Shown: piece by piece, positions 1 through 64,000 of the stretch
How the letters are laid out: every line of letters starts with the position of its first letter
Numbering within the stretch: position 1 is the first letter of the stretch
Source of the DNA: Acidithiobacillus thiooxidans ATCC 19377
GTDB taxonomy: Bacteria > Pseudomonadota > Gammaproteobacteria > Acidithiobacillales > Acidithiobacillaceae
Reading direction: 5' to 3'
Length of the DNA stretch: 64,000 nucleotides
Assembly (NCBI RefSeq): GCF_009662475.1
Contig: NZ_CP045571.1
Span: 256,501-320,500, forward strand
Program-made: the position numbers and the translations under genes
Notes under the pieces: model-generated
Seen by the model: only the letters and a program-made list of their open reading frames with translations
Database searches by the model: none
Told to the model about the DNA's origin: nothing

Positions 1-12
1 CGATCTCTGCTG

Positions 13-933
13 ATGTTTGCACGAGACCAGGCGTCAATATCTTCAGATCAGCAAGGTTGGGCACGCTCTCCAGAACGTGGCAGCATGACTATGTTACGGC
101 TCATCACCTGGATTTCCCTGAAGTTGGGTCGTCGCATGGCTCGCCTTATCTTGTATTTGATCGCCGGTTACTTTGTGTTGTTTGCACCAAAAGCCAGGCG
201 GTCATCGCGAGCCTATCTCACTCGGGTATTCGGCCGACCGGCACATATTTGGCAAGTTTATCGACATTTTTTTTCTTTTGCAGCGACAATCCATGATCGG
301 ATTTATTTGCTCAATGATCGTTTTGACTTTTTTGATATATCTTTACACCAACCAGAGGCCGTTGATACAGCTGTTGCGACAGGACGAGGAGTATTGCTGC
401 TCGGCGCACATCTCGGTAGTTTCGAGGTATTAAGAGGCATTGGCCGACAACATATTGATCCCCGTGTAATTATGGTGATGTATGAAAAAAATGCGGAGCG
501 TATTAATGCCATTCTTGCAGCGGTAAACCCGAATATTGAACAAAATGTTATATCTCCAGGCCGTGTAGATTCGATGATTTGCGTGCAAAAAGAACTGGAA
601 AATGGTGCCTTGGTTGGGTTGCTTGGAGATCGCTCTTTTGGTAAGGAGAAAATGCAACCAATTCCTTTTCTGGGTAAATCTGCTTTATGGTCCAATGGTC
701 CCTTACGAATAGCGGCAATATTGCGCAGGCCGGTATTCTTCATGACCGGATTATATACTGGACCGGGGAAATATGAAGTTTTTATAGAGCCATTGGCTGA
801 TTTCACTGAGGTCGAAAAAGAAGGAAAAGAAGCGGCACTACAACAAGCATTAACAAACTATGTAGGATTGCTGGACAAATACTGTCATATGGCCCCGTAT
901 AACTGGTTTAATTTTTTTGATTTTTGGCAATGA
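13..933 (+). CDS. LpxL/HtrB-like acyltransferase of an aryl-polyene-type cluster
   Basis: The protein is a member of the lysophospholipid/lauroyl acyltransferase family, which moves an acyl chain onto a lipid or glycolipid at the inner membrane. A single hydrophobic segment lies at about residues 44-57. The catalytic HX4E motif reads HLGSFE at 133-138, followed by a GDRSFG block near 204. The ERGS motif and basic run ahead of the membrane segment resemble acyltransferases of aryl-polyene and xanthomonadin clusters. The next genes, LolA-like and MMPL, support that setting. The reading frame is open to the left edge and no ribosome binding site is visible ahead of the first ATG, so the true start may lie outside the window. 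The gene is visibly A/T-rich compared with the DNA to the right. The family is confident; the acyl substrate is unknown. Confidence 0.8.
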   Translation: MFARDQASISSDQQGWARSPERGSMTMLRLITWISLKLGRRMARLILYLIAGYFVLFAPKARRSSRAYLTRVFGRPAHIWQVYRHFFSFAATIHDRIYLLNDRFDFFDISLHQPEAVDTAVATGRGVLLLGAHLGSFEVLRGIGRQHIDPRVIMVMYEKNAERINAILAAVNPNIEQNVISPGRVDSMICVQKELENGALVGLLGDRSFGKEKMQPIPFLGKSALWSNGPLRIAAILRRPVFFMTGLYTGPGKYEVFIEPLADFTEVEKEGKEAALQQALTNYVGLLDKYCHMAPYNWFNFFDFWQ

Positions 934-957
934 ATATAGGAGGTTAATCTGAAGAAG

Positions 958-1656
958 ATGGCTGAAGTATTTCGAGGCCTGCTGGATATACCGATCAAAA
1001 TGATCACAATATATCCTGAAAGCACCGGCCGCAGGTGTCAGGTTTGGTTGGGAGGTTTTTCATTCCCCTCGGCTACTCGGTATATTCGTTACAGTGCTTT
1101 TATTATTATGGCATTCATGGGGTTAAGTGTAATGCTGACGAGTGACGCGGATGCTGCAGAATGGAATGTTAATCAACTCATGCATTCTCTGGCACACGCT
1201 CAACCGGATCATGCTACATTCGTCGAAAAAAAATTTCTTAATATTCTGGAAAAACCCATAGAATCATATGGGAAAATGCAATTTATTGCTCCAGATGGAT
1301 TGGAGATGCACACCATTGAGCCAAAAAATGAGGTCATGCTTATTCACGGCGACATCCTAAGTATTGACCACCATGATATCCACTTACAAGATCATCCAGA
1401 ACTGCTTGCATTTGTTGATAGTATTCGTGGTGTATTAACTGGTAACCAGCAGATGCTCGAGCAATATTTTTATCTTTTTTTGAAGGGTGATGAAAAAAAC
1501 TGGACCTTGACGTTGCGACCCAAACAAAAAAAACTGGCCGGTCTGATTAGATATATTCAAGTTGATGGTAACAATAGTAGTATTACCAGCATTAATACTC
1601 TGAAAATGAATAATGATCGTTCGCTGATAACCATCATTTCGTCCGGTACCCCGTGA
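958..1656 (+). CDS. LolA-like periplasmic carrier protein of the aryl-polyene-type cluster
   Basis: This is a 232-residue LolA-fold protein. LolA relatives carry lipoproteins or other lipids through the periplasm, and dedicated copies sit beside MMPL exporters in aryl-polyene clusters. A hydrophobic segment at about 46-61 is followed by DADAAEW, consistent with signal peptidase cleavage near 66. About 40 residues precede it, which is long for a signal peptide, so the annotated start may be too early, although no better in-frame ATG with a clear ribosome binding site exists. AGGAGG lies 14 bases before the ATG, and an in-frame CTG three codons earlier is better spaced. The end overlaps the exporter start by four bases. 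Family placement rests on size, signal peptide and neighbours as much as on sequence. Confidence 0.72.
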   Translation: MAEVFRGLLDIPIKMITIYPESTGRRCQVWLGGFSFPSATRYIRYSAFIIMAFMGLSVMLTSDADAAEWNVNQLMHSLAHAQPDHATFVEKKFLNILEKPIESYGKMQFIAPDGLEMHTIEPKNEVMLIHGDILSIDHHDIHLQDHPELLAFVDSIRGVLTGNQQMLEQYFYLFLKGDEKNWTLTLRPKQKKLAGLIRYIQVDGNNSSITSINTLKMNNDRSLITIISSGTP

Positions 1657-4007
1657 GAAAAATTCACGGTTTGGTCGTCGTGATCTGGCTGACTGTTTTG
1701 TTTGTCGGTGGTGCATTGATTTTGACGGCCAACTTTTCAGCCAGTCTTTCGGAATTTATGCCGCAGTCTCCAACCGCACAGCAAGCGGTTCTGAATGAAC
1801 AATTACTGCATGGTATTTTGTCACGCCAAATCATGATTGAGATTAATGGCGGTGATGCTTCCACCCGTGCCAAGATTTCCATTGAGATTGTTAAGAAGTT
1901 GCAGCGAAATGCGGCATTTTTCTCGGTTAGCAATAACAGCAGCAATGATGATGCCAGTTTTTTTCATTATTTTTTCTCCCATCGCTATCTGCTGAGTCCT
2001 AGCGTCAACTCGCAACTTTTTACTGTGGCTGGTTTACATAAAGCTATAGAAAATTCCATTAATATGTTGGCTACACCGGGTGGGGAAATGGTCCAATCCC
2101 TGTTTCCGAGTGATCCAACTGGGGCCACAGTGCAACTGATTCAATCCCTGGGGCGTGTTGCAAGACCAATGACGCAAGATGGAGTCTGGTCGTCTCGTTC
2201 GGGTCAGAGTGCTTTGATATTGGCTCAGACCCGGGCCTCTGGTTCTGACATGGCTGCTCAGCAGATTGCGGTTAATAGCATCAGATTGGCCTTTGCCAAA
2301 ACCAAAAATGAGGCGGGTTTGTTAGCCACAGGCACTTACTTAATGATGACAGGGGTTGGAGTTATTTCGGTGGACTCCCGTGATACTATCGTTCATGCCG
2401 CTGAGATGATGTCCATCATCAGCATGACGCTTATCACGATATTGCTCTTATTTGTTTACCGTTCTGTGTTTGTGTTGGTTTTAGGCCTCGTACCGGTATT
2501 TTCTGGTGTCATTGTCGGGATTACTGCGGTGGCTCTTGGCTTTTCCGTTGTTTATGATATCACTATGGGGTTCGGTACCGCGTTAATTGGTGAAGCAGTA
2601 GATTATTCTATTTATTTTTTCGTGCAGTCTGGTCAGTCAGAAAAAAATACAGAAGAATGGATCCGTAACTACTGGCCGACAATAAAATTGGGAGTATTCA
2701 CTTCAGTCATAGGTTTTTCCAGCCTGCTGTTTTCTAATTTACCTGGGTTAGCGCAAATTGGTCTATATGCAATTACAGGTCTCCTTACTGCGGCGACTGT
2801 TACCAGGCTGATCTTGCCAATCCTGAAGCCTCGTCATCTTAAGGTGCGGGATTTAAGCGCTATTGGCGAATATCTGCTGCGTTGGAAAAAGATTCTTTTT
2901 ATCCTGAGGCCCGGTATTGTCTTAATGTTGATAGTTGCTTGTGTCACCCTTGTTAGCCATCATGATAATATCTGGGATTATAAACCATCTGCTCTGAGTC
3001 CGGTTCCGGCGGCTGAGCAAAAACTTTATGCACGACTGCGCGCTGATTTGGGGGTATCTGGAAGCGGTTATCTGGTTGTTGTTTCAGGGCCCACGATTAA
3101 CGCCACGTTGTTGACAGCTGAAAAGGCTGGAATTACCTTACAGGGCCTGGTTGAAAATGATGTGATTGCAAGTTATGAAAGCCCTGTTAGATATCTCCCA
3201 AGCATTACCATGCAACAAGAGCGGCAAGCAGCAATTCCACCGCAAACGCAATTGGCAAAGCGATTGCATGAGGCTTTAACAGGCCTGCCGGTAAAAGCCT
3301 CCCTTTTTACACCCTTTATCCACGAGGCTGAAATACAACGTACATGTGCCCCCTTAAAACTTGCCGATCTGCATGGCACCAGCATTGGTATGGTGGTTAA
3401 CAGCATGCTTGTTCACCATGGGAAAGGATGGCAGGCCATTTTGCCGATCAAGGCACCTGCATCAGGGATTGTGAATACCCAGCGCATACGTAGCAGCCTT
3501 GCCCGGCAACATATCAAAGACGCCATGCTCATTGATTTATCCGACTCATCAGATCAATTGTATAAAGGTTATCTCTCCAATGTGATTAAACTGTCATTAG
3601 CCGGTGTGGTTCTTATCGTGGTGCTTTTATTGTTTTTATTACGTTCCCCAGTTCGGGTTTTTAGAATAATGTTACCGCTAACAGCCGCTGTACTGAGCGT
3701 ATCTGCAGGATTTGTCTTGTGCGGATATGAACTTAATATCATGAATCTAATTGGGCTGATGCTGATTGTTGCCATCGGGTCAAACTATGCAATATTTTTT
3801 GATCAGGCCGATAGGCATGGTCAGGGGGGAATTGCTTCGTGTACACTCGCCTCTCTGGTTATTGCCAATACTGCTACCATTATGGGATTCGCGCCACTCG
3901 CTTTTTCCGGGGTGCCTGTTCTTCAGGCCATAGGTGCCACTGTTGCTCCAGGAGTTTTTCTAGCCCTGTTGTTCTCTGCAAGCTTTTCCCAACGTCAAGC
4001 ATCCTGA
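1653..4007 (+). CDS. MMPL/RND-family exporter
   Basis: This is a 784-residue inner-membrane transporter of the MMPL branch of the RND superfamily. The architecture is duplicated: a first membrane helix, a large periplasmic loop, a five-to-six helix bundle at about 250-390, a second loop at about 430-640, and a final bundle to the C-terminus. The stretch near 300-325 with GFGTALIGEAVDYSIYF, and the matching MLIVAIGSNYAIFFDQ in the second half, are the family's TM4-like motifs. It starts with GTG inside the stop of the LolA-like gene, which implies translational coupling. Exporters of this kind in pigment clusters are thought to move the acyl or polyene lipid out of the inner membrane with the LolA partner; that role is inferred here from context. 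Confidence 0.85.
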   Translation: MRKIHGLVVVIWLTVLFVGGALILTANFSASLSEFMPQSPTAQQAVLNEQLLHGILSRQIMIEINGGDASTRAKISIEIVKKLQRNAAFFSVSNNSSNDDASFFHYFFSHRYLLSPSVNSQLFTVAGLHKAIENSINMLATPGGEMVQSLFPSDPTGATVQLIQSLGRVARPMTQDGVWSSRSGQSALILAQTRASGSDMAAQQIAVNSIRLAFAKTKNEAGLLATGTYLMMTGVGVISVDSRDTIVHAAEMMSIISMTLITILLLFVYRSVFVLVLGLVPVFSGVIVGITAVALGFSVVYDITMGFGTALIGEAVDYSIYFFVQSGQSEKNTEEWIRNYWPTIKLGVFTSVIGFSSLLFSNLPGLAQIGLYAITGLLTAATVTRLILPILKPRHLKVRDLSAIGEYLLRWKKILFILRPGIVLMLIVACVTLVSHHDNIWDYKPSALSPVPAAEQKLYARLRADLGVSGSGYLVVVSGPTINATLLTAEKAGITLQGLVENDVIASYESPVRYLPSITMQQERQAAIPPQTQLAKRLHEALTGLPVKASLFTPFIHEAEIQRTCAPLKLADLHGTSIGMVVNSMLVHHGKGWQAILPIKAPASGIVNTQRIRSSLARQHIKDAMLIDLSDSSDQLYKGYLSNVIKLSLAGVVLIVVLLLFLLRSPVRVFRIMLPLTAAVLSVSAGFVLCGYELNIMNLIGLMLIVAIGSNYAIFFDQADRHGQGGIASCTLASLVIANTATIMGFAPLAFSGVPVLQAIGATVAPGVFLALLFSASFSQRQAS

Positions 4008-4126
4008 TTCCAAGATCATTGTGGATGATCCTGTTCTGGGCCGTGCTGATTTTTGAGGAGGAGTCATCACGCGCGCGCTTGTGTCATTTTTAACTGGTAC
4101 TACTTGCCTTGAAGGATTTGTTATGT
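4008..4126 (+). other. Spacer with a strong unused Shine-Dalgarno sequence
   Basis: This 119-base spacer holds GAGGAGGAG at 4055-4063, as good a ribosome binding site as any in the cluster, yet no ATG, GTG or TTG follows at a usable distance. The only reading possible after it is a 17-codon frame from a GTG at 4081. The chorismatase has its own AAGGA ten bases before its ATG. The site may be a scar of a deleted gene between exporter and chorismatase, or chance. Confidence 0.4.
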
Positions 4127-5152
4127 ATGAATGAGCCGCTGCAACTTGAATGGATCAGTACTGAAATTTTGCTGCGTCAACCCAAAGAATATCTGTCTCA
4201 TGTGCTGGGTATTGTGCATTATGGTCCAAATCAAGTTCACACGGGACTCAGAGAGCTCGAAATCCCCGTTTCTTTAGTCAACGTCCCGGTTTTGGGTCAT
4301 GGCGATGGTATTTGTGAACTCTGGAGGTCACAGCAAAAAGTGCGGGCGGGGAGTCACGGGCCAATTTCCTGGAGAGCCAATGAATCCTTACTGTTTCTGA
4401 CGGTGGAAATCGGTAATGCTGAACAATGTTTGCATGACGCTACACGAGATGCCTACTGCGCATTGCTTGCCGAAATAACTGCTCTTGGCTATCCGCATCT
4501 GCTGAGAGTCTGGAACCACATTGGTGATATAAACGATGATTCGACTGGCCTTGAACGTTACCGACAGTTCAATATAGGTAGACTAGAAGCTTTTATGGCC
4601 GGCAACTGGTCAGTAATTGATGTTGCACCACCAGCGGCCAGCGCGCTGGGCGCGCAGCGCAATACCCCATTGGCACTGTTTGCACTGGCTTCGCATCATG
4701 CGCCACTGGCCATTGAAAATCCTCGTCAAATTCGAGCTTATGATTATCCTCAAAATTATGGACCCTGCCCGCCTACCTTTTCTCGTGCCAGCCTGATTGA
4801 TCTGGATGGACCGACCCTGTTTATATCGGGCACAGCAAGTATTGTGGGTCACCAAAGTATGCACCCCGATAATTGTCGTGAACAAATCCGCGAGACCATG
4901 CGAAACATAGAGGCACTGCTCCATGAGGTCAGCTGTTCCCATGGCGTTGACTGGGAACTTGCCAACTTGCAATTCAAGGCTTATTTGCGGAATGGTGCTG
5001 ATCTTTGGATGTTTCGCGAGGAAATGGATCAGATAGTCGGTAAAGAGGTAAATTGCCTGATTATCCAGGCGGACATATGCCGACGCGACCTCTTGGTTGA
5101 AATAGAAGCAGTTGCTTTGCCTTGCACAAGTACGATTGAACATCACCACTGA
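4127..5152 (+). CDS. Chorismatase (XanB2/FkbO/Hyg5 family), probable hydroxybenzoate synthase
   Basis: This 341-residue enzyme belongs to the chorismatases, which split pyruvate from chorismate to give 3-hydroxybenzoate, 4-hydroxybenzoate or a dihydroxycyclohexadiene acid. Family hallmarks are visible: YDYPQNYGPCPPTFSRAS at 205-222, SGTASIVGH at 234-242 in the RidA-like C-terminal half, and QADICRRDLLVEIEAV at 314-329, which carries the glutamates expected at the active site. Length matches XanB2 and Hyg5 (about 330-345). I chose the ATG at 4127, preceded by AAGGA at 4112, over an upstream in-frame TTG. Next to acyltransferase, LolA-like and MMPL genes, the likely role is the aryl starter unit of an aryl-polyene pigment, as XanB2 does for xanthomonadin; it could also feed ubiquinone. 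The exact product cannot be told from sequence. Confidence 0.85.
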   Translation: MNEPLQLEWISTEILLRQPKEYLSHVLGIVHYGPNQVHTGLRELEIPVSLVNVPVLGHGDGICELWRSQQKVRAGSHGPISWRANESLLFLTVEIGNAEQCLHDATRDAYCALLAEITALGYPHLLRVWNHIGDINDDSTGLERYRQFNIGRLEAFMAGNWSVIDVAPPAASALGAQRNTPLALFALASHHAPLAIENPRQIRAYDYPQNYGPCPPTFSRASLIDLDGPTLFISGTASIVGHQSMHPDNCREQIRETMRNIEALLHEVSCSHGVDWELANLQFKAYLRNGADLWMFREEMDQIVGKEVNCLIIQADICRRDLLVEIEAVALPCTSTIEHHH

Positions 5153-5162
5153 TGATGACAGC

Positions 5163-5190
5163 TTGAGGATTCTGAAAATTCGGCTATATA
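5163..5190 (+). promoter_or_regulatory. Weak candidate promoter ahead of sspB
   Basis: TTGAGG and TATATA are separated by 16 bases in the gap between the chorismatase and sspB. A 6-bp inverted repeat, TCTGGA/TCCAGA (5205-5210 and 5220-5225, 9-base loop), lies between the -10 and the gene. Both hexamers deviate from consensus, so this is tentative. Confidence 0.3.
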
Positions 5191-5249
5191 TCCCTAGTGA
5201 CTCATCTGGAAGATAGTCATCCAGACCCGGAATTAATGGAGAATGCAAC

Positions 5250-5669
5250 TTGTTGCCTGAAAGTGCCAAGCCTTATTTGCTGAATAGTGTTTATCAATGG
5301 TGTGTTGACCAGGGTCATACGCCATATATTCTGGTGGTGGTTGCCTATCCGGGGGTGGCGGTTCCCAGCGGTTATGAAAAAGACGGGCGCATGATACTGG
5401 ATATTTCCCCGAATGCTTGCCACAACCTCAACATGGCTGATGGTTGGATCAGCTTTAATGCGCGCTTTGGTGGTGTGGCGCGAACGGTGGATGTACCTAT
5501 GGCGGCCGTGGTGGCTATTTATGCAGCAGAAACCCAGGAGGGTATGGGTTTTGCGGAGCCAGAGCTGCCTGAGGCCCCGCCTCCAGGATCCGAACCTGAA
5601 GATCGTGTAGCGCGTGCTGCTGAGGTTCAGGAAAAACCAGAGAGACCTTCATTGCGGGTCATCAAATGA
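5250..5669 (+). CDS. sspB: ClpXP protease specificity-enhancing factor SspB
   Basis: SspB is the adaptor that tethers ssrA-tagged and other substrates to ClpXP. The first 110 residues form the substrate-binding domain: PYLLNSVYQWCVDQ near 8-21, HTPYILV, the NLNM...WISFNARFGG block at about 59-75, and VPMAAVVAIYA. A flexible acidic and proline-rich linker follows, and the chain ends RPSLRVIK, which matches the short C-terminal tail known to bind ClpX. The start is TTG (a second TTG follows directly), with GGAGA seven bases ahead. It overlaps the next gene by four bases. In enterobacteria sspB follows sspA; here sspA lies 28 kb away on the other strand. Confidence 0.93.
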   Translation: MLPESAKPYLLNSVYQWCVDQGHTPYILVVVAYPGVAVPSGYEKDGRMILDISPNACHNLNMADGWISFNARFGGVARTVDVPMAAVVAIYAAETQEGMGFAEPELPEAPPPGSEPEDRVARAAEVQEKPERPSLRVIK

Positions 5670-6346
5670 AAATTCAGGCGGGTTTCTGTGGACTGCTGTT
5701 GCTCCTGATTGCGGGGGCGGCCGAGGCAAATATCTACGCCTATACAGATAGCCATGGGGTCGTGCATCTGACCAATGTTCCGGCTGGAAACAGCGCGTAT
5801 CACATGGTCATGCGCACCCCGAAAATGCCGGTAGCTACGGCTCGCGCCGACTTCAACCGGGTAGCCAAACAGCAATATCAGTCGCTGATTCACGCGGCGG
5901 CCAGCCGCTACGGGGTGAGTCCGGCTTTGGTCAATGCCGTCATTTCTGCCGAGTCTGGTTATAACGCCGGTGCGGTTTCACCCAAGGGAGCCATTGGTCT
6001 GATGCAGTTAATTCCGGCCACAGCGGCCCGTTTCGGGGTTTCCAACTCTTTCAGTCCGGCCGAAAACATCAATGGTGGCACTGCTTATCTGGCCCATCTG
6101 CTGCGTAAGTTCAGCGGTGATCTGAAACTGGCCGTGGCCGCCTATAATGCCGGTTCCGGTGCGGTTATTCAGGCGGGTTATCACATCCCTCCCTTTGCTG
6201 AAACCCAGGCCTATGTACCTCGGGTGTTGGCTTATTACCAGCGTTATCTCAATGGCAGCAGCTCTGGCCCAAGCCTGGGTGTCATTGATCATATGCCCAC
6301 TCCGGTTTCGGTCTCTCCACAGCTTATTCAGGTGTCCAGCCCGTAG
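5666..6346 (+). CDS. Lytic transglycosylase with DUF4124 and SLT domains
   Basis: This is a periplasmic muramidase-like enzyme that cleaves peptidoglycan to 1,6-anhydro products. A signal peptide spans about 1-21 (LLLLIAGAAEA). A short DUF4124 segment follows (IYAYTDSHGVVHLTN, 23-37). The Slt70-type catalytic domain covers about 72-195: the catalytic glutamate is E96 in ISAESGYN, with GLMQLIPATAARFGV and AAYNAGSGAV downstream, all typical of family 1 transglycosylases. It is 226 residues long. The ATG overlaps the sspB stop, so the two are probably co-transcribed. Its last 19 bases overlap the convergent fis gene. No lipobox is visible, so it is probably soluble. Confidence 0.92.
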   Translation: MKIQAGFCGLLLLLIAGAAEANIYAYTDSHGVVHLTNVPAGNSAYHMVMRTPKMPVATARADFNRVAKQQYQSLIHAAASRYGVSPALVNAVISAESGYNAGAVSPKGAIGLMQLIPATAARFGVSNSFSPAENINGGTAYLAHLLRKFSGDLKLAVAAYNAGSGAVIQAGYHIPPFAETQAYVPRVLAYYQRYLNGSSSGPSLGVIDHMPTPVSVSPQLIQVSSP

Positions 6347-6570
6347 TTTTGCAGTTTTTTTCGCAAGGTATTGCGATTGATACCCAGCCATTGGGCAGCC
6401 GTACCCCGTTGTCCGTCACATTTCTTCAGGGTGTGTTCGAGCAGGGCACATTCCACCTGTTCAATAACCTGAGTATGCAGGTTTTTTGGCGCTTCGCCCT
6501 GCAGATCGTCCAGATAACGATCCACGATCATGACCACGCAGTCACTCAGAGTCATTGATTCTGTTGCCAT
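6328..6570 (-). CDS. fis: Fis-family nucleoid-associated DNA-binding protein
   Basis: Fis is a dimeric bending protein that organises the nucleoid and regulates promoters. This copy has 80 residues, shorter than the 98 of E. coli. The C-terminal helix-turn-helix at about 56-76 (GTAAQWLGINRNTLRKKL) is clear. The reduced N-terminus leaves little room for the beta-hairpin used in DNA inversion, as in other short Fis proteins. It is the last gene of the aroQ-accB-accC-prmA-DUF3426-fis operon and overlaps the convergent transglycosylase tail to tail. NtrC-type regulators share this HTH, but the protein has no other domain. Confidence 0.88.
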   Translation of the reverse strand: MATESMTLSDCVVMIVDRYLDDLQGEAPKNLHTQVIEQVECALLEHTLKKCDGQRGTAAQWLGINRNTLRKKLQNYGLDT

Positions 6571-6581
6571 GATCCTGCTCC

Positions 6582-7214
6582 TCAGGGTTGACTGAGCAGA
6601 GTGACCTGATAGCCTGCAGCGGCAATCAGTTTCGGACTCTTGATGGAGAACTGAACGGGTGTATGGGATAAAAATCCGGAGATGCTCTCTTCCGGCTTTG
6701 CCAGATATTCTTTAGGCGTGAATTGCAGATGGGCAATGGGTGCACCGTAAACATTACTCAGAGTGACCTGGATGACCGGGTATGCCTGCACGTGCCCCGC
6801 CAGATTCTCCATTTTTCCGGTAATTTCAGCCAAGTGATTATCCAGCGCTGTGACATGGCTATCGACAATGCGCATTTCCCTATTGGGTCCCGGCCAGGAA
6901 ATCTGTGTACCTAATGTGTTGGCACTCTGGATCATGGCACGGCGGATGGGCGCACTGTTGGCTGCATAACTATAGACGCCCGTTGACCAGAGGATTTGTC
7001 CAATCAGCGCCAAAATCAACAGGAAAATAATCAACAGGAGTAAATAACGGCCCAGACGTTGCCCCAGATGGGCGCCGGCTGCACTGGTTTCGTCGTCCGG
7101 GTTTACCTGGAAGACGTGCTGGCAGACGCCACATTTCACTTGATAGTGATGTTGTTGCAGGGCCTTTGCTTCCACGCTGAAAGTGGACTCGCAACGCGGG
7201 CAGGTTATTTCCAT
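6582..7214 (-). CDS. Zinc-ribbon, single-pass membrane protein (MJ0042 motif plus DUF3426)
   Basis: The N-terminal 35 residues form a zinc ribbon with two CXXC pairs (C5/C8 and C28/C31), matching the MJ0042 motif. One membrane helix lies at about 55-78 (YLLLLIIFLLILALIGQIL). The rest, about 85-205, is a DUF3426 domain predicted to sit outside the cytoplasm. The function is unknown; these proteins are regularly found between prmA and fis in beta- and gammaproteobacteria, and this copy fits that pattern. It is 210 residues, a usual length, and four bases separate its ATG from the prmA stop. Confidence 0.85.
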   Translation of the reverse strand: MEITCPRCESTFSVEAKALQQHHYQVKCGVCQHVFQVNPDDETSAAGAHLGQRLGRYLLLLIIFLLILALIGQILWSTGVYSYAANSAPIRRAMIQSANTLGTQISWPGPNREMRIVDSHVTALDNHLAEITGKMENLAGHVQAYPVIQVTLSNVYGAPIAHLQFTPKEYLAKPEESISGFLSHTPVQFSIKSPKLIAAAGYQVTLLSQP

Positions 7215-7217
7215 GGT

Positions 7218-8096
7218 TCAGTCTCCGGATTTTCGCTGGCCATACAGCAGGGACCAGTCTTCTTCATGTTGCGGGGCGGCTAAATTAAAATAGGGTGCGT
7301 AGGCATTTTGAATGCCGGTTTCCTGGCTGTGGAGAATGCCGGAGAGGGCAATCCACCCTCCTGGCCTGGTCAATGCAGCCAGCGTCGGGGCAAGACTGAG
7401 CAGGGGCCCAGCCAGAATGTTGGCAACCAGAATATCCGCCAAGGGCAGTGGTGTTGCTTCCGGCAGGGACAGTCGCAGTCGCTCCGCGACACCATTGCGT
7501 TGGGCGTTGCTCATGGCCACTCGCAGCGCAATAGAGTCGGTATCGACTCCATAAGCTTCTTTCGCACCCAAAAGCAAAGCAGCAATAGCGAGAATACCTG
7601 AGCCGCAGCCATAATCCACAATACACTCGCCACCTTGAATGTGGCTTTCCAGAAAATGCAGGCAACGCGAAGTAGTGGGATGCGCCCCGGTACCAAAGGC
7701 CTGGCCGGGGTCGAGGTGCAGTTCGTAGCGGGTATCTTGTGGTGCTTGATCCCAGCTGGGAACCACCCAGAGTTTTCCAAACTGACGGGCCGGAAATTGT
7801 GTCTGGGTACTGGATACCCAATCCTGATCTTCCAAAGCATGGACAGAGGCTCCGTAGTTTTGCCAACCGGCCATGTTTACTAAGGCATGAATACTGGCTT
7901 CGCTATGGTTTTCGGCAGCAAAAAGCGCCTGACACTGACTTTTCTGCCAGAGCTCTCCTTCAATAAAAAGTGCTTCGCTGGTATCCAGCTCCAAAAAAGT
8001 GATGGCTTCAGCACCTGCCTCCTGCAATTGTGTTTCCACCTTTGCGGCAGAGTCGGCCGGAACCTGAAGGCTCAGTTGCCACCACGCAATGTTCAT
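7218..8096 (-). CDS. prmA: Ribosomal protein L11 methyltransferase
   Basis: PrmA trimethylates ribosomal protein L11 using S-adenosylmethionine. At 292 residues it is the normal length. The N-terminal substrate-recognition domain covers about 1-100. The Rossmann methyltransferase domain shows [15 protein letters not shown], then [15 protein letters not shown] (SAM motif I, near 160-175), and VANILAGPL, the NIL motif near the active site. It overlaps the end of accC by four bases (ATGA type), which implies translational coupling. Confidence 0.95.
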
Positions 8097-9439
8097 AGCG
8101 CGAGCAGTGCCTCCAGATAATGGATGTTCACTTCACCGGCTGCATATTGGGCTTCTTCAAGAATGCGGCGATGCAGAAGAATGTTGGTCTGGATGCCTTC
8201 AATGCTGGTTTCCCGCAGAGCGCTGCGCATGCGCATCTGGGCTTCTTCCCGATCATTTCCATAGGCGATGATTTTGCCGATCATGGAATCATAGAAAGGC
8301 GGTACCCGATAACCGGCATATATATGGCTGTCTACCCTAATTCCTGGACCGCCGGGTGGGTGCCATGCCGTGATTTGCCCGGGTGAGGGCATGAATTTTT
8401 CAGGATCTTCAGCGTTGATGCGGCATTCAATGGCATGTCCCTGCAAGCGGACATCTTCCTGCCGGAAAGGGAGAGGCTTGCCTGCCGCAATCAGAATCTG
8501 CGCTTTGACAATGTCCACACCAGTAATCATTTCAGTCACTGGATGCTCTACCTGAACGCGGGTGTTCATCTCGATAAAGTAAAAGGTTTTACTGCCGGGA
8601 TCGTAAAGAAACTCAATGGTTCCGGCACCGCGATAGCCCATGTCTGAACAGGCTTTGACCACTGCTGCACCAATTTCGGCGCGTTGTTTATCGGTAATGC
8701 CTGGAGCCGGTGCTTCCTCGACGACCTTTTGGTGACGCCGTTGTACGGAGCAGTCCCGTTCGCCGAGGTGTACGCAATGGCCGTGCGCATCGCAGAGCAC
8801 CTGGAATTCAATATGGCGGGGGGTTTCCAGAAATTTTTCCATGTACAGGGTCGGATTGCCAAAAGCCTTGCCCGCTTCTGCCCGGGTCAGGTTGGCGGCG
8901 TTGATCAAATGTGCCTCGGTGTGGACAACGCGCATGCCGCGTCCGCCACCGCCACCGGCAGCCTTGAGAATGACCGGATAACCGATTTCCTTCGCCAGTT
9001 TTTTGAGGGCTTCATTGTCATCGGGTAGGGGACCATCAGACCCGGGAACGCAGGGTACGCCGGCCTTGATCATGGCGGCCTTGGCCGCGATTTTGTCTCC
9101 CATCAGGCGAATGGTTTCTGCACGGGGACCAATAAATGCAAAACCGCTGTTTTCCACCCTTTCTGCGAAATCGGCATTTTCCGATAAAAATCCGTAGCCG
9201 GGATGAATGGCTTCGGCGTCGGTAACTTCTGCGGCAGCAATGACCGCCGGGACATTCAAATAGCTTTGATCACTGGGAGCGGGGCCGATACAGACTGATT
9301 CATCGGCCAGCTTGACGTGCATCAGGTCACGGTCGGGTTCGGAATGCACGGCCACCGTGCGGATACCCAGCTCACGACAGGCACGCTGAATGCGCAGGGC
9401 AATTTCGCCCCGGTTGGCGATGAGGATTTTCTCAAACAT
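8093..9439 (-). CDS. accC: Biotin carboxylase subunit of acetyl-CoA carboxylase
   Basis: AccC carboxylates the biotin on AccB with ATP and bicarbonate, the first half-reaction of malonyl-CoA synthesis. It is 448 residues long. It begins [19 protein letters not shown]. The ATP-grasp glycine loop is [10 protein letters not shown] near 165; [19 protein letters not shown] and [14 protein letters not shown] are conserved substrate and catalytic segments. I chose the ATG at 9439 because it is the standard N-terminus and has GAGGA just ahead; an in-frame upstream ATG adds twelve unrelated residues. It lies one base after accB. Confidence 0.97.
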
Positions 9440-9440
9440 A

Positions 9441-9908
9441 TCAATCCTCTGGTGCAATAATAAAGAGTGGTTCACCGTATTCTACGGGCTGGCCGTTACT
9501 GGCCAGCACCTTGATGATTTTGCCGGAGACATCCGCCTCAATTTCATTCAGCAATTTCATGGCTTCGATAATGCAAAGTGTCTGACCAGCCTTGACGGTG
9601 CTGCCTTCTTCAACAAAAGGCGCAGCTTCCGGTGAAGCAGCCCGATAAAAGGTGCCGACCATGGGGGACTTGATCATGTAGCCCTGGGGGGCGGTTTCAG
9701 GTGCTGCAGTGGCTTCAGGAGGCCGAGTTACTTCTGCAGTCGGTGTTGGCAGCGGGGCTGGCTGAGTGTGATAGGTCACATTTTGCGGGGCGACGGGGGC
9801 TGCATGTCGGGTAATACGCACCTTACTTTCACCTTCCACAACTTCAATTTCGTCAATAGCGCTTTTTTCAAGTAATTCGGCAAGGCGACGAATGAATTGG
9901 ATATCCAT
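9441..9908 (-). CDS. accB: Biotin carboxyl carrier protein of acetyl-CoA carboxylase
   Basis: AccB (155 residues) carries the biotin between AccC and the carboxyltransferase. The N-terminus ([22 protein letters not shown]) is typical, followed by an alanine- and proline-rich hinge at about 45-80. The C-terminal biotinyl domain holds the biotinylation motif [15 protein letters not shown], where K is the modified lysine. A longer open frame exists upstream but overlaps aroQ and has no family similarity. With the bioFHCD operon in the same window, both the enzyme and part of its cofactor pathway are present. Confidence 0.96.
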
Positions 9909-9927
9909 ACTTTTCCTTATTATGCGT

Positions 9928-10386
9928 TTAGTCAGGGCGTGAAAAACGCCGGTAAATGGCTTCCAGCGCGAGGAAGTAGCCATCAGCACCCAATCCGGCG
10001 ATGACCCCTTGGGCCATGTCGGAAAAGTAGGAATACTGACGGAAGGGTTCCCGCGCATGAATGTTGGACAAATGTACCTCAATGAACGGAATCGCCACGG
10101 CACTCAGGGCATCCCGCAGGGCCACGCTGGTGTGGGTAAACGCAGCAGGATTGATGATGATGTTGGTGACACCCTGCTTGGGTGCAAGCTGCACGGCATC
10201 TATCAATTGATGCTCGGCATTGCTTTGCAAGCTGCTCAAGGCCCAACCCCAGGCATTGGCCATGGCTACCAGTTTGGCGTCTATGTCGGCCAGGGTACTG
10301 TGGCCGTAGTGTGCCGGTTCACGCTGACCCAGAAGGTTCAGGTTCGGTCCGTGCAGTACCAATATGTGAGGATTAGATACAGCCAT
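9928..10386 (-). CDS. aroQ: Type II 3-dehydroquinate dehydratase
   Basis: AroQ dehydrates 3-dehydroquinate to 3-dehydroshikimate in the shikimate pathway, which supplies the chorismate used by the chorismatase above. It is 152 residues, the standard size of the dodecameric type II enzyme. [18 protein letters not shown] near 11-28 contains the active-site arginine and tyrosine. [16 protein letters not shown] (about 79-94) and [14 protein letters not shown] (about 103-116) carry the catalytic histidine and substrate-binding residues. It heads the aroQ-accB-accC operon, a conserved arrangement. Confidence 0.96.
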
Positions 10387-10504
10387 GGCTTCCGCGTAAC
10401 ATCAAGAATAAACTGAAGTCTGCCGCAAATGCGCGCATAAATCTAGGTCGAAGCACTACATCAGCGCCTCATGATTTTTCGCAGGCATCGCCCCACGCGT
10501 TGAT

Positions 10505-10532
10505 TTGACGTAGAATACACCCAATATATAGT
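10505..10532 (+). promoter_or_regulatory. Candidate sigma70 promoter for the desaturase-like gene
   Basis: TTGACG and TATAGT, each five of six consensus bases, are spaced by 16 bases in the 234-base gap between the divergent aroQ and the desaturase-like gene. The predicted transcript would have a leader of about 80 bases. No operator was recognised and the rest of the gap shows nothing distinctive. Confidence 0.55.
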
Positions 10533-10620
10533 TCATAGGGGTTGCTGGCAGTATGGTGCAGCCCAGACAGGTCGCTGCGACCTATTGTGATTGACGACGC
10601 CGGAGAGAGGTGGCTTTGCC

Positions 10621-11478
10621 ATGTTATACCCTGAATTATTTAAATCCCTGGAGGCCGCGCGTTGGAATATGGCGACAGATATTCCCTGGGATCAGTTTGA
10701 TCGGAGTCTGGTGAGTGAAGAGCAGCTGCGCACCATTAAGATGAATGCTGTGACCGAGTGGTCGGCGCTGCCGGCGACGGAAATGTTTTTGCGTGATAAT
10801 CGCGATGATTCGGATTTTTCGGCATTCATGTCCATCTGGTTTTATGAAGAACAGAAGCACGCGCTGGTCTTGATGGAATACCTGCGCCGCTTTGCCCCCG
10901 AATATCTCCCGACTGAGGAAGAGCTGCACAAGGTGCGATTTGAATTTGATCCTGCCCCTGCCATGGAAACCCTGATGCTCCATTTTTGTGGGGAAATTCG
11001 TTTGACGCATTGGTACAAATGCGCGGCGCAGTGGCACAGCGAGCCGGTCATTCGTTCTATTTACGAAGTGCTGTCTAAAGATGAAGCGCGGCACGCGGGC
11101 ATTTATCTGAAATATATGCGCCGGGCCATTGAGCGCCTGGGAGACTCGGCGCGTCTGGCTTTCGCTAAAATTGGCGTATTGATGGCCAATACCAAGACGG
11201 CAAAGGCTTTGCATCCAACCAACTTGCATGTGAATAAAGAGATGTACCCTGAGGATAGTGTCCAGAGTCACCTGCCGGATCCGGGCTGGCTGGAGCAATG
11301 GCTGGATACCCAGATTCATTTTGATGCCATCTGGGAAGGCAAGGTTATCAATGGCATTTTGCGCAATCTTTCCACGCTGCTTGAAATTCCCATCCAGAGT
11401 GCCAAGGATCTGAGCCGTTATCGTAAGGCCATGTCCAGTGCAGACCGCGAAGCATCCGGGCATATGGCCGCTGGCTGA
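10621..11478 (+). CDS. Ferritin-like di-iron protein related to acyl-ACP desaturases
   Basis: This is a 285-residue all-helical protein with the two EXXH-type halves of a di-iron centre: E46 (TEW), E77 and H80 in EEQKH, E125 in GEIR, and E155 and H158 in DEARH. The spacing matches soluble class II fatty-acid desaturases, which introduce double bonds into acyl chains bound to carrier protein. The sequence is shorter than plant stearoyl-ACP desaturase. The ATG at 10621 is taken over an upstream TTG, with GGAGAG about 13 bases ahead. Actual desaturase activity is inferred; the family also includes ferritin-like oxidases of unknown substrate. Expression probably comes from its own promoter. Confidence 0.78.
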   Translation: MLYPELFKSLEAARWNMATDIPWDQFDRSLVSEEQLRTIKMNAVTEWSALPATEMFLRDNRDDSDFSAFMSIWFYEEQKHALVLMEYLRRFAPEYLPTEEELHKVRFEFDPAPAMETLMLHFCGEIRLTHWYKCAAQWHSEPVIRSIYEVLSKDEARHAGIYLKYMRRAIERLGDSARLAFAKIGVLMANTKTAKALHPTNLHVNKEMYPEDSVQSHLPDPGWLEQWLDTQIHFDAIWEGKVINGILRNLSTLLEIPIQSAKDLSRYRKAMSSADREASGHMAAG

Positions 11479-11496
11479 CATCAGGTACGTTTAAAT

Positions 11497-11922
11497 ATGT
11501 CTGATGCATCCTGGCGGAGTATGAGCCTGGAGGAAAGGTTGAAATGGGCACTGAGTCCTGAACTGCCCGGTCACTATCGTCCCTTCCTGCTGAGGGAACA
11601 GTGGGTTCAAACGCGCTGTTATTTTGCCAGACGCGTGGATTTGCTGCCCGGAGAAGTAGCGGCGTTGGCTCGGGATGACGACTACGTGATCCGCTTGTGC
11701 ATTGCGAAAAGACCGGATTTATCAGCGGAACAGGTGGCGGAGTTTTGTACGGATCGGGATCCCAATGTGCGCTATGCCATTGCCCGAAATCCCCTGCTGA
11801 CAGACATTCAGCGCGCCGGGTTGCTTGCCGATGAGGATGAACTGGTAAGAACAGCCGCAGCCAAGGGGCCACGGCCTAGTCAGGAGCGCTGTCGTCCAGG
11901 TCAGGCGCCGTTATTGCGCTGA
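11497..11922 (+). CDS. Small LRV/HEAT-like repeat protein
   Basis: The 141-residue protein is made of about four 24-26-residue units, at roughly 36-56, 57-82, 83-108 and 109-130. Each has a (D)-x-x-x-VR-x-x-(I/A)A-x-x-P core: YVIRLCIAKRP, NVRYAIARNP and LVRTAAAKGP are clear examples. This is the leucine-rich-variant (LRV) type of alpha-helical repeat, thought to serve protein contacts. The cysteine cluster of the Azotobacter LRV protein is not present. It follows the desaturase-like gene on the same strand and may be co-transcribed. Its stop lies 16 bases from the convergent end of ftsZ. The function is unknown. Confidence 0.6.
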   Translation: MSDASWRSMSLEERLKWALSPELPGHYRPFLLREQWVQTRCYFARRVDLLPGEVAALARDDDYVIRLCIAKRPDLSAEQVAEFCTDRDPNVRYAIARNPLLTDIQRAGLLADEDELVRTAAAKGPRPSQERCRPGQAPLLR

Positions 11923-11938
11923 CCCGGCGGTACCGACC

Positions 11939-13108
11939 TTAGTCAGCCTGGCGGCGCAGAAAGGCAGGTATATCCAAATCGGCAAAATCCTGAACCCCGG
12001 AGCTACGGTTAGAGGTTGAAGCTGGTGCCGGACGTTCGTTATGACGCATACCCACGGGTATGTCGAGATTGCGCCAGTCGGAAGGGGTGCTCGGATTGCC
12101 GGCACTGGCAGCCCCACGACCCCGGATGTTCTCCACGGCCAAACGTACAGGTTCGCGTTGCAAACCCGTAGCCACTACAGTGACGCGTAACTCCCCATCC
12201 AGGTCAGGATCCAGCACTGTACCGACCTTCACATTGGCGTCATCTGCTGCATAACCGCGAATCAGCTCGCCGACTTCCTGGAATTCGCCCAGGGTCAGGT
12301 CCATACCTGCCGTGATGTTGACGAGAATACCGCGTGCCCCGGAGAGGTTGATGTCGTCCAGTAACGGGCTAGATGCGGCGCGGGTCGCTGCATCTCTGGC
12401 GCGGTTTTCACCCTTGCCACTGGCGGCACCCATCATCGCCAGACCCATGCCTGACATGACCGTACGCACATCGGCAAAATCCAGGTTCATCAGGCCGGGA
12501 CGGGTGACCAGCTCGGAGATACCCTGCACCGCGCCCAACAAAATGTTGTCCGCTGCCTGATAGGCATCCTTGAGACTGATGGATGTGCCCAGAACGGCCA
12601 GCAGCTTCTCATTGGGAATAATGACCAGAGAATCGACATGCTGGGAAAGTTCGTCGATACCGGAAAGTGCATGCTGCTGGCGTTTTTTGCCTTCAAAATT
12701 GAAGGGTTTGGTTACCACACCAACCGTCAGAATGCCCATATCCCGGGCAATGGCAGCAACAACAGGAGCAGCACCCGTACCGGTTCCGCCACCCATGCCG
12801 GTAGTGATGAATACCATATCCGCTTTTTCGAGGGCTGCACGAATATCATCGCGACCTTCTTCCGCTGCCTTGCGGCCGACTTCCGGATCAGCCCCGGCGC
12901 CCAGACCACGGGTAATCTGCGCACCCAGCTGAATGGTGCGGCTGGCCTGTGAGTGACGTAAAGCCTGGGCATCCGTATTGGCGGTGATGAATTCCACCCC
13001 TTCCAGACCCGCTCCGCACATGTTGTTGATGGCGTTACCACCACCACCGCCGACGCCGATGACCTTGATGACGGCGCCGTCCTGTTCGCATTCGTTCAAT
13101 TCATACAT
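11939..13108 (-). CDS. ftsZ: Cell division GTPase FtsZ
   Basis: FtsZ is the tubulin homologue that forms the division ring. It is 389 residues long. GVGGGGGNAINNM at about 18-30 and the tubulin signature GGGTGTGAAPVVA at about 106-118 bind GTP; NLDFADVRTVM is the T7/H8 region. A variable linker follows about residue 320. The C-terminal DLDIPAFLRRQAD is the conserved peptide that binds FtsA and ZipA. It is the last gene of the dcw cluster, 41 bases after ftsA, with AGGAG ahead of the ATG. Confidence 0.99.
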   Translation of the reverse strand: MYELNECEQDGAVIKVIGVGGGGGNAINNMCGAGLEGVEFITANTDAQALRHSQASRTIQLGAQITRGLGAGADPEVGRKAAEEGRDDIRAALEKADMVFITTGMGGGTGTGAAPVVAAIARDMGILTVGVVTKPFNFEGKKRQQHALSGIDELSQHVDSLVIIPNEKLLAVLGTSISLKDAYQAADNILLGAVQGISELVTRPGLMNLDFADVRTVMSGMGLAMMGAASGKGENRARDAATRAASSPLLDDINLSGARGILVNITAGMDLTLGEFQEVGELIRGYAADDANVKVGTVLDPDLDGELRVTVVATGLQREPVRLAVENIRGRGAASAGNPSTPSDWRNLDIPVGMRHNERPAPASTSNRSSGVQDFADLDIPAFLRRQAD

Positions 13109-13149
13109 AATATTTCTCCTGATTCGTTAAGTATGAGTGTTGGTGGGGA

Positions 13150-14439
13150 TCAGCCGAAGCTGGTCTGGACCCAGTTGCGCATTTTCCGGAAAACACCGCC
13201 AAAGCTGGTGTCCATGCCGGCATGTCCCTGGCCCTGATCTTCATAGGCCGCCCTGGGCTGGACGACAACGGCGGCTTCGCCTTGTCCGGCGGGTTGATTA
13301 TGTAATCCGTACATGACCAAGCCTACGCCCGTGGCATGTCCAGGTACCCGAACCACGTTTTCCATCCCCGGCAAATGCATGGGTTCACCGACGCGAACCG
13401 GCAGGTGAAGGATTTCTTCTGCCAGTTCGGCAATGCCTTCCAGACGGCTGGAACCGCCGGTAATGACGACGCCAGCGGCAATCAAATCTTCATAGCCGGT
13501 GCGTCTTAGTTCTGCCTGGATGAGTTCAAACAATTCCTTGATGCGGGGCTCAATGATGTCACCGAGAATGCGCCGGGAAATGGTGCGGGGCGGGCGGGTG
13601 CCGACGCTGGGGACCGAGATTTCATCATCCTGCTGAATGAGATCACCCAGAGCGCAACCGTATAATTTCTTGATTTGCTCAGCTTCGACGGGTGGGGTGC
13701 GAAGACCCAGGGCAATGTCATTGGTCACCTGATCTCCGGCGATGGGAATGACGGCCGTATGGCGGACGGCCCCATCGCGGAAAATGGCGATATCGGTAGT
13801 CCCGCCACCAATATCCACCAGACAAACACCCAGCTCTTTCTCGTCCTGGGTAAGCACGGCGTCTGCCGAGGCCAGCTGTTCGAGGACCAGATCCTGGACT
13901 TGCAGTCCGCAACGTTCCACACATTTGGCGATATTCTGGGCGGCACTGACAGCACCCGTAACAATATGTACCCGGGCTTCCAGGCGTACTCCCGACATGC
14001 CGACCGGTTCGCGAACCCCTTCCTGGCTGTCAATCATGAATTCCTGGGGCAGAATATGAATGACGTTCTGATCCTGCGGGATCACGATGGCGCGCGCCGC
14101 GTCCATGACCCGACCTACATCATCATTGCTGACTTCCTTGTTTTTGATGGCGACAATACCGTGGCTGTTGTAGCCGCGAATATGTCCGCCGGCGATGCCG
14201 ACTACCGCGCCATGAATCTGCACACCGGCCATGAGCTCGGCTTCCTGCACGGCACGGGTGATAGCCTGAACCGTGGATTCAATATCCACGACAACGCCTT
14301 TTTTCAAGCCCCGGGAGGGGTGCTGACCAACACCGATGATTTCTGCTTCACGACCACCTTTGGACTGCGCAACAATACAGGCCACTTTGGAAGTACCAAT
14401 ATCCAGGCCGACGATGAGTTCCTGATGTCCACGTTTCAT
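13150..14439 (-). CDS. ftsA: Cell division protein FtsA
   Basis: FtsA is an actin-like ATPase that ties FtsZ filaments to the membrane. It is 429 residues long. LIVGLDIGTSKVACIV (8-23) is the phosphate-1 loop, VDIGGGTTDIAIF (about 207-219) phosphate-2, and VVITGGSSRLEGI (about 330) the adenosine motif. The C-terminal FRKMRNWVQTSFG is the amphipathic membrane-targeting helix. It lies between ftsQ and ftsZ, 30 bases after the ftsQ stop. Confidence 0.98.
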   Translation of the reverse strand: MKRGHQELIVGLDIGTSKVACIVAQSKGGREAEIIGVGQHPSRGLKKGVVVDIESTVQAITRAVQEAELMAGVQIHGAVVGIAGGHIRGYNSHGIVAIKNKEVSNDDVGRVMDAARAIVIPQDQNVIHILPQEFMIDSQEGVREPVGMSGVRLEARVHIVTGAVSAAQNIAKCVERCGLQVQDLVLEQLASADAVLTQDEKELGVCLVDIGGGTTDIAIFRDGAVRHTAVIPIAGDQVTNDIALGLRTPPVEAEQIKKLYGCALGDLIQQDDEISVPSVGTRPPRTISRRILGDIIEPRIKELFELIQAELRRTGYEDLIAAGVVITGGSSRLEGIAELAEEILHLPVRVGEPMHLPGMENVVRVPGHATGVGLVMYGLHNQPAGQGEAAVVVQPRAAYEDQGQGHAGMDTSFGGVFRKMRNWVQTSFG

Positions 14440-14469
14440 TTGCTTTCTCTCCTTCGGATCCGGGATCCG

Positions 14470-15324
14470 TTACTGACTGTTGACGGTGGTCGCTGAGGGC
14501 ATGGCGACCGCAAAACCATTGGTATAGCGAAGATCCATTGTGGCTCCGGCTACCAGGTATTCCTTGACCTGGGGGGCAATGGCCACCCAGCGTTTTAAAG
14601 CGGGTATCACGTCCTCGCTGCCCAGCAGCAGGCGAACCTGATTATTGAGAATGCAGCGCCATCCACCCCTTTGGTCTTCCTGAAGGGAAACGACCTTCAG
14701 GCCCAGTGGGGCAACAATGGAATTAAATTTCGCCAGTTGCGCGAGGAGTTGGCTGCCACTATCGGCGGGTCCGGCTAGATTGGGGAGTCCATTGGGTACT
14801 TGTGCTGGGGGAACGCTGAACACTTTTCCCTGGGCATCGACCATTTGCCCGGCACCACCCAGCCAGCGGGCGACCGGCGTGTAGGGTTTGATATTGACCG
14901 TCAGGCGGTCGGGCCAGACCCGCCGCACCTCGGCATCGGCGACCCAGGGCAGGGCATCCAGAGAATGGCGGATTTGTTCGGGGTTCGCCCACAGAAAGCC
15001 ACGCGCCGCATAGGGCTTGAGAACCGTGTTGATTTCGGCCAGAGGAATTTTGGGAGAACTGCCGGTAATGGTCAGGGTGTTGATGGGCATCAGGGAGGGT
15101 TGCTGGAGCCATTGCCATCCGGACCATCCTCCCCAGGCGAGAATGCTGATACTCAGTCCACCCGCAAGGAACTTTCCATAAAGCTTCCAGGGCAGGGGCT
15201 TATGGGCTTTGGCAGCGGCCTTGACGGGTGCCGTCCGGGGAGCGGCTTTGGGTTTTTCCTTCAGGGTGGCTGCTGGCCGTTGTGGCTGTTGTCCGTGGCG
15301 ATAATCACGCATGACACTAACCAT
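14470..15324 (-). CDS. ftsQ: Cell division protein FtsQ
   Basis: FtsQ is a bitopic divisome protein that nucleates the FtsQLB complex. It is 284 residues long. A basic, proline/alanine-rich cytoplasmic tail of about 50 residues precedes one membrane helix at about 52-71. A POTRA domain follows (INTLTITG...LPWVADAEVRRVWPDRLTVNI, about 81-155), then the FtsQ beta domain. The ATG at 15324 overlaps ddl by eight bases; a second ATG at 15312 would leave the genes four bases apart, and either is possible. Confidence 0.95.
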   Translation of the reverse strand: MVSVMRDYRHGQQPQRPAATLKEKPKAAPRTAPVKAAAKAHKPLPWKLYGKFLAGGLSISILAWGGWSGWQWLQQPSLMPINTLTITGSSPKIPLAEINTVLKPYAARGFLWANPEQIRHSLDALPWVADAEVRRVWPDRLTVNIKPYTPVARWLGGAGQMVDAQGKVFSVPPAQVPNGLPNLAGPADSGSQLLAQLAKFNSIVAPLGLKVVSLQEDQRGGWRCILNNQVRLLLGSEDVIPALKRWVAIAPQVKEYLVAGATMDLRYTNGFAVAMPSATTVNSQ

Positions 15325-16243
15325 GATTCACTCTCCTCTGCGCCGTACGCAGTATGGTCTTGCATAATTCGGGGAAATCCATGCCCACAGCTTTGGCGGC
15401 CATGGGTACGAGGCTGTGGCTGGTCATGCCGGGAACGCTGTTGATTTCCAGAAGATGTATTTTCCCGGATGCACTGATCATGAAATCGACCCTGCCCCAA
15501 TCTCTGCCACCCAGTTCGGCAAATGCCCGGAGAGCCAGGGCCTGCAGTTCGGCATCTTTGCCGGCACCCAGTCCAGAAGGCAGCAGATAACGGGTATCCT
15601 CGGCAAGATATTTGGCATCGTAGTCATAAAAGGCGTGCGGGGTTTCAATGACAATGGGTGGAAGGGCTTTACCATCGACAATGCCGACCGTGGCTTCATG
15701 ACCAATGACAGCCGCTTCACAGAGAATTTCATCCTCGAGAGCAAAAGCATCCGTTATGGCTTTCTCCAGTTCTTCCGGCCCATTCACCCGGCTGACGCCG
15801 AGGCTGGAACCACCATGATTGGGTTTGATATAAAGCGGCCAGGTAAAGTTTGCCGCGAGATCAGGTCGCGGATCGTGCTGCCGCATCAGCATTCCTTCCG
15901 TTACGGGGAGGCCGGCGGCTTTCCAGATCTGCTTGGAACGCCACTTGTCCATGGCCAGTGCCGAACTCAAGACGCCGCTCCCGGTGTAGGGAATGGCAAG
16001 GGTTTCAAGGACGGCCTGGAGGAGGCCATCCTCGCCAATGGCGCCATGGCAGACATTGAAGGCGATACGGACGCGTTCATCCTGCAACTGCTGTTGCAGC
16101 CGCGCTGGTTCAATATCAATGCCCAGTGCTTCCATGCCACTGCTGCGCAGGGCATCAAGGACTGCCGCAGCACTCAGCAATGACACCTCGCGTTCGCCCG
16201 AGGGGCCACCGTATAGGACGGCTATGCGGATGGATTCAGCCAT
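15317..16243 (-). CDS. ddl: D-alanine--D-alanine ligase
   Basis: Ddl is an ATP-grasp enzyme that makes the D-Ala-D-Ala dipeptide for the peptidoglycan stem. It is 308 residues, like DdlB. VLYGGPSGEREVSLLS lies at the N-terminus; YIKPNHGGSSLGVSRV is the ATP-binding segment near 138; LLEINSVPGMTSHSLVP near 268 holds metal ligands and the active-site loop. It overlaps the end of murB by eight bases. Its place between murB and ftsQ matches the classical dcw order. Confidence 0.97.
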   Translation of the reverse strand: MAESIRIAVLYGGPSGEREVSLLSAAAVLDALRSSGMEALGIDIEPARLQQQLQDERVRIAFNVCHGAIGEDGLLQAVLETLAIPYTGSGVLSSALAMDKWRSKQIWKAAGLPVTEGMLMRQHDPRPDLAANFTWPLYIKPNHGGSSLGVSRVNGPEELEKAITDAFALEDEILCEAAVIGHEATVGIVDGKALPPIVIETPHAFYDYDAKYLAEDTRYLLPSGLGAGKDAELQALALRAFAELGGRDWGRVDFMISASGKIHLLEINSVPGMTSHSLVPMAAKAVGMDFPELCKTILRTAQRRVNHG

Positions 16244-17123
16244 GCTTCACCTCCCCCAGAATGCACATTTCGACTTGCAGCCGGATGCCGAACTGTTGCT
16301 GGACCGCTGATTGTACTTCCTCCACCAAGGCCTCAATGTCAGCCGCCCGGGCATCGCCCCGGTTGATGATGAAATTGGCATGCTGGCTGCTGACTTCGGC
16401 CTGCCCACGGGCTTTTCCCTTTAACCCGGCCGCTTCAATCAAGCGGGCCGCGTGGTCCCCCGCCGGGTTACGGAACACCGAACCACAACTGGGCCATTCG
16501 AGAGGCTGAGTGGCGGCGCGTTTCTCCTGCCAGGCGCGCAAGCGTTGCATGACTGCCGTACTTTCTTCGGGGATCAGGCGGAGTCCGGCCGCAACAAAGC
16601 AGGCGTCACCATGGCCGCGAACCTCCCGATAGCCAATCTGGAAATCCTGAGGAGCAAGACGCTGGATTTCACCATGGGGATGAATGACTTCCACCCATTC
16701 CACCAGACTCCAGGTATCGCCTCCGTGGGCGCCGGCATTCATGCTCAGGCAGCCTCCCAATGTGCCGGGAATACCCGCCAGAAACTCTGCGCCGGCAAGC
16801 CCTGCCTTGGCCGCAAAATGGGCAATTTTTACCGCACCTGCACCGGCGCCGACCCGCAGCAGATCATTTTCTGCCAAAACGATCTGATCCAGGGTGTTGG
16901 CGAGGCAGATGGTGGTCCCGCGCAGTCCGGCATCGCGCACCAACACATTACTGCCCAGCCCTATCCAGGTGAGCGGCGGAACCGCAAAATGTCTTAAAAA
17001 TCCTTGCAGATCTTCCAGGGTGCCGGGTAGATAGAAGCGATCAGCCGGTCCTCCAACCCGCCAGCTGGTATGGCGTTGCATGGATTCTCCCAGGCGCAGG
17101 CGGCCACCAATGACCGGCATCAT
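16236..17123 (-). CDS. murB: UDP-N-acetylenolpyruvoylglucosamine reductase (type I/II MurB)
   Basis: MurB reduces UDP-GlcNAc-enolpyruvate to UDP-MurNAc with FAD and NADPH. It is 295 residues from the ATG chosen, which overlaps the murC stop; the next codon is also ATG. FAD-binding GLGSNVLVRDAGLRG (about 57-71) and GTLGGCLSMNAGAHGG (about 121-136) are clear. CGSVFRNP contains the serine proton donor, and the glutamate near the C-terminus (VEMCILGE) completes the catalytic set. The longer open frame upstream lies wholly within murC. Confidence 0.96.
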   Translation of the reverse strand: MMPVIGGRLRLGESMQRHTSWRVGGPADRFYLPGTLEDLQGFLRHFAVPPLTWIGLGSNVLVRDAGLRGTTICLANTLDQIVLAENDLLRVGAGAGAVKIAHFAAKAGLAGAEFLAGIPGTLGGCLSMNAGAHGGDTWSLVEWVEVIHPHGEIQRLAPQDFQIGYREVRGHGDACFVAAGLRLIPEESTAVMQRLRAWQEKRAATQPLEWPSCGSVFRNPAGDHAARLIEAAGLKGKARGQAEVSSQHANFIINRGDARAADIEALVEEVQSAVQQQFGIRLQVEMCILGEVKHG

Positions 17124-18514
17124 GGGGTGGCCTCCGCAAATACTTCGGCCCATTGACCCGCCAGACGGGCAATGCTGCCAGCGCCCATGGTGAGTAGCAC
17201 CGCGTTCGCAGGCAGTAGTGCGCGAATCTGCGCGGGGGCATTGAGCAGCTCCGGTAAATAGTGAACGCTTATTCCCTGGGCACGCATGGCCGCGCTGAGT
17301 GCCTGACTGCTGACTCCGGGTAAGGCTTTTTCGCCCGCACTGTAAATATCGGTGAGTATGACCAGATCGGCCTGGGCCAGACTGTGGACAAAATCGCCAA
17401 ACAAGGTCTGGGTTCGGCTATAGCGATGGGGTTGAAAGGCGACTACCAGAGGGCGATCAGGCCATACGGCCCGGGCGGCGCTGATGGTGGCGCTCAGTTC
17501 GCGGGGGTGGTGACCATAATCGTCAACAATGGTTATGCCGGTAAACTCGCCGACCTGTTCGAAGCGTCTACCTACCCCGCGAAAATCAGCCAGGGCACTG
17601 CGAATGGTCTGTTCGCTCACCCCGACCTTGCTGGCAATGCCGATGGCGGCAAGGGCATTGAGTACGTTGTGTTGTCCGGGAATCCCCAGCTCTACATCCA
17701 GCCAGTGCACATAGTCATTATCCACCCGCCGCCAGACCTCAAAGTGACTGCCCACTCCCTGGACGGTCACATTACGGGCCTGCAGGTCCGTATCTGCACC
17801 GAATCCATAACGCAGCACCGGCGTGCGTAATTCCGGAATCAGGCCGGCGACCATGGGCTCGTCCGTACAGAGCACGGCAAGACCATAGAAAGGCAGGCGC
17901 TGCAGAAACTGCAAAAAGGCATTGCGCAAATTATCGAGACTGTCGCCATAGGTTTCCATGTGGTCGGCATCAATATTGGTGACGACGGCCATGACCGGAG
18001 CAAGATACAAAAAGGAGGCGTCCGATTCATCGGCTTCCGCCACCAGGTATTCACCGCTGCCCAGGGCGGCATGGGTGCCAGCACTTTTCAACCGACCACC
18101 AATCACAAAAGTGGGATCCAGACCGGCTGCGCCGAGAATGCTTGCGACCAGGCTGGTTGTGGTCGTTTTGCCGTGGGTTCCGGCAATGGCGATGCCCTGT
18201 TTGAAGCGCATCAACTCGGCCAGCATTTCGGCGCGCCGAATCACGGGAATACGTGATTCCCGGGCTGCCTGTACTTCTGGATTGCTGTCGGGAATGGCCG
18301 AAGAAATCACGACGACATCAGTGCCGCGCACATTGGCGGCTTCGTGACCCGAGAAAATCCGCGCACCCAGATCAGTAAGGCGCAGGGTCGAACTGCCTGG
18401 CTGCAAATCAGAACCGGAAACAGCATAGCCAAGATTAAGCAGAACCTCGGCAATACCACGCATGCCGCTGCCACCTATTCCGACCATATGAATCTGTCTG
18501 ACCCAGTTACGCAT
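17120..18514 (-). CDS. murC: UDP-N-acetylmuramate--L-alanine ligase
   Basis: MurC adds L-alanine, the first stem residue, to UDP-MurNAc. It is 464 residues long. The UDP-binding start is HMVGIGGSGMRGIAEVL, the ATP loop AGTHGKTTTTS lies at 111-121, and DDYGHHPRELSATI is the conserved Mur ligase C-terminal-domain motif near 322. It overlaps murG by eight bases and murB by four, so the junctions are tightly coupled. Confidence 0.98.
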   Translation of the reverse strand: MRNWVRQIHMVGIGGSGMRGIAEVLLNLGYAVSGSDLQPGSSTLRLTDLGARIFSGHEAANVRGTDVVVISSAIPDSNPEVQAARESRIPVIRRAEMLAELMRFKQGIAIAGTHGKTTTTSLVASILGAAGLDPTFVIGGRLKSAGTHAALGSGEYLVAEADESDASFLYLAPVMAVVTNIDADHMETYGDSLDNLRNAFLQFLQRLPFYGLAVLCTDEPMVAGLIPELRTPVLRYGFGADTDLQARNVTVQGVGSHFEVWRRVDNDYVHWLDVELGIPGQHNVLNALAAIGIASKVGVSEQTIRSALADFRGVGRRFEQVGEFTGITIVDDYGHHPRELSATISAARAVWPDRPLVVAFQPHRYSRTQTLFGDFVHSLAQADLVILTDIYSAGEKALPGVSSQALSAAMRAQGISVHYLPELLNAPAQIRALLPANAVLLTMGAGSIARLAGQWAEVFAEATP

Positions 18515-19589
18515 GGCTTACTCCTTCGGGGTGCATACAAATTCGGGCGACGGCTGCAGCGGCATCCCCCCGGCTTTGTTGTCTGGCCGCTTCTGCCCAG
18601 CGCAGGCGTAAAGCCGGATCGTTGAGCAGGGGGCTGAGAATATCCCGCAATTCCCGGGCATGGAGGTTTTCCTGGCGAAGCATTCGCGCGGCTCCAGCGC
18701 TTTCCAGAAACTGCGCGTTGGCTGCCTGATGATCATCCACGGCAAAGGGAAAAGGTACGAGAATGGCTCCCAGCCCTGCCGCTGCCAGTTCGGCGACGGT
18801 GGCAGCGCCAGCGCGGCATAGTGCCAGATCCGCCCAGCCCAACGCGACACTGATATCCGGGATGAAAGGCTCGACGCGGGCGTCGATACCTGCCGCCGCA
18901 TATTCGGCTCGGGTGCTTTCGCAATGATCCTTGCCGGTCTGGTGCCAGATTTGTGGGCGTTGTTCCGTGGGCATGGCTGCTATGGCGGCGACACTGACGC
19001 TATTCAGCGCCTTGGCTCCCTGGCTGCCGCCCATAATCAATAAACGTGCAGGCCCCTGATGACTGGCGAAGCGCTCCTGCGGCATGGGGAGTTCGCGGAT
19101 ACTGCGGCGTACCGGGTTACCGACCCATTCACCCCCGGGCAAGCGCGCCCCGGGAAATCCCAGAAAAACATGTTTGGCCAGGGGGGCCAGCAGACGGTTG
19201 CTCAGCCCGGCGATGGCATTCTGCTCGTGCAGGCACAGTGGACAACCCATGCTCCAGGCCGCCAGGCCTACGGGGGCCGTCACGTAGCCGCCCATACCCA
19301 GCACGGCCTGGCTGTGGGTTTGTTGAATGATTTTCCGGGCCTGAACAACGGCCTTGCTGACCCGCCAGGGCATGCGCAACCAGCGTCCCACGCCTTTTCC
19401 GCGAACACCTTGCATGTCGATGGTATGCAGGGGATAGCCGCGTTCGGGGACCAGGCGCGCCTCCATCCCGGCAACGGTTCCGGCAAAGGCCACTTCCACA
19501 CCCTGATCGCGTAACATGTCGGCGACCGCGAGAGCCGGAAATACGTGCCCGCCAGTACCGCCTGCAGCAATGAGGACGCGTTCAGCCAT
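18507..19589 (-). CDS. murG: Undecaprenyl-PP-MurNAc-pentapeptide GlcNAc transferase
   Basis: MurG (GT28) converts lipid I to lipid II on the inner face of the membrane. It is 360 residues from the ATG at 19589, which gives the standard start VLIAAGGTGGHVFPALAVA. The second glycine loop, LLIMGGSQGAKALN, and the donor-binding CRAGAATVAELAAAGLGAILVPFP are present. The longer frame upstream lies within ftsW. The gene overlaps ftsW by eight bases. Confidence 0.98.
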   Translation of the reverse strand: MAERVLIAAGGTGGHVFPALAVADMLRDQGVEVAFAGTVAGMEARLVPERGYPLHTIDMQGVRGKGVGRWLRMPWRVSKAVVQARKIIQQTHSQAVLGMGGYVTAPVGLAAWSMGCPLCLHEQNAIAGLSNRLLAPLAKHVFLGFPGARLPGGEWVGNPVRRSIRELPMPQERFASHQGPARLLIMGGSQGAKALNSVSVAAIAAMPTEQRPQIWHQTGKDHCESTRAEYAAAGIDARVEPFIPDISVALGWADLALCRAGAATVAELAAAGLGAILVPFPFAVDDHQAANAQFLESAGAARMLRQENLHARELRDILSPLLNDPALRLRWAEAARQQSRGDAAAAVARICMHPEGVSHA

Positions 19590-20757
19590 GCTGTACCTCC
19601 TTCTGCATCTGCTCTGTTTGTTGGGCGGAAAGCGCCGGATAACGACGACTGACAGCCAGAACCACACCCAGAGAGGCACAGAGAAATACCAGCGCACTAC
19701 CGCCGTAACTGATTAGTGGCAGGGCAAAACCCTTGGTAGGAAGAGCGCCAAGGTTGACGCCCATGGACATGACCGCCTCACCGCCGAACCATGTCAGCGT
19801 GCCATAGCAGAACAGGGCAAAAAAAGCATCTCCGGCGGCAGCAGCGCGGCGTCCGATCCGATAAATACGCCAGCAGGCCACACTGTAGAAAATGGCCAGT
19901 GCCCATACCCCGATCATGCCCAACTCTTCGCCGATCACTGCCAGAATGAAATCCGTATAGGATTCTGGCAGATAAAAGTATTTCATGATGCCATCGCCGA
20001 GGCCGACCCCGAAAATACCACCCCGGCCAAAGGCAATCAGGGACTGTACCAACTGAAAACCCGCTCCGTAGGGATCTGCCCAGGGATTCTGGAAAGCGGT
20101 GATGCGGGCAAGCCGGTAGGGGGCTGATACGGCAAGAATTCCCAACGCGCCACCGGCAACAATGCCTGCCAGTAGAACGTAAGTAATGGGTAATCCGCCC
20201 AGGAACAACATGACGCCAGTGAGCAGTACCACCATCGCAAATGAGCCAAAATCGGGTTGTAGTAACAGCAGCAACCCCAGCAACCCCAGCACCACAAAAA
20301 TCGGCCAGAGTCCTTCCTTGAATTTGCCGAGGAGCTCGCCTTTGCGCACCACATAACGTGCGAGGAATAAGAGCAGGGCAAATTTCAGCAGTTCTGAAGG
20401 CTGCAGGCGGACAATGATGAAATTGATCCAGCGATGTGAGCCGTTGACGGCAACGCCGATGACCGGCAAAAACACCATCACCAGGGCGATCAGGGAAATG
20501 ATCATGAGGGGAAAGGTCATGCGTTCCCAGAAGTCGAGATCAATACGGCTAAAATAGTACAATACGGCGGCGGCCAGAATGACATAAAGGCCCTGACGTT
20601 CGGCAAAAAAGAACGGATTACCGGTTTCATGCTGGGCAATGGGCGCGCTGGCGGAATACACCATGATCAGACCAAAACCCAGTAGTACCAGAATGATCCA
20701 CCACAGAATGGTATCTGCCGGGCCGTTTTCGGCCAGCCACCAGCTTGGACGTTTCAT
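19582..20757 (-). CDS. ftsW: Septal peptidoglycan polymerase FtsW (SEDS family)
   Basis: FtsW is the SEDS glycosyltransferase that polymerises lipid II at the septum together with FtsI. It is 391 residues with about ten membrane helices. Conserved segments include NGSHRWINF near 106-114, QPDFG near 167, and the C-terminal GVNLGALPTKGFALPLISYGG motif. It begins four bases inside the end of murD. Confidence 0.97.
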   Translation of the reverse strand: MKRPSWWLAENGPADTILWWIILVLLGFGLIMVYSASAPIAQHETGNPFFFAERQGLYVILAAAVLYYFSRIDLDFWERMTFPLMIISLIALVMVFLPVIGVAVNGSHRWINFIIVRLQPSELLKFALLLFLARYVVRKGELLGKFKEGLWPIFVVLGLLGLLLLLQPDFGSFAMVVLLTGVMLFLGGLPITYVLLAGIVAGGALGILAVSAPYRLARITAFQNPWADPYGAGFQLVQSLIAFGRGGIFGVGLGDGIMKYFYLPESYTDFILAVIGEELGMIGVWALAIFYSVACWRIYRIGRRAAAAGDAFFALFCYGTLTWFGGEAVMSMGVNLGALPTKGFALPLISYGGSALVFLCASLGVVLAVSRRYPALSAQQTEQMQKEVQHG

Positions 20758-22103
20758 GATTTCCCTCCAGCCAGTTTCTGGACAGCTGCAGTGAACTGCT
20801 GCCCCCGATCCTGATAATCCCGGAACATATCGGTACTGGCGCAGGCTGGTGAAAGCAGAACCTGATCTCCGGGCATGGCTCTGGATGCGGCTTTAAGAAC
20901 CGCATCCTGCATGCTGTCGGCGTAATCTACCGGAATGACATTTTCAAGCATTTGCGCGATTTTTTTGGCATCCTTGCCGAGTACAACAGCGGCGCGCTGA
21001 TCACGGCAGGCTTGCTGCAACGGACTGAGATCCGCGCCCTTGGCATCGCCACCGAGAATCATCACCAACGGTCCGGATAAGCCGCTCATGGCTTTGAGCG
21101 TGGCACCCAGATTGGTTCCCTTGGAATCATCGTAATAATTGACCCCCTGATATTCGGCGACCCAGGCCAGTCGGTGTGGGAGACCGGAAAACTGGCAAAA
21201 CACTTCCTGAATGGCAGCAAGTGGAAATTGGGCCGCTTCGGCCAGGAGCGCTGCGGCCAGTGCGTTTTCGATATTGTGTCCGCCCTGCATACGCAGATCG
21301 GCTGCGGGAAGCAGGGCTCCGCTGTTGCGCAGCGTGAGCCGGTCATTCAGTACATAGGCATCACTGCGCTCATCATGAACAGCAAAGCAACGGATGGCCA
21401 CGGAGTCTGGGACTTGTCCGGGCAAGCTCGACGTAAAGGCATCTTCGCCGTTCAAAACCAGGACATCACCGGCATTCATGTTCTGAAAAATTCGGGCTTT
21501 GGCTGCCCCGTACTGCGCGTAGTCACCATGCCAGTCCAGATGGTCGGGACTGAGGTTCAAAATGGCAGCCACCCGGGGTCGAAAAGTCGTACAGGCATCC
21601 AGCTGAAAGCTGGAGAGTTCGAGGATATACCAGGCCGGTTCAGGGCCAGATTCTGGTAATAACTCCAGTGCCGGAGTCCCCAGGTTGCCACCGGTCGCAA
21701 CCATTATTCCGGCTTTTCGGGCAATTTCGCTGACCAGCGTGGTAACGGTGCTTTTACCATTACTACCGGTGATGGCAATGATGGGTGCCGAGGCTAGCAG
21801 TGCAAATAATTCAATATCACCCATGACGGTGATTCCCGCCTTTCTGGCCTTTTGCAAGGCCGGCAGGGTAGGAGCAAGACCGGGGCTGAGCAGAATCAGA
21901 TCGCTGTCCAGAAGCAGATTTTCAGGAAGCGCCCCGAAATGAAAAGTGACTTGGGGATATTGCGTACGGAGGGTGTCAGCATTTTCCAGGTGGCGGGTAT
22001 CCGCCACCTGACAATGTCCACCCAGGCGCAGAGCGGTGTTCAGGAGTGATTGTCCGGTTTTGCCGAAGCCGAGGATGAATACCTTTTTGCCGTTGAGTTT
22101 CAT
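20754..22103 (-). CDS. murD: UDP-N-acetylmuramoyl-L-alanine--D-glutamate ligase
   Basis: MurD adds D-glutamate to the stem. It is 449 residues long. FILGFGKTGQSL opens the UDP-binding domain; ITGSNGKSTVTTLV near 110-123 is the ATP loop; NLSPDHLDWHG and YYDDSKGTNLGAT are family motifs of the central and C-terminal domains. It lies one base from the end of mraY and overlaps ftsW. Confidence 0.98.
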   Translation of the reverse strand: MKLNGKKVFILGFGKTGQSLLNTALRLGGHCQVADTRHLENADTLRTQYPQVTFHFGALPENLLLDSDLILLSPGLAPTLPALQKARKAGITVMGDIELFALLASAPIIAITGSNGKSTVTTLVSEIARKAGIMVATGGNLGTPALELLPESGPEPAWYILELSSFQLDACTTFRPRVAAILNLSPDHLDWHGDYAQYGAAKARIFQNMNAGDVLVLNGEDAFTSSLPGQVPDSVAIRCFAVHDERSDAYVLNDRLTLRNSGALLPAADLRMQGGHNIENALAAALLAEAAQFPLAAIQEVFCQFSGLPHRLAWVAEYQGVNYYDDSKGTNLGATLKAMSGLSGPLVMILGGDAKGADLSPLQQACRDQRAAVVLGKDAKKIAQMLENVIPVDYADSMQDAVLKAASRAMPGDQVLLSPACASTDMFRDYQDRGQQFTAAVQKLAGGKS

Positions 22104-22104
22104 G

Positions 22105-23187
22105 TCAGCGGATCTTCAAACTGGAAAGGCCAATGAGCACGAGAATCACGGTGATAATCCAGAAACGCACGGCTACCCGTGGCTCTGGCCAGCCTTTTTT
22201 CTCGAAATGATGATGAATGGGCGCCATGCGAAACACCCGTTTGCCCGTCAGCTTGAAGGAGGCCACCTGAATCATCACCGACAGGGTTTCCATGACAAAA
22301 ACCCCACCCATGATGACCAATACCAATTCCTGTCTGGCGATGATGGCGACAATGGCCAGGGCGGCACCGAGGGCCAGTGCGCCGGTATCGCCCATGAATA
22401 CTTCGGCCGGATAGGTGTTGAACCAGAGAAAGCCGAGCCCGGCACCAACCAGTGATCCGCAGAAAATCAGCATTTGTCCGGAACCCGGCACCCAGGGCAG
22501 ATCCAGGTAATGGGCGAATACAGAATTTCCTGAAACATAAGCAAATATTCCCAGGGCTGCAGCCACCATGACGGTTGGGACGATGGCCAGCCCGTCCAGG
22601 CCATCAGTCAAATTGACGGCGTTGGAGGTGCCGACAATAACGAAGTAGCTGAAAATGATAAAGCCGAACCCCAAGGGAATCAGGACATGAGGTACAAAAG
22701 GAATAATCAGGCTGGTTTCTACGGGCTTATTGGCCAGTCCATACAATACTCCAGCTGCAGCTAGGGCAAACAAGGACTGCAAACCATATTTGGCGCGGGC
22801 GGATAAACCTTTGGTGTTTTTACGCCGCAGCTTGCGCCAGTCGTCAATAAAACCTATGGCGCCAAAGGCAAAAGTAGTGACGACCGCCACCCAGACCAAA
22901 GGATTGCGCAAATCTGACCAGAGCAGGGTGGTAATGATGACAATCAGCAGAATCAGGGCCCCGCCCATGGTCGGCGTCCCCTGTTTGCTGAAGTGGGTTT
23001 CCGGCCCATCATTGCGTACCATCTGCCCGATTTTGTAATAGCGCAGACGGGCAATGAAAAAGGGGCCAATAACCAGGGAGAGGACCAGCGCGGTCAGTAT
23101 CGCCAGTACGCCCCGTAGGGTCAGATACTGAAACACGTAAAAACCGTGGTATATATGGCCGAGTTGCATGAATAGTGCGTAGAGCAT
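22105..23187 (-). CDS. mraY: Phospho-MurNAc-pentapeptide translocase
   Basis: MraY joins phospho-MurNAc-pentapeptide to undecaprenyl phosphate to form lipid I. It is 360 residues with ten membrane helices. The signature regions are [10 protein letters not shown] (about 70), FIDDWRKL with the catalytic aspartates (about 113-120), [13 protein letters not shown] (about 188-200) and [13 protein letters not shown], with [14 protein letters not shown] near the C-terminus. The start shares one base with the murF stop. Confidence 0.98.
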
Positions 23188-24539
23188 CAGGCGTCTCCAG
23201 CCACGAGTGCCTGAACGACACGTTCCATGTGTGCAGCTCTGGAACCTTTTACCAGCACTACCGTTTCCGGATTGAGATGGGGCTGCAGAGCATCAATCAG
23301 GGGGGGCAGTTCCATAAAATGCTCTGTACCGGCTGCAAACGCTTCGGCGGCTTTGGCAGCCAGTTGTCCCAGTCCGTAAACCGCATCAATGCCCAGCTGA
23401 TGGGCCAGAATTCCTGCCTGCCGGTGATAAACTACCGTATCGGGACCCAGTTCACCCATATCTCCGAGTATGAGAATACGCTGGCCGGATTGGGCGGCAA
23501 GAACACGTAATGCGGCCTCTAATGAAGCTGGATTGGCGTTGTAGGTGTCATCCAGAACCCGGCAGCCGCCCCTTCCGTTGCGCCATTGCAAGCGCCCGGG
23601 GATGGCTTCCAACGCGGCCACAGCACGCTGAATCTGAGGGATGCTGATATCCAGGGCCAGTGCGGCGGTGACGGCAGCCAGGACATTGGCACCATTATGT
23701 TTTCCCGGGAGCGGGACTTCGAGGGTGAATTCGCCCTGGGGGGCGCGTACATCCAGTTGGCCGCTGCTTCCTGAACGATCCTGCCAATGTCCACGGACGC
23801 GTACCGGGAGGTTGTTCAGACTGAAGCGCCACACTTCGCCCGGAGCTTTTTCTGCCCAGAAGTCGGCAAATTGATCGTCACCATTCAAAATGCTGATGCC
23901 ACGATTGTCCAGTCCCGAGAGAATTTCGCCCTTGGCCGCCGCGACGGCAGCCACAGTTCCGAGTCCCGCCAGATGGGCGGGGCCGGCATTGTTGATGAGG
24001 GCCAACGTTGGTTTGGCCAGTGCGCTGAGCAGGGTGAGTTCGCCGGGATGGTTCATGCCCATTTCCAGTACCGCATAGCGATGTTCCACCCCCAGTCTTG
24101 CCAGGGTCAGGGGCACGCCAATATGGTTGTTCTGATTGCCTTGAGTGGCCAGTACGGGGCCGCTTTCGGCAAGGATGGCTGTCAGGACTTCCTTGACCGT
24201 GGTTTTGCCACAGGAGCCGGTAACCGCCAGCACCGGTATGTTGAAACGCTGGCGCCAATGCTGTGCCAGGCTTTGCAAGCTTTGCAAAGTGTCCTTGACC
24301 ACTACTCCGGGCGCATCCACCTGACGGTTGCTGAGTACGGCGGCCGCGCCCTGGGCTAAAGCTGCCGGAACAAAGTCGTTCCCATCAAAGTGTTCTCCGG
24401 TCAGTGCAACAAACAGTTTGCCAATCATGGGTTGGCGACTGTCCGTGGCAATGCCGTGTATTTCGTCCTTTCCCTGGCTGCCAGGCAGAAGCTGGCCACC
24501 GGTGATGCGGGCTATTTCGTTGAGGGAGTAGCGCATCAT
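23187..24539 (-). CDS. murF: UDP-MurNAc-tripeptide--D-alanyl-D-alanine ligase
   Basis: MurF attaches the D-Ala-D-Ala made by Ddl, finishing the cytoplasmic pentapeptide. It is 450 residues long. The ATP loop is [14 protein letters not shown] at 107-120, [10 protein letters not shown] lies near 158, and [15 protein letters not shown] near 310 is typical of MurF. Two successive ATG codons form the start; the first overlaps the murE stop by four bases. Confidence 0.97.
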
Positions 24540-25990
24540 GGGCGCAGTGCCTCCATCGCTACCTGTTGGTCATGAAACGGAGTTTTCTGACCCATGATTT
24601 CCTGGGTGCGTTCATGTCCTTTACCGGCAATCAACACCCAATCCCCACTTTGGGCCTGGTGGATGGCCTGGTGGATGGCCGCTGCCCGATCATGAATGAC
24701 CTCAATGGCCTCAGGGTGCTGCATGCCCGCGAGAATGTCGCGAATAATGTCGTCGGCATTTTCACTGCGGGGATTATCATCTGTAAGCGTGACCCGGTCG
24801 GCCAGAAGTTCGGCAACTTTTCCCATTTCCGGACGTTTTCCCCGATCCCGATCGCCGCCGCAGCCGAAAAGCACATGGACCTGTCCTTTGGCGACGGCAC
24901 GTATGTCCTTCAAAACCCGTTCCAACGCATCCGGAGTATGCGCGTAGTCGATCATGACCTGTGCCTTGCCGGATATTGCCGGCAGGCGCTGATAACGTCC
25001 CTCGGGCAAATCTAGATGGTGAACGTCTGCGTCACTGACTTTCCAGCCCATCCCATGGGCGACGGCCAGGGCGGCCAGGAGGTTTTCGACATTGCTCTGC
25101 CCGAGGAGCGGACTACGTAATTGCCGCAGACCTTCCGGTGTACCCAGGGTCAGGAGCGTACCACTGGCCCCGGCATGTATTTCTCGGACCTGAAAATCCC
25201 AGGCCCCCGCTCCAAAACCCAGAACATTGACGGAGGGATCGATTTGCTGCGCAATTTGTGCAGAAAAGGGATCATCCCGATTCAGTACGGCCAGTTTCAG
25301 ATCGGGAAATTTGAACAGACGGGCTTTGGCAGAGCCGTATTGATCCATGTCGCCGTGAAAATCGAGATGATCACGACTGAGATTGGTAAACACGGCCGCA
25401 GCAAATGGGACGGCAGCTACCCGGCCCAGGGCCAGGGCATGGGAGGAAACTTCCAGCGCGATGACCTTGGCCCCCCGATCCCGGAGCGAGGCCAGCGTCT
25501 CCCAGAGTCGAACGGCTTCCGGGGTGGTGTTGGCATGGGGGACGAGGGCATCAACCGGCCCGTAGCCCAAGGTTCCGATAATCATGGCTGGTTGGGGGGC
25601 GAGTTCGGCAATCAGCCGGGTGACGCTGCTTTTGCCATTGGTGCCGGTGACGCCGATCAATAGCGGTGCTGCTCCTTCATCCCAGCGATGCCAACGGCGC
25701 AAGGCCTGGCCGAGCTTGTCGCGGAGCTCGGGAGTCTGCCAGCAGGCAGGGCCATTGACTTGCGGAATGACGGCTTCGTGCCCGGCTTCCAGCACGGCGG
25801 CCACGGCCCCCGCCTTCCAGGCTTCTGCCAGAAACTGATCGGCATCGCCACGATGATTGTGTAATCCCACGTAGAGCATGCCCGGCTGCAAGCGGCGGGT
25901 ATCTGTTTCGATGCCGGTTACAGCCAGTTCCCTGAAGGCGTTAGGTACGGCATCAAATAGCCGGGATAGGGGTTCAGTGCGCTGCATCAC
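24536..25990 (-). CDS. murE: UDP-MurNAc-L-Ala-D-Glu--meso-diaminopimelate ligase
   Basis: MurE adds the third stem residue. It is 484 residues long. The ATP loop is VTGTNGKSSVTRLI at 114-127. The DNPRSEN motif near 400 is the known mark of meso-diaminopimelate specificity, as opposed to lysine, so the cell wall is the Gram-negative A1-gamma type. It overlaps ftsI by 17 bases at its start and murF by four at its end. Confidence 0.98.
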   Translation of the reverse strand: MMQRTEPLSRLFDAVPNAFRELAVTGIETDTRRLQPGMLYVGLHNHRGDADQFLAEAWKAGAVAAVLEAGHEAVIPQVNGPACWQTPELRDKLGQALRRWHRWDEGAAPLLIGVTGTNGKSSVTRLIAELAPQPAMIIGTLGYGPVDALVPHANTTPEAVRLWETLASLRDRGAKVIALEVSSHALALGRVAAVPFAAAVFTNLSRDHLDFHGDMDQYGSAKARLFKFPDLKLAVLNRDDPFSAQIAQQIDPSVNVLGFGAGAWDFQVREIHAGASGTLLTLGTPEGLRQLRSPLLGQSNVENLLAALAVAHGMGWKVSDADVHHLDLPEGRYQRLPAISGKAQVMIDYAHTPDALERVLKDIRAVAKGQVHVLFGCGGDRDRGKRPEMGKVAELLADRVTLTDDNPRSENADDIIRDILAGMQHPEAIEVIHDRAAAIHQAIHQAQSGDWVLIAGKGHERTQEIMGQKTPFHDQQVAMEALRP

Positions 25991-27752
25991 CCGCTCCTTC
26001 TGCCCACTGCTGGGCCTCGGTGACAGTGCGGTATGGATATTCGGCAGTGGTTTTCAGAAGGCCCGGGTCTGGTTGAATGCCCATGCTTTGCAGGGCAGCT
26101 GCCATGGTCACCCGAAATACCGGTGCCGCCACGACTCCACCATAGCGCCATCCCTGGGTCGGGGCGCGGACCACGACAGCCATCACCAGGCGCGGGTCCT
26201 GAGCAGGGGCAAAGCCCACGAAACTGGTGTTTACCTGGTTTTTATGGAAGCCGCCTTTACCGTTGGCCATGATGGAAGTTCCGGTTTTGCCCGCCACTCT
26301 GTAACCCGGGATGCTGGCCAGAAAGCCGGTACCGCCCGGACTGGTAACGCCGCTCAGCCATCGGCTCAGTCGTGCGGCAGTGCTTGCAGGCATGATCCGA
26401 ACTCCGTTTACTGAGCGGGTATCCTGGCGGATCAGGGTGGGTGCTATATACACCCCTTGATTGGCAATGGCCGCATAAGCGGCCGCCAGTTGCAGGGGAG
26501 TTACCGATAAACCATATCCGTAAGCCATCGCCGCTCTGCGGGCAATATCCCAACCCTGCCAGGCCGGCAGCGTCCCCGGACTTTCTCCGGGGAGCCCGAG
26601 GCCGCTGTCTTGTCCAAAGCCAGCCTGATGGAGCATTTGAAAAAGATCCGCCGGAGGGGTGCGCAATGATATTTTTGCGGCCCCGATGTTGCTTGAATAT
26701 TTAAGGACTTGCGCCAGATCCAGATTGTTGTGACGGACATCATCCTGGATACAGAAACGCGCAACTCGAAAACAGTTGGTGTTGACGTTGAAAGTACTGT
26801 CGGGCTGGATACTGTTATCGTCCAGTGCCGCTGCAATGGTGAAGGGTTTCATCACGGAACCGGGTTCAAAGGTGTCGGCCACAGCCCGATTATTATAAAG
26901 ACCAGCCTGATAATCGTGGCGATTATTGGGGTTGAAAGCAGGATAACTGACCATGGCCAGCACTTCACCGGTCCGGGCATTCATGAGCACCGCTGCCCCG
27001 GAACGGGCCTGGAAGCGTTGTACGGCCGAGGCCAGAGCGGTGTAAGCCACATACTGGAGATTGCGGTCAATGCTCAAAGTCAGGACTTTGCCGGGCTGGG
27101 CAGAATGGGCAGGGCCGTGCAGGCTCAGCGGGTGGCCGTAATTGTCACGCAACCCGGTTTCTTCCCCCGCCTTGCCGGTTAACCACTGGTTATAGGTCAA
27201 CTCCAATCCTTCAATGCCTTTACCATCTACATTGGTAAAGCCAATCAGTGGGGCCGCAATGCTTCCGGCAGGATAATAACGGCGATTCTCGTTGAGGCTA
27301 TGCAGGCCGGAAATATGCAGTGCCGATATTTTTTCGGCTCGTTCGGGACTGATCTGGCGGGCGATAAAGGCAAAGTGGCTACCACCCGCATGGACACGGG
27401 CATCGAGTTCGTTGACGCTGATTCCCAGGGCGGAAGCCACAAGCGGCCATTGATTTTCCTGGTGGGTGAATACTTGCGGATCTACCCAGAGGGTTTTGAC
27501 TGGTACGGACAAAGCCAGTGGCTTGCCATCGCGATCAACAATGGGTCCGCGTTGCACCGGCAACGGAAAATGACGCAAATAGCGTTGGGCTCCCTGGTCG
27601 CGTAAAAATGGACCATGTTCCACCTGGGCACGCCAGGCCTGAGCCATGACTGCAGCAAAGGCGAGTGTTACGGTTGCCCAAACGGCCGTCGCCCGCCACG
27701 CCGGTAATGGGCGTGCGGGGATTTTGGCCGGATAGGCAGAAGTCCGGGTCAC
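25974..27752 (-). CDS. ftsI: Septal transpeptidase FtsI (penicillin-binding protein 3)
   Basis: FtsI cross-links septal peptidoglycan and pairs with FtsW. It is 592 residues long. A single membrane helix at about 21-40 is followed by the pedestal domain with RGPIVDRDGKPLALS near 68. The transpeptidase domain has the active serine at S299 in the SVMK tetrad, SSN at 353-355 and KTGTS near 490. It overlaps ftsL by four bases and murE by 17. Confidence 0.97.
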   Translation of the reverse strand: MTRTSAYPAKIPARPLPAWRATAVWATVTLAFAAVMAQAWRAQVEHGPFLRDQGAQRYLRHFPLPVQRGPIVDRDGKPLALSVPVKTLWVDPQVFTHQENQWPLVASALGISVNELDARVHAGGSHFAFIARQISPERAEKISALHISGLHSLNENRRYYPAGSIAAPLIGFTNVDGKGIEGLELTYNQWLTGKAGEETGLRDNYGHPLSLHGPAHSAQPGKVLTLSIDRNLQYVAYTALASAVQRFQARSGAAVLMNARTGEVLAMVSYPAFNPNNRHDYQAGLYNNRAVADTFEPGSVMKPFTIAAALDDNSIQPDSTFNVNTNCFRVARFCIQDDVRHNNLDLAQVLKYSSNIGAAKISLRTPPADLFQMLHQAGFGQDSGLGLPGESPGTLPAWQGWDIARRAAMAYGYGLSVTPLQLAAAYAAIANQGVYIAPTLIRQDTRSVNGVRIMPASTAARLSRWLSGVTSPGGTGFLASIPGYRVAGKTGTSIMANGKGGFHKNQVNTSFVGFAPAQDPRLVMAVVVRAPTQGWRYGGVVAAPVFRVTMAAALQSMGIQPDPGLLKTTAEYPYRTVTEAQQWAEGAGDAAH

Positions 27753-28021
27753 TGCGCTTTCACCATGACAATCTGACTGTTTTTGGGGGCGCTCAAGCCC
27801 AGCTTCTGCCGGGCGATATCCCCGACCCGCGCATTGGAGGCGAGTGTGGCCTGCTCCAGTTGCAGCTGTCCCCAGCGATTATCCAGGGCAAAATGTTTCG
27901 CCTGTGCTTCCTGCAAGGCAATAAACTGGCTTCGGGTGCTTTCCCGTGCAGCTACTATACCGAGCAGCGTTACCATGATGAGAATGGCGAGAATTACCGT
28001 ATTACGCCGCATGACGTTCAC
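27749..28021 (-). CDS. ftsL: Cell division protein FtsL
   Basis: FtsL is a small bitopic protein of the FtsQLB complex. It is 90 residues long: a short basic N-terminus (MRRN), a membrane helix at about 8-25, and a helical periplasmic segment (QFIALQEAQAKHFALDNRWGQL) suited to coiled-coil pairing with FtsB. Sequence conservation in this family is low, so the call rests on topology, size and position between rsmH and ftsI. The start overlaps rsmH by 20 bases, or 11 if the second ATG is used. Confidence 0.9.
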   Translation of the reverse strand: MNVMRRNTVILAILIMVTLLGIVAARESTRSQFIALQEAQAKHFALDNRWGQLQLEQATLASNARVGDIARQKLGLSAPKNSQIVMVKAQ

Positions 28022-28961
28022 TCCTTTCGGCCACTCTGAGTACCGCTGAACGGGAACGGGGGTTCATCTGAATTTCTTCCGTACTGGCATGAATGGCCTT
28101 GCCGACGGCGGACCATGGTAAGGGTGGGATTTCCGCTGCGCGCAAGGGCAGGTCGCTGCTGACCCGAAACGCATCTGCCCGGAAAAAGCGTTTGACCATG
28201 CGATCTTCCAATGAATGAAAGCTGATGATGGCCAGGCGTCCGCCAGCACGCAGTACCGCCATGGCCTCTGGAAGAAACTGTTCCAGCTCTTCCAGTTCAT
28301 GGTTGATAAAAATACGAATGCCTTGAAAACTGCGCGTTGCTGGATTCAATCCGGAGTCGTGACGGGGAATGACCTCGGCGATGAGTTCGGCAAGCTGACT
28401 GGTTCGCTGCAAAGGGGTCCGCTCGCGATATTTGACGATTTTGCGGGCAATGGCGCGGGCAAATCGTTCTTCACCGTAGTTTTTCAGTACCTGGCGGATT
28501 TCTGTTTCAGGAGCACCGTTCAGCCATTCGGCGGCACTGATGCCGCTGCCGGGATCCATGCGCATGTCCAGAGGACCGTCACGGAGGAAGCTGAAGCCAC
28601 GTTCGGCTTCGTCGAGTTGCGGAGAAGAGACACCCAGATCGGCGAGAATCGCATCCACGGATTCCCAGCCAAGACTTTCCACAACGCTGCGGATTTCACT
28701 GAAGCGTGCCTGGCGGATCAGTACCCGCTCATCGTCGGCAAAGCGGTCTTGCAGTGCCGCGATGGCGCTGGGGTCGCGGTCCAGAATCAATAGCATATCC
28801 TGATGCTGAAGCTTTTCCAGCAATGCCGCACTATGCCCGCCACGTCCTCCGGTCACATCCACACAACGTCTGGCTGAGCCCTCGCTGAGGGCGGGTTGGA
28901 GCATGGCGACGCTTTCCTGCAGAAGTACCGTAATGTGAGATCCGGACGCGGGCATGTTCAC
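28002..28961 (-). CDS. rsmH: 16S rRNA (cytosine1402-N4)-methyltransferase
   Basis: RsmH (MraW) methylates N4 of C1402 in the ribosomal P site. It is 319 residues long. HITVLLQESVAML opens the protein; VDVTGGRGGHSAALL near 38-52 is the SAM-binding loop; ADLGVSSPQLDEAERGFSF and IISFHSLEDRMVKRFF are highly conserved. It overlaps mraZ by four bases. Confidence 0.97.
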   Translation of the reverse strand: MNMPASGSHITVLLQESVAMLQPALSEGSARRCVDVTGGRGGHSAALLEKLQHQDMLLILDRDPSAIAALQDRFADDERVLIRQARFSEIRSVVESLGWESVDAILADLGVSSPQLDEAERGFSFLRDGPLDMRMDPGSGISAAEWLNGAPETEIRQVLKNYGEERFARAIARKIVKYRERTPLQRTSQLAELIAEVIPRHDSGLNPATRSFQGIRIFINHELEELEQFLPEAMAVLRAGGRLAIISFHSLEDRMVKRFFRADAFRVSSDLPLRAAEIPPLPWSAVGKAIHASTEEIQMNPRSRSAVLRVAERSERHAA

Positions 28962-29413
28962 AGGATGAGATCTCCCAGGCTGGCAAATCCATCGTTATTG
29001 TTCAGGCTGTTTTCCTGGTAACGATCCCAGCATTGGGCATCCCAGATTTCGAATTTGTTGATTTGACCGACGACGACCAGTTCCTTGTCGATTTCTGCGA
29101 AGCGGCGCAGATTGGGTGAAAGTAGGATGCGTGCCTGACTGTCGAGACGCATTTCTTCTGATTGGCCGACAAACATCCGCTGAAACTGGCGGGCGGCGGG
29201 ATTGTTGCTGGGGAGTTCGGCTACTCGGGCTTCCACTTTTTCCCAGGTGGGAAGGGGGTAGGCCACCAGGCAATGTTCCCCCGGGCGGCTTTGCACATCA
29301 ATGGTGACGACAATCTGACCGTCGCAATGGGCATTCAGCCAGTCGCGGAAGCGGGCCGGGACGTTCATGCGTCCCTTGCTGTCGAGATTGTGCCGGTGCG
29401 TTCCCCTAAACAT
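28958..29413 (-). CDS. mraZ: Transcriptional regulator MraZ
   Basis: MraZ is a ring-shaped DNA-binding protein that represses its own dcw promoter. It is 151 residues with two SpoVT/AbrB-like repeats, LDSKGRMNVPARF (about 10-22) and LDSQARILLSPNLRRF (about 85-100). I set the start at the ATG at 29413, which gives the standard MFRG N-terminus and has GGAGAG ahead; the longer frame would run through the operator. The binding boxes lie directly upstream, so autoregulation of the whole cluster is strongly suggested. Confidence 0.96.
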   Translation of the reverse strand: MFRGTHRHNLDSKGRMNVPARFRDWLNAHCDGQIVVTIDVQSRPGEHCLVAYPLPTWEKVEARVAELPSNNPAARQFQRMFVGQSEEMRLDSQARILLSPNLRRFAEIDKELVVVGQINKFEIWDAQCWDRYQENSLNNNDGFASLGDLIL

Positions 29414-29436
29414 TTTGCGTTTTACTCTCCAAAACC

Positions 29437-29462
29437 TTCCACTTTGACCCACTTTTCCCCAC
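29437..29462 (-). promoter_or_regulatory. MraZ operator: three GTGGG-type boxes in 10-bp phase
   Basis: Read on the minus strand, GTGGGG (29462-29457), GTGGGT (29452-29447) and GTGGAA (29442-29437) recur exactly every ten bases between the promoter and the mraZ ribosome binding site. Known MraZ operators are tandem GTGGG-type repeats with this spacing. The third box is the weakest. They lie just downstream of the predicted transcription start, a good position for repression. Confidence 0.88.
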
Positions 29463-29469
29463 AAGCTGA

Positions 29470-29498
29470 AGAATAGAGGGCGCACATCTGGCTGTCAA
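29470..29498 (-). promoter_or_regulatory. Sigma70-type promoter of the dcw cluster (Pmra)
   Basis: TTGACA (29498-29493, perfect consensus) and TATTCT (29475-29470) are separated by 17 bases on the minus strand. The predicted start, near 29463, falls at the first MraZ box, leaving a leader of about 50 bases. No other good promoter is seen for the following sixteen genes, most of which overlap. Confidence 0.82.
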
Positions 29499-29736
29499 GA
29501 AGAAATATTGAATAATTACGGCATGTTAGAGCATGTTGATAAAGCTCTATAAAACACTTTAAAGGGTTCTTGTAATCATTGGATTATGCAGTACAAAGTG
29601 ATTTTGAACGTGTTTGACAGAAAATCAGCAGAGCAGCTGTATGTGCCATGATGTAAATAAATTATCTATTTATTTCATGCAGTTGGGTCGTTGTGTCGGT
29701 ATTTCTGCCGGAAGCAGATGACGCAAGGAATAAAAA
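29499..29736. other. A/T-rich gap between mraZ and rnpB with a perfect inverted repeat
   Basis: No gene is seen. The stretch is A/T-rich. It holds AAATAAAT-TATCT-ATTTATTT at 29655-29675, an 8-bp perfect inverted repeat with a five-base loop, flanked by CATG on each side, and a short direct repeat GCATGTT/AGAGCATGTT near 29521-29537. The inverted repeat is downstream of rnpB and could help end or process that transcript, but it lacks a GC stem and a U run, so it is not a standard terminator. Confidence 0.45.
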
Positions 29737-30080
29737 TTGGAGTGGGCCGATAAGCCGGGTTCTGTCGTGGACGACCATTCCTCTAGGCCTGCACTTACGC
29801 ACAGGCTCCAGCAATCTACCCGCATGCACCGCGGACCACGGTATCGCATGCCTATTTGATCTTGCTCCAGGCGGGGTTTTCCCTGCCATTTCCGTTACCG
29901 GAAATGCGGTGCGCTCTTACCGCACCTTTTCACCCTTACCGGCGCTTGCGCGCTTGGCGGTATATTTTCTGTGGCACTTTCCGTAGGCTCACGCCCCCCG
30001 GCCGTTAACCGGCGCCTTGCCCTATGGAGCCCGGACTTTCCTCCCCAGATAAATCTGCGGCGGTCGTCTGGCCCACTCCG
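29737..30080 (-). ncRNA. rnpB: RNase P RNA, bacterial type A
   Basis: This is the catalytic RNA that trims the 5' leader of pre-tRNAs. Read on the minus strand, the molecule opens GAGTGGGCCAGACGACCGCC, followed by GAGGAAAGTCCGGGCTCCAT (the conserved P4/CR-I region). It contains GGTAAGGGTGAAAAGGTGCG and GGTAAGAGCGCACCG, AGCAAGATCAAATAGG, and ends AGAACCCGGCTTATCGGCCC. The 5' GAGTGGGCC pairs with the 3' GGCCCACTC to close helix P1. At about 344 bases it is a normal type A size. The ends are set by P1 and the promoter and may be off by a few bases. Confidence 0.96.
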
Positions 30081-30086
30081 AGGCGG

Positions 30087-30115
30087 ATCATACGCGTTTT
30101 CAACAGGACTGTCAG
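30087..30115 (-). promoter_or_regulatory. Sigma70-type promoter of rnpB
   Basis: CTGACA (30115-30110) and TATGAT (30092-30087), each five of six consensus bases, are spaced by 17 bases on the minus strand. The predicted start, seven bases further, coincides with the 5' strand of RNase P helix P1, which independently supports both calls. Confidence 0.8.
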
Positions 30116-30216
30116 AAGAAAAACCATCCATTTTGCGAACTATACTTTGTTCACATGAATGGGTGGTGTATCGGGTATCCAGGTAACCGGTACTGTTTGC
30201 TGAAGGAGTGAATATT

Positions 30217-30483
30217 ATGATTACTGACAATTTTCTGGATGAAGCACGCGATGTTCCCTCAACTACGCCGATGGAAAGAGTGGTGGCCTGGTCCATTTTC
30301 CGCAGTCGGGAGGACGCCAGAAAACTGCTCGACCATGTGCATTTGGCGCCCGGGCAGGCGCTGGTAGGCGGGCACGGTCAGGACAGTGTGGCCCCTTATT
30401 GGTGGGTTGGTGTGCAGGTACAGGACATGAGCCAATGGGGCAATGCTACGGCGGTTAACAAGCGGGGTCGTTTGGGAGATTGA
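30217..30483 (+). CDS. Small protein of unknown function
   Basis: This is an 88-residue soluble protein with no recognised family. I chose the ATG at 30217 because AAGGAG lies eight bases ahead; an in-frame GTG three codons earlier overlaps that ribosome binding site. The sequence has no signal peptide, membrane segment or cysteine. It has a charged, helix-prone first half (EDARKLLDHV) and a glycine/tryptophan-rich second half (GGHGQDSVAPYWWVGVQVQ). Its last 29 bases overlap the end of the convergent cca gene. A 9-bp imperfect inverted repeat (30124-30132 and 30158-30166) sits between it and the divergent rnpB promoter. The strong ribosome site argues for a real gene. Confidence 0.55.
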   Translation: MITDNFLDEARDVPSTTPMERVVAWSIFRSREDARKLLDHVHLAPGQALVGGHGQDSVAPYWWVGVQVQDMSQWGNATAVNKRGRLGD

Positions 30484-31795
30484 TGGCGGGGATCAGGCCA
30501 TGTAATGCCCTGAGCAGGGTTTCCTTGTTTTGATGGTTGCCCAAAACCTGTCTCTGGTAGGCGCTGCGCAGGGCCTTGCCGAGTTCTGGTCCCGGAAGAA
30601 CGCCAAGGTCCATGAGATCGTCGCTACGGATCAGCGCTTCAGGAAGTGTCTCCCAGAGCCCCAGTTTCTGCCAGATTTCGCGGGCTCGCACGATGGATGC
30701 CGTATCGCTATGACCTGCACCCCGTGCATCGGCCTGGGCAATATCTAGGAGCAGGCTGCGGTCAGGAACGCGTAGAGCCAGACGCGCATAGGCCGGTTGC
30801 TTGGCCCGATCCCGAAACAGGGCGTGGGGAGCCCCGTGCCAACGGAGTAATGGTAAAATCTGCCGTTGTAGATGTTGTCCGGGAAAATAACGATTCAGGA
30901 AGTCGCGTGCCCGGGCAAGGGAATGCTCATGCCCTATGGCCCGCCAGCGATTTTGTGGATCGCGCCGGGTGCTGTCGGCTTTACCCAGATCATGCAAGAG
31001 CGCTGCCAGCATCAGGATGAGGTCGCGTGCGGGCTGGCCTTGGCGCAGGTTGGCGGCTTCGGCAAGCACTTTTCCCGTATGTATCCAGGCATCACCTTCA
31101 GGATGCGCATCTGGACGCTGGGGTACGGCCTGCAGTGCTTGGAGGGCAGGGAATGCGCGAATGCTACCGGTGAGTGCCAGTGCATCCCAGGCTGCCCGCA
31201 GGTTGCAGCCACGCAGCAGGAGCGCCTCCCATTCCTTGCGCAGCCGTTCAGTAGGGATTTCCGACAGTTGCTCCGCCAGTTTTTGGCAAAGTGCGATGCT
31301 GCTTGCTACGAGATGAAAATCCAGTTGCCCGACCAAACGCGCAGCCCGGAATGCTCTGAGAGGGTCATCAGCAAAGGTGCCGGGATTCACGATGCGCAGT
31401 CGTTTTTTCTGCAGATCGCGCAGCCCACCCACAGCATCCAGTATTTGTCCGGAGCAGCAGTCCCAGGCCAGGGCATTGACCGTAAAATCACGACGCTGGA
31501 CAGCAATGGACCAGGGCAGGTGCGGGTCTGTCTCGCCGCGTGTTTGGGGCAGGGTAAATTCCGCACCGCCAGCGACCCAGACTGCACAGCGACCACCCAC
31601 CCGATGTGCAGCAAAAGGCGCCAGGCATTCTTCCAGTCGCGTTTCATTCAGCGCATGGATTTCCATGTCCCAGTCATGGATGGGCAGGCCTAACAGACTG
31701 TCGCGAACCGCACCGCCGACCAGCAGCGTCCTTGCCCCCGCACGTTCCAACGCGTTGATTATTGGCGTCAGTTTTGGCGGGATGAATATTTCCAT
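30455..31795 (-). CDS. cca: CCA tRNA nucleotidyltransferase with HD domain
   Basis: The enzyme builds or repairs the 3'-CCA end of tRNAs. It is 446 residues long. The class II nucleotidyltransferase head has LVGGAVRDSLLG near 21-32 and DWDMEIHA with the metal-binding aspartates near 37; RRDFTVNALAWD and DDPLRAFRAARLVGQL are conserved neck motifs. An HD domain with ALLHDLGKAD lies near 270, as in E. coli Cca, which has phosphatase and phosphodiesterase activity. It is the third gene of an sspA-ligase-cca set, four bases after the ligase. Confidence 0.93.
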   Translation of the reverse strand: MEIFIPPKLTPIINALERAGARTLLVGGAVRDSLLGLPIHDWDMEIHALNETRLEECLAPFAAHRVGGRCAVWVAGGAEFTLPQTRGETDPHLPWSIAVQRRDFTVNALAWDCCSGQILDAVGGLRDLQKKRLRIVNPGTFADDPLRAFRAARLVGQLDFHLVASSIALCQKLAEQLSEIPTERLRKEWEALLLRGCNLRAAWDALALTGSIRAFPALQALQAVPQRPDAHPEGDAWIHTGKVLAEAANLRQGQPARDLILMLAALLHDLGKADSTRRDPQNRWRAIGHEHSLARARDFLNRYFPGQHLQRQILPLLRWHGAPHALFRDRAKQPAYARLALRVPDRSLLLDIAQADARGAGHSDTASIVRAREIWQKLGLWETLPEALIRSDDLMDLGVLPGPELGKALRSAYQRQVLGNHQNKETLLRALHGLIPAINLPNDPAC

Positions 31796-31799
31796 AAAC

Positions 31800-33533
31800 C
31801 TAGTTTTTGCGCATCTCGGTTAATAATTCGGCATAGCGTTCGGCCACAACCCGACGTTTGATTTTCAGGGTGGGTGTTACTTCACCATGAGCTTCACTCA
31901 GCGCTTCCGGCAAAACGGCAAAACGCCGTACCTGTTCATAGGAAGGCAGATCCTGCAGGGCGGTATGAATGCTTTCCTGAAGAGCCTTGCGCAGGACACT
32001 GGTGTCCGGCTTCGCGCCAAAACGCGCCTGCACCTGTTCCGGGTTGGGGAAAATCAGGGCGCTCAGGTAGGGAAGGCGGTCTCCAAAAACGACGGCCTGA
32101 CTGATAAGCGCCTGGGCCATCAGGCGCATTTCAATTTTTTGTGGAGGAATGTTTTCGCCCGCCGAATTGACGATCAGATCTTTTTTGCGATCATAAATAG
32201 TCAGGTATCCATTTTCATCAAGGCTGCCGACATCACCGGTGTGTAGCCAGCCATCCACGATGGTTTCCCGGGTGGCACCGTCATTATTCCAGTAGCCGGT
32301 CATGATAGATGGCCCGCGCACCAGGATTTCGCCATCGGCGGCAATACGACCTTGCAAATTAGGCAGGAAGCGGCCGACGGTTCCTGGTCGGATATCATCC
32401 AGAGGATTGGCGGCGATGACCGGGCTGGTTTCGGTCATGCCATATCCCTCTACCACAGGCAGGCCGATGTCCAGAAAAAAACGGGTGATATCTGTATCCA
32501 GCGGAGCGCCTCCGGAAACGAAAAAGCGCAGACGTCCTCCCAGTTTTTTGCGTAGACCGGAGACTAAAAGGCGACGCGCGACATACCGTTGCCATGGAGG
32601 GGCAGAGCGATTACTGTCACTTAACCCGGCGCCGCGCTGCATGAAACGACCGAGCAGGCCATGGCGTTCTTCAATACCACGCCGGACCCTGCTGTAAAGC
32701 AACTGAAAGACTCTGGGAACAGCAATGACGATATCAGGATGAGCCGCTTCCATATCGCGCAGGACGGTGTCGGGGCGTTCAGCATAAGCCACTTCCAGTC
32801 CGAGCAGGTAAGCGCCAAAATGCCCGGTCCCCCGCTCGAACACGTGTGACAGCGGCAGGATGGACAGCAGTCGCTGGCCGCGCCGCAAGGGGACTAAAGG
32901 CAAAAAACCGGCAATATTGCTGAGAATATTGCCATGACTGAGCATGACGCCCTTGGGCCATCCGGTGGTTCCGGAGGTATAAACAATGCTGGCAATCTGC
33001 TCACGTTGCAATTCGCCAAGGCGTTCTGCCAGCTCCTGTCTGTGCAGCGTGGTATTGTCCTGTTCGAGTTGTGCCCAGTATTTCAGGCTGGCGCTTCGGG
33101 CTGCGTCAGGGTTTCTGAGTAATATGCGTTCATGCGGGACCCCCCAACCCTCGCCACCCATTTTTTCCCACTCATTCTTGCCCTCCAGTAACACCAGTCC
33201 GGCACCACTATCCCCCAGAACGTAGTGAATTTCCCGGGGACTAAAACTGGGATAAAGAGGAACCGTGATGGCGCCAATGCTGAGAATGGCGAAATCCATA
33301 ATGGCCCAGTCCATGGAGTTGGGGGCCATCAATATGACTCTTTCTCCTCTTTTGACGCCTAAGCGCAGCAAACCTTCGGCACGCGCCTGTACCCGGGCCT
33401 GAAAATGGGCGGCACTGACTTTCTGGAAGCCCTGGGGCTGGCGCTCCAGGGCAATACAGCCATCTGGATCCAGTGTGCAACGGGCGAACAGCCCTTCGGG
33501 CAGACTCCGAAAACGTCCAAGGTCTGCCACCAT
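31800..33533 (-). CDS. Long-chain acyl-CoA synthetase (AMP-forming)
   Basis: This is a 577-residue ANL-superfamily enzyme that activates a fatty acid to its CoA thioester through an acyl-adenylate. SIVYTSGTTGWPKGVMLSH near 185 is the phosphate loop. GYGMTETSPVIAANP, DGWLHTGDVGSLDENGYLTI and YDRKKDLIVNSAGENIPPQ are the core motifs in order; the last is typical of long-chain synthetases. No membrane segment is evident. It sits one base from sspA and four bases from cca, an unusual setting that gives no hint of the acyl substrate. It may recycle membrane or environmental fatty acids. Confidence 0.88.
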   Translation of the reverse strand: MVADLGRFRSLPEGLFARCTLDPDGCIALERQPQGFQKVSAAHFQARVQARAEGLLRLGVKRGERVILMAPNSMDWAIMDFAILSIGAITVPLYPSFSPREIHYVLGDSGAGLVLLEGKNEWEKMGGEGWGVPHERILLRNPDAARSASLKYWAQLEQDNTTLHRQELAERLGELQREQIASIVYTSGTTGWPKGVMLSHGNILSNIAGFLPLVPLRRGQRLLSILPLSHVFERGTGHFGAYLLGLEVAYAERPDTVLRDMEAAHPDIVIAVPRVFQLLYSRVRRGIEERHGLLGRFMQRGAGLSDSNRSAPPWQRYVARRLLVSGLRKKLGGRLRFFVSGGAPLDTDITRFFLDIGLPVVEGYGMTETSPVIAANPLDDIRPGTVGRFLPNLQGRIAADGEILVRGPSIMTGYWNNDGATRETIVDGWLHTGDVGSLDENGYLTIYDRKKDLIVNSAGENIPPQKIEMRLMAQALISQAVVFGDRLPYLSALIFPNPEQVQARFGAKPDTSVLRKALQESIHTALQDLPSYEQVRRFAVLPEALSEAHGEVTPTLKIKRRVVAERYAELLTEMRKN

Positions 33534-33534
33534 T

Positions 33535-34155
33535 TCAGCGCATGGCCTTCTCGGCAGGGGTCAGGCTGCGTTTGAAACTTTCCATTTGAAACAGGCGGTC
33601 CATATATTCCTGGGTAGCCTTGGCCGCTGCTGGCAGGCTGATGTCGAGTATGGGAAGGCGCCAGAGCAGGGGGGCAATGGCACAATCAAGAATGGACAGA
33701 TCATCGCCAAAAAGAAAACGCTGTTGCGTAAAAATGGTGCTGAGTCCCGCCATGGTACTGCGGATTTGTTCTTTGGCTGTCTTGATTTGTTCCGGACTGA
33801 AGCCGGGCTGGAAAAGCGGCGCGAACCAGTCCTGGTCAAAGCGCAGCAGCCCCAGACGAACTTTTGCCCGGGAAATGGGATCAACAGGAATAAGGGGAGG
33901 GTGAGGAAAACGCTCGTCCAGATACTCCATAATCAACACCGATTCATGGATGGCGAGGTCCCGGTCCAGGAGGGTGGGAACCTGATTATAAGAATTGAGT
34001 TCAGCGAGTTCTTCAGGCTTGTGGGCGAGGTCAACTTCAATGATCTGGTATTCCATTGCCTTTTCTTCCAGAACAAAACGCACGCGGTGGGCAAACACGC
34101 AATCGTCGCTGGAATACAATGTCATCAGAGTTTTTTTGCTGCTGGGCGTGGCCAT
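33535..34155 (-). CDS. sspA: Stringent starvation protein A (GST-fold RNA polymerase-associated protein)
   Basis: SspA has a glutathione-S-transferase fold, binds RNA polymerase and promotes acid and starvation tolerance in E. coli. From the ATG at 34155 (AAGGA nine bases ahead) it is 206 residues. The thioredoxin-like half is at about 10-85 (LYSSDDCVFAHRVRFVLEEK; NQVPTLLDRDLAIHES), and the helical half follows (SILDCAIAPLLWRL). The catalytic residue of true GSTs is replaced, as in SspA. It heads a minus-strand set with the ligase and cca, instead of the usual pairing with sspB. Confidence 0.9.
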   Translation of the reverse strand: MATPSSKKTLMTLYSSDDCVFAHRVRFVLEEKAMEYQIIEVDLAHKPEELAELNSYNQVPTLLDRDLAIHESVLIMEYLDERFPHPPLIPVDPISRAKVRLGLLRFDQDWFAPLFQPGFSPEQIKTAKEQIRSTMAGLSTIFTQQRFLFGDDLSILDCAIAPLLWRLPILDISLPAAAKATQEYMDRLFQMESFKRSLTPAEKAMR

Positions 34156-34228
34156 ATTTGAACTTCCTTGATCGCAAGTAGAGTATATCTTCAGCATGAA
34201 ACCCGTAGGGGATTTCATCGGCTCGTTG

Positions 34229-34234
34229 ATTATA
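34229..34234 (-). promoter_or_regulatory. Candidate -10 element for sspA
   Basis: A perfect TATAAT, preceded directly by TG, lies on the minus strand 74 bases ahead of the sspA start. No good -35 hexamer is found at 16-18 bases. A near-perfect hairpin formed by GAAATCCC and GGGTTTC falls in the predicted leader (about 34197-34216). Confidence 0.45.
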
Positions 34235-34319
34235 CATGAGTACCGCATTGTTGGGGTATTTCCATGAGGATAGAGTGTCTGATGGGAAAATATTATTTGT
34301 TAATGAATGTCAATAGGCC

Positions 34320-34348
34320 TTGTCGAGGACTGTGGGTCGCTGTAAACT
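34320..34348 (+). promoter_or_regulatory. Weak candidate promoter for lpxC
   Basis: TTGTCG and TAAACT, each four of six consensus bases, are spaced by 17 bases about 100 bases ahead of lpxC. The leader that follows contains a repeated GTTGTA element (GTTGTATAGAGACAAC and AAAGTTGTAAC) whose role is unknown. Confidence 0.3.
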
Positions 34349-34448
34349 GCCTGACCAGTCGGTTAGTTGTATAGAGACAACAAAAGTTGTAACCTAAACC
34401 ACAACTGTATGGGAGGGCGGTCCTGAGGATCGCATAGGAATTAAAATC

Positions 34449-35363
34449 ATGATCCGTCAGCGCACACTTAAAAATATGATTTGGGGCACCGGAATCGGCC
34501 TGCACAGCGGCCGCAAGGTTTATCTGGGCCTTCGTCCTGCCCCGATTAACACCGGCATTGTTTTTCACCGGAGTGACATCGAAGGGGGCGCCTGGATCAA
34601 GGCTGATCCTCTCCATGTGGTGGATACCCGTCTTTCCACCAATATTGGCGACGGCCAGATTCGTGTGGGCACCATTGAACATCTGATGTCTGCTCTGGCG
34701 GGCTTGGGTATTGATAATGCCTATATAGACCTGGATGGTCCGGAAGTGCCGATTATGGATGGTAGCGCGGCGCCTTTTGTTTTTTTGATTCAATGCGCGG
34801 GCATTGAAGAGCAGAATGCACCCAAGCGTTTCATCCGTATCACCAAGCCACTGCTTGCCGAAGACGGAGATCGTTGGGTGCGTCTGGAACCTTTTGATGG
34901 ATTCAAGGTGAGTTTCACCATTGATTTTGACCATCCTGTCGTCAAAAACGGTGGCCAGGACGTGACTGTGGATTTTTCACGCACCTCTTACCTGAAAGAA
35001 GTGGCGCGCGCCCGGACTTTTGGTTTTATGCGGGAAGTGGAAACCCTCCGAAAAATGGGCCTGGCTCTGGGTGGTAATCTGGATAACGCCATTGTGGTCG
35101 ATGATTATCGCATCCTCAATGAAGAGGGCTTGCGTTACACCAATGAATTTGTCCGTCATAAGGTTCTTGATTCCATTGGTGATTTGTATCTGCTGGGGCA
35201 TCCTCTGGTGGGACATTTTTCCGGGCATAAGGCAGGGCACGCCCTCAATAACAGTCTGTTGCGAGCCTTGTTGCAGCGTCAGGATGCCTGGGAGTTTGCG
35301 GATTATTCCGAAAGCTCTGCCCCCTTTTCCTTTGCAGAAAGCTTGGTGGCTTCTCCCGCCTGA
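34449..35363 (+). CDS. lpxC: UDP-3-O-acyl-N-acetylglucosamine deacetylase
   Basis: LpxC is the zinc enzyme at the committed step of lipid A synthesis. It is 304 residues long. [12 protein letters not shown] lies near 13-24. [19 protein letters not shown] (about 74-92) holds the first zinc histidine. Then come [28 protein letters not shown] and [18 protein letters not shown], which carries the remaining histidines. The last 61 bases overlap the convergent dciA gene. In enterobacteria lpxC lies beside ftsZ; here it lies upstream of mraZ on the other strand. Confidence 0.98.
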
Positions 35364-35818
35364 GCCTTTTCCAGGGTCTCTGCTAGGCGCAGCATGGCTC
35401 GGGCGATGTCTGGCGCCATCTGCTTGCTGCTTTGTTTGAGGGTTTGGGCAGCCTGATCCGCGTAGATTTCAGGTTTTTTCTGTACTCTGGGCTGGGCGGG
35501 TAGTTGGGCATGCCAGTGCCTGATGCTGGACTGGATCTGTTGCACCGGATCTTCGGGGAATTCCTTGTTCCAGCGTTTAATCACTTTTTTTTCATTACGC
35601 CGTAACCACGCGTGCCAAACCGGACTTTGGCAAAGCACTTGTAAAGTGTTACCCGACCAGGCCACCAGCCAGGTGTGGTCCTGGACTTCCAGGTCGAGCA
35701 TGGCATTCCAGGCAGGCTGACGTTCCCGCAGCAGGCGGGCATACTGTACGATGCTGCCGACATTACCTGAGTGGCGCAGGGTAAATGGGCGTTGTGGTCG
35801 CTGTCGTTTATCATTCAT
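35303..35818 (-). CDS. dciA: DciA-type replicative helicase loader (DUF721)
   Basis: DciA loads DnaB helicase in bacteria without DnaC. This 171-residue protein has the DUF721 core at about 20-105: [37 protein letters not shown] contains the typical valine/leucine-rich beta strands and the conserved WLR segment. The rest is a lysine-rich helical tail ([19 protein letters not shown]). Its place between lpxC and secA is the usual one in gammaproteobacteria. It is divergent from secA across 50 bases and overlaps lpxC by 61 bases at the 3' end. Confidence 0.82.
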
Positions 35819-35868
35819 GGGCTTTCATGCTAACCTGCAAAATATTTTTTACCTAGGTTTGTCTATTC

Positions 35869-38625
35869 ATGTTTGGAACCATCATCCGTCATGTGGTTGG
35901 TAGTCGCAACGAGCGCCTGATCAAGAAAGCCCGTGCTGTAGTGGCCAGAATCAATGCGTTGGAAGAGCAATACCAGGCCATGGACGATACCAGTCTGGCC
36001 GGGCAGACAGCGCTTTTCAAAGAGCGCATCGCCCGGGGTGAAAGCCTCGATGCCTTACTGTCCGAAGCCTTTGCTGTAGTTCGCGAAGCTACCCGGCGAG
36101 TGATAGGTATGCGCCACTATGACGTGCAGCTGATTGGCGGATATATGCTGCATGAAGGCAAAATCGCAGAAATGCGGACCGGTGAAGGCAAGACACTGGT
36201 CGCTACGCTGCCCGCCTATCTGAACGCCTTGTCGGGCAAGGGCGTGCACGTAATTACCGTCAATGATTATCTGGCCAGCCGCGATGCCCAATGGGTTGCC
36301 AAAATACATAATTTTCTGGGCCTTAGTGTGGGCACCATCATTTCCGATCTGGCTACGGAAGACCGGCGTGCAGCTTATGCAGCCGATATTACCTATGGTA
36401 CAAATAACGAATTCGGCTTCGATTATTTGCGCGACAATATGGCATTCTCGCCTGCTGACCGGGTCCAGCGTGGCTTGCATTATGCGATTATTGACGAAGT
36501 GGACTCCATCCTCATTGATGAAGCGCGGACTCCCCTGATTATCAGTGGCCCTACCGAAGAAAATACGGATTTATATTTCCGGGTAGACAAGCTGGTAGGG
36601 CAATTTGTCGTCGAGGAAGATTACACGGTTGACGAAAAAGCCAAGCAGGTGATGCTCACCGAGGAAGGTATTGAAAAGGCCGAAAGGCTCATGGCTGAAC
36701 ATGGCCTGCTGACTGAAGATAATCTTTACGATCTGGCTAATGTCACCCTGGTGCATCATCTGAATCAGGCGCTGCGGGCGCATGTCATTTATCATCGCGA
36801 AACCGACTACATTGTCCGTGATGGTGAAGTTTGCATTGTGGATGAATTTACCGGTCGTATGATGACCGGGCGGCGTTGGTCCGACGGATTGCATCAGGCG
36901 GTGGAGGCCAAGGAAGGGGTCGAGGTCCAGAATGAAAATCAGACGCTGGCTTCCATTACCTTCCAGAATTATTTCCGGATGTACGACAAGCTTTCCGGAA
37001 TGACTGGTACGGCAGATACCGAAGCGTTTGAACTGAATCAGATTTACAATCTGGAAGTGGTGGTTATCCCGACCCACAAGCCGGTTCGGCGTCTGGATAT
37101 GGCGGATCTTATTTATCGCACTGCTCAGGAAAAATGGACGGCGATTGTTGAGGATATTCGTGATTGTCATCAGCGTGGACAACCGGTATTGGTGGGTACA
37201 ACCTCCATTGAGCACAACGAGTTTCTCTCGCATTTGCTCAAGCAGGCAAAAATCCCCCATGAAGTGTTGAATGCCAAGCAACACCAGCGGGAGGCAGAAA
37301 TTATCGCCCAGGCGGGTACGCCCGGAGCGGTAACCATTGCCACTAATATGGCCGGTCGTGGTACGGATATTGTGTTGGGAGGGAACGTTGGTCATCAGGT
37401 AGATATGGTGCTGGCTGATCCGGATATGGATGAAGAACGTAAAAGCGAGCGCGCCGAATCTCTGAAAAATGGTTGGCAAGGTCTGCATGACCGGGCAATT
37501 GAAGCGGGCGGTTTGCACATTATTGGTACTGAACGTCATGAATCACGGCGTGTGGATAATCAGTTGCGGGGTCGTTCCGGTCGTCAGGGCGATCCGGGCA
37601 CCACCCGCTTTTATCTGTGTCTGGAAGATCCGCTGATGCGGATTTTCGGCAGTGACCGTTTGGGTGGACTGATGCAGAAACTGGGGATGAAAGAGGGCGA
37701 AGCCATCGAACATCCCTGGGTCACCAAATCCATTGAAAATGCGCAGCGCAAGGTCGAAAGCCGTAACTTCGATATTCGCAAACAACTGCTGGAATATGAT
37801 GATGTGGCGAACGAGCAACGCAAAATCATTTATCAGCAGCGCAATGCCTTTATGGATGCGGATAATGTCAGCGAAGAAATCCAGTTGTTGCGGGAAGATG
37901 TGCTTGATGCTGTGCTGGCAGACCATACCCCCGCCGGGGTCATGGAAGAAGAATGGGATGTTCCGGGTCTGGAGTCGGCCCTGCAGCGGGTGTTCGGGCT
38001 GGAAGCCCCCGTTGAGCAGTGGCTGGAACTCGACAAGCGTTTGAACTACGAAGGTCTGCGCAGCAAAGTCATGGGGCTGGTGCAAACGTCTTATGCCGAG
38101 AAAGAAGCCTTGATGGGTAGCGAAATGGCGCGCCATTTTGAAAAATCCATTATGCTGCAGGTGCTGGACAGCCAGTGGAAAGATCATCTGGCAAGCATGG
38201 ATCATCTTCGCGAAGGTATTCATTTGCGCGGTTATGCGCAGAAAAATCCCAAGCAGGAATATAAAAAAGAGTCCCTGGCGATGTTCAACAGTATGTTGGC
38301 GCGCATGCGCGAAGAGGTCATCAGTACCCTGTCGCGTCTGCATGTCAGTCCGGCAGCGGAAACCATGGATTGGGACGCCCTGGCGCGTGCCGCCGCACCC
38401 CAGCACTTACAGTTTTCTCATCCTGATTTTGCGGCGGAGCCGGGGGCTGAAAATTCAGGCCTGACCGCATTGGCTGGGGGCGTCCTCGGAGAACAGCTGA
38501 CTGATTCGTCGACTCATTCTTCTGCGCAGTCGCCCCTGATTGCCGATGATAAAATTGGCCGGAATCAGCCCTGCCCCTGTGGATCAGGCAAAAAATACAA
38601 GCATTGTCACGGACGCTTACAATAA
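35869..38625 (+). CDS. secA: Preprotein translocase ATPase SecA
   Basis: SecA drives proteins through SecYEG with ATP. It is 918 residues, close to E. coli Sec[20 protein letters not shown] near 102-120 is Walker [18 protein letters not shown] near 206-222 is the DEAD-like box. The [11 protein letters not shown] and [18 protein letters not shown] motifs form the second nucleotide-binding domain. The last 20 residues hold the zinc-binding [14 protein letters not shown] tail, used for SecB and phospholipid contact. No secM-like leader was seen in the short gap ahead. Confidence 0.99.
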
Positions 38626-38634
38626 GGAGCTGCT

Positions 38635-39861
38635 ATGGCTGTTGGCCTTCTTCCTCCCCACGATTTGCTGCCTGTAGCCGGTGTGCGGCTGGCGGTCACC
38701 GAAGCGGGCATCCGTTATGCCGGACGCCGTGATCTTACCCTGATTGCTGCGGATGAAGGCACCCAGGTAGCTGGAGTGTTTACGAGGAACCGCTTCTCGG
38801 CTGCTCCGGTAGTGGTGGCCCAGCGGCATTTGTCCTCGGGAACCCCCATCCGGGCGCTGGTCATCAATACGGGTAATGCCAATGCGGGTACGGGGGCTGC
38901 AGGCTTGCAGGCGGCAGAGGATGCCTGCCGGGTTGTTGCTGTTGCCTTGGATTGTCCTCCAGAGTCGGTGCTGCCATTTTCCACCGGGGTGATTGGTGAG
39001 CCGGTGGATCTGGCCGGAAAAATCTCTGCTGCGCTTCCCGCCTTAAAAATACACCTGGATGAAAATCATTGGGAAATAGCTGCTGCGGCCATCATGACCA
39101 CCGATACTATCCCCAAGGCCTGCTCGCGGCAGATTGATCTGGATGGTCAAAAGGTGACGGTAACGGGCATGGCCAAGGGTTCTGGCATGATTCGTCCGGA
39201 TATGGCGACCATGCTGGCTTATATGGCTACCGATGCCCCCCTGCAGGGAGAAGCCTTGCAGCAGTGTCTGCAGGACGCCATGGCGCAGTCCTTCAATCGG
39301 ATTACGGTAGATGGAGACACTTCAACCAATGACGCCTGTATTTTGATTGCGACGGGCAAAATTGCCGCTGAGCCCATTAGCAGGGTGGAAGATTCGCGCT
39401 ATGCACCGCTCTGTTCTGTAATTACCGAGGTGGCCCAATTTTTGGCCCAGGCCATTGTTCGGGATGGCGAGGGAGCGAGCAAATTTATTCCTATCCAGAT
39501 TGCAGGGGGGCGCAATGAGGAGGAATGTCTGCAGGTGGCCTATCGCATGGCGCACAGTCCTCTGATCAAGACGGCCTTTTTTGCTTCAGACCCCAACTGG
39601 GGACGTTTGCTGGCCGCCATTGGTTCAGCGGGGGTGGATGATCTGGAAGTGGATAAGGTTCAGGTCAGTCTGGGAGAAACGCGCATTGTCCGGGATGGGG
39701 CCCGAGACCCTGATTACACCGAGGCTGCCGGGCAGGCGGTGATGGCTGAGGCAGAAATCCCGGTGCGGGTGGATTTGGGTCGCGGGTTGGCGAGCGCGAC
39801 AATCTGGACCTGTGATTTATCCTATGACTATGTGCGTATTAACGCCGATTATCGCAGCTGA
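38635..39861 (+). CDS. argJ: Bifunctional ornithine acetyltransferase/N-acetylglutamate synthase
   Basis: ArgJ moves the acetyl group from N-acetylornithine to glutamate in the cyclic arginine pathway and may also acetylate glutamate with acetyl-CoA. It is 408 residues long. The self-cleavage site is the Ala-Thr bond within GMIRPDMATMLAYMATDA near 185-200, where the threonine becomes the nucleophile of the beta chain. VINTGNANAGTGAAG near 79-93 and DGDTSTNDACIL are conserved. The ribosome site AAGGAG precedes the ATG, and the last base is shared with the next gene. Confidence 0.97.
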   Translation: MAVGLLPPHDLLPVAGVRLAVTEAGIRYAGRRDLTLIAADEGTQVAGVFTRNRFSAAPVVVAQRHLSSGTPIRALVINTGNANAGTGAAGLQAAEDACRVVAVALDCPPESVLPFSTGVIGEPVDLAGKISAALPALKIHLDENHWEIAAAAIMTTDTIPKACSRQIDLDGQKVTVTGMAKGSGMIRPDMATMLAYMATDAPLQGEALQQCLQDAMAQSFNRITVDGDTSTNDACILIATGKIAAEPISRVEDSRYAPLCSVITEVAQFLAQAIVRDGEGASKFIPIQIAGGRNEEECLQVAYRMAHSPLIKTAFFASDPNWGRLLAAIGSAGVDDLEVDKVQVSLGETRIVRDGARDPDYTEAAGQAVMAEAEIPVRVDLGRGLASATIWTCDLSYDYVRINADYRS

Positions 39862-40850
39862 TGACCGTCGTTCCTGTAGCCACAGGTATTCTTGAGGACG
39901 AAAATGGTCGTCTGCTTATTTCCTTGCGCCCTGAAGGCAAACCCTGGCCGGGGTTTTGGGAGTTTCCCGGTGGAAAAGTGGACCCGGGTGAAACGCCTGA
40001 GGAAGCCCTACATCGGGAGTTATGGGAAGAGATTGGCATCCGGGTGCAGGATGCAGAGCCATTCCGGACCCTGGATTACACCTATCCCGAGCGGACGGTG
40101 CGTCTGCATTTTTACCGGGTGCGACGCTGGGATGGTGCGGCTCATGGTAAGGAAGGGCAGCAAATTCGCTGGTTGTACCCCTGGGAAATTCCGGCGTTGG
40201 AGTGTCTGCCCGCCAACCTGCGGATGACGGCAGCCGTACTTGAAGAATCTTTGCCGCACCCGCCACTATGCCTGATTGTAGATCCGGCCCGTGTGGAGCC
40301 CCAGGCATTCGCTCATGCCTGGCGGGAAGCGCTGAGAGCAGGCCTGCAATGGGTGATTCTGCGTTGCAAAAGCGCTGTGGATGAAGAGAGCGCGAAGTTG
40401 TTGAAATCCCTTTGTGCAGAATCCCTGGCCGCAGGTGCGCAGGTCTGGCTGAATCATGCTGAACCTCTGCCGGACTGGCCGCATAGCGGTCGGCATTTGA
40501 CGCAATCCCAATTGGAAGCTGGCTTGCGCCCTTCGGAGCCCTTTGGTGCTTCCTGTCACAATGCCGGGGAAATCCACCAGGCGGCCCAGGCGGGGGCCCG
40601 TTATGCCTTGCTTTCACCATTGTTTTCCACTCGCTCCCATCCGGATACGCTGCCATTGGGCGAAAAAGCATTTGCCGAACTGGTGGAAACATCGGCTATT
40701 CCGTTGATCGCCCTGGGCGGACTGAGTGTGGAAAGGGTTCCTGCAGCAATGGCTACCGGGGCCAGTGGGGTTGCCATCCTCTCGGGAATTCTCGACGCTC
40801 CTGATCCTTTTGTTACCACCAGTGATTTTCTGCGCTATTGGAGACCCTGA
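39861..40850 (+). CDS. Nudix hydrolase (MutT) fused to a TenI/thiamine-phosphate-synthase-like domain
   Basis: This is a two-domain protein of 329 residues. The Nudix domain (about 1-130) has WPGFWEFPGGKVDPGETP leading into the GX5EX7REUXEEXGU box (REL-WEEIGI), as in MutT, which removes 8-oxo-dGTP. The second half (about 145-325) is a TIM-barrel-like TenI/ThiE relative: GRHLTQSQLEAG, GASCHNAGEIHQAAQAGARYALLSPLF and ALGGLSVERVPAAMATGASGVAI. Such fusions are widespread in gammaproteobacteria, but the role of the second domain is not settled. It overlaps argJ by one base and abuts the next gene. Confidence 0.9.
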   Translation: MTVVPVATGILEDENGRLLISLRPEGKPWPGFWEFPGGKVDPGETPEEALHRELWEEIGIRVQDAEPFRTLDYTYPERTVRLHFYRVRRWDGAAHGKEGQQIRWLYPWEIPALECLPANLRMTAAVLEESLPHPPLCLIVDPARVEPQAFAHAWREALRAGLQWVILRCKSAVDEESAKLLKSLCAESLAAGAQVWLNHAEPLPDWPHSGRHLTQSQLEAGLRPSEPFGASCHNAGEIHQAAQAGARYALLSPLFSTRSHPDTLPLGEKAFAELVETSAIPLIALGGLSVERVPAAMATGASGVAILSGILDAPDPFVTTSDFLRYWRP

Positions 40851-41819
40851 GTGCCCCGAATTTCCGTCGTGATCCCGCTGTACAACGAAATCGACAACGT
40901 CACACCGCTGTGTGATGCCCTGAGTGCGGCGCTGGCGGGAGCAGATGCTGAAATCATCATTGTCGATGATGGTAGTCGTGATGGCAGTGCGGCGGCCCTG
41001 GACCGGGAAGCCGCAACACGCGGAAACCATTTCAAGATGATTCATCTGCAAAGAAATTTTGGCCAGACAGCGGCGATGCAGGCGGGAATTGATGCCGCCC
41101 AGGGGGAAGTCATCGTGACCCTGGATGCGGACCTGCAAAATGATCCTCAGGATATTCTCCCTTTGGCTGAGCGCTTGCTGGCTGAAAATCTGGATGTGGT
41201 AGCGGGTTGGCGCAAAAATCGCCAAGATGGCCTGTTTTTGCGCAAAATACCTTCGCGTATTGCCAATCGACTCATTCGCCGCTTTACGGGGGTACGTTTG
41301 CATGATTACGGCTGCACGCTCAAAGCCTATCGGGCTTCGGTGATCAAAGGGGTGCGCCTTTATGGAGAAATGCACCGCTTTATCCCGGCCTGGTTATCGA
41401 CCCTGACTTACACCGATCGTATTGTGGAAGTGCCCGTGCGTCACCATGCGCGCGTGGCAGGTAAGAGCAAGTACGGAATTTCCCGAACTTTTCGGGTGCT
41501 GGTAGACTTGTTGTTTGTTAAGTTTTTTCTGGGTTACAGCCAGCGACCCATGCATTTTTTCGGTACCGTCGGACTGTTTTCGCTGTTTATAGGTTCCGGC
41601 ATGCTGATTTATTTGTTTATTGATAAATTCGCCGAAGGTGCAGAGATTTCCGGTCGACCCATGCTCATTGCGGGCGTCCTGTTTTTTCTGGGAGGACTGC
41701 AGTTTTTGAATACGGGTATTGTCGGGGAGATGTTGTCGCGGATATATCATGAATCCCAGGATAAAAAGACTTATGTGATTCGCCATACGGTGCATCTTGA
41801 CCCGGGTGCCGAACCCTGA
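40851..41819 (+). CDS. ArnC/DPM1-like GT2 glycosyltransferase
   Basis: This is a 322-residue inner-membrane glycosyltransferase that probably attaches a sugar to a polyprenyl phosphate. The GT-A domain starts VVIPLYNEIDNV (6-17). IIIVDDGSRDGS (about 37-48) and VTLDADLQNDPQDI (about 86-99) hold the nucleotide-sugar and metal-binding residues. Two hydrophobic segments at about 230-255 and 265-290 match the ArnC/GtrB topology. The start is GTG, directly after the previous stop. Followed by a polysaccharide deacetylase, the pair recalls ArnC/ArnD of lipid A modification, though the partner is small and the full arn set is not here. Confidence 0.82.
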   Translation: MPRISVVIPLYNEIDNVTPLCDALSAALAGADAEIIIVDDGSRDGSAAALDREAATRGNHFKMIHLQRNFGQTAAMQAGIDAAQGEVIVTLDADLQNDPQDILPLAERLLAENLDVVAGWRKNRQDGLFLRKIPSRIANRLIRRFTGVRLHDYGCTLKAYRASVIKGVRLYGEMHRFIPAWLSTLTYTDRIVEVPVRHHARVAGKSKYGISRTFRVLVDLLFVKFFLGYSQRPMHFFGTVGLFSLFIGSGMLIYLFIDKFAEGAEISGRPMLIAGVLFFLGGLQFLNTGIVGEMLSRIYHESQDKKTYVIRHTVHLDPGAEP

Positions 41820-42535
41820 TGCCTGTTCCTATTTTGATGTATCACAATATTGACCGCGCACCCAAAGGGGTGAAATTGCGCGGTCTTTACGTTTCTCCAG
41901 AACGATTCCGGCGCCAGATGGCCTTGCTGCATCGCCTTGGTTATCAGGGTTTGTCCATGTCTGCGGCCTTGCCTTATATTCGTGGCGAAGCCAAAGGAAA
42001 AGTCGTCGCCATTACCTTTGATGATGGTTATCGGGATAATCTGGAAAATGCCTTGCCGGTTTTGCAGCATTATGGATTTACGGCGACCTGTTACATGGTC
42101 AGCGCGGCCCTGGGCGCGGACAATGCCTGGGATGCGGAAGCTCTGGGCGTACACAAGCCGTTGATGTCCGAAACAGAGTTGCGGCAATGGCAAGCAGCTG
42201 GGATGGAAGTCGGCGCCCATAGTCGTCATCATCCCCGTCTGCCGGATCTGACGGAAGCGGATCTGCTGAACGAAATGACCGGTTCCCGACAGGATCTGGA
42301 AAAATTGTTGGCTGTTCCCGTCACGCAATTTTGTTATCCCTACGGTGCGGCAGGACAGCGCGAGCGGGAAGCGGCAAAACAGGCCGGATTTTTGGCGGCC
42401 GTGACCGTACGTCGGGGGCGCGCCCGAGCGGGGGAGGAGGACCCTTTTGACCTTCCCCGGGTCATGGTTGGCGGACATCATGGCCCGCATGTGTTCCCCA
42501 TGCAGATCTGGACAGCGCATGAGGATCGGCATTGA
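41819..42535 (+). CDS. Polysaccharide deacetylase (NodB homology domain)
   Basis: This is a 238-residue carbohydrate esterase 4-type enzyme. ILMYHNI lies at 5-11. TFDDGYRDN (about 66-74) holds the catalytic aspartates, and HSRHHPRL (about 137-144) the zinc-binding histidines; CYPYG lies near 176. There is no signal peptide, which suggests action in the cytoplasm on a nucleotide- or lipid-linked sugar. It shares one base with the ArnC-like gene and overlaps the next gene by four. The substrate is inferred to be an LPS or lipid-linked amino sugar. Confidence 0.88.
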   Translation: MPVPILMYHNIDRAPKGVKLRGLYVSPERFRRQMALLHRLGYQGLSMSAALPYIRGEAKGKVVAITFDDGYRDNLENALPVLQHYGFTATCYMVSAALGADNAWDAEALGVHKPLMSETELRQWQAAGMEVGAHSRHHPRLPDLTEADLLNEMTGSRQDLEKLLAVPVTQFCYPYGAAGQREREAAKQAGFLAAVTVRRGRARAGEEDPFDLPRVMVGGHHGPHVFPMQIWTAHEDRH

Positions 42536-43608
42536 GCTCAGGGCGGCGTTTGCTCTGGGTAGGCACAAATCCGGGGGGGGGAGGGACAGAAACCCACATG
42601 ATCACCATGTGTCGGGCTTTGGCGGATGTCGGCGTGGACATGCATGTATTTGTGCATCCCCGGGGACATATTGGCGAGGCTTTGTCTGGCAGTTTGGTCA
42701 AGCTGCACTATGGTGCATTTCGTAACAGTGCCGATGTGCTCGCCATGCGCAAGCTATGGAAAATTATCCGTCATGTGCAACCCGATTGGCTGATCGGGAG
42801 TTTCAGCAAGGAATACTGGCCTCTGGCCATACTCAGTCGGATGAGTGGCCGTCCTCTGGTGTTGTTCCGGCACATGGATTTACGCCTCAGACCTAGCACC
42901 CGCTGGCTGTTATCCCACTGGCCCTTGCGACTTTTCGCCATATCCGAATACTTGCGTCGTCGTCTGATTGAACAGGGCATTCCTCCGGCGCGGGTAGAAG
43001 TACTCCTGAATCCCATTCATCTAACAGAATTCCATCGAGATGCTGAAGCCCGTCAAAATCGGCGACGCGATTTAGGGCTGACTGATGCGGATTTTCTGTT
43101 GGGTTTTGTGGGTGCCTGGCATCGTGGTAAAGGCGTTTTTATGCTGGCCGATGCCATTGATGCAGCCCACGCACAAAATGTGCATCTTCATGGCTTATGG
43201 TTAGGCGGAGGGGCGCACGAGGAAACATTGCGCTCCCGACTGGCCAATAAACCCTGGCACCATGTGCTGGGTTGGCAAAATCCGGTAATGCCTTGGTATA
43301 GTGTCATGGATGCTTTGGCCCTGCCGTCCATAGAACCCGATACTTTCGGCCGGGTTTGCCTGGAGGCGCAGGCCTGTGGAACACCGGTGCTGGGCGCGGA
43401 CATAGGGGGTATTCCCGAAAGTTTTGTGGATGGCCAGGGTGGATGGTTGTTGCCGGCTGGAGATGTTGTGCGCTGGGAAAATGCTCTGCTGAGTTTGTTG
43501 GCGGATCCGGCGTTGCGAGAAAATTTTGCTGATGCAGGACCTGTTTACGCAACAGGATTTGCCTCAGAAAACATTGCCTGTAAATTTTTGCAGGAGTTGC
43601 AGCAATGA
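42532..43608 (+). CDS. GT4-family LPS glycosyltransferase with a poly-G tract near its start
   Basis: This is a 358-residue GT-B glycosyltransferase. The N-terminal glycine loop is VGTNPGGGGTETHM (about 10-23). VGAWHRGKGVFMLADAI (about 193-209) and PSIEPDTFGRVCLEAQACGTPVLG (about 263-286, with the EX7E-like donor site) are typical of GT4. It starts with TTG, overlapping the deacetylase stop. The glycine loop is encoded by a run of nine G residues (42573-42581), the longest in the window, so slippage would put the gene out of frame within 20 codons. The acceptor is unknown; the context is the LPS core or O-antigen. Confidence 0.85.
   Translation: MSSGRRLLWVGTNPGGGGTETHMITMCRALADVGVDMHVFVHPRGHIGEALSGSLVKLHYGAFRNSADVLAMRKLWKIIRHVQPDWLIGSFSKEYWPLAILSRMSGRPLVLFRHMDLRLRPSTRWLLSHWPLRLFAISEYLRRRLIEQGIPPARVEVLLNPIHLTEFHRDAEARQNRRRDLGLTDADFLLGFVGAWHRGKGVFMLADAIDAAHAQNVHLHGLWLGGGAHEETLRSRLANKPWHHVLGWQNPVMPWYSVMDALALPSIEPDTFGRVCLEAQACGTPVLGADIGGIPESFVDGQGGWLLPAGDVVRWENALLSLLADPALRENFADAGPVYATGFASENIACKFLQELQQ
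42573..42581. repeat. Homopolymeric G9 tract in a glycosyltransferase gene
   Basis: Nine consecutive G bases, then AGGG, fall within codons 14-18 of the GT4 gene. G runs of this length in surface-sugar genes are classical sites of slipped-strand phase variation, but here the tract also encodes a conserved glycine loop. Confidence 0.95.
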
Positions 43609-43630
43609 TTGCTGGTTTTGTGGGCTAAAC

Positions 43631-44731
43631 ATGGCGCGTGCTATTCCTGCCAATCCTCGGCGTATTTTACTGATCAAATCCCACAGCGCGGGCATAGGTG
43701 ATATTCTCCGCAGCTCTGCGGCTTGGGCCGTCCTCAAAAACCGTTGGCCCGATGTCGAGTTGCATTTGCTGTTTTTAACGCGCTGGCCTGGATATCCTAG
43801 TGAGGCCTTGATTCGTGAGCATTTCCTGCTTTCCAGTGCACATTTTCTGCCCATGCAGGAAGGGCATTTTTGGGGGATGCGTGGGGTGGGACCTCGAACC
43901 TGGAGGCGTTTGTTGCCGGAATTGAGAAAAATTGCAAAGCAGATTCAGCCTGATTTGATTATTGATCATGAGCCTCATGGTTTGGAAACTACCATAGCGG
44001 CAAGATGGCTACGTCGCTTTTGCAAGTCAGCCATAGTCGGTGTTAATCAGGTCATGGGGCGTGGGTTGTTGTATGACAGGTCGGGCCCGAGCCTGCAGCA
44101 ATATGCTAAAAATGAGCAACTTGACTGGCCAATGGACTATACCGAAAGGGACTTCGCAGCGCTGGTAGCACTCGGTTTGCATCGAGAAAATCAATCCATA
44201 GTCCTGACGGAAACCTCTGATGGTCGATTATTTCGTGATGAAATGCAGCAGATCTTGCCAAAAGACTTGCCGATAATCGGTCTAAATATTGGTTGCGGTA
44301 CACCGGATGCCGAACAGAAGCGTCCTGACCTGGACTTATTAGTAATGGCTTTCGGGAGAGCTTATAAAGAAAGCCCGTATATCCTGTTGTTGACAGGTGC
44401 TCCCAACGAAAGCTTTATAAACAAATCATTTATAGATAAATATAAAGTAAAATGGGGTAATAATGCGCATATAATAGATATTGCCGGTAGAACATCATCG
44501 ACAAGCCTTACTGGAGCTATCAAGCTATGTGATGCTTTCGTATCCAGTGATTCTGGCCCTTATCATATGGCAGTGGCCCTGGGCGTTCCGACCTTAGCGT
44601 TGTTCAACTTCTCGAGTCCTGAACATTATCATAGTAAAGCAGAGATTTTTTTGTTGCATCAGTCATGCTGCTCTATTGCGGATGAAATTTCTACAGAGCT
44701 AACCAAAATTTTATTGAGGAAAGCATCGTGA
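43631..44731 (+). CDS. Heptosyltransferase-like GT9 glycosyltransferase
   Basis: This is a 366-residue ADP-heptose:LPS heptosyltransferase-family protein. ILLIKSHSAGIGDILRSSAAWAVLK near 11-35 is the N-terminal signature; LIIDHEPHGLETTIAARWL lies at about 115-133. The late segment KLCDAFVSSDSGPYHMAVALGVPTLALF carries the GT9 donor-binding motif. I start at the ATG at 43631; the longer open frame lies within the previous gene. No convincing ribosome site precedes it. The second half is clearly richer in A/T than the DNA before 44.1 kb. It likely adds an outer-core sugar; waaC is a separate gene downstream. Confidence 0.83.
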   Translation: MARAIPANPRRILLIKSHSAGIGDILRSSAAWAVLKNRWPDVELHLLFLTRWPGYPSEALIREHFLLSSAHFLPMQEGHFWGMRGVGPRTWRRLLPELRKIAKQIQPDLIIDHEPHGLETTIAARWLRRFCKSAIVGVNQVMGRGLLYDRSGPSLQQYAKNEQLDWPMDYTERDFAALVALGLHRENQSIVLTETSDGRLFRDEMQQILPKDLPIIGLNIGCGTPDAEQKRPDLDLLVMAFGRAYKESPYILLLTGAPNESFINKSFIDKYKVKWGNNAHIIDIAGRTSSTSLTGAIKLCDAFVSSDSGPYHMAVALGVPTLALFNFSSPEHYHSKAEIFLLHQSCCSIADEISTELTKILLRKAS

Positions 44732-45933
44732 ATTGGATAAAAATTCCAGACGGATTGATGTTTTCATTGTATGCTTTACCTTTGTTATTTTTTCCCTTAA
44801 GTACTGCTGGCGCTGGTATATCTTCCGCACTCCTTTTGTTAGTGTATGTACTAAGCGGATATTGGCGAGATTGGCGGAAGATTTTCAAAAGATCGTGGTC
44901 GTTTCCTTTGTTATTATTGATTGGATGGACCATATTAGGCCTTTCCTGGTCAACGAATATGTTTTTTGGGATGAAAGTGGTTGAGGCTACGGGTTACGGG
45001 GTTTTTGCATTTTTGGGGGCTACCTTACCTTGGCAGGAAAAATGGATAAAAATTCTGATTAGAATGTTTATAGCTGGATTGGTGATTAATGCGGTTTTAG
45101 CCTTTTTGATGACTTGGCATGTTTTGCCATGGCACAATGTGAACAATCTACCCTACACCGGTTTTGGTGGGCATATATTCATTTCTCTGGCTATTGTCCA
45201 TGTTTTTTTGTGGATGCTCTGGGATTTCAAGTTTTCGTGGAATTTTAAGCCCTGGTTGAACATTTTGATTGCTATTATACTTTTCGCACAGTTGATTCTG
45301 GCGCAAGGCCGTTCGGGTCAAGTGCTATTCATTTTACTGATTCCAGCAGCGATATGGATTCTTTATGAGGGAAGGTGGCGATATTGGCTTTCTCTGGGGG
45401 TTTTGGCCTGCGCAATGGGAATGTTGTTCATACCTTCAGTATATGCCATGTTCTCACTTGGTGTTCATCAATTGATTCATTTTAATATTCATGCTGCCGA
45501 TACGAACTCTAGTTGGGGATTGCGAATAATTGCTATGGTAGGCGGCGTCTGGATGTTTTTTGCCCACCCGCTGTTTGGCGTTGGTACGGGTGATTTTTTG
45601 CCAGGTATCACCGCGATGCAGAATGCGCATTTGCTTCCGAAGACGCCTTTGTTCATTATGAACACAGCGGCAAACAGTTATATCAGCGAAGCTGCCGTTT
45701 TGGGAATCATCGGTATAGGGGCCTTTTTATGGTTTCTTTGGAGCTTGGCTAAAGAAGCTTGGCAAGACAGGTTGATGCCTCAGAATTGGTTTGCACTGAT
45801 GTATATAGCTATTTACATTGTTGGTGGCATGTACAATAGTTTAAACTGGGGTTACGCAGATTCTATTACTATTGCCCTAATGGCGGGTTTGCCCCTGCAT
45901 CAAAGACTTTCTAGCCCAAAGAAAGCCTGCTGA
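44728..45933 (+). CDS. O-antigen ligase/polymerase-like membrane protein (WaaL/Wzy family)
   Basis: This is a 401-residue protein with about ten to twelve membrane helices and a large periplasmic loop at about 250-315. LAQGRSGQVLFILLIPA (about 190-206) fits the conserved arginine-containing segment of Wzy_C proteins, and HPLFGVGTGDFLPG (about 284-297) the HXXXGXG-like loop motif. Such proteins join O-antigen to the lipid A core or polymerise O-units. The GTG start overlaps the previous gene by four bases. The gene is A/T-rich, typical of serotype-determining loci. Ligase and polymerase cannot be told apart by eye. Confidence 0.8.
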   Translation: MNWIKIPDGLMFSLYALPLLFFPLSTAGAGISSALLLLVYVLSGYWRDWRKIFKRSWSFPLLLLIGWTILGLSWSTNMFFGMKVVEATGYGVFAFLGATLPWQEKWIKILIRMFIAGLVINAVLAFLMTWHVLPWHNVNNLPYTGFGGHIFISLAIVHVFLWMLWDFKFSWNFKPWLNILIAIILFAQLILAQGRSGQVLFILLIPAAIWILYEGRWRYWLSLGVLACAMGMLFIPSVYAMFSLGVHQLIHFNIHAADTNSSWGLRIIAMVGGVWMFFAHPLFGVGTGDFLPGITAMQNAHLLPKTPLFIMNTAANSYISEAAVLGIIGIGAFLWFLWSLAKEAWQDRLMPQNWFALMYIAIYIVGGMYNSLNWGYADSITIALMAGLPLHQRLSSPKKAC

Positions 45934-45935
45934 TA

Positions 45936-46709
45936 ATGTCCAGTCTGCCTCTTTCCGTCGTTTATATTACCCTGAATGCCGAGAGACATCTGAACAGTTC
46001 TTTGGAGAAGGTAAAGACAATCGCTGCAGAAATTGTGATGGTGGACTGCGGCTCCAGAGATCAAACCTTAAGTATCGCCAAAGCCCATGATGTCAGAATT
46101 ATTTCTCATGCTTGGCAGGGGTTCTCGGCACAACGACAGTTAGCTGTTGATTCTGCCCGCCATGAATGGATATTAATGCTTGATGCAGATGAAATTCTTA
46201 CCGATGCGGGAATTCAAGCCATTAGTAATGTGCTCTCATGCACTTCAGCGGTGGGATCCTATTTTCTGCGACGTCGCAGTGTATTCCATGGCAGGCAAAT
46301 TTGCCACGGTGACTGGGCTCATGATCGGGTATTGCGCTTATTTGATCGCCGCTTGGGACATTATGATAACAGCTTGGTGCATGAAGCCTGGCATAGCAGT
46401 GCTCCCAGTGATATTTTGCCCGACATTTGTTTGCTGCATTATTCCTACGCAAATTATGCTGAACTACTGGATAAAATGCGCCGGTACGCCATTCTTAATG
46501 CCGAACAAGTTCTGCAAAAACGGCGGATCTCACGTGCGTACATGCCTATGACTCATGCATTTTGGGCTTTTTTCAGGGCTTATTTCTTGCGCCTAGGCAT
46601 TCTCGACGGCGTCGATGGGGCCGCCATTGCCTGGACCACAGCCTTGGGTGCCTTCATGAAATATGCTATTGCCCGTGAAATGCAGTTGCAGGACAAGGAA
46701 AATTCGTGA
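45936..46709 (+). CDS. WaaE/KdtX-like GT2 glycosyltransferase
   Basis: This is a 257-residue GT-A enzyme similar to LPS core beta-1,4-glucosyltransferases. LSVVYITLNAERHLNSSLEKV (split by 'ITLNAE') opens it; VMVDCGSRDQTLSIA (about 34-48) and WILMLDADEILTD (about 77-89) hold the donor and metal sites. YFLRRRSVFHGRQICHGDW and LVHEAWHSS are typical of the WaaE group. It lies two bases after the ligase-like gene and overlaps waaC by four. The likely step is glucose addition to inner-core heptose. Confidence 0.85.
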   Translation: MSSLPLSVVYITLNAERHLNSSLEKVKTIAAEIVMVDCGSRDQTLSIAKAHDVRIISHAWQGFSAQRQLAVDSARHEWILMLDADEILTDAGIQAISNVLSCTSAVGSYFLRRRSVFHGRQICHGDWAHDRVLRLFDRRLGHYDNSLVHEAWHSSAPSDILPDICLLHYSYANYAELLDKMRRYAILNAEQVLQKRRISRAYMPMTHAFWAFFRAYFLRLGILDGVDGAAIAWTTALGAFMKYAIAREMQLQDKENS

Positions 46710-47767
46710 AGTTGCTGCTGCTGCGCCTCAGCTCTTTGGGGGATGTGCTCCATACTTTGCCGGCCATGTCCGATTTGGCGGTGCATTGTCCTGATGTGGA
46801 AGTGGACTGGCTGGTGGAGCCTGCTTTCGCTCCGGTTGTTGCCTGGCATCCGAACGTCAAAAATGCCATGCCTTTTTCTCTGCGAGCTCTGAAACAAACA
46901 CCACTCACTTTTCCTGCCGAACTGCGCCAGCTCCGCAACACCCTGCTTGCGAAGCACTATGATGCGGTGCTGGATAGTCAGGGACTCTATAAAAGTGCAT
47001 TGCTGGCCCGGTTGGCGGGTGCTCCGGTTTCGGGACTGGCAGCGGACAGTGCCAGAGAGCCTGGGGCTTCCCGCTTGTATCAACAGCGCTTTACGGTTCC
47101 CTGGTCCAGTCCTGCCATTGCCCGCAATCGTCAGTTGTTCGCGGCGGCGTTGCAATATCCGCTTCCGGATACGCCACCGGACTTTGCTTTAGCCCCTCTT
47201 CGTAGGCAATGGCAGGATCAGTCGTTGGCTGATCCGTTGCTGCAATGGGTAAGAAAGCCTTTTGTCATGGGCTTTCATGCAACTTCTGCCGCATGGAAAA
47301 CCAAGGAATGGCCGGAACGGCACTGGAGGACACTGGCTTCTCATCTGTGCGTAAAGGGCTTGAATTTATTGCTACCCGCAGCGGACGAACGCGAGCGCCT
47401 GCGGGTGGCTAGCATACAGGCGGGTGCTGATAATGTTATAGCGCTGCCCCGTCTGAATCTGGAAACTCTAGCAATCATCATGAGCAAAGCGCAGGCTTTT
47501 GTCGGCATGGATACTGGACTGTCTTATCTGGGTACTGCTATGGGGCTGGCTGGAGTAACTCTGTATGGACCTACATCTGTAGAACGTCTAGCCCATGGAG
47601 GAGAGCAACAGATCAACCTCCAAAGCCCGCAATCCTGCGCCCCCTGCGGTAAACCCCGCTGTCCATTGCCAGAGGCGCAGAATGGCCGGATACTTTGTCA
47701 GGAGGCGCTGGAGCCTGATCGGGTCTGGGCCGCTTTATCTTCCTTGCTGGAGTCGTCCGATTCATGA
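46706..47767 (+). CDS. waaC: Lipopolysaccharide heptosyltransferase I
   Basis: WaaC adds the first heptose to Kdo2-lipid A. It is 353 residues long. LLLRLSSLGDVLHTLPA at 3-19 is the classical N-terminus; DSQGLYKSALLARLAG lies near 90-105; FHATSAAWKTKEWPERHW near 188-205 and GMDTGLSYLGTAMGLAGVTLYG near 270 are donor-binding segments. The start is GTG, overlapping the WaaE-like gene. The only other GT9 gene here (43631) is more divergent, so no standard waaF is in the window. Confidence 0.9.
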   Translation: MKLLLLRLSSLGDVLHTLPAMSDLAVHCPDVEVDWLVEPAFAPVVAWHPNVKNAMPFSLRALKQTPLTFPAELRQLRNTLLAKHYDAVLDSQGLYKSALLARLAGAPVSGLAADSAREPGASRLYQQRFTVPWSSPAIARNRQLFAAALQYPLPDTPPDFALAPLRRQWQDQSLADPLLQWVRKPFVMGFHATSAAWKTKEWPERHWRTLASHLCVKGLNLLLPAADERERLRVASIQAGADNVIALPRLNLETLAIIMSKAQAFVGMDTGLSYLGTAMGLAGVTLYGPTSVERLAHGGEQQINLQSPQSCAPCGKPRCPLPEAQNGRILCQEALEPDRVWAALSSLLESSDS

Positions 47768-48444
47768 ATTCGTCCCTCAGGCTTTTGCCGGAAGAGCGTC
47801 GTCGTTATCGGCGTCATCAATTCTGGACCGATCACGGCATCTTTCGGGAATGGTTTTATGCTAATTTCCATGAGATGGCGCCGGGCGTATTTCGTTCGGC
47901 ACAACCTTCGCCAAGGCAGTTGCGGCTCTGGCATCAGCGCCATGCTCTCCGGGCGGTGCTGAACCTGCGGGCGCCCGCACCTAAAGAACCTCATTACCGT
48001 CTGGAACAGGAAATTTGCGACGCTACCGGAATGCAGCATATTGTTCTGCATGGTTTCGGTTCCCGTGATTTACCTGAAAAAGAGCGTTTGCTGGCGGCCA
48101 TGGATTTGTTGACCGAGCTCCCTAAACCTTTTTTGTTACACTGCAAATCGGGGGCAGATCGGGCTGGATTCATGAGTGTTCTGTACATGCACCTGGTCTT
48201 GCAGCAACCCATTGCGGAGGCGCAGAGACAATTGCGCTTATGGCCCTTTGGTCATATCCGTCATGCCAATACCGGGATTCTTGACTGGTTTTTCACCAGT
48301 TACCGACTGGCTCTTGGCAATGAACCGGGACTCACCTTGCGCCACTGGGTAGAGCGTGATTATGACCGGGAAGCGCTACTGAAGAGTTTCCGCCCCTGGT
48401 ATCGTCTGGATTGGCTGACCGATCGTCTGTTGCATCGCGAATGA
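47764..48444 (+). CDS. Tyrosine/dual-specificity phosphatase-like protein in the LPS operon
   Basis: This 226-residue protein has a cysteine-phosphatase fold. The signature loop is LLHCKSGADRAGF (about 123-135), a CX5R motif with the nucleophilic cysteine and arginine. A general-acid region lies ahead (HGFGSRDLPEKERLL). FRSAQPSPRQL near 43-53 is typical of the DUF442/atypical dual-specificity branch. No signal peptide is seen. It is coupled on both sides, overlapping waaC by four bases and waaA by four, so it is probably part of core assembly. A lipid or sugar phosphate, or a regulatory phosphotyrosine, could be the substrate. Confidence 0.83.
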   Translation: MNSSLRLLPEERRRYRRHQFWTDHGIFREWFYANFHEMAPGVFRSAQPSPRQLRLWHQRHALRAVLNLRAPAPKEPHYRLEQEICDATGMQHIVLHGFGSRDLPEKERLLAAMDLLTELPKPFLLHCKSGADRAGFMSVLYMHLVLQQPIAEAQRQLRLWPFGHIRHANTGILDWFFTSYRLALGNEPGLTLRHWVERDYDREALLKSFRPWYRLDWLTDRLLHRE

Positions 48445-49697
48445 TGAATCGCCGTATTTACGCGGGATTACTCGGTCTTTTCAGTCCGTTCCTGTTGCTT
48501 TTCACCTTATGGCGCGGCTGGCGTCGTCCACCTTACCGGGAAAGATGGCGGGAACGCTTCGGCTGGGGAGAAATGCATCAGGATCGTCCCCTATGGATTC
48601 ATGCGGTGAGTGTCGGAGAAGCCATTGCCGTCATCCCGCTGGTGCACGCCCTGCAAACACGCTATCCGAATCTTCCGATTATGCTGACCAGCACAACCCC
48701 AACGGGTGCTGCCATCGTCGCTCAGCGTCTGGGTTCGGCGGTGCGCCAGCACTATATGCCCTATGATACTTCGGCAGCCGTAAGACGGTTTTTGAAGCGT
48801 CAGCAGCCGCGCCTTTGTCTGATTATGGAAACCGAAATCTGGCCGAATTTATGCTATTGGACGGCCCGGTTTTCTGTCCCACTATTATTGATTAATGCGC
48901 GCCTGTCGCCGCGTTCGCAGCGGGGCTATGGACGTTTTCCGGGTTTGTTTCGCCCGGCGCTGGCCGCCATGACGGCGGTGGCGGCACAAAGTCCCGAAGA
49001 TACCGAGGCTTTCAAGAGCCTGGGCGCTTCCCGGGTCCTGGTCATCGAAAATATCAAGTACGATCTTCCTGAACCGGTGGATGCCCTGGAAAAGGGGCGC
49101 ATCTGGCGGCACCATCTGGCGACCCGGCAGGTTTGGGTGTTTGCCTCCACCCATGCCGGTGAAGAGAAAATAGCGATAGATGTACTCGAACATTTACGCG
49201 TGCATTGGCCCCACCTTTTGCTGGTGCTGATTCCCCGCCATCCCAGCCGATGCCATGCGGTAGAAGCGGAGCTGCAAGCGGCTGGGATATTGTATGCGCT
49301 GCGCTCTCAACATGATGAAATAGAAAGTAAAAATGTATTTCTGGTGGATACCTTGGGAGAAGTGATGGATTTTTATGCGGCGGCGGATCTGGTGACGATC
49401 GGCGGCAGTTTTGTCCCTGTTGGTGGACATAATCCGTTAGAGGCGGCGGTACTGTCCTGCCCCATTATTTTTGGTCCACACATGGAAAATTTTCGGAGTA
49501 TTGCGCGGGATATGCTGGCTGCTGAAGCCGCCGTTCAGGCTGATAATGCTGACGCCCTGGAGGCCCGGTTGGAGCACTGGCTGCGCCAACCCGAGGACGC
49601 TCAGGAACAGGGAAAAAAGGCTTTGGCCTTTGTTCAAAAACAGCGCGGTTCTCTGGAAAAGATCATGCAGCTTCTGGAAGAACTGGATTTGACCTAG
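48441..49697 (+). CDS. waaA: 3-deoxy-D-manno-octulosonic acid transferase
   Basis: WaaA (KdtA, GT30) adds Kdo to lipid IVA. It is 418 residues long. The membrane anchor is at about 5-22 (YAGLLGLFSPFLLLF). IHAVSVGEAIAVIPLV (about 53-68), LTSTTPTGAAIVAQRLG and METEIWPNLCYWTARFSVPLLLINARLS are the family motifs; FVPVGGHNPLEAAVLSCPIIFGPHMENF (in two parts) is the donor site near 320. The ATG at 48441 overlaps the phosphatase stop; the next codon is also ATG. The stop shares a CTAG palindrome with the convergent gene. Confidence 0.96.
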   Translation: MMNRRIYAGLLGLFSPFLLLFTLWRGWRRPPYRERWRERFGWGEMHQDRPLWIHAVSVGEAIAVIPLVHALQTRYPNLPIMLTSTTPTGAAIVAQRLGSAVRQHYMPYDTSAAVRRFLKRQQPRLCLIMETEIWPNLCYWTARFSVPLLLINARLSPRSQRGYGRFPGLFRPALAAMTAVAAQSPEDTEAFKSLGASRVLVIENIKYDLPEPVDALEKGRIWRHHLATRQVWVFASTHAGEEKIAIDVLEHLRVHWPHLLLVLIPRHPSRCHAVEAELQAAGILYALRSQHDEIESKNVFLVDTLGEVMDFYAAADLVTIGGSFVPVGGHNPLEAAVLSCPIIFGPHMENFRSIARDMLAAEAAVQADNADALEARLEHWLRQPEDAQEQGKKALAFVQKQRGSLEKIMQLLEELDLT

Positions 49698-50854
49698 GTC
49701 AACAGTGCGTTCCGCAAGCGCGATAATCCTTCTTCCAGGACAGTTCGGGGTGCTGCAAAATTCAGGCGCACAAAACCCTCTCCGCCCGGCCCGAAACTGG
49801 GTCCAAGGTTGAGCCCGAGCCCGGCCTTGAGCAGGCTTTTCTGAATGTGATCGTCGTCGCCATAAGCCGCCACATCGAGCCAGGCCAGATACCCGAACTC
49901 GGGAATACGATAGCCCAAATCCGGTAGTTCCCGGCGCAGGAATGCCTGAATGAATTGCGCATTGACCAATAGGTATTCCCGCAATGCTGTCTGCCATTCT
50001 GCGCCATGCTGCCAGGCACTGGTCATGGCCGTCAGGGCGCAGGCATTGGTCTGATGAATCTGGCTGCGATACAGTTCATCCCGAAAAGTCTGGCGTAATT
50101 CGCTATCCGGAATAATGGCAATTCCGCCGCCAATGCCGGCAATGTTGAAACTCTTGCCCGCCGAACTCAGTAATACAGACCGGGCTGCAAGCTTTGCAAA
50201 GGGAATATGTTGCGCATAACTGAGGTCGGCGTGAATTTCATCACTGACTACCACGCAGTCGGCCGCCTTACAAAGCTGGGCCAGACGCTGAAGTTCTTCT
50301 TCCGTCCAGACCCGCCCCACCGGGTTGTGCGGCGAACAGAACAACAGCAGGCGGGATCGGGTTAAAGCCTTTTCCAGGGCCTGCCAGTCGATACGGTAAG
50401 TCAGGTCCGGGGCCCTTTGTAAAGGTACGAGGAGTAACTCCCGATCATTTTTTCGCACGGCGTTCATAAAGGGAGGATAGATGGGCGGCATAACCATGAC
50501 GGTGTCGCCGGGTTGAGTAAATGCACGCACGGCTGCAAATAAGGCCGGTACCACTCCGCTGATGCTTCCTGTCGCGCCGGGTTCCGGGCGCCAGCCATGA
50601 CGCGCAGCCATCCATTCGTCAGCGGCACGTAACATGACCGGTCCGTCACTGGGATACCCAAAAATCGGGTGTTCCAGACGTTTTCGCAAGCTCTGGATAA
50701 TAGGTTCAGGAACAGCAAAATCCATATCGGCGACCCACATGGGCAAAACATCGCCGCCGAAGCGATGCGCGGCTTCATCCCATTTTATGGAACCGGTGCC
50801 CATGCGCGGAATAACGGCATCAAATGGCGAGACTAAATTTCCATGATTTTTCAT
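49694..50854 (-). CDS. PLP-dependent beta-lyase (PatB/MalY family), candidate OvoB
   Basis: This is a 386-residue fold-type I aminotransferase-family protein of the PatB/MalY C-S lyase branch. FDAVIPRMGTGSIKWD (8-23) and WVADMDFAVP are typical. HNPVGRVWTEEEL (about 167-179), VVSDEIHADL (about 191-200) and SSAGKSFNIAG (about 221-231, with the PLP lysine) are the core motifs. It begins inside the stop of ovoA, so the two are co-translated. OvoB is the PLP lyase that cleaves the sulfoxide product of OvoA to 5-thiohistidine, which makes this gene the natural candidate. By sequence alone, cystathionine beta-lyase activity is equally possible. Confidence 0.82.
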   Translation of the reverse strand: MKNHGNLVSPFDAVIPRMGTGSIKWDEAAHRFGGDVLPMWVADMDFAVPEPIIQSLRKRLEHPIFGYPSDGPVMLRAADEWMAARHGWRPEPGATGSISGVVPALFAAVRAFTQPGDTVMVMPPIYPPFMNAVRKNDRELLLVPLQRAPDLTYRIDWQALEKALTRSRLLLFCSPHNPVGRVWTEEELQRLAQLCKAADCVVVSDEIHADLSYAQHIPFAKLAARSVLLSSAGKSFNIAGIGGGIAIIPDSELRQTFRDELYRSQIHQTNACALTAMTSAWQHGAEWQTALREYLLVNAQFIQAFLRRELPDLGYRIPEFGYLAWLDVAAYGDDDHIQKSLLKAGLGLNLGPSFGPGGEGFVRLNFAAPRTVLEEGLSRLRNALLT

Positions 50855-52959
50855 AGGCGCTCCCAGAGGGTAGCTTGCGCGATACTGTGTTGATATTTAC
50901 GCGCGGTTTCGCGGATAACAAAGGGAATATCCAGCGGGCTTTCTTCCCGAAGCCGGAAATAGGGCGACAGGATTTCCTTGAGTGCTTCCAGGGTACTGAG
51001 ATTTTCACCATCTTTTTTGTAGCCACCGAGCCACTCACTGCGTGCGGTATATTCTTCCAGCCAGGTGTAAGGTGAGGTGATGAGCAAAATGCCGCCCGGT
51101 ACAATGCGCTCACGCATATCCTCCAGAAATTTGCGGGGATGATGCAGGCGATCAATGAGATTGGCTGCGACCACCAGATCATAGTCCCGATACAATGGCT
51201 TGAGATTGCAGGCATCGGCCTGGAAAAAATGGACATGGTCCGCAGTTTCCCGCAGACCCAGGGCCGCCAGATCGATGCTCTGATAACTCCGCAAATCGCC
51301 TTCTTCAACCCGTGTGTAGGAAAAATGTCCGCGCTCACGAAGTTGTACACCGACACTGATAAAGCGCGCCGAGAAATCCAGTCCGGTTACATCCGGGCAG
51401 TGTTTTGCCAGTTCAAAGCTGCTCCGCCCCACCGCGCAGCCAACATCCAAAGCCCGGCGCAAGGGTTTACCCGCCATGGCACGAAGCGCCAACTCAGCGA
51501 CCGCAGCCGCAAAGTTAGGGACTTCATAATAACTGCGTCCATAGTGAAATTCCGCATACTGGGAAACCAACGCGTCGCTTTCGTAAATGGGTACTTCAGG
51601 AACGGTGTTGGTCGAGGTGACATAACGGAATCCGGCATGCTGAAAAAAATGCCGACGGAAGGCATAGCGTGCTTCCTGCTGCATTTCGTTCCCAAGGCTG
51701 ATAAATGATCCCCCTTTCATCAGATTATGCTGCTGATCAAAAGTCGGCACCGTAAAATCGTCGTACACCGGATGGACTTCAAAGCCTGGAAAAGGATAAA
51801 TCGGTGTGCTGGTCCACTCCCAGACGTTGCCCATCAAATCGTAAAAATCGCCCTGAGGAAATGCATCCACCGGACAGGGAGAGCAGCCGGCACTCAAGCC
51901 AATATTGGCGGGGACCTTATCTTCCCAGCCATCGCTGTCACTCAAAGCACTGAGATTGCGCAGATGGCGCCACTCGTCCTCACTGGGAAGACGCAGGTTT
52001 TCACCAGTTTGGGTCGATTTCCAGCGACAAAAAGCCGCTGCCTCCAGAGCGTTCACTTCAACCGGCCAGTTCCAGGGCATGGGCCGCTCTGCGGCGATCA
52101 GACGCAAGCGCCATCCTTCAACATCGGGCACCCAAAATGGCGGATGTTCAGCGCGACTGAAGCGCCGCCAGCCATCGCCTTCTTCATCCCACCAGTCGGG
52201 ATTGTGGTAACCACCGTCTTCGACAAAGGCAAGAAACTCCTGATTACTGACCAGAAATTTTGCGGCAGTAAAAGGCTGCAGTTCATGTTGATGGTTCCCG
52301 TACTCGTTGTCCCAGCCATATTGGCGGTCATCTTTTGCCTTGCCCAGCTTGACCAGACCACCGGGCACGGGCAGCAGAGCGTTTTGTGGGGCCGTGCCAG
52401 CCTGATCCCAGGGTGCAAAGGCGACTACCGGGCTGACCCGGGAAAGTGGCAATTGGCGCATCAGGACCGAGCTGGTTTCCAGATGAATGTTTTCGTGTTC
52501 AATACCCATCAGGATGATCCACCAGGGTGAATCCCAGGTAATGGGGAGAGTCAGGGGTAACTCCGAAATGAGTCTATCCACCATTTTCCGTACCTCCTGG
52601 CGATAAAGGCGGACGGCTTCAGGGGTAGGCCAGTCGTAATGGGTTTCGTCCAGATCATCCCAGGACATTTCATCAACGCCGACGGCAAATACCGATTCCA
52701 GATGCGGGTCGAGACGGACTTCAATCAGTCCCGCAAATTGCAATTTGTTCACATAAAAAGTAGCGGTATGCCCGAAGTAAAAAATCAGGGGATGCCGCAG
52801 AGGAATAGCTTTTTCCACCCAGGCAGCAGAGTCCTGCAAGTGATCAAACAAGGATTCATACAAGGAGAAGGTTTCATGGAAAACCCTGCGAATTTCTTCC
52901 CGTTTTTGTTCAGCATTCTCACCGTCCAGACGAAGTGGAGTAATGCGTGTACGCGCCAT
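50851..52959 (-). CDS. ovoA: OvoA: 5-histidylcysteine sulfoxide synthase with fused methyltransferase
   Basis: OvoA is an iron enzyme that joins cysteine to carbon 5 of histidine with oxygen, then methylates the product in ovothiol A synthesis. It is 702 residues with three parts. A DinB-like N-terminal domain (about 15-165) has the iron-binding HX3HXE motif at H155, H159 and E161. A formylglycine-enzyme-like domain (about 195-447) shows NLRLPSEDEWRHLR and LMGNVWEWTST. A SAM methyltransferase domain (about 470-700) has ALDVGCAVGRSSFELA at 503-518. EgtB lacks the last domain, so this is OvoA. The ATG at 52959 has AAGGAG five bases ahead; the upstream in-frame ATG does not. Confidence 0.92.
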   Translation of the reverse strand: MARTRITPLRLDGENAEQKREEIRRVFHETFSLYESLFDHLQDSAAWVEKAIPLRHPLIFYFGHTATFYVNKLQFAGLIEVRLDPHLESVFAVGVDEMSWDDLDETHYDWPTPEAVRLYRQEVRKMVDRLISELPLTLPITWDSPWWIILMGIEHENIHLETSSVLMRQLPLSRVSPVVAFAPWDQAGTAPQNALLPVPGGLVKLGKAKDDRQYGWDNEYGNHQHELQPFTAAKFLVSNQEFLAFVEDGGYHNPDWWDEEGDGWRRFSRAEHPPFWVPDVEGWRLRLIAAERPMPWNWPVEVNALEAAAFCRWKSTQTGENLRLPSEDEWRHLRNLSALSDSDGWEDKVPANIGLSAGCSPCPVDAFPQGDFYDLMGNVWEWTSTPIYPFPGFEVHPVYDDFTVPTFDQQHNLMKGGSFISLGNEMQQEARYAFRRHFFQHAGFRYVTSTNTVPEVPIYESDALVSQYAEFHYGRSYYEVPNFAAAVAELALRAMAGKPLRRALDVGCAVGRSSFELAKHCPDVTGLDFSARFISVGVQLRERGHFSYTRVEEGDLRSYQSIDLAALGLRETADHVHFFQADACNLKPLYRDYDLVVAANLIDRLHHPRKFLEDMRERIVPGGILLITSPYTWLEEYTARSEWLGGYKKDGENLSTLEALKEILSPYFRLREESPLDIPFVIRETARKYQHSIAQATLWERL

Positions 52960-53051
52960 GATTGCTCCTTTTAAGTCATTTCTGTTTGTCATCCCTAGTC
53001 TAACACAAGATACCGTCCGGTCGGATGCTTGGGAAGGGCCTGCAAGCAGGC

Positions 53052-54185
53052 TCAGGTGTTGCGCGCAGGGTCGAGCAATTTGCGCGCCAGCGGCGGCATG
53101 ATCAGCAGCATCATCAACAAGCGAATGAGGTGGGCACCGAGGACAAAAAGGACATTACCGTGAGCTGCCATGCTGACGGCAACCGCTGCATACAGGGCAC
53201 CGGGTGCGGTCGCCAGATAACCATCCAGATCACTGACGCCGACCAGATGCGCCAGGAGAACACCGAGCAGGGCGCAGCACAGGTTCAGAACGAGAATAAT
53301 GAGCAAAGCACGGGGAATCAGGCGTAAGTGCAGACGAAGGCGGCTTATGGACAATTGCAGCCCGGCTTGCCAGCCAATCAGCAAATAGGCAGCTTCCAGA
53401 AGCGGACCAGGAAGCGCCCGGGTTGGATTGACGTGAAGCAAGGTCAGCAGGAGAGTGAGCAGCAAAGGCCCCAACAAATAGGGCGCAGTGATATGGATTT
53501 TTCGGGCCAACCAGATACCGAAAGGGGCTCCCGGCAGCAGCAACAGGAGACTTCCTGCCCAGGATGCGGGTAAATGCGCGCCCGCCAAAGTCGCCGTATT
53601 TGCGCTGTGATCATGAAATACAAAAAGAACCACCAGAGGCAGACTGATCATGACCAGAATGACGCGCAGGTATTGCATGATCGCCACCAGTCCCACATCG
53701 GCCTCGAATTCCTGGGCAATGGCGGTAATCCCGGCGGCCCCTCCTGCAGTCATGGACAGCAGACCGGTACTGGCTTTGATCTGCGTCCAGCGGCTGAAGA
53801 GCAAACCAGAAGCCAGGCTCAAAATCAGGGTGCCAGCTGTTACCAGCAATATGGGTAGCAGATGGGCGGAAATGGCCTCCAGCGCAGCAGTCGTAAACAT
53901 CAAACCAATAGCCATGCCCAGTATGGCTTGCCCGGCTCGGGAAAAATGACGGGGATAAGCCAGATTCCCGAGACTGTTGACGGCGATTCCAGTAACAACA
54001 CCGGCAAACAGGGCTGCGGCGGGAATCTGCCAGAACCCGAATAAAACGCTCAGCAGGACACTGCCCGCAACCAGCAATATCCACCGCCCCGTTATGCCGG
54101 AAACGGCGCCCGTAAGTTGTGCCAGAAACGTGTGCTCCCCGGGTTTGCTTTTCAAACGCCGCCCTTGAATCCCAATTGCCGCCAT
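53052..54185 (-). CDS. AbrB-family (TIGR03082-type) integral membrane protein
   Basis: This is a 377-residue hydrophobic protein with about ten membrane helices in two similar halves. The repeated G-x-x-x-G-rich segments, [15 protein letters not shown] near 57 and [18 protein letters not shown] near 238, and the motif [15 protein letters not shown] near 146-160 (repeated as [14 protein letters not shown]) mark the AbrB duplication family. Members are often misnamed ammonia monooxygenase; the E. coli AbrB protein influences AidB. No transported substrate is known. The start overlaps trmL by 34 bases. Confidence 0.85.
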
Positions 54186-54628
54186 GCTTCAAATACCCCA
54201 ACAGCACAGGCATTGGAAAGATTCAGGCTACGCTGTCCCGGACGCATGGGTAAACGCAATACGTGACTGGTGGGAAGACTCTCCAGAATCGGTGTGGGCA
54301 GACCACGCGTTTCCGGTCCGAACAGCAGGGCATCGCCTTCCTGAAAAGCTACTTGCTGATACAGGTTTTTTCCTTTGGTACTGAATGCAAAAATACGTGC
54401 TCCATGCAGCGCGTTCAGGCAATGTTGCCAATCCGGATGCCGCAGCACCTCGGCAAATTCGTGATAATCCAGTCCCGCACGGCGCAGGCGACGATCATCC
54501 CAGGCAAAACCCAAGGGCTCCACCAGATGCAGGCGCGCGCCGGTGTTGGCGCAGAGCCGGATAACATTGCCGGTATTGGGCGGGATTTCCGGCTCATAAA
54601 GGATGACGTGCAAAAAAGTTTCAGGCAT
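54152..54628 (-). CDS. trmL: tRNA (cytidine/uridine-2'-O-)-methyltransferase TrmL
   Basis: TrmL methylates the wobble ribose at position 34 of leucine tRNAs. It is 158 residues from the ATG at 54628. The SPOUT fold is clear: [17 protein letters not shown] at 13-29, then [21 protein letters not shown] (motif with the arginines), [10 protein letters not shown] near 103-112, and the knot-forming [23 protein letters not shown] near 124-146. It overlaps the end of comF by eight bases. Confidence 0.94.
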
Positions 54629-55427
54629 GGGCAGGGACCGTTTCGCGTAGGGCGCGGGCCAGAACCCAGACATCAATACGCTGCACACCCACACTTTTCA
54701 ATAACTCGGCAATTTGCCCCGCTGTTGTTCCCGTCGTCATCACATCATCGATAATGGCCACATGGTCGGGCAATTTGCCCCGCATGGTGAAGGCAGAATC
54801 CAGATTCTCACGCCGGGCGGCCGCGCTCAGTCCGGTCTGGTGACGAGTATTCCGACAGCGTCGTAACACGCCAGCTTTTACCGGAATACGCCAGCGCTTT
54901 CCCCAATAGCGGGCCAGCAACAGCGCCTGATTGTAGCCGCGCTCGCGCAGTCGTTTGGGGTGCAGAGGCACGGGTAGCAAGCATGCGGGATGCGAAGGTG
55001 GCTGCGTGCCCCAACTGTCTGCCCAGGTCGTCGCCAAGGCGCGGGTCCAGTCCAGACGCTGGTGGAATTTCCAGGCGAGAATGGCAGCATTGAGGGGTTC
55101 AGCATACACAAAAGGCGTGTAGACATGGTCGTACTGGGGCGCTTCTACAGAACATACCGGGCAGTCACCGTTGGCCAGGAGCGGCAATGCACAATAACTG
55201 CAACGGTTTTCCGGCAGGCGTGGCCAATCCCGGGCGCAGGCCTCGCAGAGGGCAGTACCGGGCACGCCACAGGCGCGGCAATGTTCCGGGAAAAGCCACT
55301 GAGTGAGTTTTCGCCTGCTTTGAGAAAGCTGTTGCAGGGAGAAGCGGGGCAAGGGAATCCGTACACCTTTTGCGAAAGTGGGAGGCTGCAGTTTATGGAT
55401 TCTGGCGCTTCGGGCTGACATTGACAA
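54621..55427 (-). CDS. ComF-family phosphoribosyltransferase-like protein
   Basis: ComF/GntX proteins have a zinc finger and a type I phosphoribosyltransferase domain and are linked to DNA uptake. The cysteine set (CRACG, CEAC, CSYC, CPVC) lies near 49-92. [23 protein letters not shown] follows, and [20 protein letters not shown] near 224 is the PRPP-binding loop. The start is uncertain: TTG at 55427 has AAGGA twelve bases ahead, ATG at 55421 is poorly placed, and the first 45 residues are longer than usual. It diverges from bioF across only 27 bases. Confidence 0.88.
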
Positions 55428-55454
55428 GGTAGATACCCGTCCTTATAAGAAGCT

Positions 55455-56624
55455 ATGCCTGATACAGCAGAAAATACCTGGAGTACGCAGCTTGCGGATA
55501 TTCGTCGGCAGGGACTATGGCGGGAGTTGCAGTCTCTACAACCGGACCCGGACGCCGATCGTCCACTGTTTGTGGATGCGGAAGGTCGCTTACTCCTTTC
55601 TTTTGCCAGTAACGACTATCTGGGTCTGAGCAGGGAGCCCGCGTTACGACAGGCAGCCATTGCCGAAATGGAACGCAGTGGGGTGGGCGCCGGCGCAGCC
55701 CCCCTGCTGGGCGGTGAGCGTCCGGCCCATCAGGCTCTGGCGGCAGATTTGGCACGCTGGTTGGGTGTGGAAGCGGTGCTGCTTTTCGGGAGTGGTTATC
55801 TGGCCAATCTGGGAATCATTTCCGCTCTGGTCGGCCGTCAGGACCGGGTTTACGCCGATCGTCTCAATCATGCCTCTCTGGTGGATGGTGTGCGTCTGTC
55901 CGGGGCGCGTCTGCAGCGTTACCGGCACGGCGATATGGCGCATTTGCAGCAGCTGCTGGAACGCGGTACTGCGGGGCAGGCGTGGATCATCACCGATGGT
56001 GTATTCAGTATGGACGGTGATCTCGCCCCTCTGCCTGAAATCGTAACTCTTGCCCGCCGCTATCAGGCCAGAATCATTCTCGATGAAGCCCACGCCTTTG
56101 GCGTGTTGGGCGCAGAGGGGCGAGGTACCCTCGCGCACTATCAACTGGATACGCATTCCGTGGATGTCATCATGGGGACGCTCGGCAAGGCTTTTGGCGT
56201 CTATGGAGCCTTTGTGGCAGGCAGTCAGGATCTGATTGACCTGCTGCGTAACCGGGCACGAAGTTTTATTTATCATACGGCCATGCCTGCGGCACTGGCG
56301 GCGGCAGCGCGAGCTTCTTTGCAGTTGTTGCGCGACGGTGAGGACCGCCGTGCCCGCCTGGTAGAGCATCGGGACTGGCTGCGTGCCGAGCTTCCCGATG
56401 CACCCTGGCTGCCCAGCGCCACGCCCATTCAGGGGCTGGTACTGGGAGAGGCAACGGCGGCTGTGCAAACGGCTGCCAGATTGCGCGAGGCCGGACTGTA
56501 CTGCCCGGCAGTGCGCCCTCCGACCGTGCCTAAGGGCAGCGCCCGTTTGCGGATTACCCTCAGTGCTGCGCATCATCGCGAAGACCTCACGCAGTTGGTG
56601 ACCGCCCTTCGGGAGATTTTATGA
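55455..56624 (+). CDS. bioF: 8-amino-7-oxononanoate synthase
   Basis: BioF condenses pimeloyl-ACP or -CoA with alanine, the first step of biotin ring assembly. It is 389 residues long. LLSFASNDYLGLSREPAL near 38-55, GGERPAHQALAADLA, ILDEAHAFGVLGAEGRG (about 206-222) and GTLGKAFGVYGAFVAGS (about 241-257, with the PLP lysine) are conserved. It heads bioF-bioH-bioC-bioD. The gap to the divergent comF is so short that its promoter must lie within or against the comF coding start. Confidence 0.97.
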   Translation: MPDTAENTWSTQLADIRRQGLWRELQSLQPDPDADRPLFVDAEGRLLLSFASNDYLGLSREPALRQAAIAEMERSGVGAGAAPLLGGERPAHQALAADLARWLGVEAVLLFGSGYLANLGIISALVGRQDRVYADRLNHASLVDGVRLSGARLQRYRHGDMAHLQQLLERGTAGQAWIITDGVFSMDGDLAPLPEIVTLARRYQARIILDEAHAFGVLGAEGRGTLAHYQLDTHSVDVIMGTLGKAFGVYGAFVAGSQDLIDLLRNRARSFIYHTAMPAALAAAARASLQLLRDGEDRRARLVEHRDWLRAELPDAPWLPSATPIQGLVLGEATAAVQTAARLREAGLYCPAVRPPTVPKGSARLRITLSAAHHREDLTQLVTALREIL

Positions 56625-57382
56625 GTTGGTATCGGGAACAGACGGGTCAAGGGCCAGCCTTGCTGTTGCTCCACGGCTGGGGCATGGAAAGCCGGGTTTT
56701 TGCGGGTTGGCGCCCTTTTCTGGAAAAGCATTTTACCTGCATTTCCTACGATTTGCCCGGTCATGGCCGCAGCCCCTGTACGGCGGATGGCATGCAATGG
56801 GCTGATGTTCTGGAACAGTTGACGGACATGCTGGATCGTGAAGTAGAAGCGCCGATTTTGTTGGGTTGGTCTCTGGGTGGGCTGCTCGCCCTCGGACTGG
56901 GTCTGACGCAGCCCGCCTCGTTGAAAGGGTTGGTACTGATGGCGAGTTCGCCGAGTTTCCGCCAGCGTCCAGACTGGACGGCAGGGATTCCTGCCGCAAC
57001 CCTGGAAGATTTTGGCCAGCGCCTGCACAGTGATCCCCAGGGAACCCGCAAAAGGTTTTTAGCCCTGCAGGTTTTGGGTGATCCACAAGGACGACGGGCG
57101 CTGGAGGGCATGAGCAACTGGCCGTCGCCCGATCCCATCTGTCTGGCTGATGGGTTGACTCTTCTCCACGAAGTGGATTTACGCGATCGGCTGGATAGCT
57201 TGTCCATGCCGGTTCAGCTGATTCATGGTGCGCAGGACCGCATTGTGCCTCTGGAAGCCAGTTTTTATCTGCAGCAACATCTTCCCGGCAGCCATCTGCA
57301 TGTGCTTGAAAAGGCAGGGCATGCGCCCTTTTTGTCGCAGCCGCAAGCCTGCCGGGATGCTCTTTTGGAGGTCTGGGCATGA
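56621..57382 (+). CDS. bioH: Pimeloyl-ACP methyl ester carboxylesterase
   Basis: BioH removes the methyl group that lets malonyl-ACP pass through fatty acid synthesis, releasing pimeloyl-ACP. It is 253 residues with an alpha/beta-hydrolase fold. LLLHGWGMESRVF near 16-28 forms the oxyanion region; LLGWSLGGLLAL (about 82-93) holds the nucleophilic serine; HGAQDRIVP has the acid, and AGHAPFLSQP near the end the histidine. It overlaps bioF and bioC by four bases each. Confidence 0.95.
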   Translation: MSWYREQTGQGPALLLLHGWGMESRVFAGWRPFLEKHFTCISYDLPGHGRSPCTADGMQWADVLEQLTDMLDREVEAPILLGWSLGGLLALGLGLTQPASLKGLVLMASSPSFRQRPDWTAGIPAATLEDFGQRLHSDPQGTRKRFLALQVLGDPQGRRALEGMSNWPSPDPICLADGLTLLHEVDLRDRLDSLSMPVQLIHGAQDRIVPLEASFYLQQHLPGSHLHVLEKAGHAPFLSQPQACRDALLEVWA

Positions 57383-58263
57383 ATCCATCGACGCCAGCAG
57401 ATTATCAGCTGGAAAAGCGCGCGATCCGCCGCGCTTTTGACCAGGCTGCCAGCTCCTATGAGGCCAGTGCTGTTCTTCAGGACCAGGTAGGCCAGCAACT
57501 CATCGAACGACTGGACCTGGTCAAGCTGGAACCACAATGGATTCTGGATCTAGGCAGTGGCACCGGCCTGCAAAGTCGGCGCCTGAATCGTCGTTATCCC
57601 AAGGCACGGTTGCTGGCGGTGGATTTGGCCGTCGGCATGCTCCAGCAGGCGCGACTGCGCAAGAGCTGGCGGCAACGCCAGTACTTTTGTCAGGGGGATG
57701 CCGAACATCTGCCGCTGGCGACAGGATCCATGGACCTGCTTTTCGCCAACATGTCCATCCAATGGTGTAATGATCTGGATCGGGTGCTGCGCGAATTTGC
57801 CCGGGTCCTGCGTCCCGGGGGGCTGTTGATGTTCAGTACCCTGGGTCCGGATACCCTCAGCGAGTTGCGCCAGTCTTTTGCCAGACTGGATGATCAACCC
57901 CATGTCATACCATTTATGGATATGCACGATATTGGCGATGCCCTGGTCCGCCAGGGTTATGAAATGCCGGTGCTGGATGTCGAACATTTTCAATTGACTT
58001 ACGCAGTGCTGGAGGATCTTTTGCGCGATTTGCGCAGCATTGGTGCGACCAATGCCTCGGTCAATCGCCCACGCGGCCTGTTGACGCCTCGTCGCCTGCA
58101 GATCCTACGCGATGCTTATGAACAGTTTCGTAAAGATGGGTATTTGCCAGCCACCTATGAGGTGGTTTACGGGCATGCCTGGAGCAGTGGCCCGCGCCCC
58201 GAGATTCGCGAAGATGGCGCAGTTACCCTGCCCTATCCGCAAATGCGGAGGCACATAAAATGA
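57379..58263 (+). CDS. bioC: Malonyl-ACP O-methyltransferase
   Basis: BioC starts biotin synthesis by methylating malonyl-ACP. It is 294 residues long. RRAFDQAASSYEASAVLQ lies near the N-terminus (about 16-33), WILDLGSGTGLQSRRL (about 54-69) is the SAM loop, and DLLFANMSIQWCNDLDRVL and PGGLLMFSTLGPDTL are typical of BioC. It lies between bioH and bioD with four-base overlaps. Together BioC and BioH give the E. coli-type route to pimeloyl-ACP. Confidence 0.95.
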   Translation: MNPSTPADYQLEKRAIRRAFDQAASSYEASAVLQDQVGQQLIERLDLVKLEPQWILDLGSGTGLQSRRLNRRYPKARLLAVDLAVGMLQQARLRKSWRQRQYFCQGDAEHLPLATGSMDLLFANMSIQWCNDLDRVLREFARVLRPGGLLMFSTLGPDTLSELRQSFARLDDQPHVIPFMDMHDIGDALVRQGYEMPVLDVEHFQLTYAVLEDLLRDLRSIGATNASVNRPRGLLTPRRLQILRDAYEQFRKDGYLPATYEVVYGHAWSSGPRPEIREDGAVTLPYPQMRRHIK

Positions 58264-58964
58264 ATCCGTCAGAAACATTGGAAAATCCGCCAGCGCAGCC
58301 GCTCCGGAGTCTTTTTGTCACCGGGACGGATACAGGTGTGGGCAAGACGGCGGTGACAGCTGCTCTGGCGCAACGCTGTGCACGTGAAATGGGCCGGGTC
58401 GCAGCCTTAAAGCCGGTGGTTTCCGGTGTGGAAGCCAATGGGCAGTGGAGTGACGTGGAAATTCTGCGCACCGCGTCAACGCCCTCACGCTCTTTTGAAC
58501 AAACCTGCCTTTATGCTTTGGATCCGCCCATCGCTCCGCATTGGGCGGCAGCACAAGCCGGCCTGACCCTGGACCGGCACAAGATTCAGCGCTTTATTGA
58601 ACAGCAGTCAGCAGATATGGATGCCGTACTGGTAGAGGGAGCGGGCGGTTTTCTGGTCCCGCTGGGTGATAATTGGAGTTTTGCTGACCTGGCCCTTGGT
58701 TTGCAATTTCCGGTGCTCTTGGTCGTAGGTCTGCGCCTGGGAGCCATCAACCATGCCCTGCTTAGTGCCGAGGCTATTCTTGCCCGTGCTTTGCCGATGG
58801 CGGGCTGGGTGGCTAATCATCTTCAACCCGATCTCGCTCCGGGAACCCTGGAAACTTTGCAGCGACTAATGCCCAGCCCCTGCCTGGGAGAAATCCCCTT
58901 TCAGGCAGAAGCATCCAGTGTCTGCAGGAGTCAGTATCTGTCTCTTCCGGCGTGTTGGGATTGA
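58260..58964 (+). CDS. bioD: Dethiobiotin synthetase
   Basis: BioD closes the ureido ring with ATP and carbon dioxide. It is 234 residues long. FVTGTDTGVGKTAVTAAL near 19-36 is the ATP loop; ALKPVVSGV holds the substrate lysine near 53; VEGAGGFLVPL is the glycine-rich segment near 126. It ends the operon; bioA and bioB are not in this window. Confidence 0.96.
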   Translation: MNPSETLENPPAQPLRSLFVTGTDTGVGKTAVTAALAQRCAREMGRVAALKPVVSGVEANGQWSDVEILRTASTPSRSFEQTCLYALDPPIAPHWAAAQAGLTLDRHKIQRFIEQQSADMDAVLVEGAGGFLVPLGDNWSFADLALGLQFPVLLVVGLRLGAINHALLSAEAILARALPMAGWVANHLQPDLAPGTLETLQRLMPSPCLGEIPFQAEASSVCRSQYLSLPACWD

Positions 58965-59008
58965 TGTTAGGATTCAAACGTCTGCCATAAAAAAATAGAG
59001 GGCAGTTG

Positions 59009-59045
59009 GTCACGGCGCGGCGGGTATTACAGCGGAAGCCGTGAC
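59009..59045 (+). other. Hairpin between bioD and htpX
   Basis: GTCACGGC (59009-59016) and GCCGTGAC (59038-59045) are a perfect 8-bp inverted repeat with a 21-base loop. A second short stem, CTGCC/GGCAG (58982-58986 and 59001-59005), with an A7 run in its loop, precedes it. No U run follows, so it is not a typical terminator. It may be a leader structure or a binding site ahead of htpX, or help end the bio transcript. Confidence 0.4.
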
Positions 59046-59081
59046 AGTGAAACCTAGATATTCTGATGGAGCGTGAATGTC

Positions 59082-59978
59082 ATGAAATCATTCAAGAGCA
59101 TAGCCTTGTTGGTGGGTACCAATTTACTTATTTTTATCACCCTTTCCATTACTTTTTCGGTCCTGGTGAATCTGGTTTTACCCGCTTTTGGCGTAGATCT
59201 GCGCGGGGTAGTCAGTGTGACAGATTTACTCTGGGCGCTGGTCATTGGTTTTGGGGGCGCTTTTATTTCCCTGCTGATGTCCAAGCAGCTGGCGCGGGCA
59301 GGTATGCAGATGCAACGCATCGAGCAACCTCAGTCCGCCAAGGAGCGGCTGATTTACGATGCCGTGGCACAGTTGTCTACGCGTTTGGGCATCCGGATGC
59401 CGGAAGTCTGGGTTTACTGGAGTGATGATCCTAATGCCTTTGCTACGGGGCCGGGGCGTAACCACAGCATGGTGGCGGTCAGCAGCGGGCTCGTGAATCT
59501 GCTCAATGATAATGAAGTTCGAGCGGTGCTGGCCCATGAAATGGGTCATGTTTACAATGGCGATATGGTCAGCACGACGTTGCTTCAGGGGTTAATGAAT
59601 ACTTTTGTATTCTGGTTGTCGATGTTGGCGGCCCGGCAATTTGATGATCGCCCGATGATTGCTTTTGCGGTTTCCATGTTCCTGCAGGTTGCCTTGTCGT
59701 TTTTGGCACTGATTCCCATCACCTGGTTTTCGCGCCGCCGGGAGTTTGCAGCAGATCGTTTTGCCGCAGAGCAGGTCGGCGCTGGGGCGATGATTTCTGC
59801 CTTGCAGAAGCTGCATCAGCGGGCTACAGCCATGCACGTCGAGCATGATGCGGTCCGTGATCCCATGGCGACCGCCTATATTTCGGGAAGCTGGCATGGG
59901 CTGTTTGCCACCCACCCCAGTCTTGAGGCACGGGTTGCGGCTTTGCAGGCTCTGCAAAAAGGGTATAGTTACCCTTAG
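59082..59978 (+). CDS. htpX: Membrane-bound zinc metalloprotease HtpX
   Basis: HtpX helps degrade damaged inner-membrane proteins. It is 298 residues from the ATG chosen, which has GGAG ten bases ahead; an upstream GTG directly abuts that site. Two membrane helices lie at about 5-35 and 47-67. The zinc motif is HEMGH at 152-156, with the third ligand in REFAADRFAAEQVG near 219-232. Two more hydrophobic segments lie between. It ends SLEARVAALQAL, as usual for the family. No heat-shock promoter was recognised. Confidence 0.96.
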   Translation: MKSFKSIALLVGTNLLIFITLSITFSVLVNLVLPAFGVDLRGVVSVTDLLWALVIGFGGAFISLLMSKQLARAGMQMQRIEQPQSAKERLIYDAVAQLSTRLGIRMPEVWVYWSDDPNAFATGPGRNHSMVAVSSGLVNLLNDNEVRAVLAHEMGHVYNGDMVSTTLLQGLMNTFVFWLSMLAARQFDDRPMIAFAVSMFLQVALSFLALIPITWFSRRREFAADRFAAEQVGAGAMISALQKLHQRATAMHVEHDAVRDPMATAYISGSWHGLFATHPSLEARVAALQALQKGYSYP

Positions 59979-60031
59979 TATTCTGGCTGGGGAGTAATCG
60001 TAGATGTACCTGAATATGGGAGTGGACAGAA

Positions 60032-60757
60032 TTGCGCCCTGAACGGGTAAAACCGGTTCTCCTCAGCAGTCAAAATGCCTCCGTCATTTTTCCGGATCCG
60101 GAACAAGCCGACAGTAACCTGATTGCCGTTGGCGGGGACTTATCCCGGAAACGTATTCTCCAAGCCTATGCTCAGGGAATATTTCCCTGGTTCGGAGAAG
60201 AAGACCCTATCTTGTGGTGGTCCCCTGATCCACGCGGGGTGCTTGAACCCCGTGCCATTCATATCAGTCGCAGTTTGCTGAAAAATGCCAAGGTCGCGTC
60301 CTGGCAGGTGGTTCTCGATCAGGATTTCGCTGCTGTTATGGATGAGTGTGCGGCCCCGCGTTCAGGTCAGGGCGGGACCTGGATAACTGCCGAGATGCGT
60401 AATGCCTATCTGGATCTCTTTGCTGCGGGGATGGCCCACTGTGTAGAAATTTTTCAACATGGCCAGAGGGTCGGTGGATTGTATGGTGTCGAGTCGGGAG
60501 CGGTTTTCTTCGGGGAATCCATGTTCAGTCGGGTTCCCGATGCCTCAAAAATAGCTTTGGTCTGGTTGGCCCGACATTTGACGCATTGGGGTTTTGGTCT
60601 GATTGATACCCAATTTTTGACCCCGCACCTGCAAAGTATGGGTGCATCTGAAATTCCACGTGCTGAATTTTTGCAGCTTTTGACCAGATTGAAAGCCCAG
60701 GCAACTCAAGGGGCGTGGCAGGAGTTCCTGCCCTGGGAGCAAATTTTTTGGCGATGA
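60032..60757 (+). CDS. aat: Leucyl/phenylalanyl-tRNA--protein transferase
   Basis: Aat adds leucine or phenylalanine to proteins with N-terminal arginine or lysine, marking them for ClpAP. It is 241 residues long. FPDPEQADSNLIAVGGDLS near 21-39, GIFPWFGEEDPILWWSPDPRGV (in two parts, about 50-71), and GGLYGVESGAVFFGESMFS near 149-167 are conserved. The start is TTG, with GGGAG nine bases ahead. It overlaps bpt by four bases. Confidence 0.95.
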   Translation: MRPERVKPVLLSSQNASVIFPDPEQADSNLIAVGGDLSRKRILQAYAQGIFPWFGEEDPILWWSPDPRGVLEPRAIHISRSLLKNAKVASWQVVLDQDFAAVMDECAAPRSGQGGTWITAEMRNAYLDLFAAGMAHCVEIFQHGQRVGGLYGVESGAVFFGESMFSRVPDASKIALVWLARHLTHWGFGLIDTQFLTPHLQSMGASEIPRAEFLQLLTRLKAQATQGAWQEFLPWEQIFWR

Positions 60758-61455
60758 GTTTTTACATGTCGACCTTGCAAACCTGTCCCTATCTACCGGA
60801 ACAGGAAGAACTGCTGGTGTTGAGTGATCCACGCGCAGTCCTGGAGCGTGGGGAATACGATCAACTGTTGCAGAATGGCTTTCGACGCAACGGTCCCGTC
60901 GCGTACCGGCCTATGTGCCCGCAATGTGATGCATGTATTTCCGTGCGTATCCCGGTGGATCAGTTTCAGCCGGACAGGGGGCAAAAACGCACCTGGGCAC
61001 GGAATCAGGATCTCAGTCTGCGTGTGGCACGACCATACCGGAATGCGCAACATGCCCGCCTGTTTGCCGATTATCAGCGTTTGCGTCATCCGCATGGTGG
61101 CATGGACCAAGAGGCTGAGCGTCTGTATGCAGAAATGATGGCAGATACCAGCCCTGTGGATTCGCGGCTGCTGATTTTTGAAAAAGATGATGAGCCCTTG
61201 GCCGTAGCTCTGGTTGATCAGGTAGGTCGCGGGTTGTCGGCAGTTTATACATTTTACCGAACCGACCTGGTGAAGCGCGGCCTGGGTATTTTTGCGATTT
61301 TGAGTCAGATCGAATGGGCCCGCAGCCAGGGATTTCCCTACCTGTATCTGGGTTATTGGGTCGCAGAAAGTCCAAAAATGGATTATAAAAGGCGTTTTTC
61401 GCCCCTGGAAGGTTTTGTCGCCGGTGCATGGCGACCGCTTTCCATCCATCGTTAA
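60754..61455 (+). CDS. bpt: Aspartate/glutamate leucyltransferase
   Basis: Bpt is an arginyltransferase-family enzyme that adds leucine to proteins with N-terminal aspartate or glutamate. It is 233 residues long. CPYLPEQEELLVLSD, NGFRRNGPVAYRPMCPQCDACISVR (in two parts, about 41-65, with the CPXCXAC cysteines) and GYWVAESPKMDYKRRF near 208-223 are hallmarks. The ATG lies in the aat stop. With Aat it forms a bacterial N-degron module that feeds Clp proteases. Confidence 0.95.
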   Translation: MSFYMSTLQTCPYLPEQEELLVLSDPRAVLERGEYDQLLQNGFRRNGPVAYRPMCPQCDACISVRIPVDQFQPDRGQKRTWARNQDLSLRVARPYRNAQHARLFADYQRLRHPHGGMDQEAERLYAEMMADTSPVDSRLLIFEKDDEPLAVALVDQVGRGLSAVYTFYRTDLVKRGLGIFAILSQIEWARSQGFPYLYLGYWVAESPKMDYKRRFSPLEGFVAGAWRPLSIHR

Positions 61456-61476
61456 TCCAGATAGAAAATCGCATCT

Positions 61477-62256
61477 ATGCATAATGCCGCACCGGATATA
61501 TTCCGTACCTTTTCACCCTGGGCCCTGACCGGCGTACTGGGACTTCTGGGCAGTGCCTGGGCCCTGTCGGCATGGCAGAAATTGGGGGTCGGCAAGGACC
61601 TGCTCTGGTCCGCTGCGCGCGCGACAGTGCAACTGGGAATCATGGGTTTTGTGCTGGGCTGGCTGTTCCGCCAGCATCAACCCTGGTTGTTGCTGGTGTT
61701 TCTCGTCCTGATGATTCTGATGGCCGGTCGCTTCAATCGCAAACGGGGCGCCGGTATCCCCCACGCCTACTGGATTGGTGTTGGTAGTATAGGCCTTGCT
61801 GCAACAGTCACGCTGACCTGGATGCTGTTCTCGGGTTTGGTATTCTGGCGCGGCGAGTCTCTGGTGCCTATTGGCGGAATGATCATTGGCAACGCCATGA
61901 ATGCTGTTTCTCTGGCGTTGAATCGCTTACGCAGTGAAATCGACCAACGTGAGGATATGTTGCTGGCGATGCTGGCGCTTGGGGCCGGACGTCGCCAGGC
62001 CATGCGCAGTCTCTATGGCATTGTGGTGCGCAGTTCGCTGATTCCTACCATTGATAGCCTGAAAAGTGTCGGCATGATTCATATTCCAGGAATTACAGCG
62101 GGCATGATTCTGGCGGGCATGGCGCCGCTGGCGGCGGTTTCCATGCAGTTGGTGGTGATGTTGATGCTGACCGCCTCAGTCACCTTGAGTGTTTCTACGG
62201 CGGTCTTGTTGGCGGCACCCTACGCCCTGACCTTTTCGCAGCGTACCGAAGGATAA
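61477..62256 (+). CDS. FetB/UPF0014-type ABC transporter permease
   Basis: This is a 259-residue integral membrane protein with about seven helices. The central stretch GGMIIGNAMNAVSLALNRL near 136-154, RQAMRSLYGIVVRSSLIPTIDS (in two parts, about 171-190) and GMIHIPGITAGMILAGMAPL near 195-214 are typical of the FetB family (YbbM in E. coli, part of an iron exporter with the ATPase FetA). No ATPase gene is adjacent, so its partner must be elsewhere. The role in metal export is inferred. Confidence 0.88.
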   Translation: MHNAAPDIFRTFSPWALTGVLGLLGSAWALSAWQKLGVGKDLLWSAARATVQLGIMGFVLGWLFRQHQPWLLLVFLVLMILMAGRFNRKRGAGIPHAYWIGVGSIGLAATVTLTWMLFSGLVFWRGESLVPIGGMIIGNAMNAVSLALNRLRSEIDQREDMLLAMLALGAGRRQAMRSLYGIVVRSSLIPTIDSLKSVGMIHIPGITAGMILAGMAPLAAVSMQLVVMLMLTASVTLSVSTAVLLAAPYALTFSQRTEG

Positions 62257-62261
62257 TTGAT

Positions 62262-62867
62262 ATGGCCGCACTGGCTGGACGTTTTCGTGGTTTTTTGCCC
62301 GTAGTGGTGGATGTGGAGACGGCGGGTTTTGACCCGGAGCGTAATGCTCTGCTGGAGGTGGCGGCGGTCATTATCGGTGGAGAAGTGGGACAACTGAAAC
62401 CGGTAGCCAGCCATCACTTTCACGTCATGCCCTTTACGGGCGCGGTGCTTGATCCTGCGGCGCTGGCTTTTACCGGAATTGATCCTTTTCAGCCATTGCG
62501 CGGAGCGGTTTCCGAAGAAGAAGCACTGCGCAACATTTTTCGCGCCATTCGTACGGCGGTTAAGGCTGCACAGTGCCGACGGGCGATTCTGGTAGGTCAC
62601 AATGCCGCCTTTGATTTGTCTTTTATCAAGGCAGCAGAAAAACGTTCCGGAGTGAAAAACAATCCATTTCATCTGTTCAGTACTTTTGACACCGTCAGTC
62701 TGGCGGGTCTCGCTTATGGTGAAACGGTACTGGCCAAAGCGGCACTGGCGGCAGGTTTATCCTGGGATCATGAGCAGGCACATTCAGCGTTATATGATGC
62801 GCGCCAGACGGCTGAACTATTCTGCAAGATAGTGAATGGTTTTGACCTGAATCGGGAATATCCCTGA
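62262..62867 (+). CDS. rnt: Ribonuclease T
   Basis: RNase T is a 3'-5' exonuclease that matures tRNAs and 5S and 23S rRNA. It is 201 residues with a DEDDh fold: VVVDVETAGFD at 14-24 (DxE), HFHVMPFTGAVLDPAALAFTGI near 47-68, VGHNAAFDLSFIK near 110-122, and AHSALYDARQTAELF near 173-187, which holds the catalytic histidine and aspartate. It follows the permease by five bases. Confidence 0.94.
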   Translation: MAALAGRFRGFLPVVVDVETAGFDPERNALLEVAAVIIGGEVGQLKPVASHHFHVMPFTGAVLDPAALAFTGIDPFQPLRGAVSEEEALRNIFRAIRTAVKAAQCRRAILVGHNAAFDLSFIKAAEKRSGVKNNPFHLFSTFDTVSLAGLAYGETVLAKAALAAGLSWDHEQAHSALYDARQTAELFCKIVNGFDLNREYP

Positions 62868-62901
62868 AATTGTTGCAACAGCAGTCAACATCCGGTGCTT
62901 C

Positions 62902-62910
62902 TGTTAGAAT
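62902..62910 (+). promoter_or_regulatory. Candidate extended -10 element for the ferredoxin-reductase gene
   Basis: TGTTAGAAT is an extended -10 (TG, one base, then TAGAAT) 33 bases ahead of the ATG. A good -35 is missing, as is common with extended -10 promoters. A GAGGGG ribosome site lies six bases before the start codon. Confidence 0.45.
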
Positions 62911-62942
62911 ATCTGCATCTACCATTTTAAGAGGGGCAAAAC

Positions 62943-63959
62943 ATGCCTTATCGTCTGACAATTGAACCCAGCGGTCACGAGATGGATTGCGATAGTGATG
63001 AAACCATACTCGAGGCGGCACTGCGTCATGGCTTTAATATTCCCTACAGCTGTCGCAATGGTACTTGTGCAACCTGTAAGGGGCGTATTTTAAGTGGCAC
63101 GGTAGATTATGGGGATATTGAAGAAAAAGTGCTCAGTGAGGCAGAAAAAATGGACGGTTTGGCCCTGTTTTGCCAGGCTATGCCCCTATCTGATCTGAAA
63201 ATTGAAGTACGCGAAATTGGTGCAGCCAAGGATATTCAGATTAAAACCCTGCCGGCACGGGTGGCTAAAATAGAGGACGTGGCTCCAGACGTGCGCGCAC
63301 TGTTCCTCAAAATACCCAGTACAGAGCGCCTGCAGTTCCTCCCCGGCCAGTATATAGACATTCTTTTGAAGGATGGCGGGCGTCGGGGTTTCTCGCTGGC
63401 GAATACCCCCAATGATGACGCTTTGCTGGAATTACATATCAAGAAAGTAGAGGGTGGTACGTTCACCGGGCACGTTTTTTCAGCAATGAAAGAAAAGGAT
63501 ATTGTGCGATTTGAGGGACCTTTGGGCACTTTTTTTGTGCGCCAGGAATCAACCCGACCGTTATTGATGGTGGCCACAGGGACAGGCTTTGCGCCGCTCA
63601 AGGGGATGCTTGAATCACTTTTTGCTCAGGGATCAATACGGCCAATACACTTTTATTGGGGGGTGCGTCATTCTGAAGATTTTTATTATGAAGATCTGTT
63701 ACAGGAATGGCAGTCGCTCCATAACCATTTTAATCTGACCAAAATTGTCTCACAACCGGATAGCCGGTGGTCGGGCCCTACGGGATATGTAACAGAGCAG
63801 GTGATTAAAGATTTTCCTGATGCCAGTGCTTTTGATGCTTATATTTGCGGCCATCCGGATATGGTTTTTTCTTTATCTGCGGCTTTAGCTCAGGCAGGAT
63901 TGGATTCAGAACATATATTCGCAGACGCATTTGTATTTGCCAAAGCAAAAACAAGCTGA
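62943..63959 (+). CDS. 2Fe-2S ferredoxin fused to FAD/NAD(P)H reductase
   Basis: This is a 338-residue electron-transfer flavoprotein. A plant-type 2Fe-2S domain fills about 1-90, with CRNGTCATCKG near 37-47 and a later cysteine in LFCQAMPL near 78. The FAD-binding domain follows (QFLPGQYIDILL; RRGFSLANTP, about 136-150), then the NAD(P)H domain with LLMVATGTGFAPLKGM near 206-221 and the C-terminal YICGHPDMV. The order resembles CDP-6-deoxyglucoseen reductase and phenol hydroxylase reductases. No hydroxylase is adjacent, so the redox partner is unknown. Confidence 0.88.
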   Translation: MPYRLTIEPSGHEMDCDSDETILEAALRHGFNIPYSCRNGTCATCKGRILSGTVDYGDIEEKVLSEAEKMDGLALFCQAMPLSDLKIEVREIGAAKDIQIKTLPARVAKIEDVAPDVRALFLKIPSTERLQFLPGQYIDILLKDGGRRGFSLANTPNDDALLELHIKKVEGGTFTGHVFSAMKEKDIVRFEGPLGTFFVRQESTRPLLMVATGTGFAPLKGMLESLFAQGSIRPIHFYWGVRHSEDFYYEDLLQEWQSLHNHFNLTKIVSQPDSRWSGPTGYVTEQVIKDFPDASAFDAYICGHPDMVFSLSAALAQAGLDSEHIFADAFVFAKAKTS

Positions 63960-64000
63960 CATAATAATTTTATTGGCGACTTTAGCCAAAATTTCAACTT

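Follow-up and report, generated by a model that had tools for sequence, protein, structure and literature searches.

The window analysed here is a stretch of 64,000 nucleotides from a complete 3.4-Mb Acidithiobacillus genome (G000:C1:256501-320500), and its first position corresponds to L002 18001. The features at its left edge were as follows.

1-12, plus strand: last bases of an ApeI-type dehydratase gene, with the gene end at L002 18013
13-933, plus strand: LpxL/HtrB-type acyltransferase (PF03279, E 9e-12; 30% over 290 aa to the C-terminal half of E. coli CFT073 C_RS05605, E 1.7e-37)
958-1656, plus strand: LolA-like periplasmic carrier (PF19574, LolA_3, E 2.8e-12; match to CFT073 LolA, E 1.6e-4)
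1653-4007, plus strand: MMPL/RND-type exporter of 784 aa with a GTG start (PF03176, E 8.2e-16; 23% over 762 aa to CFT073 MMPL, E 6.7e-16)
4127-5152, plus strand: chorismatase of the FkbO/Hyg5/XanB2 family, 341 aa (PF21168; TIGR04444, E 2.5e-65; solved FkbO and Hyg5, E ~1e-39)
5160-5249, no strand: right junction (88% over 91 bp to sequence upstream of sspB in G003, a sister that carries traT)

The acyltransferase carries the HX4E motif, and its length of 306 aa is the same in four relatives. The best NCBIfam match of the LolA-like protein was LolA2_flexi (E 1e-13), which lies under the cut-off of that model. The LolA and MMPL genes share four bases, and the start of the acyltransferase gene overlaps the stop of the upstream dehydratase gene. 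The chorismatase reading frame was listed from a TTG at 4109; because a sister species has a stop within the first codons of this frame, ATG 4127 is the likelier start. Housekeeping genes extend rightward from 5250, namely sspB, a lytic transglycosylase gene and a small Fis-type gene, and further to the right lie two genes that we take, from their sequence, to be prmA and accC. A second sspB, 82% identical to the copy at 5250, was observed on the minus strand at G000:C1:1526517-1526933 (L093 8518-8934), with PcfJ, AAA_24 ATPase, YkuD, FimV_N, EAL and N-methyl pilin-like genes as neighbours; this second locus is possibly a mobile element with its own ClpXP adaptor.

We then followed the source genome to the left of the window, where the remaining genes of the cluster occupy G000:C1:244814-256500 (L002 6314-18000). 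The following genes were found, in L002 coordinates.

6389-6700, minus strand: ACP
7193-7693: BamE-like protein
7745-8509: polysaccharide deacetylase
8590-9912: FAD halogenase/monooxygenase-like protein
10004-10804: PlsC-type acyltransferase
10801-11568: GT2
11648-12385, minus strand: ketoreductase (KR)
12382-12867, minus strand: ApeP-like dehydratase
12858-13673, minus strand: half-length CLF of 271 aa (PF13723), adjoining the KS
13683-14879, minus strand: ketosynthase (KS) with SACSSS (NF006618/PRK09185, E 5.7e-161)
15515-16315: ApeG-like membrane protein
16333-17706: AMP-ligase

The results showed that the whole cluster is a 16.8-kb block (16,846 bp) between fbp and sspB, with zapD, coaE and pil genes beyond fbp on the left. 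The earlier note, made from the letters of the window, had named an LpxL-like acyltransferase, a LolA-like carrier, an MMPL exporter and a chorismatase in a row, had read them as the export and lipid-attachment end of an aryl-polyene cluster, and had expected the window to cut off the rest. The row was recovered, all four genes lying on the plus strand within 1-5152. The reading as an export end was borne out by the counterparts in the CFT073 APE cluster and by the KS, ACP and dehydratase genes to the left, and base 1 does fall inside the end of the dehydratase gene. The note would have given up its reading if ketosynthase, carrier-protein and dehydratase genes were missing within 20 kb to the left; the KS, CLF, ACP, two dehydratases, KR and AMP-ligase all lie within 12 kb.

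Active-site motifs were found in the KS, ACP, KR, both dehydratases, the ligase, the acyltransferases and the halogenase-like enzyme (WxWxIP in the last). For the CLF, no residue was matched to Q166, a glutamine reported as essential in Lysobacter; the single Gln near that region varies among relatives. A gap of 635 bp between the divergent KS and ApeG-like genes (L002 14880-15514) holds no clear gene and is of similar length in G010; an Rfam search of the cluster, this gap included, returned no RNA family, and the matches from promoter and terminator scans were not above chance. The Na+/H+ exchanger gene that lies between GT2 and KR in congeners is absent from the cluster, nor did the rest of the genome yield a homologue. 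The only other KS matches in the genome were a distant one (39%) and one inside an open frame of about 2450 aa (KS domain at G000:C1:2110615-2111463), which has counterparts in several other Acidithiobacillus genomes and is a second, unrelated polyketide synthase.

To classify the chorismatase, we compared its residues with those of characterised members. The protein has Gly240, Cys327 and Glu334 in Hyg5 numbering. The signature of CH-II (Hyg5, 3-HBA only) is Gly164, Gly231 and Cys318 in Nat-hyg5 (PMC7170507); the equivalents of Gly231 and Cys318 are kept here, whereas that of Gly164 (Gly173 in Hyg5 numbering) is Ala. This Ala is also found in nearly all aligned proteobacterial members, and the protein was not filed as CH-II. 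Nor does it fit CH-I, since positions 240 and 327 are Gly and Cys here and Ala and Ala in FkbO. By family profile and residues, it is a XanB2-family chorismatase, with a predicted role in supplying the hydroxybenzoate starter. The products of chorismatases are not accurately predictable from alignment alone (PMC3949708). The kept residues speak for a predicted formation of 3-HBA and against the FkbO reaction, and double products of the XanB2 type (3-HBA and 4-HBA) are likely.

The four window genes showed dN/dS of 0.17-0.24 between G000 and G010, with dS like that of the neighbouring housekeeping genes, indicating that they are real genes under purifying selection; across all cluster genes, dN/dS was 0.05-0.30, again purifying. 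Each of their four families is common when taken alone and is not specific to pigments, which would suit a general lipid-export operon with a chorismatase beside it by chance. We give this reading next to no credence, because the four genes continue directly from the ligase and dehydratase genes with ends that overlap or nearly do so, and the same four-gene set accompanies the KS block in related genomes. Window positions 1-5152 very probably make up the downstream part of a complete cluster of the xanthomonadin-type aryl-polyene kind, whose working we infer from its genes. The chorismatase might alternatively serve ubiquinone by way of 4-hydroxybenzoate, with a secondary role in the pigment, as XanB2 provides 4-HBA for ubiquinone in Xanthomonas (PMC5069965; PMC3949708). 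We searched for UbiC (PF04345, above cut-off) and found it at C1:691452-691913 in the source genome and in 17 of 17 Acidithiobacillus genomes, whether they bear the cluster or not; ubiquinone should therefore not depend on the chorismatase, and the chorismatase as sole source of 4-HBA was rejected. The cluster is present in 11 of the 17, and the cluster-type KS (at least 66% identity) and the chorismatase occur in exactly the same 11. A main role in ubiquinone is thus very unlikely, and the chorismatase looks dedicated to the pigment, unlike its Xanthomonas relative.

To trace the history of the locus, we compared the region between fbp and sspB among the genomes. In G001, G003, G004 and G008, these genes are separated by 1.14-1.15 kb, which hold a single TraT-family lipoprotein gene; TraT was identified in G003, and the gaps in the other three are similar in length and sequence. 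The match between the flanks of G003 and G000 ends at L002 6313 on the left and resumes at window position 5160 on the right, indicating that 16,846 bp of pigment genes replace traT, of which G000 showed no homologue. The cluster is thus a discrete block, for which sister species have traT as a clean alternative allele. For most flanking genes, dS places the traT-bearing G001 closer to G000 than the cluster-bearing G010, so that the cluster has either been lost from some species or been exchanged by recombination. In G002 and G013, the cluster lies at the same site in a different gene order, and in G026, from another genus of the family, half of it lies beside fbp. G009 and G011 carry it elsewhere, and a fragment of traT can still be recognised between fbp and sspB in G009. 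Two further arrangements were observed: in G005 the cluster is split, with the chorismatase, halogenase and deacetylase genes beside sspB and the remainder on another contig (L043, L044), and in G011 the pigment LpxL gene is interrupted by a transposase-like gene of 440 aa (L039 15942-18351), and through this split gene lipid attachment may be broken in that strain.

The position and relationships of the chorismatase gene set it apart from the rest of the cluster. In congeners, the gene lies between the halogenase-like and acyltransferase genes or adjoins the BamE-like gene at that place. This place is empty in G000 and G010 (92 bp in G000), and the chorismatase instead follows the MMPL gene. 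A. sulfurivorans RW2 has the same gene run and a chorismatase 93% identical to that of G000. For nine other cluster proteins, identity is 69-84% to the counterparts in G009, G011, G014 and G017, and 33-64% to those in G026 and G028, two comparison genomes from outside the congeners. The chorismatase, by comparison, is 40% identical to those of G009, G011, G014 and G017 and 49-56% identical to those of G026 and G028. In the chorismatase tree, the G000/G010 gene groups with G028 (96/84) and G026 (100/100), and forcing the congeners' chorismatases, that of G017 included, into one clade was rejected (p-AU 2e-5). The KS, KR, CLF, FAD and MMPL trees placed G000 and G010 with the congeners, and the MMPL tree set G026 and G028 apart with full support.

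Two further explanations of this history were weighed. The earlier note had taken the A/T richness of the stretch as consistent with a separate history. The richness itself stands (45.5% G+C in 1-5152 against 55.0% in the remaining window; 46.9% for the whole island against 54.8% around it), and together with traT at the site in the near relative G001, it would favour a recent gain of the cluster from outside the family. However, the G+C of the cluster lies 4-6.5 points under that of the host's own housekeeping genes in every host where both were measured, and it follows the host over a housekeeping range of 54% to 61%. Because the cluster tracks the G+C of each host, A/T richness alone fails to show a separate history. 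Low G+C as proof of recent transfer was accordingly rejected; it is a standing feature of the cluster and cannot serve for dating either. The cluster genes are also mostly 54-84% identical to those of congeners, they have flank-like dS between G000 and G010, and the placements at fbp in G013, G002 and G026 recur, all of which makes a recent gain of the whole cluster unlikely. As for the chorismatase, an ancestor may have had two, with the G000 lineage keeping the type that other congeners lost. A related chorismatase adjoins fbp in G026, and the type may be old at this locus; G007 does have two chorismatases, but both are of the congeners' types, and its assembly is 85% complete. Against this, both types occur together in no genome examined, and the G000/G010 gene nests among the g4 genes with G028 rather than beside them. 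Such differential loss keeps a real, if less than even, chance. We favour, as the putative history of the chorismatase, displacement by a gene acquired horizontally from some relative within the other genus.

The proposed working would run as follows. The chorismatase would convert chorismate to 3-hydroxybenzoate, and the AMP-ligase would load it onto the ACP of the cluster. The KS with the half-length CLF would extend the chain with malonyl units. Through the KR and two dehydratases, each added unit would become a double bond, and modification of the ring may fall to the FAD halogenase-like enzyme. The acyl- and glycosyltransferases would attach the polyene to lipid, and the MMPL exporter, the ApeG-like protein and LolA would deliver it to the outer membrane for an expected protection against light and oxidative damage. 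We infer a product of this kind, that is, a 3-hydroxybenzoate-primed polyene, possibly halogenated, in the outer membrane. The exchange of chorismatases may also have altered the product: through another hydroxybenzoate ratio or a better-working incoming enzyme, the G000/G010 pigment would have a head group different from that of congeners; we hold this idea unlikely, and if it is true, the cluster is a natural starter-unit swap.

These results predict that sulfur-oxidising chemolithoautotrophs that live at very low pH make a membrane pigment protecting against light and oxidants. Close species with either the cluster or traT at one site form a pair for measuring the benefit of the pigment, and the separate ubiquinone route through UbiC means that the chorismatase should be deletable without the respiratory side effect expected in Xanthomonas. 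In the open-access literature searched, we found no paper that joins Acidithiobacillus and arylpolyene; a listing in subscription papers or cluster databases, beyond that scope, is possible. The two open-access papers naming both Acidithiobacillus and xanthomonadin use each word a single time, and one of them, PMC5069965, treats ubiquinone; a study of acid-mine clusters (PMC9734747) makes no mention of polyenes. The kind of cluster is already known, being xanthomonadin-type; the one unexpected feature is the replaced chorismatase, a natural replacement of the starter enzyme within an otherwise conserved aryl-polyene cluster.

Finally, we compared the cluster with known systems. The gene list of the arcuflavin clusters of Azoarcus sp. 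BH72 corresponds nearly one to one (PMC3949708), with counterparts in the chorismatase arcB, halogenase arcA, deacetylase arcN, exporter arcP, lolA arcQ, acyltransferase arcR and AMP-ligase arcT; the acyltransferase at 13-933 corresponds both to arcR and to the acyltransferase half of the E. coli APE glycosyl/acyltransferase. In contrast to the two loci of Azoarcus, there is one locus here, and equivalents of arcM (methyltransferase), arcG (Na+/H+ antiporter) and arcW/X (regulators) were not seen (PMC3949708). Dialkylresorcinol genes, too, were not found in the block. In E. coli CFT073, counterparts are ApeO (KS), ApeC (CLF), ApeQ (KR), ApeP, ApeI, ApeE (ACP), ApeH (ligase) and ApeG (PMC8253772), together with the GT2/acyltransferase, LolA and MMPL proteins, with identities of 45% for KS, 47% for KR and 40% for GT2. 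The E. coli kind has three KS-type proteins (PMC8253772); here, by contrast, the block showed neither a third KS (ApeR) or second ACP nor any gene for a thioesterase, a methyltransferase or a DUF3261 protein, the starter would come from a chorismatase, and there is a halogenase-like gene. With no thioesterase or methyltransferase, the steps of release and ring methylation have no assigned gene in the block, and Lysobacter likewise has none assigned. With Xanthomonas and Lysobacter enzymogenes OH11, the cluster shares a single CSSS-type KS beside a half-length CLF (275 aa in Lysobacter, 271 here), and also an ACP, KR, two dehydratases, acyltransferase, GT2, LolA-like carrier, exporters and a XanB2-family gene (PMC3691225); an AMP-ligase completes the xanthomonadin-type set found here. 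The halogenase-like gene is also present in Xanthomonas but absent in Lysobacter. The gene order differs from both, UbiC is present as well in G000, and the type and place of the chorismatase differ even from congeners. Overall, with its one CSSS-type KS and half-length CLF, the cluster resembles the Lysobacter/Xanthomonas kind more than the E. coli kind.
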